A stretch of 64,000 nt of DNA, taken from the NCBI GenBank assembly GCA_009746045.1, contig RPFO01000076.1, positions 4,581,775 to 4,645,774 on the forward strand. The letters run 5' to 3'. The position numbers were made by a program, and so were the translations under genes. Shown in pieces: positions 1 to 64,000 of this stretch. The first letter of the stretch is position 1, and every line of letters starts with the position of its first letter. Source of the stretch: Mesostigma viride. Taxonomy: Eukaryota; Streptophyta; Mesostigmatophyceae; Mesostigmatales; Mesostigmataceae. Below the pieces are notes generated by a model, which worked only from the letters and a program-made list of their open reading frames with translations, did not search any database and was not told the origin of the DNA.

Positions 1-729
1 TGGAAATACAGGAAGGTCGCCGAGCTGGCACCACTGCAGGGGCCGGCTCGTAGGGAAGCCGAGGAGCGCTACCGCCGGAAGCTGGCCATCTGGGAGGCGA
101 GCGTCGGTAGGCTGGAGCGGCGTATGCTCAAGCAGCGACGCCGTATGTCCAAGAACATCAAGAAGGCTGCTGTGAGGGGATGCATGGGGGAGGCGGTAAG
201 AGCTGAGTTTGGTTTAATGCCGGATGAGCGGATTTCCACCGAGCAATTGTACCATTTTTTGTCGCAGCCCACGCACACCATCTCTAACAGAGATGGTACA
301 GCGGCGAGAACCAGGGTGACGCACCGGGGCGAACCCGGTCCAGCGACATTGTCGCACCGGGAGGACATCCGGAGGCAACTCCAGCTGGCCCAGCAGATGC
401 TGGACGAGGGGAGGGAGCTCACCCCGGCGGAGCATGGCAGGCTAGCCGACACGGTGGCGAGGCTGGTGGCCTCGCTGAAGCCAGCAAAGCGAAGGGCACC
501 GGAGGAGGCATGCACGCCACAGCCAAAACGTAGGAGGGACGAGGGGGAGGATGACGGAGAGAGGGGGGGCAACCAGGGCGGGGGAGGACACGGCACCCAA
601 GAGTCTGCACCAACACGTCACGAGGGCGGGGAGCGGCAGCAGCAGCAGCAGCAGCAACAGCAACAGCAGCAGCAGCAGCAGCAGCCACCTGCAGGAACGA
701 CCACAACCTCCAACATGGCCTTGTGTAGG
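1..729 (+). pseudogene. N-terminal part of Gag polyprotein of element 2, split by element 1
   Basis: The frame is open from base 1, so the true start is upstream. The product is very basic with an Arg/Lys-rich N-terminal helix, a predicted amphipathic helix around bases 360-470, a nuclear-localisation-like KRRR cluster, and a polyglutamine run encoded by (CAG/CAA)n at 637-684. The frame ends artificially at 735 inside the LTR of element 1. Joining base 729 directly to 9189 continues the same frame through a Lys-rich linker into a Gag-like helical region. No known enzymatic domain is visible. I infer structural Gag function only from its position before the zinc knuckle at 10036-10077. Confidence 0.7.
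725..729. repeat. Left target-site duplication of element 1 (GTAGG)
   Basis: GTAGG stands immediately left of the first LTR base (730) and again right of the second LTR (9184-9188). Five bases is the usual duplication for Copia integrases. Removing one copy plus the element restores the interrupted Gag frame. Confidence 0.9.
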
Positions 730-1377
730 AGTTAGCATTTTGGGCAACCAATATGCTAAGTGGATGCAGTTTGGAAAGACCTTTCCAACGCCGTGCTGAC
801 CGCCTGAAACAGACAAGGGACAAGAAAGATATGAGGTCCCGAAGTCCTAGCCGTCCGTGGCCGACTGGGGTACAGTCCTCTGGTGTAGTGGACAGGACAC
901 GTGGCAGGCCGTGCCTGCGCAGGCTTAGCCTGACTATCACGTGACTGTGGTCCACGTAGACCAGAGGAGCAGCAGCCTGTGACTGGTGGGCTACAGGAAC
1001 TGGCACAGGTCTGCAAGGATACTAGGCCTTGCAGGCTTGTGACAGGTCCTGTACTTCCTAGGTTGCAGAGTCTAGGCAAATCCAGTTCGTCCTGGCTCTG
1101 CACTGATGCCAGTGGACGTTGAGGATTTGCTTGCCTGCCTGCACGTGCCTCGTCACGCCGATGGGAACGAGGAACAACGCAAAGGATATAGCTTGGTCAT
1201 GGGGGATGACCAGCTATCTTGGCAAGCACGAACCGAGGCTCCCACATTGGACGTGGAACCGCTCACCGTGGTCGTGGCTTGGTGCACGGGTTAAAAGGTT
1301 GCTGCCTTGCAACTTTGGCTCATCCCGTTGTGTGGCGTGAGAGACCAGGAACTCACAGTTCTGGCTGCTCGCTAACT
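730..1377 (+). repeat. 5' LTR of element 1
   Basis: 648 bp, matched by 8537-9183 and by 58286-58933. The ends are AGTTAGC and GCTAACT, perfect inverted repeats, instead of the canonical TG...CA. The first 28 bases contain the inverted pair TTAGCAT/ATGCTAA, so the LTR start can form a hairpin. I could not place TATA or poly(A) signals with confidence. Confidence 0.92.
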
Positions 1378-1408
1378 CGTACTATTGCATTTCTGTTTGC
1401 AAGGTTTC
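1378..1408 (+). promoter_or_regulatory. Leader of element 1, atypical primer-binding region
   Basis: Only 31 bases separate the LTR from the first ATG. The bases right after the LTR (CGTACTATTG) do not start with TGG, so a normal tRNA 3'-end primer site is absent. The same 10 bases are the exact reverse complement of 8217-8226 in the 3' UTR. A primer made from an internal tRNA fragment, or end-to-end RNA pairing as in Ty1, are possible explanations. Confidence 0.5.
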
Positions 1409-2605
1409 ATGTCGGCCGAGGCTCGGGTTACTCACCTGAGTCATCTCCCAGGCGCGAAGCAGCTCCAGAGTTGCCGGCGCGCGAAGACGCATTCTTCCCC
1501 TAATCACCCGTCCAACGCTTCTACATTTGTGCAAGCGGCCCACGTTGCGAGGGGCCTTGCGGAAGGAGGTTGGGTCGCTGTGTTCGGTAACGCAGCAGGG
1601 CCGTCGGCAAACGACCCTGTGGTGATGAGGATTAGGGCGACGACGTCGCCAGGGGAAACAGGACGGGTCTGCACGGAGCGCCTCGTCGCCATTCGCGACG
1701 AAATTGCTTCGTTGATCTACAGTTTAGAAGTTGCGTACCAGGGCGGGCACGTAACCATCCAGGCGCTGGACTTAGCGCGTGAAACGCTGGGCCAACTGGT
1801 GGCCATCTGTTTAGGTGGAACCAGATTGTATAATCACTGGGTGGCGACAAGCTCGCTGGGGGAGGGGACCGACGCGTCACATATCATACGGGACGCGCAG
1901 ACGCGCGAGGCCGATAGCCCGTGGGATTCGGCCGAGGTGGTGGCTCAAACGTGTGAGCACCTGGTCAACATTCTGATCCAAGAGGCGCGTGGTCACGCCG
2001 ATCACTGGGTGATCACTACGCGGCCGCCGGGGATTTGGTCGACCTTGGACACTCCGAGGTTGCAGAGCAGGCCAGGGGCGACTGGGCCGACGGTGACAGT
2101 CATCACCGGTCGAGACGTCTCCGACGAGGAGTTCCACGATCAGTTCGTGGACCGGCCAACGGGAATCATAGCCCGCTCGTCACAGCAGATTGACGAGGGT
2201 GACGGCACAAACGAGGGATACTCGGCCAGGCGCAGGGCAGAGTTAAACATCCCCTTTGAGCCGGAACACGATTTTGGGGAGATTGGTCGGGGCTCGCGGA
2301 ACGACCGGCGAGGTGGTGGTAGTCGGTGGGTCAGGAATCTTCAGTGGTATCGCCGTGGCAGTGCGCCTAGACTGCCGGTAGAGCAGACAGCAGCCGGGAG
2401 GCCGGTGAGCCGTGTGCTCGGTCCTTACAACGCGGAGGAGGTCCGCTCAGTTCCACGCGTGGGGACACCGGTGGCACGCACAGCGCAGGAGCGTGAGGAG
2501 GAGGCCATAGCTGAGGAGCGCCAGCGGCTTCTTCCGGCAGCACCAGCGCTTGAGCCTGTTTTCCTTGTCTATCGCCTGTTTTGTTTTGCCATCCCACTGT
2601 ATATA
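1409..2605 (+). CDS. Extra N-terminal ORF/extension before Gag (element 1)
   Basis: About 399 codons from the first ATG after the LTR. I do not recognise the fold. The first two thirds are mixed alpha/beta-looking with conserved Trp, Tyr and His and a block VVMRIRATTSPGETGR; the last third is Arg-rich (RRGGGSRW) and could bind nucleic acid. In this copy the frame runs without a stop into the Gag start at 2606, giving one long polyprotein. In the copy at 58968 a frameshift ends it at 60115, 53 bases before the Gag ATG. Element 3 also has an ORF in the same place. Classical Copia elements have nothing here, so this could be a second structural protein or an additional Gag domain. Confidence 0.7.
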
Positions 2606-3958
2606 ATGCCTCGTGGCAAACCGGGAGACGGCGACAAGGGCGAGATGGAGGCACCGGCTGGAGCAAGCCAGGAGCCTCGGCAAGACAAGGAGCAGCTGGT
2701 GGGGGAGGCGATCCCAGCCAGCGAGGGCGATGGGGGAAAGAGACCAGGCAGCAAGAGACGGCACGAAGACTCGGTGGAGGAGGCGCGCAAGGCGCGGGCG
2801 CTAGGAGCATCTGATGCAATAACGGTGGCGAATGGGCAACCTGCCGTGGAGAAGCGTAAGAGGGACACCTCCGCTGACGGCAATGGTAAGAGGCCTCACG
2901 TGGATGTGCTCTCCCCTGTGCTTGCTGGCCCAAGTGGCGTTGTTACTGTGACACCCACTGTGGTGGAGCCGGTGAAAGCGCTGCCAGGGTCGAGACCTCA
3001 CATGAGTGCAGTCACGCTTATGAATGGACAAAAGCCTCTTAACCCACCACTAGCACAGGAAGCTCTAGACAAGTGGCTAGAGGACATGGAGCTGGTTGTG
3101 CTCTCCGTGGACCCCACTGTCAACCTAGTGCAAGTGTTTCACTCGTCCACGTGCAACAGGGACTCGTCAGAGCGTGTCAGGGAAAAGGCTAGGACTGGTG
3201 TCAAGGATAAGCTAACCTGGGCACAGTTCCTGGATGGGTTGAGGGAGGAGTTCTCTGACAAGGTTCTCAACCTCACCAACTACTATAAACATCAGTATGA
3301 CACCTTTGAGATAGTGGGCCCTGTGGCAGAGGAATGGGCTAGGCTCAACCGTATCAGGACAAGGGGGCCAAGTATGGCTTCCTGGTCACAGATAGGGCCT
3401 TGGCAGACTATTTCCTGGACCGTATGGGTTTGAGTGTGGATGGGAGGAACAGTGCCCGCATGTTTCTTAACCAGACTGATGGCTCCTTGCGTGCTCTGGA
3501 GCTTGTAATCCTCAGCATAAGGAAGCCAGATCCTGCCTGCAAAGCTATCCAGTCCCATGGCAGCAATGCCACCTCCGCTGTGCAGGGCCAAGGTGATGTC
3601 CCCGGGTACCCAGCCCGTGATGGGGCAAGGCCCAACAAGCGTAAGCGCTTCAGGCGCCAGAGGCAGGGGGCTCAGGGTGGCAAGGGTGCAGGTTCCCAAG
3701 GAGGGGTTGGGAGCCAGCAAGCTGGTGGTCAGCAGGGTAAGGGTGGCCAAGGGCAAGGCAAGGGCCAAGCTCAAGGCAACCAGGGCAAGCAGGGTGGACA
3801 GTCTCAGGGAGGCCAGGGAAGCCTGGCAAGGGTGGGGCTGGGTCTGGGAAGAAGGGTGGAGCATGCTTTGTGTGTGGCAAGGAAGGTCACTGGCGTCGTG
3901 AGTGTCCTGACAGGAAGGCCAAGCCTGCTGGGGCAGGGGGCCAGTCGGGCAGCAGTGA
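2606..3958 (+). pseudogene. gag: Gag (capsid-like domain plus CCHC zinc knuckle), element 1
   Basis: Starts at an ATG just after a TATATAA string that is conserved in element 5. Parts in order: a Lys/Glu-rich N-terminus, a helical domain around 3060-3520 resembling Retrotrans_gag (DKWLEDMEL, then the LTWAQFLDGL and DYFLDRMGL blocks), a long Gln/Gly-rich linker (3650-3850), and a CX2CX4HX4C knuckle (CFVCGKEGHWRREC) at 3864-3905. One base is missing near 3357 compared with element 5, and another near 3945. The protein would form the particle and bind RNA. It ends at TGA 3956-3958. Confidence 0.85.
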
Positions 3959-3962
3959 CTAG
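3956..3962 (+). promoter_or_regulatory. Gag-Pol junction: UGA CUAG, readthrough-type stop
   Basis: Gag ends in TGA followed directly by CTAG. UGA-CUA(G) is the best-known leaky stop context in eukaryotic and viral mRNAs. Allowing for the single-base indels of this copy, Pol continues in the same frame; in element 5 the frame is unbroken across the stop. Elements 3 and 4 have TGA CTT at the same place. Stop suppression as the way to set the Gag:Pol ratio is inferred, not shown. Confidence 0.65.
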
Positions 3963-6900
3963 CTACATCATCCCCTGTAAATAGTCAATCACCCCTTGGG
4001 GAAGGTGTGTGGATGTACATAAGGATGGGGGTGTGCCCCTTGTGCAGCACCAAGGGTGTAAAGATGTTGTTCTTCCACTGGATTGCAATAACAATGCTGC
4101 AGCTGAATTCCCTATGCCTCATGCAGGTGGTGGGTCTCCAGCAGGTGCTGGCCTGGAGGGCCAAAGGACCTTGCTGGAAGGGCCTGGAGCGGTCCAGGGA
4201 GCAGGACCTGGCTTGGGGAGTCAGGATGGCCTGCAGGAAGCCCTGGAACCTCAGGAGTGGATCATGTGTCCCCACACACGGTTCAGACGTCTCGCCAGGT
4301 CAGTACTGACAGAGTGCTGAGCTATGCTGAGGCTGGCCATAGATTGCATCATATGTTTGGGCATTCTGGGCAGGCAGCAATGTTTGCTTGGAAGCTAGGT
4401 AGGGAGCCTTTGTGGGAGGCATGCCAGGCTGCTGCTGAGAACTGTGGTTGCCAGGAGAATGCTGTTCACCCACCTCAGTCCCATGCTAGGGAGCCTGCTA
4501 GGGAGCGTGGCGACATCCAGATGGATATCCAGCATATCAGGGGCTTGTATATATTGGTGGCAGTGGACAGGTTCAGCAGATATAGGCTGATAGACGTTCT
4601 GCCTGGTATGCAGGAGCACCACTTGTTGTTGGGTATGAAGGCCCTGATCCCAGGCTTTGGGGTGTGCAAGAGTGTGCAGGCAGACTTGCAGTTTGACTGT
4701 TTGCTCAAGCATCAGGACCAGCTGCCTTGTAAGCTGGTAGTAGTCCCCAGGGAGAGTCATGGGCAGCAAGGGGCTGTAGAGAGATCCATACGTGAAGTGA
4801 AGACAGTGGTGCTAGCAGCAGAGTCAGTGCCACTTGTGGCATCTGCCTTAGAGAGGGCAGCCTGGTGTAAGGGGATAGAAGAGCAGCTGAACCACAGGGT
4901 TAACTATTACTTTGATGGTGTGGCTGTCTCTCCCCTGGCCCTGCAGTATAGCTTGTTACCTGAGAACGTGGTGCAGGCCAGTCTTAGGAAGGCAGATAGG
5001 TTATTTGCCCAGCTGAGACGTAAGGACAAGAACTGGAATGTGCTGAGGCCTCAGGTGGGGCTGAAGGTCAGGATGTGGAAGGAACCATCTATTCCAGGCA
5101 AGCGGGGGAAGTGGCAGGATGGGGTTGTCACTCGTGTGGAAGAAGCTAACAGATCTTGCCTGGTGGCTTTGGAAAAGGATCCAAGGCACGTGTACAGGTT
5201 GTCCTGGGCTCATGTCAAGGAAAGAAGGCCACATGCAATCTGGCCTGCAGACGGGCCAGGCCCTCCCAGCTGGGTTGAGGAGCCAGGCCAGAGCCAGGCA
5301 GCAGCAGCTAACAATCCTCTGGTAGTGGATGATGGTCTGTCCCTGCTGGAAGATGACGAGCAGGAGGAGGCTGCTGAAGCAACTGTCACAAGGCCAGAGG
5401 GGACGGGGCAGCCACCTAAGGCCCGGGGGCCTCTCATGGCGGACGTCATCCGAGCACTCATGCGCAGCAAACATGATCCCAAGGTATCCAAGCTCACGGG
5501 GTGGGGGTCGTGCTGGGCAGCTACAATGGAGGTAGATACCAACTCACAGGTGTCTGTCATCAGGGAAGAGGATGCTGTAGGCTTACAGATGTCCCATCCC
5601 AGTTGCCTTGCTGTGTCTGATTTCTCAGGAAAGGTGTCCATGAAGATCCTTGGGGAAGTGAGTGTGCCTATCTTAGGGGTGCCCACCACGTTCTGTGTGG
5701 TAGAGGGCTATAAGGGGCCTGCCATTCTGGGACAGAACTTCTTGTGCATGCCAGGGGTTACTTTGACCTCTGATGAGTTGGCACTAGAAGGCAGGGGCAG
5801 CCTCCCCCTTGAAAGATATCACTATTCCCAGGGTCTTGCAGTGGCGGTGAAGGCTGTTAGGAGTCAGCCAGCTGAGGGTCCTCAGAGTCAGGAGCCCATA
5901 GCTGAGGACTTGTTGATAATCCCAACCACCTTTGATCCAAGGCAGTTAGGGGTAAACAGGTACCAGATAGCTGCTCACAGTCCTATTCCCTGGCGCCAGC
6001 TAGTCGAGATGATGCAGAGCCCCAAGATGGCTAAGGCATGGACTCTTGGCTTTGTTGCTTCTGGGCATGAGTGGATAGTTTCCAACTGTGCAGAACCTGT
6101 GGATGAGCTGCCAGAAGTTCACCAGCTGCTCAGATTGATGTTTGTCCTCAAGCTCAAGGAGGTTGATGGTGTCCAGGTGCCACATGTCAGACCAGTTGTA
6201 ACCGAGTATCATGGCACTGGCCAGTTGTTAGATGAGGAGCTCTATACTCCAGGGATGCTGCATGACACGTGGAGGATTCTGCTGTGTATATTTCTGTCTT
6301 TTCTGGTTAAGGGTGTGCCCTATAGCTCTGTGCTGATTGATTTCAAGAGGGCTTTTCTCAAGGGTGACCAAGATCAGGCTAGGCAGACTTGGAGAGATAT
6401 CCCTCCTTTCTTTGTGACTGTACCTGCTGTATGGAGAGCAGAGATAAAGGCCAGGTACCTGAGAATTCTGAAAGGGTTGGAAGGTCTCAGGTCCAGTCCC
6501 ATTATCTGGAGAAAGAGCCTAGAGAAATTCTTGAAGAATACTTGTGGGTTCTGTGTCTCCAGTGGATCCCTGTTTGTTCCAAGGGTCCTACAATGGCCTT
6601 CCTGTCTTTGCCTCACTGCATGGTGATGACCTGCATCTCATAGGTCCACCAGACTGGGTTGAGGCTGTCTTGGCTAAGATCCAGAAGCGGTTTGAGCTGG
6701 GTAAGATACAGCACATGGTGGAGAATGAGCCTATGGTCTTCTGTGGCATGCAGGCTACGTTGTTCCAAGCCAAGGGCTCGTGGTTCATCAGGATGGAGGG
6801 TGGTAAGGACTACCCACAGCAGATTGTAGATGCATTGCAGGAGCCCATCACGCAGGCTAGGTGTGCTACCATCAGGGGCATGCTGGCATGGCTTGCAAGT

Positions 6901-7527
6901 ATATGTGCCCCTGACTTGCTGGTTCTGAGTCGACTTACTGATTCCCAGCTGGTTGAGGTGGGTGCTGAGAGTGTGGTGCAGGCTGTCATGATGTCTCCCC
7001 CTCTCATACTGGGTCCTGTGGATTTGTACAAGCCCCTTGACATGGTTCTCTATGTAGACAGTTCTATGGACAATAGGAAGGTCACAGAGGTCAGGGGCCG
7101 GGCAGCAGCATTAGTTACCCTGGAGCAAGATCACACCTCACTTGTTACCTGGTACAGTCGGTTGCAGAACAGGGTTACACCCAGCAGTGATATTGCTGAG
7201 TGCAGGGCAATCTGTGAAGGGCTGCATACTGCTCTTTACTTGAGGGAGCTCTTCTACCAGCTATGTCAAGTGGCTTCCTGTAGGTTGCAGCTGCACACAC
7301 TGGTGAGGACTGATAGCATGGGCATGGTGCAATTTGTGCACAGGCAGCTGGCCAGGAGCAGGGACCTTGACTACTTGTTGCTCAAGGAGATGTCCTACCT
7401 AGCTCACATTGAACATGTGCCTGGTGTGGACAACCCTGCAGATGCCCTCACCAAGCTGGAGGAGAAGGCGGAGAGGCAGTACCCCCTGCTCCGTGGGCTC
7501 ATGGACCCCTTACACGGGCGGCCATAG
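3959..7527 (+). pseudogene. pol: Pol: integrase - retropepsin-like - RT - RNase H (element 1)
   Basis: Integrase comes first: His/Cys zinc region around 4345-4450, catalytic Asp in DIQHIRG (about 4520), second Asp in QADLQFD (about 4680), Glu in GAVERSIREVK (about 4775), then an SH3/GPY-F-like C-terminal domain (5040-5240, RMWKEPSIPGKRGKWQDG). The protease-like domain follows at about 5530-5760 (DTNSQVSVI with Asp codon 5535, flap region, then ILGQNFL). RT (about 5900-6900) has Asp in IDFKRAFLKGD and HGDD at 6619-6630. RNase H (about 7030-7480) has YVDSSMD, the SSDIAECRA block and NPADALTK. Breaks: frameshifts near 4013, 4245 and 6555. Family: Copia-like RT/RNase H, but with integrase before protease. 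Confidence 0.88.
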
Positions 7528-8536
7528 AGACCAGGCCTTGCTTCAGCTTGGGTGCCCCCAGTGGGCTGCTTGACCAAAGTACCAAGTGGTGACTGGTGCT
7601 TACTGGTTGACAGCCGGTCCTTCAGGGTTAGGTACACCCTCCTGGACAGGAGTTGGTGTGGAATGTCACTCCTACCAGCTGAGAATCATGCCTGGCCCTC
7701 CCCATGGGGTTCAGAAGAGTCGCCAGGACTTAAGTCGACGCCTTTGGCCTCAAACAGTTAGGCCATGCAAGGGCAACCCGAATGTTGGTTCTTACAGGTT
7801 GCTGTACATATGTTTTCTAGTGCTTGTTTCCAACCTGTTGCTAATAAAGAACCTGGTTGTGTGACCATGTGGAACATGGTTGCCAGGGGGCCACATTCTG
7901 GGTTATATAATGCTTGAATAAAACATAATCATGTCATGTCATTCTCATGTTGTTCCATGGTTGTAATGTTTCTCTTGTGTAAAGTTCCAGGTCACCTATA
8001 AACCTGGAGGTTGGGGTGGGGTTCAATTCCCCAGCAGAGCCACAGCCTGGCATGAGTGATTCCTGGGCTTAACACCCAGTGAAGACATGGGCTCCCCAAT
8101 GAGGCAGTATTTGTATAGGTGCTACCTGAGTCTCTTTGAGCATAAAGGGAAAGGCTGGCCAAGGCGGGCGCCATAAGAACGGGCGCCTGTGATAACTGTG
8201 AAAGATCAGGAACTCACAATAGTACGTTCTTGGCATCCTGTAATCCCAGCCATTGGACTAGGTAATGTGCCTTGACTTTAATCTAGCACCAAGTTCCCAA
8301 GGAAAGGTTGGGAGCTGACCAAGGGGTCAGGGGATAACCTGGGGTGACCTCTGATTCACTGGCCAGTACACCTAGCCTGGTCCAAGGGCAGATATGTTGT
8401 TACCCAAAGGAGGCAGGAACCTGGGCCCTCAAAGGTCTGATCAACCTCAAGGGACCAAGCGGTCTGTGGCTGAGTGGGCACAAGCAAGGTTAGGTTTGTT
8501 TCAAGCTGGTCCAGCTCCAAAAGAAGAAAGGGTTGG
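7528..8536 (+). other. 3' untranslated region of element 1
   Basis: About 1 kb without a supported gene. AATAAA-like signals occur at about 7844 and 7917. A tRNA T-arm-like sequence (TGGGG-loop-CCCCA) lies at 8017-8033. A 36-base block at 8163-8198 with a GGCGCC/GGCGCC hairpin, and the motif CAATAGTACG at 8217-8226, are conserved in the diverged element 4. The region ends in a purine-rich tract (AAAAGAAGAAAGGGTTGG) directly before the LTR, suitable as the plus-strand primer. Confidence 0.7.
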
Positions 8537-9183
8537 AGTTAGCATTTTGGGCAACCAATATGCTAAGTGGATGCAGTTTGGAAAGACCTTTCCAACGCCG
8601 TGCTGACCGCCTGAAACAGACAAGGGACAAGAAAGATATGAGGTCCCGAAGTCCTAGCCGTCCGTGGCCGACTGGGTACAGTCCTCTGGTGTAGTGGACA
8701 GGACACGTGGCAGGCCGTGCCTGCGCAGGCTTAGCCTGACTATCACGTGACTGTGGTCCACGTAGACCAGAGGAGCAGCAGCCTGTGACTGGTGGGCTAC
8801 AGGAACTGGCACAGGTCTGCAAGGATACTAGGCCTTGCAGGCTTGTGACAGGTCCTGTACTTCCTAGGTTGCAGAGTCTAGGCAAATCCAGTTCGTCCTG
8901 GCTCTGCACTGATGCCAGTGGACGTTGAGGATTTGCTTGCCTGCCTGCACGTGCCTCGTCACGCCGATGGGAACGAGGAACAACGCAAAGGATATAGCTT
9001 GGTCATGGGGGATGACCAGCGATCTTGGCAAGCACGAACCGAGGCTCCCACATTGGACGTGGAACCGCTCACCGTGGTCGTGGCTTGGTGCACGGGTTAA
9101 GAGGTTGCTGCCTTGCAACTTTGGCTCATCCCGTTGTGTGGCGTGAGAGACCAGGAACTCACAGTTCTGGCTGCTCGCTTACT
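8537..9183 (+). repeat. 3' LTR of element 1
   Basis: 647 bp, differing from 730-1377 by about one indel and three or four substitutions (for example near 8676, 9020, 9101 and in the terminal GCTTACT). It is followed by the GTAGG duplication. Confidence 0.92.
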
Positions 9184-9188
9184 GTAGG
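9184..9188. repeat. Right target-site duplication of element 1 (GTAGG)
   Basis: Same five bases as 725-729. They encode the codon that resumes the Gag frame of element 2. Confidence 0.9.
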
Positions 9189-10830
9189 CCCAGGTTTGAT
9201 CCAAAAAAGAAAGAGGATAAGCTAGTGTTCCCGGGTTTGCCAGAGGGCCATACCCAGGATGAAGCTAGGGAGTGGTTGTTTAAGTTGTCACATGCGTATG
9301 CTAGTGATAATGTGCGTGATTGGTTTGCATCCCTGCGTGCATCCACACCCATCCATCAATCTGCCAAGCCTATCCAGCAGTTTGTACAATTGTACCAAAA
9401 GCGTGCCAGCAGCGGGGTAGATGTGGCAGAAAATGTGTTGTGGGCGCAGTTCATGGTAGACCTTAGGGCACTCGTCACCACGGGGGAGCACTTAGAAGTA
9501 CTTAAGGGCTTCCAGTGGATAGAGGCGTATAAGGTCAACAAGCGTGACTATGTGAGTGACAACAAAAAGTACGTCATGTACATACGAGGGGGATGAGGAG
9601 CTGAAGAAGCTCAATGCCAAGTACCTAGTACACCTATGGCTACAAAAGGCAGAACTGGACCCTACCACCCTGTCAGTCATACTGGCAGGTCTGAAGGATA
9701 AGTGGGAGGACTTCAGGAAGGCAATGGCTTATGTGCAGCAATGCCTAGAGCCATTTGCTGCTGCAGCCAAGGATGTAAAGGTGAAGCAGGTAAAGGGGGA
9801 GGAAGCCTCAGGTACGGGGCTCTCCAAAAAGCAGATGCAGTCGCTGGTGGCCCAGGTAAAGGCGGTAATGGGGGGGGATAAAAACAAAAACAACAAAAGT
9901 GGGGGAGGTGGAAACAAGGGGGGGGGGAAGAATAATAACAACAAAAACAGAAAACAAAGTGGGGGAGCTAGCAAGCCAGGGGGTGCTAAGCCAGCAGGGG
10001 GGGACAAGAGGTTGCCTCATGACCCCACCAAACATTGCACTAGGTGCCTTTGTAAGGGGCACCTAAAAGATGATTGCTGGAAGGGCAAACCCGACTATGG
10101 TTCTGACGTGGATGTTTGTCCTGGATGTTGGAAAACACGTCACCCCATTGCAGCAGGAGCGCGCTGCACGGCTCCCAGGCACAACAAGAACACGCCAGGG
10201 CGCTACAACCGCGCGGGGGCGGCAGACCAGGGAGACTCCTGTAAGCTACCCTCACCATTTTTCACAAATGGTTTCCTGTTACCTTCTGTCTGCCAAGTGT
10301 TGCCTGAGTGTGAGGATGTGGATTGGGATGTGGCATATGATATGACCCTGTCACACATGATGCGTGACCCCACCATAGCTTCCCTTAGTGCAGCAGCAGA
10401 AAAGGTAATCACGTATGGTGCTCTAGCAGAGCAACTGCACAAGGTTATGGGCCATGAGGCTGTGGCTGAAAGGCTAGCCAATAAAATACAAGGCCATGAT
10501 CTGGAACAGATGTGCAGGCACGTACGTAAGCACTGTGAGCAATGTCAGCTATATGCTCCTAAGCCCAGAAAATGGCATGTGGCCACACCACCACTGGCTA
10601 GAGGCAAACTGGTTGGGGATGTTATACACGTGGTGAAGGACACGGTATACTACCTAGTCATAAAGGATGCCTGGTCAAGGTTTGTGGTAGTGGAGCCTCT
10701 GCCTGGGATGGATAAAGAGCAGCTGCACAGAGCTTTACAGATAGCCTTGGCACGTTTTCACCCCATTGAAAAAGTAATGCTGGATCAGCAGTTTCTCTGC
10801 ATCCAGGACAGGAATGATCTCAGCCCAAGA
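9189..10830 (+). pseudogene. Gag C-terminal half, zinc knuckle and integrase N-terminus of element 2
   Basis: Continues the frame of 1-729. A Gag helical region (REWLFKLSHAYASDNVRDW and following) runs to about 9570, where a one-base shift moves to the next frame. After a Lys/Asn/Gly-rich linker comes CTRCLCKGHLKDDC at 10036-10077, a CX2CX4HX4C knuckle. No stop separates Gag from Pol here, unlike elements 1, 3, 4 and 5. The integrase zinc region (His pair at about 10438-10455, Cys pair at about 10535) and the first catalytic Asp region follow. The frame fails near 10825, just after the second Asp (MLDQQF). Confidence 0.78.
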
Positions 10831-11936
10831 TAGAAGTGTCTGGGGCTCAAGATCATGAACGTCAGGGGTTGGTAGAACGTACCACGAGAGCCATCAGGGA
10901 TGTGATAAGAAAAATGCCATCCAGGTTGGCTGACTCTGGTAGCTATGCTGACAGGGCATCTTGGGCAGCAGGGGTGACTACCCAGCTAAACGCCAAACCA
11001 ATAATGTCCTCACCTTTTGGGGAAATCACCCCAACTGGCCTTCAGTCAGGCAGCCATGCTTCAGAGGTACACACTCACTACAACACACAAAGGCAGCACT
11101 TAGCCAAGTTGCTGGCAAAGAAAGACAAAAATAATGCCAGGCCTGTGTTTGAAGTGGGGGACCATGTGTTGTTTTTCAGAGAAGGTGACAGAGGAAGAGC
11201 ACACTCTGCCAGATGGCACGGTCCAGCTGTAGTCACAAAAATTCATGAAGAAGGGACTGCAGTCACTATACAACATGACAGAGAGCGTGTGGTCAGCAAG
11301 CATAGACTCAAGCTTCATTACCCACCACTGGCAGACGTGTCAGGGGTAGAATTCTTGGACATGGATTCAGAGCAGGAGTCTGGTGGATTGATCTCACCCA
11401 ATGAATTGGCTAGGGACGTCATTGATGCAAGCACTAGTACCACAGTAGAAGCTCCTGTATTCCTCAGTAGTGCAGCCACACTACAACCCACTAGTCCACC
11501 TGGGCAGGAGGAAGGTGCGCAGGGTGAGCAGCAGGTAGCCCCTCCCTCACACCTGGAGGAGTCACAAGAGAAAGCAGATCCTGTCGTTCCCAGGAAGTCA
11601 TTTGCTGAGATTCTTAAGGCCTTGCACAAGGCACACAACACTAAAGCAGTTGTGGCAACAGGTGCATCACAAGTCAATGCTGTAGGGGATGCAGGTCAAG
11701 ATCCTAGTATTTTGGCTGTAGACACCCAAGCACAGGTGAGTATCATCAGTGCAGCAGCTGTATCTGGTCTGAAAATGAAGGCCTCACCATGGGCTAGAGT
11801 GTCAGATTTTTCAGGCAAAACAAAAATGCAGGTCAAAGGTCAGGTGAGCATTCAAATCTTGGGTATGCCCACTCCATTTCAGGTGGTTGAGGGTTACTCA
11901 GGGAATGCCCTGTTAGGGGAACCTTTTGTATCTTAC
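10831..11936 (+). pseudogene. Integrase C-terminus and retropepsin-like domain of element 2
   Basis: Opens with RQGLVERTTRAI, the integrase Glu motif, then a basic C-terminal domain (VGDHVLFFREGDRGRAHSAR, a GPY/F or SH3-like fold). A linker rich in Pro/Ser/Glu is followed by VDTQAQVSII (Asp codon 11721), a flap-like SDFSGKTKMQVKGQ and LLGEPF, the same retropepsin-like layout as in element 1. The frame reads to TAC at 11934-11936 and resumes at 12620 once the solo LTR is removed. Confidence 0.8.
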
Positions 11937-12614
11937 TGTTGCGAACCCGACCCTTGGAACGGGCGCAACAATGGAATAAATTATGTGTTTTGGCTTGTTG
12001 TCATAGTCCGTAGGACTTTGGGACTCATTTCGGGACTTAATTTGGGAATTGTCCCTTGGTCAGGACTTTTGTATGGAATTATGATAGTTTGTGTGATTCG
12101 GACCAGTTATTTTGGGCCTAGGTTGATGTATGCGATCTTCTAGGGGCCGGTGCAGTCGCGCCGCGCTGCGTACTTTATAGCTGGTTGAGATATTGTACTC
12201 ATGCGTGGATTCTGTAGCCTGGCGAGGGTCGATGTCGACCCGAGGATCTTGTGTGGACTGCATGCTTCGTAATTCTCTGGAAGGTCGGCGCCATGTCGGC
12301 GCCACTTGCCAGCTTGGTGGCAGACCTAGGTGAAATTGGTCCGAGGACGAGAGTCTCGTCCTCTTGGTTCGATGAATGTAAAGTGCGATGAAGCCTACAC
12401 ATTGAACCTGGGGCACTTATCCATTTGTAATTGGTCTTGCTAGCCATTATAAGTGTGTATTAATTAGCTTGGCATCAAGTCGCGGTGCCAGATATCTCAC
12501 GACCCCAGTCGTGAAGCGCAATCTGCATTAGGCCACCTTGATTCTTCCTCTTACCGGCACAGTTGATCTTTCGCGACGTAGCTCAGGTTTAGGTGTAAAT
12601 CTGGGTTCGTTACA
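11937..12614. repeat. Solo LTR of an unrelated LTR retrotransposon
   Basis: 678 bp with canonical TG...CA ends inside imperfect inverted termini (TGTTGCGAACCC and GGGTTCGTTACA). It is flanked by the 5-bp duplication CTTAC (11932-11936 and 12615-12619). No internal region is present, so this is the product of LTR-LTR recombination. Removing it with one CTTAC restores the element 2 protease-RT frame. No other copy is in the window, so the family is unknown and the strand undetermined. Confidence 0.9.
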
Positions 12615-12619
12615 CTTAC

Positions 12620-14435
12620 CCTGGTGTTGTCATCTCAGCTGGGAGGTTGAGTGTGGCAGGGGTAGGACAGGTACCTCTAGATCATTTTAAAATCCCTTTG
12701 AGCCAGATTAGCACTGGGTTGGATGCTGCCATCCATGCAGTTAAGCCCAAGTACATCCCAGGTCAGGAACCATGTGTGGAAGACCTCATACACTCTCAAA
12801 AGCTACACCCTTCAGCGTTTGGGCTTGGTAGATGGGATGTTGCATCCATGTCTCCCCTGTCCTATGATGATATTGTACGGGACTGCCAGACGCAGATTGG
12901 GTTTCTTAAGTGGCTGGAGGCTTTTACCAAAGCCAGGGAGGAGTGGGTTGTTCCAGATGCACGTAGTCACACTCACACACCACCTGTGACTCCTCTTGAT
13001 GTTATGCCAGCTGGAGCCAAAAAGCTAAGGTTAAAGTTTGTGTGCAAGCATAAACCTCAGGCTGATGGGGGACCACCCATTTTCCATGCTAGGCCATGTG
13101 TCACTGAGTTCAGGGGCTCTACAGAGCTGACAGAGGCTGAGCTTTATACTCCTGGTATTCAGCAAACGTCTCTCAAGGTGTTGCTTTCCTTGTTTTTGCA
13201 TCAGATTAATACAGGGAAGGATTATGTGTGTAAAGCCACAGATATCAAAAGAGCCTTTCTAAAGGGGGACCCTGCCATAGCACAGCAGGTCTGGAGAGGT
13301 CAGGTATACGTGGTGAACACTCCTAAGGTGTGGCACAGGGATATTGTACAACCCTTGTTGAGGCCAAACCTGGGAGTTGAAGGGTTGCAGTCAGCTCCAA
13401 AAATTTTTAGGCTGGCTGCACAGGAGGTATTCATGAAGCTAGGGGCCACCTATGATGACATTGACCCTTGCTTGTTTGTCATCCCACACCCTGATGGACT
13501 GATGATGTTTGTCTGGCATGGGGATGATCAGTTAATCTCAGGTCCTAGAGCTGCAGTGGATGCTTTCATAGCTCAGGTGTCTGCCAGTTTTGAGATTGGC
13601 AAGCAGCTAGAGCTGGGCAAGGAGCCAGTCAAGTTCTGTGGCATGATGCTTGATCGAGTTGCTGCAGCAGCAGGGCAGCTGGGTTTGTTCCATGCAGGCC
13701 TCTGCTGAATACATTAAGTCTTGTCTGGATGTCCTGCCTGTTCACATCACCCCTGACATGTGCCCTACCATTAGAGGCAAGCTTGGTTGGCTATGTGCTA
13801 CATGTGCACCCCACCTGGCTTTTGTGAGCAGGGTATATGATGAGGTACTACAGGAGGTAGGAGCACGGGCAATCAAGCAGTTATTGCATGATGGTCCACC
13901 TTTGATGCTTCACTCACTGGACCTGTTTACTCCCATTCACATCACGTGCATGATGGATAGTTCAATGGAGTCCAGGGTAGTTACCAAGGTTCAAGCCAGA
14001 GAGGCTGGATTGTTTTTCCTGCATAACCAAGGTGGGAAGAAGTCACTAGTCTCCTGGTTCAGTAGATTGCACAAGAGGAAAGCTGTGAGTAGCAATGTAG
14101 CTGAATGCAGGGCTGTGGTATCTTCTGTCTTGCATGCAAGGTATCTCAATCACTTGCTGGTCTAACTTCTACACCAGGCTGGTAGCTCTGCAGGAGTGAA
14201 AGCACATTTGCTGACTGACTCTCAATCTATCATCTCTTTCCTTGCCAATCCTTTGGCTGTACACTCGGACCTGGATTGGATTGTGCTAAAACAGGAATGC
14301 AAGTACCTGGAGTCTAAAGCCCACGTCAGGGACAAAGACAATGCTGCAGATGCACTGACCAAGGTGCCACAAGCAGCGGGACCACAGTACCAGGTCTTGT
14401 ATGGGTTGATGAACCCTGGTTACAGTCTGAAGTGA
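12620..14435 (+). pseudogene. Reverse transcriptase and RNase H of element 2
   Basis: RT blocks: ELYTPGIQQTSLKVLLSLF, TDIKRAFLKGD with the first catalytic Asp, DIDPCLFVIP, and WHGDD at 13514-13528 in the place of YVDD. A frameshift near 13690 leads into the connection and RNase H (MMDSSMESRVVTKV, SSNVAECRAVV), a TAA at 14163-14165, then the last RNase H block (LLTDSQSIISFL, DADALTK-like NAADALTK) ending at 14435. Copia-type RT/RNase H, inactive. Confidence 0.85.
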
Positions 14436-14819
14436 CTGGCACATTGTACATGTTAGCCCATGACCCCCTGCCTAATACTGCAGCTGAAAGGCTGCAGTGG
14501 CAGCTGGGTAGTTTTCTGACAGTGAGAAGCACTGGTCTAGAAAGTTGGGACATGATGAATGTGTTATGTATTGAATAAAATTTGGTGAGACACCTGTTTG
14601 GATGACCATGACATGCTGGGGCCTTGAGCACCCATCTCACTCAGTTAAGAAACCATGCTTGAGACATGGGGCCTTTTTAATGCATCTCTTGTACATGTGT
14701 GAGGTGACCTTTGGGTCCTAGTAGGTTATCTGACAGTTTTTCTAAGGCATTGGGAATGGCTGCGTCCATTTAATGGCTATGTGTGTTTCTGTTGAAACCC
14801 AAAGAAAACTTAAAGTGGG
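14436..14819 (+). other. 3' UTR and polypurine tract of element 2
   Basis: No gene seen. AATAAA at about 14574. The segment ends in a purine-rich stretch (AAAGAAAACTTAAAGTGGG) directly before the inferred LTR start. Confidence 0.55.
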
Positions 14820-15206
14820 AGTGAGTCTAAGTCTCCCGCCTGTAGCCTAAGTGGACACGTGCCAGCACCGCCGGCGCCCAATTGGGTACTGGGACGCTGC
14901 TGGACTAGAGCAGTCGTGGCATGGACACGTGGCTAGACTCAGTATGTGATGAGCCGGTACCTCAGTACCGGGACTGTAGTTGTCATGTTAGGACTGACTA
15001 GATCAGGTTGTAACTGATAGGCTAGTCCGTCCAGGATCAGTAAGTTAGGCTTAACTTACGCAAAGTCTGGTCAGCCGCAATTGACGGCTGACCAGCAGTA
15101 TATGTGCCATTCTATCCTAATGCCAAGGTGTCTCGTCGTCTCCACACTGGCCATTTGGCATCGTTTGCGTGCACTGAGTTTCCCAAGCTCTCAGCCTGCA
15201 CTAACT
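14820..15206 (+). repeat. 3' LTR of element 2 (inferred)
   Basis: 387 bp bounded by AGTGAGT and ACTAACT, near-perfect inverted ends of the AGT...ACT type shared by this lineage. The left side abuts a polypurine tract. The right side abuts, to the base, the point where the RT frame of element 3 resumes on the other strand. The matching 5' LTR is outside the window, so the boundaries rest on structure only. Confidence 0.65.
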
Positions 15207-17965
15207 TTGCCCAGTGAAAACTTGCCACTGATGACAGGAATAAATTTCTTCAGCCAGGTCGTGGGGGCTAGCAAATGCAGATCATCTCCATGCAAACTAG
15301 CATACACTGGCAGACCCTCCCATTGGGCCAGCAACAAACAGGGATCAACTGAAGACACTCTCAAGCCACACTCACTGACCAGAGCTTCCTGCAGCGTGAG
15401 TCTCCAGATGATTGGGCTCGACCTGAGTCCTTCCAGGCCCTTCAGAATAACCAGGAAATGTTGATGCAGCTCCAGCTTCCAGATAGCAGGCACCTCAACA
15501 CAGTAAGGCTCATCCTGCTTCCACACCCTCCTGGCCACTTCTGGATCAGATTTTAAAAATGCCCTCTTGAAGTCCAGCAGCACTGATGACATAGCTGCTC
15601 CCCTGTTCAGCAACCCCACGTAGAGACATAGCAAAATTCTCCATGTGTCGTGTAACATCCCTGGCGTGTACAGCTCCTCTCCTGGCAGACTCCCCGTGCC
15701 GTGATACTCATTCAGGACAGGCCTGACATGGGGCACTGATACCTCATCCACAACCTTCCTCTTCAGCACAAATCTCAAAGCAAGCTTCCTTGATGCTGGG
15801 GGACGTCTGTCTGTTGGTGCAGCACACTCAAACTGCAACCACTCCTCCAATGCCTTGGAGAAGGCGAGCTTCCAAGCCTCAAACAAAGTAGGCGAGCTCA
15901 TCTCTTGGACTAGCTGGTCATATGTCAAAGGAGAGTGTGCAGCAAGGCTCCTGTGAGTTATGCCAATACTGCTGGGGTGCAACACAGCTGGAATCACCAA
16001 ACTGGCTGCTGGGGGCACCTCCCCTTCATCCCATTTTACACCCTTGACCGGCTTGGCCCTGCACCTGACTGGAAATGTTGTCCTGAAATTTTCTAGGGGA
16101 ATCATCCCCCAGCCATCTCTTCTCAGAGCTGTAGCTCTGATAGAAATCCCAGGATTGCCCAGAAAATTCTGACCCAAAATCACAGGGCCATCATAGTCCT
16201 CTAGGACAAGGAAGGTCACATCCACACCCATGACAGGGGCAGTAACCTCTCCCAACACCCTTAGATGCGTCCTACCACTGAAATCAGACACCCAGGGGCA
16301 ACTTGGTTCTCCGACCAGCAGTTCTCCTGTATGCTGAGGTCCCATGACAGAAACCTGTGCATTGGTATCTATCTCCATGGCAGCTACCTCAGGTTCATCC
16401 AACTGGACAAGCTTGGACACCTTAGGCTCCTTCTTGGCTCTTTGCAAAGCCTGTACAATATCTGATAGACGCACACCCCTAGGCCTGGTGTCGGGCCGTT
16501 CCGGAGGTGCAGCCTGTCCGCCTGCTTGCCCAACCACCGTATGTGAAGGTACCCCAGGGGCCGGGCCAGGGTCACCCTGAGGGCTCGATACAGCTGTAGC
16601 ACCCTGATCAGGAAGTTCCACGTCACCCCCGCCTTGTACACCAACGGGCACCTGGAAGAGGTCTCCTTGATTACCTCCCCGGGGACGGATCTTTGACCAG
16701 GACAGACGGTGCACTGCTTGGGAGCCATCAATGGCCACCCAGCACTTATGGCCAGCGGCTTCTACTCGGGTCACCACCCCATCATGCCAGCTGCCACGTT
16801 TCCCTGGAAAGCTTGGCTCCTTCCACACAACAACCTGTTGTCCAACGTTAGGTTCTAGGACACTCCAGCCCTTGTCTTTCTGCCTCAGCTTGAGGAACTT
16901 GGCCTCTAGCTTCTCCTTCCATGCCTGCTCAGCATCAGCTGGCAGCATCCTGGTGTGCAGCATAAGAGGATTGATGGCAATGTCACCAAAGAACATGGGA
17001 GTCCTGAGGTTCAGCCTATCCTCCACAGAACGTAGCCATGCAGATGTCACAATGGCAGATGACGTCCTTGGAATCCTCTCCACCAGCAGCACAGTCTTGA
17101 TCTCTTGGATGGCTCTCTCCACCACCCCTTGCTGGCCGTGGCTCTCCCTGGGTGTAATCAGCAACTCTGGAAACTCTGGCAGGTTCTCACAGCACTCAAA
17201 CTGAATGTCACACTGCAACAACTCCAACCCAGGGTACCTGCTCCTTGTCAACTTCAGAGCAGCAATTAATGTAGGCTTCTCCATGTCAGGCAGGATCTCT
17301 AGGGTCTTGTACTTGGTATATCTGTCCACTGCCACCAGCAGCTTCAAACCCCTGATTCTCTGAATATCTACCTGCACATGGCCTGGCTGCAAAATAGGAG
17401 ACCTGGCATGAGACTGCTTGGGCTTTCTAGCAACTAGCCTGCACTTGCAAGCTTGAGCAACCTGTTGGCAGATGGAGTACAACTCACTTCCTCCCAGCCG
17501 TCTAGCAACTTGCAAAGACTGAGCTGCATGGCCAAACATGGTATGCAACCTTGAGGCAATGTCATACAAGAGAGAAAATCTTTTATTGTCATTATTAGCA
17601 CTCAAGGTATGTACAGATCCCTTATGTACAGGAGGCACCAGGGTCGTGCCTGTCAGACTGTCTCCAGCCCTATCCTCATCCTGACCATCCTGTGCCAGTC
17701 CTGCACGGTCAGAATGCTTCTGAGATCCACCTGGGTCCACAGCACCAGGTCCTACCTCAGGCTCAGCACCGCCATGGCGGGCACGTTGGCGAGTAACCAC
17801 TGCAGCTACAGCTGGCATACTCTCTGTGGTAACCAAGCTTGCCCCATCGTGTCCAATAGGCTCTGTCACTAGAGCATGGGGCTGCCCCTCACTGCCGTCA
17901 CTAGCAGCTACATTACACACCCCTGGGGGCACCCTCCAGGGTTCAGGGATGTGTGCAGGCTCAAG
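15207..17965 (-). CDS. pol: Pol of element 3: integrase - retropepsin-like - RT (truncated)
   Basis: Open from the codon after TGA 17968-17966, with the first ATG at 17932. After an acidic linker: integrase with His pair near 17530 (HTMFGH) and Cys pair near 17450 (CKC), Asp in VDIQRIRG, Asp in QCDIQFE, Glu in GVVERAIQEIK, and a C-terminal domain with WKEPSFPGKRGSWHDG. The retropepsin-like domain (DTNAQVSVM, SDFSGRTHL, VILGQNFL) lies near 16365-16150. RT has LDFKRAFLKSD and HGDD at 15281-15292. The last three residues and stop come from the neighbouring LTR. Same domain order as element 1 although the proteins are clearly diverged. Confidence 0.88.
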
Positions 17966-17968
17966 TCA
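17963..17968 (-). promoter_or_regulatory. Gag-Pol junction of element 3: UGA CUU
   Basis: The Gag frame ends in TGA (17968-17966) followed by CTT. Pol continues in the same frame with no other stop. UGA followed by CU is a leaky context; suppression is inferred. Confidence 0.6.
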
Positions 17969-19139
17969 ATGATCAGCAGCCTTGCCCTTGCCCTTATCCT
18001 GGGATGGACCAGCCTTCTCCTTGCTGCCACCCTGAGCTGGCTTGCTCTGACCTTCCTGCCTCAGGTACGAGGGACACTCATTCCTGAAGTGACCCTTCCC
18101 TTGGCAGAAATAACATTCCACCTGACTGATGTCCCGTGAGGTCCCACTGCTGGGCCCAGCCTTGGGAGGACCACCCACCCTCTTGAAGTCAAACTGGGAC
18201 TGTGGATGCCCCGACTTCGGCGGTGTCCCCCGTCCAGCCATTCTGCCACGCCCCCTCCTGGACCTTCCTCGACCCCTAGAAGAGGTCTCAGGCCCCTCGA
18301 GGACGCTGGGCCCCCGTGGCCCGATCCCCTCATGGACTTAACTGCAGGTTCAGCTGCCTCCTCGTCCCCTTGACGTGGGCGCTTACCACCTACATACTTG
18401 CCGCTGAAACACTCATACAACTGGTCCGTCATGGCTGCCCAGCCATGGACTTGTCGCATGTGGATGGTCACATTATCCATCGTGACAGGATCCAGCTGCA
18501 GCGACTTGAGAAAGTCGCCCATGGCCATCCGATCTGCAACGAAGAATCCTTTGGCCATGGCGTCCTCCCTCAGCTTGACGAAGTCTTCAAAGGCGTGGAC
18601 CACTAGCTGCCCCTTGATGGGCTTGTAGTCCAGGTACTCTTGCTTCAGGTGAGAACCATCTATGGTCCTCTTGTCACTCAGGAACACCCTGAGTCGCGTC
18701 ATAAACGCAGCCCAGGTGTCCCCGCGTGTGTCGCTCCCGGACAAACTTGAACAGCCGCCTCGCCGACTGCCTTATGTAGGCACTAGACGCCAGGATGCGA
18801 AGCTTGTCACCGGTGTAGATGTCCGTGTACAAGTTCATGTCCTCTAACATCCTCTCAGCGTCCCGGGGCTGCCAATTGTCCTTGATGGACTGAAACTGGC
18901 CTAGCACCGCGTACCCCTCAGCCACGGTCGGCCGCCTAGGTGCGCTTGATCTGCAGCTGGCGCGTTCTGACCGCCCTGAGATCCTTGGCTCTGATCATCT
19001 GCCAGCGCAGCCTGGTCTCCCAGCGCCTGGCCGTCACCGCGTCCATCGCGTCCATCGCGTCCATCGCGTCCATCCATCCCAGCGCCGCGCCGCTCAAAGC
19101 CATACCGCGCCCTCGTTGGTCAATAGCTCCCTCACTCAT
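17966..19139 (-). pseudogene. gag: Gag of element 3 with CCHC zinc knuckle
   Basis: Starts at ATG 19139. The N-terminus carries four to five Met-Asp-Ala repeats made by a 9-bp tandem repeat. The capsid-like region (WQPRDAERMLEDMNLYT, then the RTIDGSHLKQEYLDYK region and DRMAMGDFLKSLQL) is followed by a basic linker and CYFCQGKGHFRNEC (about 18120-18079), a CX2CX4HX4C knuckle. Frameshifts near 18936, 18690 and 18250 break it. Ends at TGA 17968-17966. Confidence 0.75.
19040..19077. repeat. 9-bp tandem repeat (GCGTCCATC)n in Gag of element 3
   Basis: Four perfect copies plus a partial fifth, in frame, giving a Met-Asp-Ala repeat on the minus strand. A likely slippage site. Confidence 0.85.
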
Positions 19140-19422
19140 GATGGCCCTGTTCAGATCTGCTACAGCCAGCCAAGTGGCCAAGCAGCAATTAAAGCAATAT
19201 AAGCTACTGAACAAGAAAGGAAAATGACAAGTGTTACCACTCAGTCAAGACCACCACGGTCACCCGCGGGCGCTTCCTGGTTCTCCTTGTCGCTGTCACT
19301 GTCGCTGTCGCTCACACGATAAGCTCTGGCACCCTGCTACCCGCTGCGCCGTCGTCGCCCGCTGTCGGCCCGCGATGACAGCGTCGTCACCGTTAGTGTA
19401 GTAGACAGGTGACAACCCGTCG

Positions 19423-20159
19423 TTAACACCCCGCGGATTGTATCTTGGCACCTCGGTCGCCAAGCTCCTCGTCGCCTAGACCAGCGACCCCCACAGCTCC
19501 CACCTCAAGGTCACTGTCGTAACCAAGAGGGGCGAACTCCTCCCAACGCGTCACACGAACGCGAAGAGGTTGGGGCAGTTCCTGAAAAGGAACCCTTCCT
19601 CGCTCCGGAATCCTGCCGACTCGTGCCGCACGCTGACCTCCGGTGATGGCTTCCGCAGCCGCCTCGACCTCTGCCAGCCGCCTGTAGCGCTCCGCCCCGC
19701 GTCGCTCACGTCGAACTGGTCCCGCTGCAACACCCTCGTCGCCGATTACGCCTGCGAACGTACGTTGTACACCCGCACCCGCTGCTGCCTGCACGAACTC
19801 GTGTCGCACCGCACCAGCTGGCTCCGCAGCTTCTCCTCGCCTGGCCGCCAACTCCGCACGCACCCGCTCAGCTAAGGCTGTAATCACAGTCTGGATCCGA
19901 CCAAACCGTGCAGCTCTTGCTCGATGTCGTCGACGCTCCGGTGCTCCGGAATGACGATGGTTCGGACGTGCTGCAGAATGCGCTCCCAATCCTCGACCTG
20001 GTCGTCGACGAATTGCACAAAGTTGCGATTAACAGGTGGACGATCTGCAAGCAATAAAGATAAATCTCGAACCACACGACGCAATTCAGGCGAAATGGAA
20101 CCACCAGCAGACTGCCGAGGAAACCGGAAATTCTGCTGCCGTTGTTCTTCCTGCACCAT
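19423..20159 (-). pseudogene. ORF upstream of Gag in element 3
   Basis: Starts at ATG 20159, about 93 bases after the LTR. The frame shifts once near 19884-19900 and ends at 19423, about 280 bases before the Gag ATG. The product is rich in Arg, Ala and Glu with a probable coiled-coil (LAEVEAAAEAI) and a C-terminal WEEFAPLGYDSD motif. I do not recognise it. Its place matches the extra ORF of elements 1 and 5, though I see no clear residue identity between them. Confidence 0.5.
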
Positions 20160-20252
20160 TCGACACCTGACGAGCTTCTCGCGTCGTCAACGCTGCACGC
20201 AGCAAACAGCAACGACCCTCCTGGCCGTTCCGTCGAGACTGCTTGTAATTTG

Positions 20253-20945
20253 AGTTAACGTTTTTAAACGCAATGTATAGGATATGGTTGCAATGCAGCA
20301 ATGTGTGAATGTGGTTGGAAACGGAGCTTTGTTAAAATTGGATAATGTTACAGCGCTCACACACTTGAGGCTTGTACACGAGTTTGCCAAGTCAAGGCAA
20401 CACACGTGAGGCGGGCTCGCAAGAGATGCCCAATTGGCACTGGCCTATTCTTTATATACTTGTGCACTGTGCTTGCTAGTCCTGAGCAGCCTAGGAGGCC
20501 TGCTCAGTAATAACACTCCCGGTACAGTATTCACTACCTGTACAGCGCCCAGTTCCTATACAGTAGGTCTGCCATACAGGTACAGTGACCACAGAGCACA
20601 GTCCACAGTGACTATTGCATCTGCACCTAGAAGTCCAGGACTAAACCTGCGGTACCAACAGACCACAGGTTAAGGTTCCTATTTCCTGCGTACGACGTAT
20701 TAATCCAATACCGTCGTAGGTTCAGCACCTAATTCCTGTCAGCCCAGGAATTACTGTCGACCCCATATGTCGTCGGCAAATATTCACGTCCGACTTAGAA
20801 GAACAGCCGGCTCGCGCTCGCGCGCGACCGGGAAGTCGGAACGCCATAACTTTCTTGATACTTGTCGGAATGAACTCGTTCCGGTGCCGCTGGAATCGCA
20901 GAGATATGCCAAATCAGGAACACGCCAATGCGCTTGGCGTTAACT
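20253..20945 (-). repeat. 5' LTR of element 3
   Basis: 693 bp bounded by AGTTAACG and CGTTAACT, perfect inverted ends of the same AGT...ACT type as elements 1, 2 and 5. It lies directly upstream of the first ORF of element 3. The other LTR is outside the window. Confidence 0.7.
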
Positions 20946-21059
20946 CCTTCGGTGGAGGGTCTCCCTCCGCTGGAGGGTCTTCATCAGGCCGCCACAGCTC
21001 CGGGTTCAGACCGAGGACCTTCAGCCTGCCACGAAGTGACCCGCTCGCCATAGCCTTCC
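20946..21059 (-). pseudogene. Possible exon cut by element 3
   Basis: On the minus strand a pyrimidine-rich tract with TATATGCAG (a good 3' splice site) precedes an open stretch starting GGAAGGCTATGG. It encodes LRGRLKVLGLNPELWRP and a Pro/Glu-rich tail, then is cut at 20946 by the LTR of element 3. It may be a downstream exon of the CACTA-type transposase gene on the same strand, or a host exon. I do not recognise the peptide. Confidence 0.35.
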
Positions 21060-21365
21060 CTGCATATAGTACATTCAGAAAAAAAAACAATATTACATCA
21101 GCTTTCCATGTGAACAGATAGGCCACAGTCAATGTATGCAAGCAACAATCACAATCAAATGATACAATTAAATGTTTAGCAATTACCGCTTGTCATTACA
21201 ATTCGTTCAAGTGGCCCGCCGGAGCGGCTGTACAATTTTTCCCAGTGAGCGCGCTGCCAAGTGTACTTGTGGGCAAATTTTTAGGTGCCCCGTCACTTCG
21301 AGGTACTAAAAATTAGGCTACGGTACGAATTCAGCGAATTTCAGCGAATTTTCAGTCGAACCAAA

Positions 21366-21550
21366 GGAAGTGACGCCAACTACCAAAAAGTTTCCGTTAC
21401 GAATTTTCAGCCCAACACTCGCGCAAAATGAAGTGACGGCAACTACCAAAAAGTTTCCGTTACGAATTTTCACTCCCACACGTTTGCACAAAAGGAAGTG
21501 ACGGCAACTACCAAAAAGTTTCCGTTACGAATTTTCAGTCCCACACTTCG
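21366..21550. repeat. Three tandem copies of a ~64-bp unit
   Basis: Units start at about 21366, 21429 and 21494. Each contains GAAGTGACG, then ACTACCAAAAAGTTTCCG and a TTACGAATTTTCA tail. Tandem subterminal repeats are typical of CACTA element ends, where transposase binds. Confidence 0.8.
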
Positions 21551-21860
21551 CGCAAATTTTAGTAGGGCTGCACGCAAGCTACCTTTCAAAATTTTGCGCT
21601 AGTATGTAACGCATTTCATTCGTCTGGAGGAACGCTGCCCGCCAACTACCCCCGTTCAGAAAGTTCCGCCGAAATTTACCCGAGATTTGGAAATCTGAAC
21701 GTCCGCGCAAATTTTAGTAGGGCTGCACGCAAGCTACCTTTCAAAATTTTGCGCAAGTATGGAACGCAATTCATTCGTCCGGAGGAATGCTGCTCGTCAA
21801 CTGCCCCCGTTCAGAAAGTTGCGCCAAACTTTACTTGAGATTTGGAAATCTGAACGTGCG
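21549..21860. repeat. Two tandem copies of a ~155-bp unit
   Basis: Copies at 21549-21703 and 21704-21860 share AAATTTTAGTAGGGCTGCAC at the start and GAGATTTGGAAATCTGAACG at the end, with scattered substitutions. Confidence 0.8.
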
Positions 21861-21936
21861 GTTGGAGTTTCGCGGGGAAACCCAAGTTCCCAAGTAATTC
21901 ACCAATGACGCGCTTCGAACACTTGTCCGCTAAAAC

Positions 21937-23460
21937 CTAAGCAGCCGCTCCGGCTGGCCACTTAAACGAAACTTGATGGCAATGAATGACCCGCTTGAAG
22001 TTGTTGGGACACAGATGGAACTCGTCAATAAAATGACGGATCTTCAGGTGAACCCAGTACGGTAACTTAAGAAACGGCTCGGGCTGCTTTTTTAGCGTAG
22101 CACAGTACTTCAGGTAGCCAGCATGGTCCATCTCCTAAACAACAGGAGCGTGAGCCGGCCGGCGGGGGTCACCCTCGGGAAACATGCGGTCATTGCCAAG
22201 GAGAACGATACGGCCATTTGAGATAAAAACCCACGCCACTGATCACCATGTAGGACGCATTGATAGTACCCTGCATCTGGAATGTTCAGGGACTTGGAGT
22301 ATGCCAGGTAGTCGTGAATTATGCCAGCAAGAATGGACCTCACAAATGTCGTAGTGTAAACACCGGCCACGTCCAATGTCACATCACAAATGTAATACCC
22401 CTTCCACAGTACCAGGAAGTCCTCAGCGATCAAGTCCAAAAAAATGCTCATGTTCTTCGGTGCCTTCCCCTTCATAGCACCCACAAGAAGCACCATAGGG
22501 CAAAAACGCCCATTCACCATAACCCACTCGGGCAAGTTCACACAGGAAACAAACGCGGGCCAACTGCTGTGGGTATCCATGAAAGATCGACCTTGGACAT
22601 ACACCGTCAAAATTCAAAAGGAAGATGGTGTTCCGCGGCTGGCTGCGAAAGTCCCAGTTGTTCTTTATGTGCTGGATGGCACGGCTGTCTGCACGAACAG
22701 GTCCATGCACAAGAAACACCAGACGTAAAAAGAAAGGTATCCATCAGAGCAGTACAAACAAAAGCTACGCGCCAGAGGAAAAATCTCGAACTTGATACTT
22801 TGGCACACATTGCATAACAGAAGAAGGCGTAGAAACAAGTGCAAACCTGCCTTTCAAGCCGTCCACAACGCGCGTGGATGAGTCTGGCTCCCTGTTTTCA
22901 TGGTTCGCAGCGTACTGAAGGGCTTCCGCCATTTCCGGGACTCGGAACCAGGCCCTAATCCGATCCATCAGGGGGAAGTGCCTAACCTGGCGATGCGCTT
23001 TCCGCGAGTTGACGATGTCACCGTTTCTGTCAGTGTACGTCTCGTAGCGCGACAGCTTGCAAAGAGGGCAGCTCTTAGTAATCTTGTCCTTGTACAAGTA
23101 ACCCTCGCATGGGCAGGCATCGTACACACGGTACCCCAAGCCCAAGCCTTTGATCACTTTCCGTGCCTTCGAGATACTGTCGGGCAGAGTGTTGCCCGCG
23201 GGGAGAACGTTTCCCAACAGCTTAAAGAGCTCATCAGCAAAGGTCTGAGGGCATGAGTTTTCCCCCATTAGCGTCAGCAATCGCAATGTAAACATCAAGG
23301 CCTTGCTCTCAGATCCCGGGTACAATGGCGTATCGTCCTTGACTCTGGCCACTGCTTCGTCATAATTTCTAGCAAACTGGCGTGCTGCATCCTCTCCACT
23401 GGCCGACCCGTCGTCAGGGTCCTCGGCCATGAATTCATCGACTGTCTGTCCTTGACGCAT
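21937..23460 (-). pseudogene. CACTA-type (Tnp2/En-Spm) transposase, broken
   Basis: ATG at 23460. The first exon (23460 to about 22847) carries the Tnp2 hallmark: ARKVIKGLGLGYRVYDACP, a Cys-rich knuckle (CPLCKLSRYE), then RHFPLMDRIRAWF. A plausible intron (GT at 22846, AG at 22689) joins to SRAIQHIKNNWDFRSQPRN, LNFDGV, SSWPAFVSCVNLPEWV and the DVTLDVAGV block, which match the Tnp2 core where catalytic acids lie. Further frameshifts near 22610 and 22215 and a TAG near 22136 precede the C-terminal piece ending at 21937. A cut-and-paste transposase of the plant/algal CACTA superfamily is the best fit; this copy is dead. Confidence 0.75.
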
Positions 23461-23599
23461 TTACAATCTCTAGGTGGAGGGCCGGCATCGACCGTTGATG
23501 GTCAATGCCGGCCCTCCGTGGCTAACCAGTTGCCATCGGGCGCACAAATCGAGCCACGCTGGGACGTAGATCTGCGGCAGTGAGACCACTGGCAGCTCA

Positions 23600-24004
23600 C
23601 TAATCAACAGTGAGCATGAAGTCCGGCTCTGTCCACATTTCCAGGAACGCATCCACCATAATTTCGCGATAAAACTGAGGAAGCCTGGAGGATGACCAAT
23701 GCAACTGGACAATGTAGGTATCCATGGAGGAAGGGAAAGGAGATATCACGAAATTTGGCCAGCTAGCATGTGTGTCGATGTAACTGATCGGCTCGAGTCC
23801 GGTATCCATGGGTGGGTAGCAAAAGCCGACCGCCATCTTTCTGGTGCCTGTCTGCGTGCCACCCGCCGCCGTGATAGCCGCTAAGTCACCCGTTGCAAGT
23901 TTGAGTCTGCTCGCCAACGCTTTCGATGTCGTCGATCCCTTTTGATCAAACGGACATTTTCTCAGGGCTGCCATTTGCCCCACGAACCTGGGCCAGTCAT
24001 TCAA
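23600..24004 (-). CDS. Hypothetical ORF upstream of the transposase
   Basis: 134 codons (ATG 24004) with no recognised domain; it has the phrases HASWPNFVISPFPSSMDTYI and DAFLEMWTEPDF. It is transcribed toward the Tnp2-type gene and could be its 5' exon, a second element gene, or chance. The 140-base gap to 23460 has no clear promoter. Confidence 0.35.
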   Translation of the reverse strand: MNDWPRFVGQMAALRKCPFDQKGSTTSKALASRLKLATGDLAAITAAGGTQTGTRKMAVGFCYPPMDTGLEPISYIDTHASWPNFVISPFPSSMDTYIVQLHWSSSRLPQFYREIMVDAFLEMWTEPDFMLTVD

Positions 24005-25056
24005 ATGGAAGATATTACGGTCAGTGTACGGGGGTATTGGTTAGTCACGGGATCATTGGTAGAAGTCTACTGAAACGGTATAGCCTTAGCTCCTGAGGCC
24101 TCTGTACTTGTACCAAGCAGTACGGAGTTTAGCCGATCCGCACGCAGCCGCGTGGGGTGTGCGGGCCGGCCGTTTGTGTAGTTGCCGTTGGTGGCTTTTG
24201 GCGAAAGACGTTCAAAAAATTTTTGCACGGGATGCTTCCAGGTTTGTCGATCTGCTGAATCCAACGGCGGACAGAGGCAGGTGCAGTGCGTCATGTATAC
24301 GTTGGCACCGTCTCCGTTCGCAAAACGGGGGGATTCCGGGCTTTGCCAGCCTTGGTCATCTGCATGGTGGTGTGCGACCGAACGTTGTAAATGCCGAGAA
24401 GGGTAGCAGTGCTCCGACCAGCTCACGTGTGCAGTGCCGAGGAGTGGGAGCGATTTGATGCAAGAGCGACCGAAGAGGAAAAGCCGAAACAAAACGTCGG
24501 TCCCAAGGAATATGTGCGGACCTTAAGACTGGAAATAACGACCTTTGGCCGTGCATACCTGGTAGAGGGGTATGTCCTCAAGGAACAGGATGGCACCATA
24601 GTGGATGCTCTGATTAACCGGGTAAAGAAGAGCTGCAGTAACTTTCTAGAAACAGCTGTGGGTGACGACAACCGTGCCGAGCTGGATAAGTATGAGGCAT
24701 CATGCTGGGTGCTAGATCCCACGACTGGTGAGCTCACCCCCCAGAAGCCCAAGGGCTGCAAACCCAAAGCTTTAAGTGTGGACGAATTTGTAAGGAAGGA
24801 GCTGAGCCGGTGGCTATAAGCAACACGAGCTCCAAAAAGCGGCAGAGTGCTGGCGCCGAGGACGAGGATGATGACGGCGACCTGAAGGAAAATCGCCAAG
24901 CGCTAGGCAACGTGACGAACACGCCAAAGGTGATAACGCTATCTTTAGCTACAGGAGTCTGCAAGCTTCTTGTTTTTTTCTTTCATCGCGGGTCTGCTCT
25001 TAACCGACTTCCCGAATGTTAACGTCCTTATTCCATGCCCCGCCCTCTGCTTGCAG

Positions 25057-25230
25057 GCAATTCCTGCTGCCAAGCCGGCGGCCAAGCCGGCGGCCAAGCC
25101 GGCGGCCAAGCCGGCGGCCAAGCCAGCGGCCAAGCCGGAGGTCAAGCCGGAGGTCAAGCCGGAGGTCAAGCCGGAGGTCAAGCCGGAGGTCAAGCCGGAG
25201 GTCAAGCCGGAGGCCAAGCCTGTGCAGCAT
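25057..25230. repeat. 12-bp coding tandem repeats (GCGGCCAAGCCG / GAGGTCAAGCCG)
   Basis: About five copies of the first and six of the second variant in direct succession, encoding Ala-Ala-Lys-Pro then Glu-Val-Lys-Pro. Confidence 0.9.
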
Positions 25231-26199
25231 GCCACAGGCTGCCGAGCAGATGAAACTCGGAGACTCAGAGCTCGGCTCCAAGCCCTTGAGGAGGAGTTAG
25301 AGCAGGAAGTCGCAGGGTACGCGCCTCCACCTGTGGAGGTATCGGATGTGAGGCCGCCGCCTCCGGTGGCCAAGAAGGTTGTACCGCCGCCCCCTCCCGT
25401 TGGCAAGCAGCCTGTCATGCCGCCCCCTCCGGTGGCCAAGAAGGTTGTACCGCCGCCCCCTCCCGTTGGCACGCAGCCTGTCATGCCGCCCCCTCCGGTG
25501 CCCAGCAACGCTGTGCAGCCGTCCCCTCCGGTGCCCAACAACACCGTGGAGCCGCCCACTCCGGTGCCCAAGCTGGCCGACCTGCCAATGCTGGATGGTC
25601 TCCCGCCTGCTCGTGTGCCTGCCATCAAGCCAGATGTCTTCGAGCCCATCACGTCGCGCCCCGCCATCAACAAGCCGGCCGCCAGCAACAAGCCAGCCGC
25701 CAGCAAGAAGCCGGCTGCAAAGCGAAAGCTTCCTAGTGGTCCCATGGACTTGGGGCTTGCGCACTATCTGAGCACCTTACTGCCAACCGCGGTGGTACAA
25801 GAGCGACCGGGCCCTGGTGGTTTCGGAGAAGCACTGCACGGGGCCTTCGTGGCACAAAGGTACAAGTACGAGCGCGATGGGGCGCGGCCGGCTGCGTATG
25901 TTTGGGAGCCTGGCAAAGTGGTGGAGGTGAAGCCGAAGCTCAAGGCCCCTTACGGCACGCGGTTTGTGGAGCGCGATGGGGGCTCGCAAATGCTGTTTGT
26001 TGACTTTGCCACGATGCATTACGGTGACGCCGAGGGCAACGAGAATGCGTGGGTCCTTCTGGGCAACGTCACTGACGACGACCTTCGAGGCGCACGTGCG
26101 AAATTGAAGGAGAGTTGGGGGCCAGCAGAGGAGAAGGAGGAGGTGTCGGATGAGTATGTACCGGCCAAGCGAGCGCGGGCGCCACCCAAGGAGAAGGCG

Positions 26200-26535
26200 T
26201 CTGCCGGTGCTACCTCCGCGCCAGCGATCCCGCCTGCCTCTAGCTCTTCGACCGCAACGGCGTCTGCCGGTGCTCCCTCCGCGCCAGCGATCCCGCCTGC
26301 CTCTAGCTCTCCGGCCGCAACAGCGTCTGCCGGTGCTCCCTCCGCGCCAGCGATCCCGCCTGCCTCTAGCCTTCGCCCGCAATGGCGTCTGCCGGTGCTC
26401 CCTCCGCGCCAGCGATCCCGCCTGCCTCTAGCCCTTCGCCCGCAACGGCGTCTGCCGATGCTCCCTCCGCGCCAGCAATCCCGCCTGCCTCTAGTCCTTC
26501 GCCCGCAACGGCGTCTGCCGATGCTCCCTCCGCGC
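26200..26535. repeat. ~63-bp coding tandem repeats
   Basis: About five copies of a unit encoding ASAGAPSAPAIPPASS and a short Pro/Ala tail. The fourth unit lacks one C near 26371 and shifts the frame. Confidence 0.85.
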
Positions 26536-26693
26536 CAGATCTCACCGAGGCGGAACTGGAGCTTGCCGCGATCAAGGCCATGATGGCAAAAGCGCAGCGG
26601 AAAGTTGAGCTGGAGCGGCAAGCAAAGGAGTCCCAGAGTCAGACTCCTGATCCGGTAATTTATCGTGGTTCTCTGAACATAGTTTCTTTATAG

Positions 26694-27511
26694 TGAGATG
26701 GAAGGGTAGCCGCTATAGCTAGGTTATTGGGTTCACGTGACATACCTTTTGAGGCCGGTGCGGCCTGATCCGGATCAGTCGTGGCCAAAGCTTTGGCCAG
26801 TTTTTCTTGGCCAGGTGGCAGGAGCTACGTTGAGATATAAACCTGCCACTGTCTAGGTTTCTTGGCTCATGGCGTAGTGATTAACTAGATCTAGATTCTT
26901 TCTCTCACGCAATATGTGACCTAATAGCCCCGGCAGCCTTACGTAAGCTGCCGGCAATTAGAACGCCACATTGCGTCATTTGTTCAGACGCAACATTTGC
27001 GTGGCGAAAAAATGCCGTCCGGGCCAAGGCCGCATGACACGCAAAAAAGGACAAAAACAAACCCACCTAGCTAAGGTCGGCCTCTTTTCTTTTTCACGAA
27101 GTTTGTTCCACGGTTAATAGAAGTGGAATGTTTTTTCTGAAGCACGTTTTAGCTATGTAGTGATGTGGTGTTGTCACACCCAATTGCCATGTGCGTATAT
27201 TTTTGTTACTCATGTATGTATCACTCTCATGCTATAGGTCATGCATCATACCCACAGGCATAACCCATTTCACCATAGGATGTTTTGCTGGGCAACAACT
27301 ATCTGCCGTGCCTGACTGCCCCCCCCCCCCTGCCTTGCTGCCCTTGTGTCCTCTTCATGCAATGGTGGTGCTCTGTGTGCCTGCAGGCCTCCAGAGCATG
27401 AGTGCTGGCAACTGTGTGGCTTTGTTCATGCAAAGAAGCATCATTGATCATGATGACACCTGAAGAAGAAGTAAATTAATTGGCTGGGCTTGATGCGGCT
27501 TGTGTTGTTTC
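26694..27511. other. Non-coding stretch with a perfect-stem hairpin
   Basis: No gene supported. At 26964-27006 an inverted repeat (CGCCAC + TTGCGTC ... GACGCAA + GTGGCG) can form a two-part stem. A run of ten or more C occurs at 27321-27331. Confidence 0.5.
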
Positions 27512-28030
27512 TGTTTGGGAATTAATTAATTATTCCCAGTGGCCACATGCCTGAATTATTTCTATTTTGGGCAGGTGGGTCTTTTGTGTGTTGTTTGTGA
27601 TTTCTTGGAGTGTGTTTTATTAGCTACGTGCTGATATTTTTACTGACTTTTTTGAATCAGTACTTAGCAAGATATTAATCTATGTTGTGTGTGTTTTTTG
27701 TTATAGTGTACGGTTCTCAACTAGTATGACAGCAACTATGTCACTACGTTACATGGACAGTGATTCTTGATTCTTTATTCCATGGACAGGTGTCACTTTA
27801 CTGGATGAGATTCCATGCATTATATCAGGGTTGATTTTACAGATGACATCTGGCAATCATACAAACAATATTCTAGAATCTGGCGATGGTTCTTTGGTTG
27901 ACTGCCATCTGGCAGTACCTCTTTTCTGCCTATAAAAATACGATGTGGGCCATACCTAAAGAATCGTCTCTCATGCCATGTCTCTCGTAATAAATTCATC
28001 AATAAACGACATTCAACTCATTCATGTACA
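27512..28030 (+). repeat. 5' LTR of the gag-only element
   Basis: About 519 bp starting TGTTTGGGAATTA. It matches 29726-30083 joined to 31889-32045. The right boundary is taken from the primer site at 28031; the 3' copy has an extra TGAC near its end. Confidence 0.8.
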
Positions 28031-28043
28031 TGGTATCGGGAGG
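28031..28043 (+). promoter_or_regulatory. Primer-binding site (initiator-Met tRNA type)
   Basis: TGGTATCGGGAGG begins at the LTR edge and agrees with the widespread Copia primer site TGGTATCAGAGC at its first seven bases. Confidence 0.65.
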
Positions 28044-28066
28044 ATGTTCGATCACCGTTTCTCCTC

Positions 28067-28450
28067 ATGGCAGATTCTCCTACTTTTGCAAACGACGATG
28101 ATTTTTTGCCTGATGACGATTTTGTCAATCGTCCTTGGGACTTTGACGTACTTGACGATCTCGAAGACTTTTTCGGACAGCCGGAACAAGGCGTCATTGT
28201 CGCCGAAGAACCTGTGATTGCGTATCCCGTTGGCTACGAGCAATTCGAGAAACCAGGACTTTATCCTGAGAGTTCTCTGAGGTCTGTTTACGTTCCTCCT
28301 GCCAAAATCATTATCCGGTGGCAAGGAGCTGTATTTCAATTCGAATCGTCAAGCTTATCGGAAATCGAGAGTCTCTTGAAAGCCTACCTGGCGTCTAAAA
28401 TTTTATCCGTCGTAAATGGCGAACGCACTCAAGGAGACGGCCCTCATTAG
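28067..28450 (+). CDS. Small acidic ORF of the gag-only element
   Basis: 127 codons from the first ATG after the primer site. The N-terminal half is very Asp/Glu-rich (FANDDDFLPDDDFV), the second half mixed with IIRWQGAVFQFE. No domain recognised. It overlaps the Gag start by 35 bases in another frame, so Gag would need leaky scanning, reinitiation or frameshifting. Confidence 0.55.
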   Translation: MADSPTFANDDDFLPDDDFVNRPWDFDVLDDLEDFFGQPEQGVIVAEEPVIAYPVGYEQFEKPGLYPESSLRSVYVPPAKIIIRWQGAVFQFESSSLSEIESLLKAYLASKILSVVNGERTQGDGPH

Positions 28451-29258
28451 TGCCGTCAGCGGAATTCCTATTTTCAACGGTACCAGACTGGCCGACTACC
28501 CTGCTTTTAAAATTCGCTTCAAATCTGTCGCGGGAGCATTCACCATGCTCAGTGTGCTGCACGGTGACGACGTCAACGACCGACAAGACCGCATTCTTTT
28601 TGCTGCACTTTGTTCGCGCCTGGACGGTCAGGCGCTTACCGTTGCTGATCAAGCTGAGCCTCGTCATGGCAGCGTGGCGTTCAAGCTCGTGGATGCCGTG
28701 TACGACCAGCCACGGCATACCCGGTCTCACAACCAGGAGCTCCGTCGTCAGCTACACCGCTGCGAGCTGGCTGATGACGGCGACATGGGCCTGTACTTGA
28801 CGGAACATGAACTACGCTACCGCGAGTACTTAAAGCTGGGGGGGACGCTCCCTGAGACTGAATTCGTCCAGAATCTGCTGGATGGCCTCCCGGCCAAATA
28901 TCGTCCACTTGTCGCTGCAGTTTTTGTGCGTGATGACATGTCTCTCACTGACGCACGCGTCCTCCTCCTCCAAGCCGCTGACCAGCTCAAGGACCGCCCA
29001 GCCGGTTCGACTGCGCCCGCCGGCTCGGCTGCGCCTTCTCGCGACGAAGGCCAGCTCCCACCGGGCCAAGCATTTGCAACTCGCCCGGTGTGCAGCCATT
29101 GCAAGCGCCCTGGCCACCGTGTCGAGCGCTGCTGGACCAAGTATCCGGAGCGTCGCAACCAGCCCAACGGCGGCGCCGTGCATTTTACGGAGTCCAACCC
29201 TCTCATGGGCACCTCGACAATGGAGGCACCGGAAATGCCGTCCACATTTGCATTTTAA
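28416..29258 (+). CDS. gag: Gag of the gag-only element
   Basis: 280 codons, intact. Typical Copia Gag (UBN2 type): FNGTRLADYPAFKIRF at the start, helical middle (LRRQLHRCELADDGDMGLYL, LPETEFVQNLLDGLP), and a knuckle CSHCKRPGHRVERC (CX2CX4HX4C) at 29091-29132. It would build the particle and package RNA. It is not close to the Gags of elements 1-5. Confidence 0.85.
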   Translation: MANALKETALISAVSGIPIFNGTRLADYPAFKIRFKSVAGAFTMLSVLHGDDVNDRQDRILFAALCSRLDGQALTVADQAEPRHGSVAFKLVDAVYDQPRHTRSHNQELRRQLHRCELADDGDMGLYLTEHELRYREYLKLGGTLPETEFVQNLLDGLPAKYRPLVAAVFVRDDMSLTDARVLLLQAADQLKDRPAGSTAPAGSAAPSRDEGQLPPGQAFATRPVCSHCKRPGHRVERCWTKYPERRNQPNGGAVHFTESNPLMGTSTMEAPEMPSTFAF

Positions 29259-29717
29259 ATTTTCCAGCCGGTTCTCCATTTTTTCGTCGGTTATTGCTGA
29301 ACCGTCAAAAAGCATCTCTTCGGGTTTTGTTGCTAAGCCCTATGTCAAAAAGCACACTTTTCAGCGTTGTCCCGTCGTGACCCGCTGCAAATTGTGGCCC
29401 CGTCGTGGCCACCTCGGCGTAGGTAGTCTACGTAGTGCACTAGTCCCGTCGTGACTAGCCCTTTTTTTTTGGTTCGTGGTCAGCCAAAAACCACTTTGTA
29501 CCGGTATGCTTCTGCCTTAAAGCCTATTGCCCGCTCACTACGGGGCATGTGTTTGAGGGGGGTGGCCCGTAGCAATCACCTGCCCTAGTCCTAGTTGTAA
29601 AGGTCCTTAGCCCTGAGTGCAATGACCGCTAGGAAATGGTTACTAGTTTGATAGGTGAATATAAACTGGGACATAGTACTAGCACTACTAGAGTGTTCCC
29701 CTCTTTAGGCAGTTGCC
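29259..29717 (+). other. Non-coding internal region after Gag
   Basis: About 460 bases without protease, integrase or RT remnants. It has CCCGTCGTGAC-type repeats near 29370-29455. Confidence 0.5.
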
Positions 29718-30083
29718 AAGGGGGGTGTTTGGGAATTAATTAATTATTCCCAGTGGCCACATGCCTGAATTATTTCTATTTTGGGCAGGTGGGTCTTTTG
29801 TGTGTTGTTTGTGATTTCTTGGAGTGTGTTTTATTAGCTACGTGCTGATATTTTTACTGACTTTTTTGAATCAGTACTTAGCAAGATATTAATCTATGTT
29901 GTGTGTGTTTTTTGTTATAGTGTACGGTTCTCAACTAGTATGACAGCAACTATGTCACTACGTTACATGGACAGTGATTCTTGATTCTTTATTCCATGGA
30001 CAGGTGTCACTTTACTGGATGAGATTCCATGCATTATATCAGGGTTGATTTTACAGATGACATCTGGCAATCATACAAACAAT
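29718..30083 (+). repeat. Polypurine tract and first part of the 3' LTR (gag-only element)
   Basis: AAGGGGGG at 29718-29725 directly abuts the LTR start. The LTR runs to ATTCTA at 30084-30089, where the next element sits, and resumes at 31889-32045. Confidence 0.8.
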
Positions 30084-31888
30084 ATTCTATTCCCACTATT
30101 ACCAATCCACCAACATTTGATTAAAACAATAAGTGGGCAATTACAGAACCCATGAGTGAGCCTGCCACGCTGCACCCATTTCATGATTGATTGTAGTTCT
30201 CGTTACCTAGAAACAAACACAAGAAGAGGGAGGGAGGGCGGGACAAGAAAAAGAGACCTAGAACATCGTGCAAATGGCACTTTAGGGCGGCGTAGCCCGG
30301 GCTCGCCTCATGAGCCGTCAGCAACAGTAACTTAATTGCTACTTAACTTAACGAACTAGAAATGGCCATACAAAACTGGCCAACTAATTCTAACTCATGG
30401 AACCGGTCCAGCCCAAGGCCCACCGTCCCGTAGTACCACTCACATAGCGGCGTTCATTCTCATCTGTTATAAAGAAACTACGTTCAGAGAACACCGATTC
30501 TATTCCCACTATTACCAATCCACCAACATTTGATTAAAACAATAAGTGGGCAATTACAGAACCCATGAGTGAGCCTGCCACGCTGCACCCATTTCATGAT
30601 TGATTGTAGTTCTCGTTACCCAACCCCCCTTTCCTGGTGCTTTATCTCCAAAGCTCCGCCAACCACTTTCGCTCAGTGGCTCTCGAGGCTGCCCTGCCGC
30701 AACGGTCACGACCATTACAATCGCCGGCGGCTGTAGCGAGCCTCATGCACGATAACCCTTCGCAGGGCCCCCCCCAGCCTTCCACCTTCGGCCAGTAAAA
30801 GAGGGTGTTGAATGTGCACGCAAAGACAAGGAAGAAGACGCCCCGTTTAACGATCACGGACCTCCCTCAAAGGCCAGTGCCGCCCTAACGTGACGACAAC
30901 TTGTAGGACGTCACCCGATGCCACCATATCTCGATTACTGTCAACGTTGTCACCTGGGGGAGTAACTTTCCATATTTCAGGTTTTAGTTGATGAGCAGGC
31001 TCTCATCACACACCCCAGCGGCCGATAAATTAAGCGCAAGCGCAACTGGGCCGGCCAAAATATTTGGTCCTGTCCGGCCCAGGTCCGTCTGTTAAACTGG
31101 CCCCTTAAGTCTCGGTCTGAATCGAAATATTGCATAATTCCGGAATTCGTCCCCACCACATTCCCGAGACCTCACGCACCCATAAGAGCGGATGCTGGTA
31201 AATATTTTTCTACTTACGCGAGGGCCGACAGACTTGTCGTCCATCACAATGCCCACTAAAAGTAACCCGACCACCCTTCCTTCGGCAGTCAGCAGTCAGG
31301 AACTGCAACCCTGCTGCGACATTCCGCAGCAAAGCAGTAGGCACTGCAGCGTGGCACGGAAATCTTACTCATGGTTTCAGAGTTCCGTACAGGTGCCACG
31401 CGCAGGCAAACGCGAAGTATTTTATAGTCTCTCGTCGGCCAAGAACCCAGCTGCGGGGAGAAAACCGACGAGGGTAATTTTAATTTCTTTTTCACAGTCA
31501 CGTGACTGTTCAAGCTATGTCAGTCACACGCCATCTCTAATCGGCCACCGCCAGCCAAAAGGCTGACGCGATTAGGGCAGCATTAAATTTCTTGTAATCC
31601 GCCATACCCATACCCCATACATCCGATTACAAGAAAAAGAGACCTAGAACATCGTGCAAATGGCACTTTAGGGCGGCGTAGCCCGGGCTCGCCTCATGAG
31701 CCGTCAGCAACAGTAACTTAATTGCTACTTAACTTAACGAACTAGAAATGGCCATACAAAACTGGCCAACTAATTCTAACTCATGGAACCGGTCCAGCCC
31801 AAGGCCCACCGTCCCGTAGTACCACTCACATAGCGGCGTTCATTCTCATCTGTTATAAAGAAACTACGTTCAGAGAACACCGATTCTA
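30084..31888 (-). mobile_element. Split-direct-repeat element, PAT/Ngaro/TOC1-like, non-autonomous
   Basis: On the plus strand: ATTCTA, block A (30090-30207), 35 bases, block C (30243-30496), ATTCTA, block A again (30503-30620), about 1 kb of internal sequence, block C again (31629-31882), ATTCTA. Both blocks keep equal length (118 and 254 bp). Read on the minus strand this is A1-internal-B1-A2-B2, the layout of PAT/Ngaro tyrosine-recombinase retrotransposons. ATTCTA, once in the empty site, appears at both ends and at the internal junction, as expected for recombination of a circle into a matching core. No RT or recombinase gene is present. Confidence 0.7.
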
Positions 31889-32045
31889 GAATCTGGCGAT
31901 GGTTCTTTGGTTGACTGCCATCTGGCAGTACCTCTTTTCTGCCTATAAAAATACGATGTGGGCCATACCTAAAGAATCGTCTCTCATGCCATGTCTCTCG
32001 TAATAAATTCATCAATAAACGACATTCAACTCTGACATTCATGTA

Positions 32046-32249
32046 TTTTAAACAGTTTCACAATGGTGTAAACGTATCAATGAGACGCCCGATGTGGGGC
32101 TAAATCCTCATTGTAAATCAAGAGAGACAACTGTTAATGGGATGTATTATTATTTCTAATAAAGAAACCATTTGGAATGATGGCCTGTTAAGCTGTTCTT
32201 AACAGTGCTTGTGTTGTAATGCTGGCAAAATCTGCATTTCCCCCTTTTT
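32046..32249. other. Unassigned spacer
   Basis: About 200 bases, AT-rich, with AATAAAGAAACC at about 32158. No gene or repeat recognised. Confidence 0.5.
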
Positions 32250-32850
32250 TATCACTGTCATTTTTACCACTTTGTGGTATTTTTTTACCACTTTGTGGTA
32301 TTTTTTTACCACTTTGTGGTATTTTTTTACCACTTTGTGGTATTTTTTTACCACCCTCATTTTTACCACTTTGTGGCGTGTTTTTACCACCCGCACTTTT
32401 ACCACTTTGTGGCGTGTTTGTACCACCCTCGCTTTTACCACTTTGTGGTATTTTTTACCACTTTGACAGTAAAGTGGTAAAACTGAGGTGGTAAAAGGTG
32501 GTAAAACGATTTTACCACCTGCTTTTCTCCTAGCGTTTTACCCCTTTTTACCCCTTTTTACCCCTTTTTACCCCTTTTTACCCCTTTTTACCCCTTTTTA
32601 CCCCTTTTTACCCCTTTTTACCCCTTTTTACCCCTTTTTACCCCTTTTTACCCCTTTTTACCCCTTTTTACCCCTTTCTACCCCTTTTTACCCCTTTTTA
32701 CCCCTTTTTACCCCTTTTTACCCCTTTTTACCACTTTTTACCACTTTTTACCACTTTTTACCACTTTTTACCACTTTTTACCACTTTTTACTGTTACATT
32801 TACCACTTTTTACCACCCACTTTTACCACTTTTACCACTTTTACGGTTCC
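32250..32850. repeat. Compound TTTTTACC minisatellite
   Basis: First about ten units related to ACCACTTTGTGGTATTTTTT (32270-32465), each holding the small palindrome ACCAC-TTT-GTGGT. Then about twenty units of TTTTTACCCC (32535-32720), then about seven of TTTTTACCAC with variants to 32845. The strand is strongly pyrimidine-biased. It ends about 50 bases before the coding remnant of element 4. Confidence 0.95.
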
Positions 32851-32904
32851 TGAGTTCCTAGTGTGGCCAACTGACGGCGTGGTGCTGACGGGGGAGGGCC
32901 AGGA

Positions 32905-34039
32905 GGATGCTGAACGTCATGCAAGGCCCGGGTAAGAGACCACGTGTGCCTGATTCTGGTGTCACTCCACCTGCAGCTAGTGCTCCTGGGCCTTTAGCAC
33001 CGGTAGGAGCTCCTGTTATTGGCAGTGACCCTCGTGCTTTGCCTGGGACTAGAGCTCACATGAGTGCTGTGGCTGTGATGAATGGCCAGAAGCCTCTCAA
33101 GCCTCCTGTTGGACAGGAAGAGCTAGACAAGTGGTTGGAGGATATGGAGCTAGTTTCTTGCTCTGTAGATCCCACTGTCAACCTTGTGCAGGGATTCCAC
33201 ACATCCACGACTAATAGGGATTCAAGTGAGCGTGTGAGGGACAAGGCTAGGCAAGCTGTCAAGGACAAGCTGACCTGGTCTCTCCTGGACTCAGTTCCTA
33301 CTAGAGGGCCTACGTCAGGAGTTTTCTGATAAGGTACTCAACCTCACTAATCACTATAAGATCAGCTATGATACCTTTGAGATCAAGGGCACGGTAGCTG
33401 AGGAGCTGCAGCGGCTCACACGCATCAGGGAGAAGGGGGCCAAGCATGGCTTCAATCTGACTGACAGAGCAGTGGCAGATTACTTCCTGGATCGCATGGG
33501 GCTGAGTGTGGATGGGAGAAATGCAGCTAGGATGTTTGCTGATCAGACAGATGGGACATGGACAGCCTTGCAAAGGGTTATTTTCAACATCCGTCCATCT
33601 GACAATGCTGCTTGCAAGGCAATCCAGGTGACTGGTGCCTCTTCAGCCTCCGCTCATCAGGTCCATGGTGATGCCCCTGGGCAGGGTGCTCAGGCAGATC
33701 CCAGGCCTAGTAGGCGTCAGAGGGCTAACAGGCGCAGGCAGAATGGCAACCAGGGTGGCAAGGGCCAGCAGCAGGGATCCAAAGGCAAGGGTCAGCAGCA
33801 GGCTGGGGGTCACCAGGGTGGTCAGCAGAACAAGGGTGGCCAAGGGCAAGGCAAGAGCCAGGGCCAGGGCACCCAGGCCAGTCAGAGCAGCCAGAACCAG
33901 GGTGGCCTGAAGAAGGCTGCTGCTGGGAAGGATGACAAGTGCTTTGGATGTGGCAGGACAGGTCATTGGCGACGTGACTGCCCAGAACAGGCCAAGTCTG
34001 CTGGAGCAGGCTCTGGCCAGGTGCATGGGTAAGCCATGA
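32905..34039 (+). pseudogene. gag: Gag of element 4 (N-terminally truncated)
   Basis: Homologous to element 1 Gag from the GKRPRV point on. Capsid-like region 33100-33600 with a frameshift near 33285, a Gln/Gly-rich linker, and the knuckle CFGCGRTGHWRRDC at about 33942-33983. The frame meets TAA at 34030; a one-base shift gives the expected TGA at 34037-34039 followed by CTT. Confidence 0.8.
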
Positions 34040-34905
34040 CTTGATATGTTGTCCCCTGTAAATAGTCAATCACCCCTAGTGGGACAGACATCAGTTCTAC
34101 ATAGTAATGGGGGTGTCCCTCTTGTGCAGCAGCAAGGGGTTGGGAATGATGAGGTGCTTCCACTCAATGATCGCAATAACGCTGCTGCAGCAGTGGAATT
34201 CCCTGTGCCTGTGGCAGGTGCAGGGTCTCCAGTTGTTGGGGTTGACTCTGGGAGTCAAGCCGCCAGACTGGAAGGACCTGCAGCTTCTGTGGGAACCGGG
34301 GCTGGCTCTGGGAGCCGAGCTACCTTGGAGGAGGTCCCTGGAGCAAGAGAACAGCAGGTGGGTCGTGCTATCCCAAGCACACAGTCTTTGTCACGTTCCT
34401 CTCTGGGCAGCCAGGCTGACAGGGGGGTGAGCTATGCTCAGGCTGGAAACACTCTACACCATATCTTTGGCCACTCTAAGCAGGCAGAGATGTTGCTTGG
34501 AAGATTGGCAAGGAGCCTTTGATTGAGGCCTGCAGTGCAGCTGCTCAGAATTGTGTCTGTCAGGAGAATGTTGTTCGCCTCCCACAGTCCCATGCCAGAG
34601 AACCTGCTAGAGAGCGGGGGGATATCCAGGTGGACATCCAACATATCAGGGGCATGTATCTGTTGGTGGGGGTGGATAGGTTTAGCAGATATAGGTTGCT
34701 GACCATTCTACCTGGAATGCAGGAGCATCAGCTGTTGATGGGTCTCCAGTCTTTGTTGCCTGGCTTTGGGGTGTACACCAAGGTGCAAGCTGACTTGCAG
34801 TTTGACTGCTTGATCGAGCTGGCTGACCAGCTTCCTTGCAAGTTGGTAGTGGTCTCTAGGGAATGCCATGGGCAGCAGGGAGCTGTAGAGAGATCTATAC
34901 GTTAA
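34040..34905 (+). pseudogene. Integrase, first part, element 4
   Basis: Starts with a 26-base stretch (34052-34077) identical to the same place in elements 1 and 5. The linker is followed by the His/Cys zinc region (LHHIFGH, CVC) near 34450-34560, Asp in VDIQHIRG, Asp in QADLQFD and Glu in GAVERSIR. The frame then hits TAA inside the TTAA target of the next element. Confidence 0.82.
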
Positions 34906-35401
34906 CCCCTAAATGGTCTGGCTGCCGATTTTCCGCCTAAAACTGAGTTACAGCCGACACGTCGGCCCCTTCTCGGGGGACCAAATGCCGCGAAAACTAT
35001 TGAGAATTAGGAAAAGTTTAGCTGAGAAGATCAAAAGTTTATAATTTTCCTCACAGCATGGTACTAGGGTTTGCATACTTCTGACAAAGTTATAGAGGTG
35101 TTCTGGCCGGTCAAAGTACAAGGGGTCAGGGTACTTTTTCACGTACAACGTGCATTCCGGAAAACGACGACCTGGCCATGGCGGCTTGCGCCCACGCATG
35201 GCATTTACGTTTTCGTTCGAATTTTCTGACCAAACTCAGGAAATTGATTTTATACGTCCTAAAGATGATACAGGCCAATTTTTGGTTCGCGGGAATGCCA
35301 TTTGATAGGTGTCGGCAGCGTTCTTGCTGGAAAAAACTGCGATCAGGCCGGACGATAGAAACGTTGACAGCAATACCTTTCCGGCGTATTTTAAAGGATA
35401 T

Positions 35402-37356
35402 TCGGGGTTCTTTGAATGGAGTTTCTTCTATACATGAATGCGGGAACAAGAGGCCGCTGGATGAGCGGCTTATAGGTCGTAGTGTTTTCTCGTAGCTGTT
35501 TGGCTAGAGCTTTTGTGATTAGTAGATGCAATATAGTGCATGGTTGAAAAATGAATTAAATAAAATGTGCGTTCCGCGCTTGGGTTGATTATACCCGGGC
35601 GGAACGGGGCGTGAGGTGCAGTGCCCCTGAAAAGAACAACCTACGCATTATTTAATACTAGCCGTGCAGATTCGGGATATTCTACCCCCGGTCTGTACGG
35701 TTAGCGTCTTACTAGCATCACTGAACATAAGGGTTTAATGACGTCAGTTAGCTAGGGATAAGGGAGGTTTTGCGACTAAAAGCCGCTCTGGCTGGTTTTG
35801 TCGGCCTCTTTCTTTGCTCGTTGTCGTTGCGGCGGCAGCCGCAGCTATGGGTGCTGCGGAGCAAAATCCCAAAAGCACTGGTTGCACCGGCCACTTGGCC
35901 AGTGGTGAGACTTCCAGTTGTTAACCGGCCAGGCGTAGTTCCTCGCCCGGTTAACTAAAAGAAAAGAAAATGATTACCTCCGGTCCGCACCTTTTCCCCA
36001 GCTTGGGGTCTTTGGTGGGCCGGGTGCCGTGACAGGTGCTCAACTGTCGCTTGGTCGGCCCAGTGCGCGAGCTGGTGCTCCGTACCTGGGGATGCTTGCA
36101 CCCCGGGTTGGAGCCGGATGGCTGGCACTGGCGATCCGTGTCTCGGTCCGCGGCCTGAGGCTTTTTCTTCGGAAATTGCTGCTGGCCAGCAAACTTTGCA
36201 ATTGCCTTCCGCCGAGGAGGGGGTGGTTGGGGCTGGGGACGGCGATGGGAAAAGCGCCTAAGCTAGAAATTTTTTCCCCACGCATACAAAACTCGGGGGG
36301 GAATGCGGTCTTGGCTGAGCGGACTCTCGTTCAGCCAGGTGCCTGGGGCTGTGGCCTCGGACATCCGGGCTGGCGGGGCCTGGGCTAGGTCCACGTTTTT
36401 TCTCGAAGCACCCCGGGTCTATGGGGAGACGGCCATAACGGTACCGACTCGGGGCCCCGAGAGGGGTCATGATAGGCTGGCCGTGCGCAATCGCAGTGCA
36501 AATGCGCTGGGCCTTTTGGGGCCTGGCCATGCATCCACAGCCGCCGGGCACACGCCTCCCGATGTGGGGGGGCTCCCGTTTTGCGGCAGGGCGGTCACTT
36601 GTGACAACGAGCAAGGTGGAGTGCGGCTTCAAGGGAAAGCCAGGGCGGGGGTGATTAGGCAACGTACTTCATGAAGGGCCTTGAACGGCGTGCCTCCGGG
36701 CATGTCAAAAGTGTCACATGTATGCTTCCACTTATTGTTTTAATGAAGATGCTGGTTTTTGTGGGAGCTACGTGGGACATGAATCGGGGTTCTTTGAACG
36801 GAGTTTCTTCTATACGTGAATGCGGGAACAAGAGGCCGCTGGATGAGCGGCTTATAGGTCGTAGTGTTTTCTCGTAGCTGTTTGGCTAGAGCTTTTGTGA
36901 TTAGTAGATGCAATATAGTGCATGGTTGAAAAATGAATTAAATAAAATGTGCGTTCCGCGCTTGGGTTGATTATACCCGGGCGGAACGGGGCGTGAGGTG
37001 CAGTGCCCCTGAAAAGAACAACCTACGCATTATTTAATACTAGCCGTGCAGATTCGGGATATTCTACCCCCGGTCTGTACGGTTAGCGTCTTACTAGCAT
37101 CACTGAACATAAGGGTTTAATGACGTCAGTTAGCTAGGGATAAGGGAGGTTTTGCGACTGAAAGCCGCTCTGGCTGGTTTTGTCGGCCTCTTTCTTTGCT
37201 CCCCACCCACCCACCCTTGTCTTGGTTGCCTCTAGGGCAACGTACTTCGTGAAGGGCCTTGAACGGCGTGCCTCCGGGCATGTCAAAAGTGTCACATGTA
37301 TGCTTCCACTTATTGTAGAAGATGCTGGTTTTTGTGGGAGCTACGTGGGGCATGAA
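35402..37356 (+). mobile_element. Split-direct-repeat element inside the piggyBac-like element
   Basis: Order: P (35402-35819), core Q (about 840 bp), R (about 36655-36783), P again (36784-37201), a 34-bp spacer, R again (37236-37356). This is A1-internal-B1-A2-B2. The P start reads TCGGGGTTCTTTGAA and the R end GGGGCATGAA. The Q core has short ORFs (for example 36029-36388) conserved in three copies, but no recognised protein. Both outer ends lack a target duplication, as usual for tyrosine-recombinase elements. Confidence 0.72.
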
Positions 37357-38172
37357 ATTGGTTTCTTTGTACTTTTTATGGTACATAGTAGTCGTAAACG
37401 TGCAAGGGTGGCCAGAAATCGCCGAATCCAGCGACCCTGCTGCACAACTTTGGTGTGCCGAAATGCGCCATTTTGCGGCCACCGCCTGGGCCAAGGTAAC
37501 GCCATCCATGCCTGGTAAAGCTTAATCATCGTTTTCCTATCGATGTTTGACGTTTATATATACGTTCTAGCTTGTGTAGCACATTCTTTTTGCATTATCC
37601 ATGCTCTTTCTTGACCCTGGCCTGGCCCCTTTCTAAAACACCCTTCTTAGATGCTTCCCTCAGTCAGTTGACCTGCCACAGGGTGATGGTGATAAGTTTC
37701 AGAGGCTGTATGGGTTTGAATACCTCCATATATGTTTGTTATATATACATTTCCCACACACATATTGCATGAGTGTGAGGCAGTTGGCTGGTCTCTGTGG
37801 CATCATCAAGCATGTAACCGGTGAGTAGAAGCTTCCCATTGTCAGCATGTGCCACCAGGTGTGCTGGCCATCACCTGGCAAGCTACAGCAGCTTAGGTCT
37901 AGTTTATCCTTGCTAGGGCAAGCTGAAATAGGCTTAAAATCACTAGTTTGTTGGTGGCTGCCTCCTAGAATGCATGCCTTGCGTAGGGTATCCGTACCAC
38001 GTTACCTACGTGCATGGACAAGGTGGCACCTGCACATAGGTGCCATGTAAGGGCAGTGTGATGATGCAGTTATGTTTCCCCATCATTGTGGAAGGGAAAT
38101 GTATTGTGTGGCATGGTTGGGGGCCATATTAGTAGGTATTAGTAGGTAGTATGCCCACTCCTACCCCCTTGG

Positions 38173-38520
38173 TTGCTTTTTACCAACGGTACCCCTATGG
38201 GCTGTACTGGGTGTAACTGCTGGTATACCCACCCAAATGATGACCCCAATGGCTCAAACTGTTCAGCAACTAATTGTTTATCATCCCTGAAGTGGTTGGT
38301 GCCTAGCTCTTACAACCTAATTCAAAATGCACATTCTACCAAAAATGAAAACGCTCGTCTTGACCCCCCTGACTTTGACGGCAGTTATACATGGCCTACC
38401 CTGCATATATGTAAGGTTGTGATATACCAACCCGAAGGGCAACTCATGGAAATGCTTGGCCCCCAAGGACAGCCATTGGATATGGGTGGGTTGGATGGCA
38501 TTTGGTTTGCAAAATTGTGA
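38173..38520 (+). CDS. Hypothetical ORF near the right end of the piggyBac-like element
   Basis: 115 codons, Asn/Pro/Cys-rich, with LDPPDFDGSYTWPTLHIC and GQPLDMGGLDG. Not recognised and may be chance. The stretch 37357-38172 before it shows no supported gene. Confidence 0.25.
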   Translation: MLFTNGTPMGCTGCNCWYTHPNDDPNGSNCSATNCLSSLKWLVPSSYNLIQNAHSTKNENARLDPPDFDGSYTWPTLHICKVVIYQPEGQLMEMLGPQGQPLDMGGLDGIWFAKL

Positions 38521-38567
38521 AGTTACAGCCGATGCATCGGCAGTATTTCTGCCCATTTAGGGGTTAA

Positions 38568-41290
38568 GTAAAAACAGTGGTGCTAGCAGCTAGGAGTGTG
38601 CCTGTTGTGGCATCAGCTCTAGAAAGAGCAGCATGGTGTAAGGGGATTGAGGAGCAGCTTAACCATAGGGTAACCTATTACTATGATGGTGTGGCAGTCT
38701 CTCCCCTGGCACTGCAGTTTGGTACATATGCTATCACAGGACGTGGTGGCAGCCTGCCTGAAGAAGGCAGACAGGGTGTTCTCCAGGTTGAGGAGAAAGG
38801 ACAAGGGCTGGAAAATGCTGAGGCCCCAGGTGGGACTGAGGGTCAGGATGTGGAAGGAACCGTCATTACCAGGCAAGCGTGGCAAGTGGCAAGATGGGCA
38901 GGTAACCCATGTGGAAGAGGCTAACCATTCTTGTCTGGTGGCTTTGGAGAGTAATCCCAAGCACGTGTACAGGCTATCCTGGGCTCACGTCAAGGAGAGA
39001 AGGCCAACTGCAATCTGGCCTGAAGACGGCCCTGATCCTCCCTTGGAGGGAGATGAGCAGGATGAGAGCCAGGCAGCAGATGCTAACCCGCCATGCTTGG
39101 ATTATGGTCTGTCCTGGATGGATGAGGGTGAGCAGGAGTCTGCTGAGACGTCTGTCACAAGGCCAGAGGTGGCCAGGGCTGCACCACAGTCCAGGGGGCT
39201 GCTTATGGCGGACATCATTCGAGCTCTGCAGAACAGCAAGCGTGATCCCAAGGTATCTAAGCTCACGGGATGGGGGTCATGTGGGGCACCAGCACTAGAA
39301 GTGGATACCAACTCACAGGTGTCCATTCTAAGGGTAGAGGATGCTGCAGGCTTGCAGTGGTCATCCCCTAGCTGCCTAGCTGTGTCTGATTTCTCTGGGA
39401 ATGTGTCCATGAAGATCTTGGGAGAAGTGAGTGTGCCTATCCTGGGGGTGCCCACCACGTTCAGTGTGGTTGAAGGGTATCAGGGGCCTGCCATTCTAGG
39501 TCAGAACTTCTTGTGCTTACCAGGGGTGAGGATATCCTCTGAGGAGCTAGCATTAGAGGGCAGGGCCGCCTTCCCTTGCAGAGATATCGCTACTCCCAGG
39601 GTCTTAGTGTGGCTGTAAGGGCTGTGAGGGGTCTAGAGGCAGAGGGTCCTGATACAAAGGAGCCCATTGCTGGGGACCTGCTGATCCTCCCTACTACGTT
39701 TGACCCACGTGAGTTGGGTGTGCAGAGGTACCAGATCCCAGGAACGAGTCCTGTACCTTGGCGCAAGCTAGTGGAGATGATGCAAAGCCCCAAGATGGCT
39801 AAGGCATGGACTCTTGGCTTTGTTGCTTCTGGGCATGAGTGGATAGTTGCCAACTGTGCAGAGCCTGTGGATGTCCTCCCTGAGGATCACCAGCTGCTCA
39901 GGTTGATGTTTGTCCTCAAGCTCAAGGAGGTGGATGGCGTGCAGGTGCCACATGTTAGACCAGTTGTGACTGAGTACCATGGCACTGGACAGTTAGCAGA
40001 TGAGGAGCTTTACACACCAGGGATGCTGCATGATACATGGAGGATTTTGTTGTGCATTTACTTGTCTTTTCTGCAGAAGGGGATACCCTATAGCTCTGTG
40101 TTGGTAGATTTCAAGAGGGCTTTTCTTAAGGGTGATCAGCAGGAAGCACAGGATACTTGGCGCACAATACCCCCTTTCTTTGTTAAGGTGCCTGCAGTGT
40201 GGAGGGCAGAGCTGAAGACGAGGTATTTGAGGATTCTCAAAGGCGTGGAAGGCCTTAGATCGAGTCCCATCATCTGGAGGAAGAGCTTGGAGAAGTACCT
40301 CAGGTCTGTCTGTGGTCTCTCAGTCTCTCCAGTTGATCCTTGTCTGTTTCAGGGTAGCTATGAGGGGCTGCCAGCGTTTGCCTCCCTGCATGGTGATGAT
40401 CTGCATCTCCTGGGCCATCCCACTTGGCAAGAGTTGACTCTGGCCAGGATCCAGAAACGGTTTGAACTGGGTAAGATCCAGTACATGGTTGAGAATGAGC
40501 CCATGGTGTTTTGTGGAATGCAGGCGACCTTGGTCCATCAGCAGGGTACATGGTCCATCAAGCTGGAGGGTGGTAAGGATTATCCTCAGCAGATCATAGA
40601 TGCCTTGCAGGAGCCCATCACCCAGGCCAGATGTGCAACAATACGAGGTATGTTGGCATGGCTGGCCAGCATTTGTGCTCCTGACCTGTTGGTACTGAGT
40701 CGGTTGACCGATTCCCAACTGGTTGAGGTGGGTGCTGAGAGTGTGGTAGAGGCTGTTCGCATGTCTCCCCCTCTCATGCTGGGTCCTTTGGATTTGTACA
40801 GGCCTTTTGACATGATGCTCTATGTGGACAGTTCTATGGATAGTAGGAAGGTCACAGAGGTCAGGGGCCGTGCAGCAGCATTAATATCCCTGGTGCAGGA
40901 ACAGTCCTCTCTGGTCTGCTGGTACAGTCGGTTGCAAAACAGGGTAACTCCCAGCAGTGACATTGCTGAGTGCAGGGCAATCTGTGAAGGGCTTCATACT
41001 GCTCTTTACTTGAGGGAGCTATTTTACCAGCTATGTCAAGTGGCTTCTTGTCGGTTGCAGATGCACACACTGGTAAGAACTGACAGCATGGGCATGGTGC
41101 AGTTTGTGCTCAGGCAGCTGGCCAGGAGCAGGGACCTTGATTATTTGTTGCTCAAGGAAATGCCTTGCTTAGCTAACATTGAACATGTGGCTGGCGTGGA
41201 CAACCCTGCAGATGCTCTCACCAAGCTGGAGGAGAAGGCTGTCAGCTGCAATACCCTTTGCTTCGTGGGCTCATGGCCTCCAAGGGGGGA
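38568..41290 (+). pseudogene. pol: Pol of element 4: integrase end - retropepsin-like - RT - RNase H
   Basis: Integrase C-terminal part with RMWKEPSLPGKRGKWQDG (about 38850), then VDTNSQVSIL (Asp codon 39304), SDFSGNVSM and AILGQNFL. RT: VDFKRAFLKGD, VDPCLFQGS, HGDD at 40389-40400. RNase H: YVDSSMDSRKVTEV, SSDIAECRA, VRTDSMGMVQF and NPADALTK near 41205. Frameshifts near 38720, 39590 and 41245. The order integrase-protease-RT is again visible. Confidence 0.87.
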
Positions 41291-42250
41291 GGGCCAGAGT
41301 AGACCAAACAGCCTTGCTCTAGGTGGGAGGCATCCCAGTGGGCTGGGCAGCCACGTGGTGGCTGACAGCAGGTCCTTCAGAGTTCAGACACACTCTGCTG
41401 GACAGGGGTCAGGGTGGAGTCACTCCCCTGGCTGAGAATTTCGCCTGGCTCTGTCATGGGACTGCAGAAGAGTCTTAACCTTAAGGACTTTGTAATGGGC
41501 CTTGGGTCTTCATGGAATGGACCCTGCAAGGGCAGCCCAAGTGTTGGCTCTAACAGGTTGCTGTACATTTGTATATATTCTCTGTAACCAACCTGTTGCA
41601 TGCTAATAAAATCCCTGGTTGTGTGACCATGTTGGACGTGGTTGCCAGGGGCCTCACCATGGGTTATACTTCTTTATAATAAAACATAATCTTGTTATTG
41701 TCATGTCATGTTGTTTGTGATGCTCAGTTCCAGGAGCTGATCCAAACCTGGAGGATATGGGGTGGGGTTCGATTCCCCAGCTGACCTCAGCCTGGCATGT
41801 GTGAATCCTGAGTTTATCCCTCAGTGAGGACATGGGCTCCCATGTGTTGGCTAACATTTGTCAGGGCTCTCTCAGTCTTTGGTTGGAAGGATTTAAAAGA
41901 TAAAGGAGGCTCCGTGGCGGGCGCCATATGAACGGGCGCCTGTGATAACTGGATGACCAGGAACTCACAATAGTACGTTCATGGACTCCTCCTCTATCCA
42001 AACTCCTCTGACTAAGTGAAGACCTAACTTTAATCTACACCAGGTTCCCAAAGAAAGGGTTGGGATGTCATGTGGGTCAGAGGGCAACCTTTGAACCAAT
42101 GAGCAGGCCTAGCTAATATTTTGAGGCACCTCAGGTTCCAAAAGAAAAGGCAGGTCTGGTCTCTGGGAGGGATCAGATGTCTGAAGGCTGTGGGGACAGT
42201 GGCTGATAGGTTCTCAGGCTGGTCCAAGCTCCAAAACAAGAAAGGGTTGG
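41291..42250 (+). other. 3' UTR of element 4
   Basis: Non-coding. Shares with element 1 the AATAAA region near 41603, a T-arm-like TGGGG-TTCGATT-CCCCA at 41763-41779, the GGCGCC hairpin block (about 41916-41951), CAATAGTACG (about 41970) and the purine tract before the LTR. Confidence 0.7.
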
Positions 42251-42912
42251 AGTTTGCATATTGGGGCACCAATGTATGTGCTAGATGGATGCAGGTTGAG
42301 GAGACCTTTCCAACGCCGTGTCAACCGCCTAGAACAGACGAGGGACTAGAAAGATATCAGGTCCCGAAGTACTGCCGACCGGCGTGCGAGGGCGGTGCAC
42401 TCTCAGGGCATAGTGGACAGGACACGTGGCAGGCCGTGCCTGCACAGGCTTAGCCTGAACCATAACGTGACTGGGACACAGTGTACTGAGGACGCAACGG
42501 TACTGTGGCTAGTAGAAGCCAGTAGCCAGCCAGCAGGTCTGCAAGGATGTAAGTCCATGCAGGACTGTGGCAGGTCCTGTGCTGTCGTAGACACAGGATA
42601 GCCAGAGATTCCTGTAATAATGCTGCCTGCAACAAGGATGCAGGGCAGCGATACGAGGCTCTGGCAAGGTAGCGTTGCACAGCGTTGCTCATGACCGAGG
42701 AACAAGGATGGAACGAGGTTGCATATAGCTCGAGGCTCAACGAGGCAACGAGCGTCTTCACACACGAACCTTGGTCGTCACGACGAGTGGCGAGCCTATC
42801 GAGGGTCGTAGGCCTGGTGTGAGGATAAAGGTTGCTAGCCAGCAGCCTAGGGTCATTCCAGCCAGCAAGACCAGGAGCTCACAAGCTCTGCTGACGAGTT
42901 GCTGTGCAAATT
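42251..42912 (+). repeat. 3' LTR of element 4
   Basis: About 662 bp from AGTTTGC to GCAAATT, near-inverted ends. The first half is homologous to the LTR of element 1 (for example GACCTTTCCAACGCCGTG and GGACAGGACACGTGGCAGGC), the rest diverged. Confidence 0.7.
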
Positions 42913-43073
42913 CTGCGTGCCACAATCTCCGGCGCCACCATGGCGGCTGGCCACTCAGCTTAATTTGGTAAAACCCAAATGAGCTGAGCTGACTTGCCTG
43001 CCTTAACTGCATGCCCTGTGGGGTGGGCGAGGACCTGTCCCATGATTCCCCCCCTCGCTGGCGACCGGCCCCA

Positions 43074-44099
43074 TCACGAAGACAGTGATCGTACCAAGAC
43101 AAGGGCAGCGGTGACCGCAGTCAAGCTGCGGGAGGTAAACTGCGCAGCGGTGCACACTGGACAAAACCAATCCCCCTCCGGAATGCTGGTGACCACTGGC
43201 TGCAAGCACTGCATGTGCCAACCACAGTTACACTGATCACACAATAACATGGACTCCGCCTGATCGACCCGGTGACAAACCTGACACTGAATCTGAGCGT
43301 CCTTGACTCGGCGAGACGTGTGCGGTTGGAGGTCGTGGACCAAATTGGGCAGCGAGCAGGGACTGAGATTGCTGAGGTTGTCAGTCGTACGGCTCCCGTC
43401 GGCGCCCTCCCAAATTGCCACTCCCGATGGTTTGATAGCCACAATGCGCAAAATGGTGGGCCCCGCCTCCACATCCAAAGTGTGCTTCAGCTGAGTGCGC
43501 AGGAAAACATACTGCCCTGGCCTAAACCGCAGCTGGCGAGCCATGTATGCGCCCCCCCGGCGCTGAGCGTAGCGCAGGGAGTCCCTGTGCTGAGCAATGA
43601 ACAAGTTGTTCATCGCGATGGGCATGACCTTTTAAAAGTCTCTGCCCTGGCCAGCACCTCAACCAAAAATTGCTGAGCGTTGTCGAAGGCCATGGGTTCG
43701 GGGTGCGCAACCTGTGCCTCCGTAGGCAAAAGAGGATTACGCCCGAACAGAAGGAAACACGGGGAGAAGGTAGCGAGAGACTCCTGGGGAGACATGCGAT
43801 AACCCATGGCAATCCATGGCAACTCGCGATCCCACCTGGCCGACTCCGGCACCTGCAGGCTCCACTTGCGCAGAGCCTGCTTGACGGTCTGCACCAATCT
43901 CTCAGCCAAACCATTGGCCTGAGGATGCTCCCGAGAAGTGCGACGGTGATCAATAAGACATCCATCCAGCAACTCCTGGAACTCACCCCTGAACTCACCA
44001 CCCTGGTCCGTGACTACCTCCGCGGGAGCCCCAAACCTGGTGATGATGTCCGCAAAATGCTTCGCTGTGGTAGCGGCATGCTTGTCAGTTGTCAGCAAT
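43074..44099 (-). pseudogene. Integrase C-terminal part with PHD finger
   Basis: Continues the integrase with VVTDQGGEF (second Asp) and HPQANGLAERLVQTVK (Glu), then a GPY/F-like domain (FRPGQYVFLRTQLKHTLD). A frameshift near 43620 follows. The end carries a C4HC3 PHD finger: CQVC, CDQC, H, C, then GDWFCPVC, about 43290-43150. PHD fingers read histone H3 tails, so it may guide integration to particular chromatin, in the way chromodomains do in chromoviruses. Confidence 0.82.
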
Positions 44100-46689
44100 G
44101 GGGATCAACTCAACCCATAATTGCTAAAGCTCTCCACGCATACCATGACATAGAGGTTGCCGTCAGGGCTCTCCTGAAACGGCCCGCACAGATCGACGTG
44201 CCAGCGATAAAACAAGCCCTTGATGGGAAGCGACATCAGCTCCTTGGCACCATGATCTGCGCTAAAGTTAGCCTTGGTTCGAGCACACGGGACACAGCTG
44301 GCCACGACCTGGGCCACCGTGTGTCGCATGTTATTCCACCAATAGCTGGTCCGTACGAGGCTGAGCGTGCGATTGCCACCCAAGTGACCATACCGCTCGT
44401 GGTACGCCTGCACTATAGCAGCGCGCTTGTCAGGCGGTGGGACGACCACCCTACGCTTGCCCAACAGCTTGTACAAAACCCCATCTTCCCAACCATAGGT
44501 TGCAGCCCTGTGCTGCACCCTGTTCAACTCCGTCGCCTTCTGAGCAGGAGTCCAATCGACTGGAGTAGGAGTCAAGACAGCACCCTGCACTTGCTCCAAA
44601 ACTCGACCATCTAGCCAGATATCAGCGGTGTAGCAATCAGCAAGAGAGCTACGCGCTAAGAGAGCCTGCACAGCGATCAGCTGCTGCAGAGAAGGATCAA
44701 TGTCAAAGGACAGAGACCTACCCTCTTCCATAGCGCACACAGCTTTGGATGGCGTGAATGGCGACGGCCGCACCGGGTCGTCGCTGATGCCGAAGTCCGC
44801 CACAGAGTACTCGACACTGCGCCACCACGCCTCCTCCTCATCGTCGGCCGCATACCCAGCAGCGTTCACAAAGACCACAGAACCCGACGAGCCCTCGGCA
44901 CCCATGGCCCGGGCTCCAGTGTGGTCAACAGTGGTAGGCATGGCGTATCGGGATAGCACATCGGCGTTGACATGGTCCTTGCCGGCCCGATGCACAATGG
45001 TCATGTGGTACTCCTGGATAATCATGGCCCATCGGGCGAGCTTACCCGTCAGGTTGGTGTTGGTCATTAGCCACTGAAGCGGCTGGTGGTCTGTCACCAG
45101 AGTAAACACGCGCCCAAATAAATAATACGGGCGAAAGTGCTTGATGGCCCACACCACAGCCAGTGCCTCCCCCTCATAGGAAGAATACCGGCTCTCCGCT
45201 GGGTTGTTGCTGCGACTAGCATAAGCAATAACGTGCTCGCGCCCATCACCATCCTTTTGCGCCAAGACCGCACCCAGTCCTACCTTGGACCAGTCGGTAT
45301 ATAACACAAATGGCAAAGCATAGTCAGGGGCGCGCAGAATCGGTGCCGACGTGAGCTCCTGCTTGATTGTCTCGATGGCGCGTTGCTGTGCGGGACCCCA
45401 CGCCCACACGCACCCCTTCTTGAGTAACTCGGTCAAGGGCTTCACCTTGCTGCTGAAGTTCTCAATGTAACCTCGGTAATAGCCAGCCAAACCCAAATAC
45501 GCCCGCACCCCTGAGACATCCGTGGGTACGGCGGCCTGCGCAATGGATTCGACCTTGGCGGCATCAGGCGTCCGGCCACCCGGCACAATCTGATGACCAA
45601 GGAATGAGAGGGTCCGCTGGGCGAACTTGCACTTCTCAGGGTGCAGCCGCATATTATGCTCCTCGAGAGCCAAGCGAACCTGCTCCAAGTGCGCCAGGTG
45701 CTCCTCAAATGTCGCGCTAAAGACGATTACATCATCAATGTAACAAGCGGCGAAAGGAAGACCTGCAAGCACTTTGTCCATAGCTCGTTGGAAAACAGCA
45801 CTAGCGTTGCGGTGCCCAAAGGGCATGCGCACCCACTCATACAAATTGCCGCCCCCCCAGAATGCAAGCTTCCGCTGATCCTCCGGCGCAACTGCGATCT
45901 GATGAAAGCCGCTACGCAGGTCCAGCGAGGACACAAACTTCACATGAGGAGATATCTTATCCAGGACATCATCCACACGTGGCATGGGGTAACGGTCCAC
46001 GGGTGTGTGTGCATTCAGCAACCGCAGATCGGTGGCCATGCGCATACCCGTCCATGCCCCGGTGATAGCGTCCTTCTTGGGCGCAACGACAACGGCAGCA
46101 GCATAGCTGGAGGAAGATTGCCTGATGATACCGGCATCCTCTAACTCCTTGCATTGCTCGGCTACAAAATCCAACTCGGCCTGACTCAGGCGATGCTGGC
46201 GTCGGAACAAAGGAGTGTCAGTGTCCAATGGAACACGCATGGTCCCACCATTGAAACACCCCAGTTCATCACTTGTGAAAGCGAAGGCCCCCCTTGCAGT
46301 GCCTAGCCACTTTAGCATGGCTGAGCGCTGCGCATCAGAAAGGTGTTCGCCAATAGCCCAGGGGTGCGTATCCGCGGGATCACCCACAGCTACCGCATGT
46401 GCCTCAAGATGCGGCGCCCTAGCCGCATCGTCGTGGAACAAGGAAAAGGCTGCCACACCTGGTGTGACACCCACCGCCGGAGCCTCGCGTGCCGCACGGT
46501 GTATTACCCGATGCAGCGTGGGCTCGCCGGCCAGCACGGTGCTGGTCAGCAGGGCGGTCATGAGAATGATAGTCCACACCTGTCGCAGACGCCACCCCCA
46601 TGCTGATGAAGTCCCCGTCGCTGCAGGGCGCTTCAGTTTGGCTGCGCGCGCCTCAACCTGCTGAGGCGGATTGGCTGGGGACGCCCCCC
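44100..46689 (-). pseudogene. pol: Gypsy RT, RNase H and integrase core
   Basis: Two hydrophobic stretches (near 46740-46690 and 46590-46535) precede RT. RT: FRRQHRLSQAELDFV, LDLRSGFHQI, and YIDD at 45743-45732. RNase H: LYTDWSKVGLGAVLAQ, YSSYEGEALAVVWAIKHF, HVNADVLSR. Integrase H2C2 zinc finger (HERYGHLGG ... CVPCARTK) near 44330-44250, and first Asp in WHVDLCGPF. The frame ends at 44105; one base further it continues. Order RT-RNase H-integrase defines Gypsy/Ty3. Confidence 0.9.
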
Positions 46690-47368
46690 CAGACTGGCGC
46701 ACGGCAACCGATGCAAGCAGCACATACCCGACCTGCAACACCGACATAGCCTGGCCTATCAAAGACCAGCGCTCACTCTCGAGCACGCCCGGCAGCGCCG
46801 AGGCCCCGACATTAAAACCCATGCTGGCCTCACGAAATTCTGCGGGTGGCTGCACCAACAGACCGGTGGTAGTGTCCCAAACGAGACCCTTACCCCGATC
46901 ACGGTATGCTGTCGACCCTTGGTAACTGACCAGGGTCGGCAGTGCACCCATGGGGCTCCCGACCCGGTTGACGCGTGCATACGGTGGGCGATCCTCGCTA
47001 TCCACCTTCTGCGTGACTAGGTGGGAAGGCAATGCTACCTCCGCAGACACACTCGGATGCTGCCTTGCGACGGCCCCCAAGACCGCCTGCACACCGGTCG
47101 CACACGCCACGTTGGTCCAATACTAGGCACGCAAACGATGCGTGAGCCCACCCAGCCCTGCGTTGTCACATACGACGGGCTCCCCCAGGAGTGCCACGAT
47201 TGTAGCCCAGTCCTCCCGCACCGCCTGATGTGGGCTGTCACCCGCCACAACGTTCTCAAACAGGTACGCAGGCGGATGGGGCTGACGCGACTGCAACAGT
47301 CCCACCACACGCAACAGTTGCCAGAACAGCGCGCTACGCGGATCGGCTAGCCCCCTGTAGCGTGCCGG
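46690..47368 (-). pseudogene. Cytosine-C5 DNA methyltransferase domain (C-terminal half)
   Basis: Begins GLADPRSALFWQLLRVV, which in C5 methyltransferases follows the Pro-Cys catalytic loop. Then YLFENV (motif VI), GGLTHRLRA and YWTN (motif VIII), a target-recognition-like stretch, PPAEFREASMGF (motif IX-like) and LIGQAMSVLQVG (motif X, usually GNAV). Motifs I-IV with the cofactor site and catalytic Cys are missing because the sequence is cut at 47368, next to a TAG at 47371-47369. An in-frame TAG at 47125-47123 replaces one residue before YWTN. It is fused in frame to the RT polyprotein. A full-length element could methylate DNA; this copy cannot. Confidence 0.75.
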
Positions 47369-47371
47369 CTA

Positions 47372-48740
47372 GGGTCGAACCTAGTGAGCACGAGAAAGTT
47401 TGGCAAAAGAAATATGGTATAAAAAGATACCTGCAAAAGAGATAGATACCTAGGGTGGTTTGAAGTCCATACCTTCCGGTGCACACCTCTGCATGTGTAT
47501 ACGAGGGTGCCGACAGTCGATATCTAGAGCAATATTGGTGACATTAAGATATATATCGATGGATGTGTGTCCGATGGCATAACGTAACGATGGTTACCAC
47601 GGACATGGTTAGAGGTCGATCAGCCCTATGTTCGACCCGTAGCTCGGCACACTACAATGAACTTCAGGCCGTAACTTAGTGACGGGTGAATTTGGGCCAC
47701 ACGAGTGGATCAGCCAGCTGGTGCCGAGTGCCGACCTAGTGGCACTGCTTGGCATAAAGGCGTGCGAGGACGATGCACAAGACAGTCGTTCGTCAATCCG
47801 CCGACTCACCCACCTCAGTTAATCTGAGCTACCAATCTATTCCTTTTAATACAATCATGTCCAACACATATCCTTGTACAACTGCAATTGCAAGAACACA
47901 AGAAGGTAATCATTATAATGCCTCTGGGCCTACGCTGTGATGACAGCAAGTAGCCCATAGAATAGTGATTCCCTTCCCCTCTCAGGCAGGCAACAAACCG
48001 GGACGATGGTCCCGTAGATAGAAGCGATCTTTCCCAACGTGCCTGGCCGATGGGTTTGGCACGTTACACTGGAATCGGAGGTCTGTTTTTCTATTTGCAT
48101 TTCGTGCCTGAGTAGTTAGGTTCATGCAATATTGTTCAGGCATTTCGGCGATGGTCGGAATAGCCGCAATTTGACTAACGAATATTGCAATATTAAAGTC
48201 GACGATGGTCGAATTAGATTAGCTAGAGCCGGCGATGGTCGGTTAGTTTTCTTTTCGTTTTCGTTGCTGTTGTTGTGTTGCACCTTGCTGCTGTTGTGCC
48301 TGCGCACTCACGTTGCAGTCCAGCAAGGAGCGTGAAGAACAAGCGAGAGCTAACCAACAGCAACGCACTGACCATTCCGTCGGGGCGGCAGTCTTCAATC
48401 CTGCATCGTCGTTTTTCCTTTTATTCCGTGTATCCATGCATTATGGATCGGCAATGTAGTGCAGTTCCTAACGGCCCATGATGGTGGTGCCGTGACGGAA
48501 ATTTTGTTGTTTTCTGCCCTTGCATTGCGGGATTAGTAATTGTATTCCTGCTGCGCATATCTTTTCTTTTCTTTTTGTCCTGGGCCGTGCTCTTAGTCCC
48601 AGGTGAGAATCTGACCGATGGGTCGGAGGGACACCTTTATTTGTAACAAACGATTTGGTTTGAATCGCATAAAAACATTTTTCAATTTGTGTTCCAAACC
48701 GTGTCTTGGCTTGTTGCATTGTCTGTCCTTTCTTTCCTGT
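47372..48740. other. Unassigned region
   Basis: No supported gene. Three short CGGCGATGGTCGG-type repeats occur at 48145-48245. The rest shows no recognised element or RNA gene. Confidence 0.4.
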
Positions 48741-49150
48741 CATAAGCCGATGGGCTCAAAGTAATGGTTGTCATGTCTCAAGCCGATGGGCTTGATACAA
48801 TGATTGTCATGTCTTAAGCCGATGGGCTCAATATAATGCTTGTCATGTCAGCCGATGGGCTCAAAGTAATGGTTTCCATGTCTTAAGCCGATGGGCTCAA
48901 AGTAATGGTTGTCATGTCTCAAGCCGATGGGCTCAAAGTAATGGTTTCCATGTCTTAAGCGGAAGGGCTCAAAGTAATGGTTTCCATGTCATAAGCCGAT
49001 GGGCTTATTGTGATGAATGTCATGTCTTAAGCCGATGGGCTCATTGTAATGGTTGTCATGTCTTAAGCCGATGGGCTCAACGTGATGGTTGTCATGTCAT
49101 AAGCCGATGGGCTCATAATATTGGTTCTCATGTCATATGCCGATGGGCAA
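48741..49150. repeat. ~36-bp tandem satellite (AAGCCGATGGGCTC...)
   Basis: About 13 units with the core AAGCCGATGGGCTCA and the tail ATGGTTGTCATGTCT. Unit length varies from about 30 to 39 and identity is roughly 80 to 95 percent by eye. Confidence 0.9.
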
Positions 49151-49263
49151 GGACATTAGGCCAATGGGTTGGGACAATGGTTGTGGCTTGACCTATACCT
49201 TCATAAGTTATACTGCATTTTGATTTAGATGCCACCCTATTCCGGGTCCTAAACTTTATTACA

Positions 49264-50267
49264 TTATATATATAAAACACGCGGGTATTCTGCACACGGC
49301 TGATTGGATTGCTCTTTTCGCGGACCTCAACGCCCAGGGACGTGCGTGGCTGTTCTCGCTTTCCTTGCGGAGTGTGGGCTCGGCGTACCTTCGTGCTCTT
49401 CCCATGGCCCCCCCATTCGCCTTGGCTCCCAGCCACTACTCGGTGGCGCTCCGGCACCAGCTATTTGCCCCGCAGCCTCTTGTTCCGGCCGGGCGGCCTT
49501 GTGGTAGCTGTGGGCAGCCGCTGGATCCCACGGGGACTCACTACCTTGCCTGCATGGGGGGCCAACAGAATCAGAATTGGTATTTGTATTTGCACACTGT
49601 CCTCCTGACGGTGGTGCTCGCCATGATTCGGTCGGTTTTCCCCCACGCGAACATCCGGTCCGAGGATGCGGATGGCGCTGCCTTCTATTCCCCCAACCAC
49701 CGGCCTGACATCGTGGTGCTGGACTTTGAGGGGGGTGGCCGGCATCTGCTTATTGACGTTTCGGTGGCGCGGCCCTTGGCTCTTAGCCACGTGGCTGGGG
49801 CCTCCCTCACGGCAGGTTACACGGCGGACCGGGCGGAGCGGGCCAAGCTCCTGGCCTACGGCGACGTCGGGCACCATCGTGTGGTGCCCTTTGTCCTGGA
49901 GGAGTTTGGTGCCATGGGGCCCCTGACCTCCGCCTTCTTCAAGGAGTGTTGCCGGCTCCGGGAGGACCGGCTGGACCTGGAGGGCCAGCGGGCCCCATGG
50001 TCGGCGCGGACCTGGACGTCATATTGGCGTCAGCGCTTGTCGGTGGCGCTGACTCGGGCCATGGCTGACATCATGCTCCGCCGTACGCGGGCTGATTTTG
50101 CGGTGCAGCAGGGCTATTAGGTTCCTCCCGTTAGGCGTTTCCATTGGTCTTATCGTAGTATCGAGCTTTGACATGGCTCTGTATATAGGTTTATAGCTGG
50201 GCGTTTGCTTTGGTTTGAGTGATTTCACTCTGCTGTAAGTAATTATATTTTTTATATATATAAAACA
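49264..50267 (+). mobile_element. 5'-truncated LINE with 16-bp target-site duplication
   Basis: A 16-base AT-rich sequence ending TATAAAACA occurs at 49264-49279 and again, identical, at 50252-50267. Between them lies the tail of a non-LTR retrotransposon open in frame from its first bases. The 5' cut and long duplication are typical of target-primed reverse transcription. Confidence 0.8.
49283..50120 (+). pseudogene. C-terminal part of LINE ORF with restriction-like endonuclease
   Basis: Open from the truncation point to a TAG at 50118-50120. After an Ala/Leu-rich stretch comes a zinc motif CGSCGQPLDPTGTHYLAC (CCHC), then RPDIVVLDFEGGGRHLLIDVSV, the RPD...D core of the restriction-like endonuclease found at the end of R2/CRE-type and related plant/algal LINEs. 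The RT domain is lost. The reading frame itself is undamaged. Confidence 0.75.
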
Positions 50268-50744
50268 AAACAATAGACCTGCAGTTAGCCGTGTAGAAGG
50301 TGACCACGTACTAAAAGTAGGTCTAGGAATACTAATAATACTCGTACAAGTTGACCAGGGATCAAGAGTGGTTCTAGTAGGACTACTATTAGTACTAAGT
50401 GCTATAAAGGTGTGTGTGTGCGTGTGTGTGGGTTTGTCTAAGTGGTGGGTAGTTGGGGTGTGGTGATCCGTGACCCCGGCAGCCGGCCTCGAGTGCTGGA
50501 CCTAAACACCTAATAGACTGGCACATCCAAAATCACACTGTACGAGTAGCACTTTGAAAACGATGGCGCACCGCGAGTTAATGCCTTCCCTCGGATGACG
50601 ATATAGATGTCCGGACGCTACGCACGGGCCGTAGGCTCGATGCACATCATGTACCATTGGACGATAGTCCGAGCACCCGTCCCGATGGGGGCGTGGGGCC
50701 GTCCCGATGGGGGTGTGGTCCAAGATCATCATAGTCAGGGATTG
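50268..50744. other. Unassigned region with GT microsatellite
   Basis: A GT-rich run at about 50409-50436 and a doubled GCCGTCCCGATGGGGG near 50678-50715. No gene seen. Confidence 0.5.
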
Positions 50745-52980
50745 AGTATCTGTCCCAGTTCGCCCCCTTTTGCATTCAATCTGTGAAGGGTGAGGACAAA
50801 GTTGTCCCGGACGCGCTTTCTCGCCGCACAGACTACCAGTTCTATGAGGACTTGGATGTGCTGCACACCGTTTGTGTGCCCACCATGGGTCCTGTCCCGC
50901 CGTATGGTGTGTCGGACGGATCCTTGACCTCATGGTTCCTCATCCATGAGGACCATACCACCCCTGACGTTTTGGCCCCTTGGCCCCGCGACGAGCTCGA
51001 GGACGCGCCCACCCCGATGGGGGGGGAGGGGTCCCATCACCGGATCCCTCTCAGTCATGCGGTCCCACCAGTAGGCGGCTTTAGCCTCACATCACTTGGC
51101 GAGCCCCTTCTTGTCGACAGAAACTTCGGCTTCGTTGCGGACATCAATGCGCTCACGCGAACCATGGCTAGGCGAGTCACGACCTTGCAACCAGGCGACA
51201 CCACCATTCGCCAGGAGCTGGACGACTTGGAAAAGCTGCCCGTACCCGAAGGCAACACGGAGAGCTTTAAGATAACGTCCGACTTGGAGCGCATCGTCAG
51301 CAGGTGCACGGTGACCGAACCCGAGGCGCAGGCAGCCATTGCAGTGCACCCGCAGCAGTTGAACGGACTCCCCTGCAAGTTCCAAGACGGGTTCCTGTAC
51401 GTGATGACGGGACCCGGGGATCAATGGCGGCTGTATATACCACCCATCGCTAGAGCCGCGCTCTTGCATGAGCTCCACGGCTCTCCCTTGGGAGGTCATC
51501 AGGGCACCCATTGGGACCTAAGCCACCTGCGACCGCTATTCTTCTGGCCTGGCATGAAGCAGGAGGCACTGGAAAATGTGCGCACATGCCATTCGTGCCA
51601 ATTGATGAAGCCGCGCAACACCGGATCGCAGGCCACCCCCACTCATTACCTGATCCGCTGCAACCTTGGGATAGCCTGATGATGGACTTTGTTGGTCCAT
51701 TCAAAAGGACCCCGTCGGGTAACGAGCAGATTTTGGTGTTCCTCGATCGGTTGACCCGCAGGTGCCATCTGGTGCCTTGTCCCCTGACACTCACCGCGCA
51801 GGATTGCGTCCGACTAGAGCTACCTTAAGACAATGTCTTCAAGTACCATGGGCTGAGTCGCCAGTTTATCTCCGACCGCGACAAGCTGTTCACTGCCACG
51901 TTTTGGCAAGAGTTCTTCGGACCCCTGGGCACCAAGGTCTCCCTAGGTACCGCATACCACAGCTCCTCTACACATCTGGTAGAACGACTAAACCGGGTAG
52001 TGGAGGAGACCATGCGCCACTACATCAAGGGGCGAGGCGACAAGCCGACAACTGGGATGAGTTCATTGGGTTTGTCGAGTTTGCCCTTAACAACTCGTCC
52101 CAGGCTGCCCACGGCTATACGCCATTTTTCCTGGACACAGGACAGCACCCCCTCACCCCAGCCGAAATGCTGGCCAGCCAGATGCCCAGCAAGGACGCAA
52201 CCATACGCACGACGGTGCGAGGTGTGAGGGAGATGCTTGAGCACATGAAGCAGGCACAGGAAAGTGCGGTTTTGGGATACCAAGCCACACGAGACAAACG
52301 CCTGGCGCGCTTGAGAGCCGCGATTGATGCTCGCACGCCCGCGATCGAAATCGGGGACTTGGTCCTCGTGGAGGGTCCTCAACTAGGTCGTTTCGCCCAG
52401 AAGGTGGAGGAAGGGCTTAAGACCAAGTTGAGGCCAATCTTCCTCGGCCCGTATCCGGTGGTGGACAAGTTCAAGGACTGCATGTTCCGGGTAGGCGTGC
52501 CCTCCACTTGGCAGGTGCAGAATAACACGTTCCACAGGGACCAGTTAAAACTGTACCACAAGAGCACGTTCCCGGGTAGGGTCGACGCCCCTGCGCCGCT
52601 AGAACACAACCCAGAGACGGGAGAGCTAGGTAGAGAATGAGGTGGAGGCCATTGTGGCCCACTGCGATCAGAAGCGAGGCAGGGGCATGGTGCGCTAGTA
52701 CCTCGTACAATGGAAGTTCAGCCAGTCGGAGGCAGACCCCATGCCCGACTTCAAGCACATCCCCAAGCTATACAAGAGCATGAAGCCGCGAGACATCCAG
52801 GAGTGGGCTAGGCTGGTGAACAAGGCCATCACATTCTGGTCGAACTACCACAACTGGGATCTGTCCACCGAGGACTTGATCGACTTGATCATCACCCAGG
52901 CCATGGACATCTCAGTTACACGACTGCTTCACTGCGATAGCATCGCGTCACAGTCCTACCCCAACACTAGGAACTCGGCT
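50745..52980 (+). pseudogene. Chromovirus (Gypsy) remnant: RNase H end, integrase, chromodomain
   Basis: Starts abruptly inside RNase H (YLSQFAPFCIQ, then KGEDKVVPDALSRR). Integrase: H2C2 finger HELHGSPLGGHQ ... CHSC (about 51465-51600), Asp in MMDFVGPF, Asp in ISDRDKLF, Glu in ERLNRVVEE, then a GPY/F-like end (KLRPIFLGPYPVVDKF). A chromodomain (EVEAIVAHCDQKRGRG, YLVQWKF) at about 52634-52750 is broken by TAG 52696-52698 after a stop at 52640. Frameshifts occur near 51500, 51830 and 52030. Chromodomains bind methylated histones and direct integration to heterochromatin. Confidence 0.85.
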
Positions 52981-52983
52981 TTG

Positions 52984-53300
52984 AGAATGGGTGAGAAATG
53001 GTGAGAAAAAGGGTGAGAAAGGTGAGAAAAAGGGTGAGAAATGGGTGAGAAAGGGTGAGAAAGGTGAGAAAATGGGGTGAGAATGGGGTGAGAATGGGTG
53101 AGACAACACGATTCTCACCCGGGTGAGATTGCCCCAAAAAGGTGAGAAAAGGAAAAACACGTGAGAAAAATCTCAAAAAACAGGAGGTGAGAAACGTGAG
53201 AAAAACAGAAGGTGAGAAACGTGAGAAACGTGATATAAAACAGGACGTGAGAAAAGTGAGAAAAACAGGACGTGAGAAAAGTGAGAAAACACAGCGCTGA
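52984..53300. repeat. GGTGAGAAA purine-rich minisatellite
   Basis: Irregular tandem array of GTGAGAAA/GGTGAGAAAAAG units (about 30), nearly pyrimidine-free on the plus strand, directly at the 3' end of the chromovirus remnant. Confidence 0.92.
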
Positions 53301-53427
53301 GAAACACACCCATAAAATGCAATATGGTGGCAGCCACATGCACGCAGTGCCAGTAACAACCGCACTGTTCAAAACAGCACGAACAATCAAAATCTTTTCA
53401 TTATAATGTTAAAATAATAAATGTTTA

Positions 53428-55394
53428 TTCATGTCCCACGTAGCTCCCACAAAAACCAGCATCTTCATTAAAACAATAAGTGGAAGCATACATGTGACAC
53501 TAATTGACATGCCCGGAGGCACGCCGTTCAAGGCCCTTCATGAAGTATACGTTGCCCTAGAGGCAACCAAGACAAGGGTGGGTGGGTGGGGAGCAAAGAA
53601 AGAGGCCGACAAAACCAGCCAGAGCGGCTTTTAGTCGCAAAACCTCCCTTATCCCTAGCTAACTGACGTCATTAAACCCTTATGTTCAGTGATGCTAGTA
53701 AGACGCTAACCGTACAGACCGGGGGTAGAATATCCCGAATCTGCACGGCTAGTATTGAATAATGCGTAGGTTGTTATTTTCAGGGGCACTGCACCTCACG
53801 CCCCGTTCCGCCCGGGTATAATCAACCCAAGCGCGGAACGCACATTTTATTTAATTCATTTTTCAACCATGCACTATATTGCATCTACTAATCACAAAAG
53901 CTCTAGCCAAACAGCTACGAGAAAACACTACGACCTATAAGCCGCTCATCCAGCGGCCTCTTGTTCCCGCATTCACGTATAGAAGAAACTCCGTTCAAAG
54001 AACCCCGATTCATGTCCCACGTAGCTCCCACAAAAACCAGCATCTTCATTAAAACAATAAGTGGAAGCATACATGTGACACTAATTGACATGCCCGGAGG
54101 CACGCCGTTCAAGGCCCTTCATGAAGTACGTTGCCCAATCACCCCCGCCCTGGCTTTCCCTTGAAGCCGCACTCCACCTTGCTCGTTGTCACAAGTGACC
54201 GCCCTGCCGCAAAACGGGAGCCCCCCCACATCGGGAGGCGTGTGCCCGGCGGCTGTGGATGCATGGCCAGGCCCAAAAAGGCCCAGCGCATTTGCACTGC
54301 GATTGCGCACGGCCAGCCTATCATGACCCCTCTCGGGGCCCCGAGTCGGTACCGCTATGGCCGTCTCCCCATAGACCCGGGGTGCTTCGAGAAAAAACGT
54401 GGACCTAGCCCAGGCCCCGCCAGCCCGGATGCCCGAGGCCACAGCCCCAGGCACCTGGCTGAACGAGAGTCCGTTCAGCCAAGACCGCATTCCCCCCGAG
54501 GTTTCTATGCGTGGGGAAAAAATTTCTAGCTTAGGCGCTTTTCCCATCGCCGTCCCCAGCCCCAACCACCCCCCCCTCGGCGGAAGGCAATTGCAAAGTT
54601 TGCTGGCCAGCAGCAATTTCCGAAGAAAAAGCCTCAGGCCGCGGACCGAGACACGGGTCGCCAGTGCCAGCCATCCGGCTCCAACCCGGGGTGCAAGCAT
54701 CCCCAGGTACGGAGCACCAGCTCGCGCACTGGGCCGACCAAGCGACAGTTGAGCACCTGTCACGGCATCCGGCCCACCAAAGACCCCAAGCTGGGGAAAA
54801 GGTGCGGACCGGAGGTAATCATTTTCTTTTCTTTTAGTTAACCGGGCGAGGAACTACGCCTGGCCGGTTAACAACTGGAAGTCTCACCACTGGCCAAGTG
54901 GCCGGTGCAACCAGTGCTTTTGGGATTTTGCTCCGCAGCACCCATAGCTGCGGCTGCCGCCGCAACGACAACGTCGGAGCAAAGAAAGAGGCCGACAAAA
55001 CCAGCCAGAGCGGCTTTTAGTCGCAAAACCTCCCTTATCCCTAGCTAACTGACGTCATTAAACCCTTATGTTCAGTGATGCTAGTAAGACGCTAACCGTA
55101 CAGACCGGGGGTAGAATATCCCGAATCTGCACGGCTAGTATTAAATAATGCGTAGGTTGTTCTTTTCAGGGGCACTGCACCTCACGCCCCGTTCCGCCCG
55201 GGTATAATCAACCCAAGCGCGGAACGCACATTTTATTTAATTCATTTTTCAACCATGCACTATATTGCATCTACTAATCACAAAAGCTCTAGCCAAACAG
55301 CTACGAGAAAACACTACGACCTATAAGCCGCTCATCCAGCGGCCTCTTGTTCCCGCATTCACGTATAGAAGAAACTCCGTTCAAAGAACCCCGA
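53428..55394 (-). mobile_element. Split-direct-repeat element, left member of a head-to-head pair
   Basis: Minus-strand copy of the element at 35402-37356: on the plus strand R', spacer, P', R', Q', P'. Outer end TTCATGTCCC, inner end CCCCGA. Length about 1967 bp. Same split-direct-repeat layout, no recombinase or RT. Confidence 0.75.
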
Positions 55395-55459
55395 TAGCCG
55401 TCAAGAACCCATTAAATCATACTAGCTACTCAGCGGCGAAATTCTGGAATTGTAACCAT
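55395..55459. other. 65-bp spacer between the inverted elements
   Basis: A unique sequence not seen elsewhere in the window. It separates two near-identical inverted copies of about 2 kb, so the whole region 53428-57423 can fold into a giant hairpin. Confidence 0.8.
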
Positions 55460-57423
55460 TCGGGGTTCTTTGAACGGAGTTTCTTCTATACGTGAATGCG
55501 GGAACAAGAGGCCGCTGGATGAGCGGCTTATAGGTCGTAGTGTTTACTCGTAGCTGTTTGGCTAGAGCTTTTGTGATTAGTAGATGCAATATAGTGCATG
55601 GTTGAAAAATGAATTAAATAAAATGTGCGTTCCGCGCTTGGGTTGATTATACCCGGGCGGAACGGGGCGTGAGGTGCAGTGCCCCTGAAAAGAACAACCT
55701 ACGCATTATTTAATACTAGCCGTGCAGATTCGGGATATTCTACCCCCGGTTTGTACGGTTAGCGTCTTACTAGCATCCACTAAACATAAGGGTTTAATGA
55801 CGTCAGTTAGCTAGGGATAAGGGAGGTTTTGCGACTAAAAGCCGCTCTGGCTGGTTTTGTCGGCCTCTTTCTTTGCTCGTTGTCGTTGCGGCGGCAGCCG
55901 CAGCTATGGGTGCTGCGGAGCAAAATCCCAAAAGCACTGGTTGCACTGGCCACTTGGCCAGTGGTGAGACTTCCAGTTGTTAACCGGCCAGGCGTAGTTC
56001 CTCGCTCGGTTAACTAAAAGAAAAGAAAATGATTACCTCCGGTCCGCACCTTTTCCCCAGCTTGGGGTCTTTGGTGGGCCGGATGCCGTGACAGGTGCTC
56101 AACTGTCGCTTGGTCGGCCCAGTGCGCGAGCTGGTGCTCCGTACCTGGGGATGCTTGCACCCCGGGTTGGAGCCGGATGGCTGGCACTGGCGACCCGTGT
56201 CTCGGTCCGCGGCCTGCGGCTTTTTCTTCGGAAATTGCTGCTGGCCAGCAAACTTTGCAATTGCCTTCCGCCGAGGGGGGGGTGGTTGGGGCTGGGGACG
56301 GCGATGGGAAAAGCGCCTAAGCTAGAAATTTTTTCCCCACGCATAGAAACCTCGGGGGGGAATGCGGTCTTGGCTGAACGGACTCTCGTTCAGCCAGGTG
56401 CCTGGGGCTGTGGCCTCGGGCATCCGGGCTGGCGGGGCCTGGGCTAGGTCCACGTTTTTTCTCGAAGCACCCCGGGTCTATGGGGAGACGGCCATAGCGG
56501 TACCGACTCGGGGCCCCGAGAGGGGTCATGATAGGCTGGCCGTGCGCAATCGCAGTGCAAATGCGCTGGGCCTTTTTGGGCCTGGCCATGCATCCACAGC
56601 CGCCGGGCACACGCCTCCCGATGTGGGGGGGCTCCCGTTTTGCGGCAGGGCGGTCATTTGTGACAACGAGCAAGGTGGAGTGCGGCTTCAAGGGAAAGCC
56701 AGGGCGGGGGTGATTGGGCAACGTACTTCATGAAGGGCCTTGAACGGCGTGCCTCCGGGCATGTCAATTAGTGTCACATGTATGCTTCCACTTATTGTTT
56801 TAATGAAGATGCTGGTTTTTGTGGGAGCTACGTGGGACATGAATCGGGGTTCTTTGAACGGAGTTTCTTCTATACGTGAATGCGGGAACAAGAGGCCGCT
56901 GGATGAGCGGCTTATAGGTCGTAGTGTTTACTCGTAGCTGTTTGGCTAGAGCTTTTGTGATTAGTAGATGCAATATAGTGCATGGTTGAAAAATGAATTA
57001 AATAAAATGTGCGTTCCGCGCTTGGGTTGATTATACCCGGGCGGAACGGGGCGTGAGGTGCAGTGCCCCTGAAAAGAACAACCTACACATTATTTAATAC
57101 TAGCCGTGCAGATTCGGGATATTCTACCCCCGGTTTGTACGGTTAGCGTCTTACTAGCATCCACTAAACATAAGGGTTTAATGACGTCAGTTAGCTAGGG
57201 ATAAGGGAGGTTTTGCGACTAAAAGCCGCTCTGGCTGGTTTTGTCGGCCTCTTTCTTTGCTCCCCACCCACCCACCCGTGTCTTGGTTGCCTCTAGGGCA
57301 ACGTACTTCATGAAGGGCCTTGAACGGCGTGCCTCCGGGCATGTCAATTAGTGTCACATGTATGCTTCCACTTATTGTTTTAATGAAGATGCTGGTTTTT
57401 GTGGGAGCTACGTGGGACATGAA
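55460..57423 (+). mobile_element. Split-direct-repeat element, right member of the pair
   Basis: Plus-strand copy: P, Q, R, P, spacer, R, ending GGGACATGAA. It differs from the left copy at few sites (for example CGGTTTGTACGG and CATCCACTAAAC here versus CGGTCTGTACGG and CATCACTGAAC there), which argues that the two are separate insertions or that the arms have since diverged slightly. Confidence 0.75.
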
Positions 57424-58285
57424 TGATCATTTAATGAATCATCTATACAACACTGTTATGGCTTTATGACACATCCGTCATTGCCTTTCATCAAATATGA
57501 TGACAGCTGGTTAACAAATCTGGTCGCTTGCTAGGGCATCATGCTGACCGCTCCCATTTCATTCTCGTGGTGCCTGCATGAATCCAAGCAAACCGCGACA
57601 CAATATGCAAGAGAAAAAAAAGATATCAGATCCTTGACATAGACATCACCATTCTACAAGGAAGAGCTCACCAGCACCTAACGGTCCAATCATGCAGCAA
57701 ATGTGTAGAACACGATTTATGACCCAACACTCACTCTTATGGCAAAGCAGCCCATACACATGAATCACACCATGCGCCAGCAGATGTCACACGAGCAATT
57801 AAGCCACAACGTTGTCGTCGGATCAGAAAGCAACAAACGTGAAAACGCTAGCGGCCCAAATCTGAGATTCCGCGGAACACAGAAAATAAGAAAGCTCAGA
57901 AGCTACCAGCAAGGGATCAAGCATAGGACCTTTGGCATGATTTCGCGGCTGTGTGAGTCTCCTTATCCGAAGGCATCTCACTTAATTAACGTTTCGAAAC
58001 AGCCAAACTGCGAAAAATCTCTTACCGGAGAGAGTTGCCAATATCAAGGAGACAACCAGCGCAGGCCAGAAATCGGGAGAATCCGGACCATGGGAGCTCG
58101 AGCCTGCCGTTATCTTGTCCGCGTTTTCGAGTCGTGCAGGATTATGAATATGAATGGAGATGGAAATGTGTAGCCTTGTGCATTGAAATTATGGCTGGCT
58201 GACGTGAAGAGCGACTACATGACCTAGACGGTGGGGCCGGAAACAGCTTGCTTGATTGTGTTTCATCGTGGGCAGTGAGTCCAAC
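57424..58285. other. Unassigned region before element 5
   Basis: No supported gene. An open stretch at 57739-58173 has no recognisable domain and ordinary composition, so I do not call it. Confidence 0.4.
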
Positions 58286-58933
58286 AGTTAGCATTTTGGG
58301 CAACCAATATGCTAAGTGGATGCAGTTTGGAAAGACCTTTCCAACGCCGTGCTGACCGCCTGAAACAGACAAGGGACGAGAAAGATATGAGGTCCCGAAG
58401 TCCTAGCCGTCCGTGGCCGACTAAGGTACAGTCCTCTGGTATAGTGGACAGGACACGTGGCAGGCCGTGCCTGCACAGGCTTAGCCTGACTATCACGTGA
58501 CTGTGGTCCACGTAGGCCAGAGGAGCAGCAGCCTGTGGCTGGTGGAATACAGGGCTGGCGCAGGTCTGCAAGGATACTAGGCCTTGCAGGCTTGTGACAG
58601 GTCCTGTACTTCCTAGGTTGCAGAGTCTAGGCAAATCCAGTTCGTCCTGGCTCTGCACTGATGCCAGTGGACGTTGAGGATTTGCTTGCATGCCTGCACG
58701 TGCCTCGTCACGCCGATGGGAACGAGGAACAACGCAAAGGATATAGCTTGGTCATGGGGGATGACCAGCTATCTTGGCAAGCACGAACCGAGGCTCCCAC
58801 ATTGGTCGTGGAACCGCTCACCGTGGTCGTGGCTTGGTGCACGGGTTAAAAGGTTGCTGCCTTTGCAACTTTGGCTCATCCCGTTGTGTGGCGCGAGAGA
58901 CCAGGAACTCACAGTTCTGGCTGTTCGCTAACT
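58286..58933 (+). repeat. 5' LTR of element 5
   Basis: 648 bp, AGTTAGC...GCTAACT, about 97 percent identical to 730-1377 by eye. Followed by the same CGTACTATTG leader start (58934-58943). Confidence 0.92.
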
Positions 58934-58967
58934 CGTACTATTGCATTTCTGTTGTGCAAGGTTTTTC

Positions 58968-60115
58968 ATGTCGGCCGAGGCTCGGGTCGAGACACCTGAG
59001 TCATCCCCCGGGCACGAAGCAGCTCCCGAGGCGCCAGCGCGCGAGAACGCGTTTTTCCCCTATTCCCACCCATCCAACGCTTCTACGTTTGTGCAGGCCG
59101 CCTACGTTGCGAGGGGTCTTGCGGAAGGAGGTTGGGTTGCTGTGTTTGGAAACGCAGCAGGGCCGTCGGCAAACGACCCAGTGGTGATGAGGATAAGGGC
59201 GACGACGTCGCCAGGGGAGACGGGTCGGGTCTGCACGGAGCGGCTTGTCGCTATTCGCGACGAAATAGCTTCGTTGATCTACAGTTTGGAGGTCGCGTAC
59301 CAGGGCGGGCACGTCACCATTCAGGCGCTGGACTTAGCGCGTGAAACGCTGGGCCAGCTGGTGGCCATTTGTTTAGGTGGTACCAGATTGTACAACCACT
59401 GGGTGGCGACAAGCTCGCTGGGGGAGGGGACCGACGCGTCACATATTATACGGGACGCGCAGACGCGTGAAGCCGACAGTCCGTGGGATTCGGCTGAAGT
59501 GGTAGCTCAGACGTGTGAGCACCTGGTCAATATCTTGACCCAAGAGGCGCGTGGTCACGCCGATCACTGGGTGATCACGACACGACCAGCCGGCATTTGG
59601 TCGACCTTGGATACACCGAGGTTGCAAGCAGGCCGGGGGCGTGTGGGCCAACGGTGACAGTCATCACCGGTCGGGACGTCACCGACGAGGATTTTCACAG
59701 CGAGTTCGTGGATCGCCCCACGGGCATCATAGCTCGTTCGTCACAGCAGATTGACGAAGGGGACGGCACAAACGAGGGCTACTCAGCTCGGCGTAGGGCG
59801 GAGTTGCATATCCCGTTTGAGCCAGAACACGACTTCGCTGAGATTGGTCGGGGGTCACGGAACGACAGGCGGGGTGGTGGCAGTCGGTGGGTCAGGAACC
59901 TGCAGTGGTATCGCCGTGGTAGTGCGCCTAGGCTGCCGGTGGAGCAGACACCAGCCGGGAGGCCGGTGAGCCGGGTATTAGGTCCTTACAACGCGGAGGA
60001 GGTCCGTTCAGTTCCGCGCGTAGGGACACCGGTGGCGCGCACAGCGCAGGAGCGTGAGGAGGAGGCCATAGCTGAGGAACGGCCAGCGGCTTCTTCAGGC
60101 AGCACCAGCGCTTGA
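58968..60115 (+). pseudogene. N-terminal ORF of element 5
   Basis: Same protein as at 1409-2605 (VVMRIRATTSPGETGR and Arg-rich C-terminus). A frameshift near 59630 and a one-base insertion near 60080 relative to element 1 bring a TGA at 60113-60115. Whether the ancestral form was separate from Gag or fused to it cannot be decided from two copies. Confidence 0.7.
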
Positions 60116-60167
60116 GCCAGTTTTGCCTTGTCTGTCGCCTGTTTTGTTTTGCCTCCCACTGTATATA

Positions 60168-61517
60168 ATGCCTCGTGGCAAACCGGGAGACGGCGACAAG
60201 GGCGAGATGGAGGCACCGGCTGGAGCAAGCCAGGAGCCTCGGCAAGACAAGGAGCAGCTGGTGGGAGAGGCGATCCCAGCCAGCGACGGCGATGGGGGAA
60301 AGAGACCAGGCGGCAAGAGACGGCATGAAGACGCGGTGGAGGAGGCGCGCAAGGTGCGGGCAACAGGGCCAACGGATGCAATAACGGTGGCAAATGGGCA
60401 ACCTGCCGTGGAGAAGCGTAAGAGGGACCCCTCCGCTGACGGCAATGGTAAGAGGCCTCACGTGGATGTGCTCTCCCCTGTGCCTGCTGGACCAAGTGGT
60501 GTTGTTGTTGACACCCGCTGTGGTGGAGCCAGTGAAGGCGCTGCCAGGGTCGAGACCTCACATGAGTGCTGTCACTGTTATGAATGGTCAAAAGCCTCTT
60601 AACCCACCACTAGCACAGGAAGCTTTGACAAGTGGCTTGAGGACATGGAGCTTGTTGTGTGCTCCGTGGACCCCACTGTCAACCTAGTGCAAGTGTTTCA
60701 CTCGTCCACGTGCAACAGGGACTCGTCAGAGCGTGTCAGGGAAAGGCTAGGACTGCTGTCAAGGATAAGCTAACCTGGGCACAGTTCCTGGAAGGGTTGA
60801 GGGAGGAGTTCTCTGACAAGGTTCTCAACCTCACCAACTATTACAAGCATCAGTATGACACCTTTGAGATAGTGGGCCCTGTGGCAGAGGAATGGGCTAG
60901 GCTCAACCGTATCAGGGACAAGGGGGCCAAGTATGGCTTCCTGGTCACAGATAGGGCCTTGGCAGACTATTTCCTGGACCGTATGGGTTTGAGTGTGGAT
61001 GGGAGAAACGGTGCCCGCATGTTTCTTAACCAGACTGATGGCTCCTTGCGTGCTCTGGAGCTTGTAATCCTCAGCATAAGGAAGCCAGATCCTGCCTGCA
61101 AAGCTATCCAGTCCCATGGCAGCAATGCCACCTCCGCTGTGCAGGGCCAAGGTGATGTCCCCGGGTACCCAGCCCGTGATGGGGCAAGGCCCAACAAGCG
61201 TAAGCGCTTCAGGCGCCAGAGGCAGGGGGCTCAGGGTGGCAAGGGTGCAGGTTCCCAAGGAGGGGTTGGGAGCCAGCAAGCTGGTGGTCAGCAGGGTAAG
61301 GGTGGCCAAGGGCAAGGCAAGGGCCAAGCTCAAGGCAACCAGGGCAAGCAGGGTGGACAGTCTCAGGGAGGCCAGGGAAGCCTGGCAAGGGTGGGGCTGG
61401 GTCTGGGAAGAAGGGTGGGCATGCTTTGTGTGTGGCAAGGAAGGTCACTGGCGTCGTGAGTGTCCTGACAGGAAGGCCAAGCCTGCTGGGGCAGGGGGCC
61501 AGTCTGGGCAGCAGTGA
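60168..61517 (+). pseudogene. gag: Gag of element 5
   Basis: ATG 60168 after TATATAA. Capsid-like region and the knuckle CFVCGKEGHWRREC (about 61422-61463) as in element 1. Frameshifts near 60500, 60623 and 60743. Ends QSGQQ then TGA 61515-61517. Confidence 0.82.
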
Positions 61518-61521
61518 CTAG
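61515..61521 (+). promoter_or_regulatory. Gag-Pol junction of element 5: UGA CUAG
   Basis: The clearest case. The zinc-knuckle frame of Gag, the TGA, and the following Pol frame (LASSPVNSQSPLGEG) are one uninterrupted frame apart from the stop. The 26 bases 61527-61552 are identical in elements 1 and 4. Confidence 0.7.
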
Positions 61522-64000
61522 CATCATCCCCTGTAAATAGTCAATCACCCCTTGGGGAAGGTGTGCTGGATGTACATAAGGATGGGGGTGTGCCCCTTGT
61601 GCAGCACCAAGGGTGTAAAGATGTTGTTCTTCCACTGGATTGCAATAACAATGCTGCAGCTGAATTCCCTATGCCTCATGCAGGTGGTGGGTCTCCAGCA
61701 GGTGCTGGCCTGGAGGGCCAAGGGACCTTGCTGGAAGGGCCTGGAGCGGTCCAGGGTGCAGGACCTGACTTGGGGCGTCAGGATGGCCTGCAGGGAAGCC
61801 CTGGAACCTCAGGAGTGGATCATGTGTCCCCACACACGGTTCAGACGTCTCGCCAGGTCAGTACTGACAGAGTGCTGAGCTATGCTGAGGCTGGCCATAG
61901 TTGCATCACATGTTTGGGCATTCTGGGCAGGCAGCAATGTTTGCTTGGAAGCTAGGTAGGGAGCCTTTGTGGGAGGCTGCCAGGCTGCTGCTGAGAACTG
62001 TGGTTGCCAGGAGAATGCTGTTCACCCACCTCAGTCCCATGCTAGGGAGCCTGCTAGGGAGCGTGGCGACATCCAGATGGATATCCAGCATATCAGGGGC
62101 TTGTATATATTGGTGGGGTGGACAGGTTCAGTAGATACAGGCTGATAGACGTTCTGCCTGGTATGCAGGAGCACCACTTGTTGTTGGGTATGAAGGCCCT
62201 GATCCCAGGCTTTGGGGTGTGCAAGAGTGTGCAGGCAGACTTGCAGTTTGACTGTTTGCTCAAGCATCAGGACCAGCTGCCTTGTAAGCTGGTAGTAGTC
62301 CCCAGGGAGAGTCATGGGCAGCAAGGGGCTGTAGAGAGATCCATACGTGAAGTGAAGACAGTGGTGCTAGCAGCAGAGTCAGTGCCACTTGTGGCATCTG
62401 CCTTAGAGAGGGCAGCCTGGTGTAAGGGGATAGAAGAGCAGCTGAACCACAGGGTTAACTATTACTTTGATGGTGTGGCTGTCTCTCCCCTGGCCCTGCA
62501 GTATAGCTTGTTGCCTGAGAACGTGGTGCAGGCCAGTCTTAGGAAGGCAGATAGGTTATTTGCCCAGCTGAGACGTAAGGACAAGAACTGGAATGTGCTG
62601 AGGCCTCAGGTGGGGCTGAAGGTCAGGATGTGGAAGGAACCATCTATTCCAGGCAAGCGGGGGAAGTGGCAGGATGGGGTTGTCACTCGTGTGGAGAAGC
62701 TAACAGATCTTGCCTGGTGGCTTTGGAAAAGGATCCAAGGCACGTGTACAGGTTGTCCTGGGCTCATGTCAAGGAAAGAAGGCCACATGCAATCTGGCCT
62801 GCAGACGGGCCAGGCCCTCCCAGCTGGGTTGAGGAGCCAGGCCAGAGCCAGGCAGCAGCAGCTAACAATCCTCTGGTGGTGGATGATGGTCTGTCCCTGC
62901 TGGAAGATGACGAGCAGGAGGCTGCTGAAGCAACTGTCACAAGGCCAGAGGGGACGGGGCAGCCACCTAAGGCCCGGGGGCCTCTCATGGCGGACGTCAT
63001 CCGAGCACTCATGCGCAGCAAACATGATCCCAAGGTATCCAAGCTCACGGGGTGGGGGTCGTGCTGGGCAGCTACAATGGAGGTAGATACCAACTCACAG
63101 GTGTCTGTCATCAGGGAAGAGGATGCTGTAGGCTTACAGATGTCCCATCCCAGTTGCCTTGCTGTGTCTGATTTCTCAGGAAAGGTGTCCATGAAGATCC
63201 TTGGGGAAGTGAGTGTGCCTATCTTAGGGGTGCCCACCACGTTCTGTGTGGTAGAGGGCTATAAGGGGCCTGCCATTCTGGGTCAGAACTTCTTGTGCAT
63301 GCCAGGGGTTACTTTGACCTCTGATGAGTTGGCACTAGAAGGCAGGGGCAGCCTCCCCCTTGAAAGATATCACTATTCCCAGGGTCTTGCAGTGGCGGTG
63401 AAGGCTGTTAGGAGTCAGCCAGCTGAGGGTCCTCAAGGTCAGGAGCCCATAGCTGAGGACTTGTTGATAATCCCAACCACCTTTGATCCAAGGCAGTTAG
63501 GGGTAAACAGGTACCAGATAGCTGCTCACAGTCCTATTCCCTGGCGCCAGCTAGTCGAGATGATGCAAAGCCCCAAGATGGCTAAGGCATGGACTCTTGG
63601 CTTTGTTGCTTCTGGGCATGAGTGGATAGTTTCCAACTGTGCAGAACCTGTGGATGAGCTGCCAGAAGTTCACCAGCTGCTCAGATTGATGTTTGTCCTC
63701 AAGCTCAAGGAGGTTGATGGTGTCCAGGTGCCACATGTCAGACCAGTTGTAACCGAGTATCATGGCACTGGCCAGTTGTTAGATGAGGAGCTCTATACTC
63801 CAGGGATGCTGCATGACACGTGGAGGATTCTGCTGTGTATATTTCTGTCTTTTCTGGTTAAGGGTGTGCCCTATAGCTCTGTGCTGATTGATTTCAAGAG
63901 GGCTTTTCTCAAGGGTGACCAAGATCAGGCTAGGCAGACTTGGAGAGATATCCCTCCTTTCTTTGTGACTGTACCTGCTGTATGGAGAGCAGAGATAAAG
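61518..64000 (+). pseudogene. pol: Pol of element 5: integrase - retropepsin-like - start of RT
   Basis: Integrase with Asp in MDIQHIRG, Asp in QADLQFD and Glu in GAVERSIREVK, then RMWKEPSIPGKRGKWQDG. The retropepsin-like DTNSQVSVI (about 63085-63110) with ILGQNFL (about 63275) is next. RT begins (ELYTPGMLHDTWRILLC, IDFKRAFLKGD) and is cut by the window end before HGDD. Frameshifts near 61903, 61973, 62117 and 62692. Confidence 0.87.

Follow-up and report, generated by a model that had tools for sequence, protein, structure and literature searches.

A retrotransposon lineage in Mesostigma viride with a retropepsin-like domain between integrase and reverse transcriptase

Copia and Gypsy retrotransposons are defined by domain order: Gag, protease (PR), integrase (IN), reverse transcriptase (RT) and RNase H (RH) in Copia, and PR-RT-RH-IN in Gypsy. 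The window analysed here (the whole stretch of DNA, 64,000 nt from a 440-Mb assembly of 2243 contigs, rich in LTR elements) raises the question of whether some elements follow neither scheme. An initial annotation had described five elements in it as a Copia-like lineage in which IN comes first and a retropepsin-like domain, its active site altered, lies between IN and RT.

Element 1 is complete, its 653-bp LTRs (99.2% identical in DNA self-comparison) being flanked by TGTAG, a target-site duplication read by eye in this one copy; its Pol carries a frame change near 6535-6626. Element 5, which runs off the window, is a 96% DNA-identical copy of element 1 with identical protease residues, so the five diverged copies on both strands of the initial annotation are better counted as four. 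Element 4 is a diverged copy (70-80% where it can be aligned) with an interruption at about 34.9-38.6 kb. Other subfamilies are represented by elements 2 and 3, and element 2 has an insertion of ~0.7 kb directly after LGEPF. The features are as follows.

725..1377, + strand: element 1, 5' LTR; 99.2% identity to 8532-9183, TGTAG on the outer sides by eye
8532..9183, + strand: element 1, 3' LTR; DNA comparison with the 5' LTR
3864..3905, + strand: element 1, zinc knuckle CFVCGKEGHWRREC at the Gag end; motif scan
4332..5279, + strand: element 1, integrase, with zinc site at ~4347, D/D/E at ~4524/4683/4779 and a C-terminal SH3-like part; rve E=0.0017, and a profile with relatives matches retroviral integrases in PDB
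5400..5879, + strand: element 1, protease-like domain, Asp codon 5535, ILGQNF from 5724; PF13975 E=0.11 (model 11-90 of 92), fold comparison
5925..6626, + strand: element 1, first part of RT, frame change near 6535-6626; RVT_2 weak (E=0.023), alignment A3
6535..7527, + strand: element 1, end of RT (HGDD just past 6607) and RNase H; ORF translation, motif scan
9556..10833, + strand: element 2, Gag end, zinc knuckle (10036) and start of integrase; rve E=1.1e-5
11586..11936, + strand: element 2, protease-like domain, Asp codon 11721, DTQ, LLGEPF; PF13975 E=0.0003, Peptidase_A2_2 E=0.012, Asp_protease_2 E=0.037
12599..13708, + strand: element 2, RT; RVT_2 E=3.3e-7
13704..14165, + strand: element 2, RNase H; translation, by eye
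16613..17560, - strand: element 3, integrase; rve and profile matches, C-terminal part alone resembles Agenet (E=0.0015)
16025..16504, - strand: element 3, protease-like domain, Asp codon 16369; alignments A2 and A5, alone no retropepsin family match at E<=10
15194..16024, - strand: element 3, RT, frame ending past HGDD; alignment, family of near-identical copies
39169..39615, + strand: element 4, protease-like domain, Asp codon 39304; motif scan and alignment, alone no retropepsin family match at E<=10
39543..41435, + strand: element 4, RT and RNase H; RVT_2 E=0.0008
62058..63086, + strand: element 5, integrase; ORF, 96% DNA identity to element 1
62951..63430, + strand: element 5, protease-like domain, Asp codon 63086, protein identical to element 1; RT follows to the window end

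At all five protease-like places in the window, a motif scan finds D-T-[N/Q]-[A/S]-Q-V-S followed 63 codons on by [I/L]LGxxF, and wherever an element is readable the H..GH/C.C zinc site and DDE residues of IN lie upstream and RT downstream. One genomic locus, L035, carries the whole order in a single uninterrupted Gag-Pol frame of 2110 aa (zinc knuckle at 880, H..GH at 1010, D/D/E near 1070/1125/1155, D-T-Q at 1436, LLGEPF at 1499, DIKRAF at 1715, HGDD at 1807 and an RNase H motif at 1996). In the one 1287-aa frame of L031, Pfam places Peptidase_A2_2 (612-675, E 0.051) and PF13975 (610-681, E 0.17) between rve (241-302, E 4e-5) and RVT_2 (813-1012, E 1e-6). In L031, L032, L035, L039 and L040 one frame holds every motif from the zinc knuckle through RNase H; in L033 and L037 the RNase H pattern alone is missing from it. 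Ten long loci were picked via RT, chiefly because their open frames were long, and hence do not show how many copies are intact; PR precedes RT in a common frame in 10/10, and the HHCC site lies upstream of PR in that frame in the eight whose frame reaches it. The most diverged subfamily fetched (L054) has IN and PR in one frame, with a stop-filled downstream part. The same order occurs in P0001, an ENA record of 1214 aa with 64% identity to element 3 and the sole relative from a protein search in which 7994 candidates were scored; no relatives were found among phage records, viral contigs or prokaryote contigs.

Control elements from the same genome conform to the textbook orders quoted in the initial annotation: by Pfam, two Copia elements (L002, L006) read Pol_BBD - gag_pre-integrs - rve - SH3 - RVT_2, and one Gypsy element (L009) reads PF13975, RVT_1, RNase H, H2C2, rve, chromodomain. 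The new lineage has neither the Copia order nor the Gypsy order with its RVT_1-type RT. Because long single frames carry it, we regard the order Gag-IN-PR-RT-RH as settled and supported, and the proposed position of the retropepsin-like domain as borne out in the window, in P0001 and in long frames elsewhere in the genome.

Some window copies are partly broken and nested, as might be expected if the order reflected an assembly artefact or local rearrangement, an explanation to which we attach next to no probability. The pattern D-T-[N/Q/K/H]-[A/S]-Q-V (searched as DNA, the following codon being only partly fixed) has 3185 matches in the genome and 4 in a reversed control, spread over both strands and many contigs, and the annotation was right to say that this is not a local rearrangement. 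In 15/15 element-3-type copies on C1 and C2 that were found via RT and lie inside the range of the listed matches, the motif is present, at a near-constant distance from the RT piece (330 nt in 14, 329 nt in one). These genome-wide copies, their spacing and the ENA relative rule out an assembly artefact. Among 13 places drawn from the pattern list, nine are in frame to the LG motif, three (L043, L045, L047) lose the frame past the motif, and one (L049) has no flap and is probably a chance match.

Might a canonical protease nevertheless lie upstream of IN? Pfam matched no protease family there; specifically, Pol_BBD had no match in four frames (E<=1) or in P0001 (E<=10), whereas two Copia elements of the same genome, serving as controls, match it upstream of IN at 4e-15 and 2e-9. 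The triplet D[ST][GA] occurs nowhere in P0001 or L035, nor between knuckle and IN in L036 or element 3, and neither P0001 nor L035 showed any other protease motif. The initial claim that no copy has a DTG-like site in this interval thus holds for elements 1 and 3, P0001, L035 and L036 and fails for element 4, where VVGVDSGS at 34244 stands ~70 residues ahead of HHIFGH in an open frame leading to it. The aligned place in element 1 reads GLEGQ. Since the DSG of element 4 falls in a linker rich in Gly, Ala and Ser that could not accommodate a protease, we take it as chance. Elsewhere, LADSGSYADR in element 2 and L031 lies past the integrase Glu, within IN; the first frame of element 1, on the Gag side, has a single WDSAE; and the remaining D[ST][GA] matches of the window are in other, mostly stop-filled frames. 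With no Pfam match, a knuckle-to-HHCC gap of ~100-120 residues (L031, L035, L036 and element 2) and an unshared DSG in element 4, we reject a canonical protease upstream of IN.

The identity of the domain between IN and RT was addressed with an 11-member protease alignment (A5), from which element 2 (insertion), element 5 (same as element 1) and near-identical or frame-broken copies were left out. PF13975 matches 7/11 segments at E<=1 (best 0.004, all below the curated cut-off), and retropepsin families are the only ones matched by more than one member. The Pfam check of Pol proposed at the outset succeeded for several members, with nothing upstream, and failed for element 3 itself: whereas the segment of element 2 alone matches PF13975 at E 0.0003, those of elements 3 and 4 alone match no retropepsin family at E<=10. 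Searched against 177,635 PDB sequences, the 11-sequence profile gave three matches at E<=10, all to ASPRV1, in register, at E 1.1. VIA-align of the predicted model returned aspartic peptidases in 50/50 listed rows, at low Z, with many of the listed aligned ranges starting at model 47 and HIV 26; DDI1, ASPRV1 and bacterial retropepsins were the best structural and profile matches among the rows listed. Foldseek found no match for either model at E<=0.001, phmmer found none for element 3 in PDB, a five-sequence profile matched two unrelated PDB proteins only, and a five-sequence hhalign alignment fell outside the protease. The segment shares a homologous sequence core and an LG end motif with retropepsins of clan AA, and these several weak, converging tests support calling it retropepsin-like.

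The position is also that of the SH3 domain and linker of a canonical Copia element and single-sequence matches are weak, so that a disordered linker plus the SH3-like C-terminal domain of a Copia integrase could have been mistaken for a protease. We consider this very improbable: the integrase has its own C-terminal part, recognisable by VG..V and a conserved Trp, upstream of the protease, only retropepsin families are matched repeatedly, and the listed structures are all aspartic peptidases.

By hhalign the domain aligns in register to the Gypsy protease, with 0/60 shuffles scoring as high, while 18/60 shuffles score as high as the alignment to the Copia protease. On this comparison we reject a moved Copia protease; in sequence, the domain resembles the Gypsy/retroviral type. 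An ordinary Copia lineage whose native protease was merely shifted behind IN by rearrangement would fit the Copia-type RT and RNase H, but appears improbable on these alignments and because the [I/L]LGxxF end is missing from the Copia proteases of this genome; the integrase, for which 34/60 shuffles score as high against Copia, argues against it as well.

The designation 'Copia-like' holds for RT and RNase H only. RVT_2 matches L036 at 32.9 bits, over the 31.6 cut-off, and L035 and L031 at 30.9 and 29.0 bits, just below it; RT and RNase H profiles match Copia at E 2e-9 and 2e-6. Neither profile matched Gypsy, against which RT gave no RVT_1 match in Pfam and an hhalign score below those of shuffles. 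The suggested RT phylogeny, built with Copia and Gypsy RTs, places the new RTs apart from both (FastTree, support 0.92). This tree is unrooted and samples one genome plus P0001, with seven RTs from the new lineage, five from Copia and seven from Gypsy, some of which hardly differ. The integrase gave only weak rve matches, with DDE spacings of 53-55 and 30-32; its profile matches retroviral integrases in PDB at E 1.8e-4 and, by hhalign, Gypsy weakly (0/60 shuffles as high), while Copia and Gypsy integrases match each other well, at E 3e-6. It is strongly diverged and not detectably Copia-like. Its C-terminus reads, by eye, WHGP, WYGP or WNGP in some subfamilies and WHDG, WQDG or WHNG in others. 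The W-x-G-P form is reminiscent of the GPY/F module, with marginal profile support (an hhalign score of 19.4, barely above the shuffle maximum of 18.9); that module is absent from Copia integrases according to the passages of a 2009 comparison drawn on here (PMC2774666).

Together, our data describe a mosaic lineage with an unusual order. We think it quite probable that these are LTR retrotransposons of the order Gag-IN-PR-RT-RH, with a retropepsin-like PR of Gypsy/retroviral type just before an RT and RNase H that belong on the Copia side. That they form a separate lineage of superfamily rank, joining Gypsy-like IN and PR to Copia-type RT-RH as IN-PR-RT-RH, with a putative Asp-Thr-Asn/Gln protease and thousands of copies, is a tentative proposal for which we would claim rather less than even confidence.

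Retropepsins carry a D-[ST]-G triplet; here it is D-T-[N/Q]. The reported replacement of the DTG Gly by Asn or Gln is confirmed, as all 100 listed of the 3185 pattern matches read Asn or Gln and the D-T-G form of the pattern stays at control level (3 genome matches versus 4). The listed matches use several synonymous spellings, which indicates conservation at the protein rather than the DNA level. Asp and Thr are kept in 11/11 aligned members, most of which were picked by a motif containing them, and the motif is kept in 10/10 of the long loci picked by RT. Between elements 1 and 4, dN/dS is 0.32 over the protease segment including flanks, 0.34 over the integrase part and 0.09 over RT; judged by this ratio, the protease segment is under purifying selection. 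Some Copia families of the same genome (L002, L003) have D-S-A proteases; the new lineage is therefore not alone in lacking Gly, and it is Asn/Gln that is unusual.

The loss of Gly, together with the lack of any other protease motif in P0001 and L035, would also fit a retropepsin relative that no longer cuts and has been kept next to RT for a structural role or for dimerisation, Gag-Pol being either left unprocessed or cut by a host enzyme. We regard this as unlikely, though far from negligible, since Asp and Thr persist both in the aligned members and in copies found through RT, the segment evolves under constraint, and Copia proteases of this genome also lack Gly. In the mechanism that we consider most likely, Gag and Gag-Pol would assemble into particles, and the embedded protease would dimerise within the precursor with Asp-Thr-Asn/Gln as a working active site; from its place between IN and RT it would free IN from both RT and Gag. 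RT-RH would then copy RNA into cDNA, and IN would insert the cDNA with a short target duplication. The lineage may have arisen when a Gypsy-like element and a Copia-like one exchanged parts; as a suggestion only, permuting the Gypsy order circularly gives IN-PR-RT-RH.

Comparison with known systems underlines this mixture. Like Ty1/Copia (Pseudoviridae), the lineage has an RVT_2-type RT, a Copia-type RNase H, IN before RT and a CX2CX4HX4C knuckle; unlike Copia, where a Pol_BBD protease precedes IN, its PR is of another type and follows IN. With Ty3/Gypsy (Metaviridae) it shares a PF13975-type protease directly before RT, a weakly similar IN and, by eye in some subfamilies, an IN C-terminus with a GP-like motif, but its RT is not RVT_1-type and IN precedes PR instead of following RNase H. 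The clan AA proteins DDI1, ASPRV1 and bacterial retropepsins have the same D-[ST]-x-A-Q-x-S type of strand, flap and LG end. Their triplets differ from D-T-[N/Q]: DDI1 and bacterial retropepsins have D-[ST]-G, and ASPRV1 has D-S-G.

A precedent for an altered integrase position is the Gmr1 group of Ty3/Gypsy (Goodwin and Poulter 2002, as cited in the passages of PMC2774666 drawn on here), which has a Gypsy RT and IN after PR in the Copia manner, whereas in the new lineage IN comes before PR. The same passages distinguish five states of IN: it may follow the protease or follow RNase H, be truncated and reversed, be lost or, in one caulimovirus, precede gag. A place between Gag and protease is not among them. 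A limited search of the open-access literature found no paper that names the order Gag-IN-PR-RT-RH. In the part of its report drawn on here, a large plant survey discarded every element of unexpected order as a likely misprediction (PMC6317226), and lineages of IN-PR-RT order could be filtered out in this way. That a lineage with PR behind IN has reached a high copy number suggests that PR need not adjoin Gag and that the usual order of retrovirus-like genes may not be obligatory. It also points to an exchange of domains across superfamilies, and the lineage provides a natural setting in which to ask whether D-T-G can do without its Gly.

Recent amplification is indicated by open frames and by the 99.2% LTR identity of element 1. 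Among 138 element-3-type copies scored (of 5964 candidates), 86 keep an open frame of 1196 or 1198 aa, with RT identity of 99-100%, and 10 of the 111 element-2-type copies scored (of 6384 candidates) keep exactly 1287 aa. The family is large and apparently recently active.

Loss of the active-site Gly has occurred a second time within this genome, in Copia elements of canonical order: in the control element L002 and in a further locus, L003, the protease triplet region reads D-S-A-A-S-S-H, with D-S-G replaced. An isolated VVGVDSGS at window position 34244 (+) lies in the linker between the Gag zinc knuckle and the integrase of element 4; element 1 does not carry it, and we took it as a chance match.

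The C-terminal part of the element 3 integrase (window 16583-16975 (-)) resembles Agenet/Tudor chromatin readers, matching Agenet with an E-value of 0.0015 and the UHRF1 tandem tudor with an E-value of 0.022. The region may possibly serve as a targeting module.

Several structural features were also observed among the window's repeats and related loci. The element 1 LTR (window 725-1377) appears to end in GAGTTAGC...GCTAAC, not TG...CA, and element 2 carries an insertion of ~0.7 kb (window 11937-12598) directly after the LGEPF motif of its protease-like domain. A ~2-kb unit containing internal 420-bp repeats is present in direct and inverted copies of 98% identity (window 35402-37356 and 53427-57424). 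Elsewhere in the genome, adjoining pairs of lineage members were seen at L036 and again at L037.

By eye, the contig of locus L017 (G000:C2011:488500-491500) holds a retropepsin-like gene of bacterial look and an outer-membrane-like gene. This contig perhaps represents a bacterial symbiont within the assembly; a Rickettsiales symbiont would be in keeping with the alga Mesostigma viride as a candidate host.
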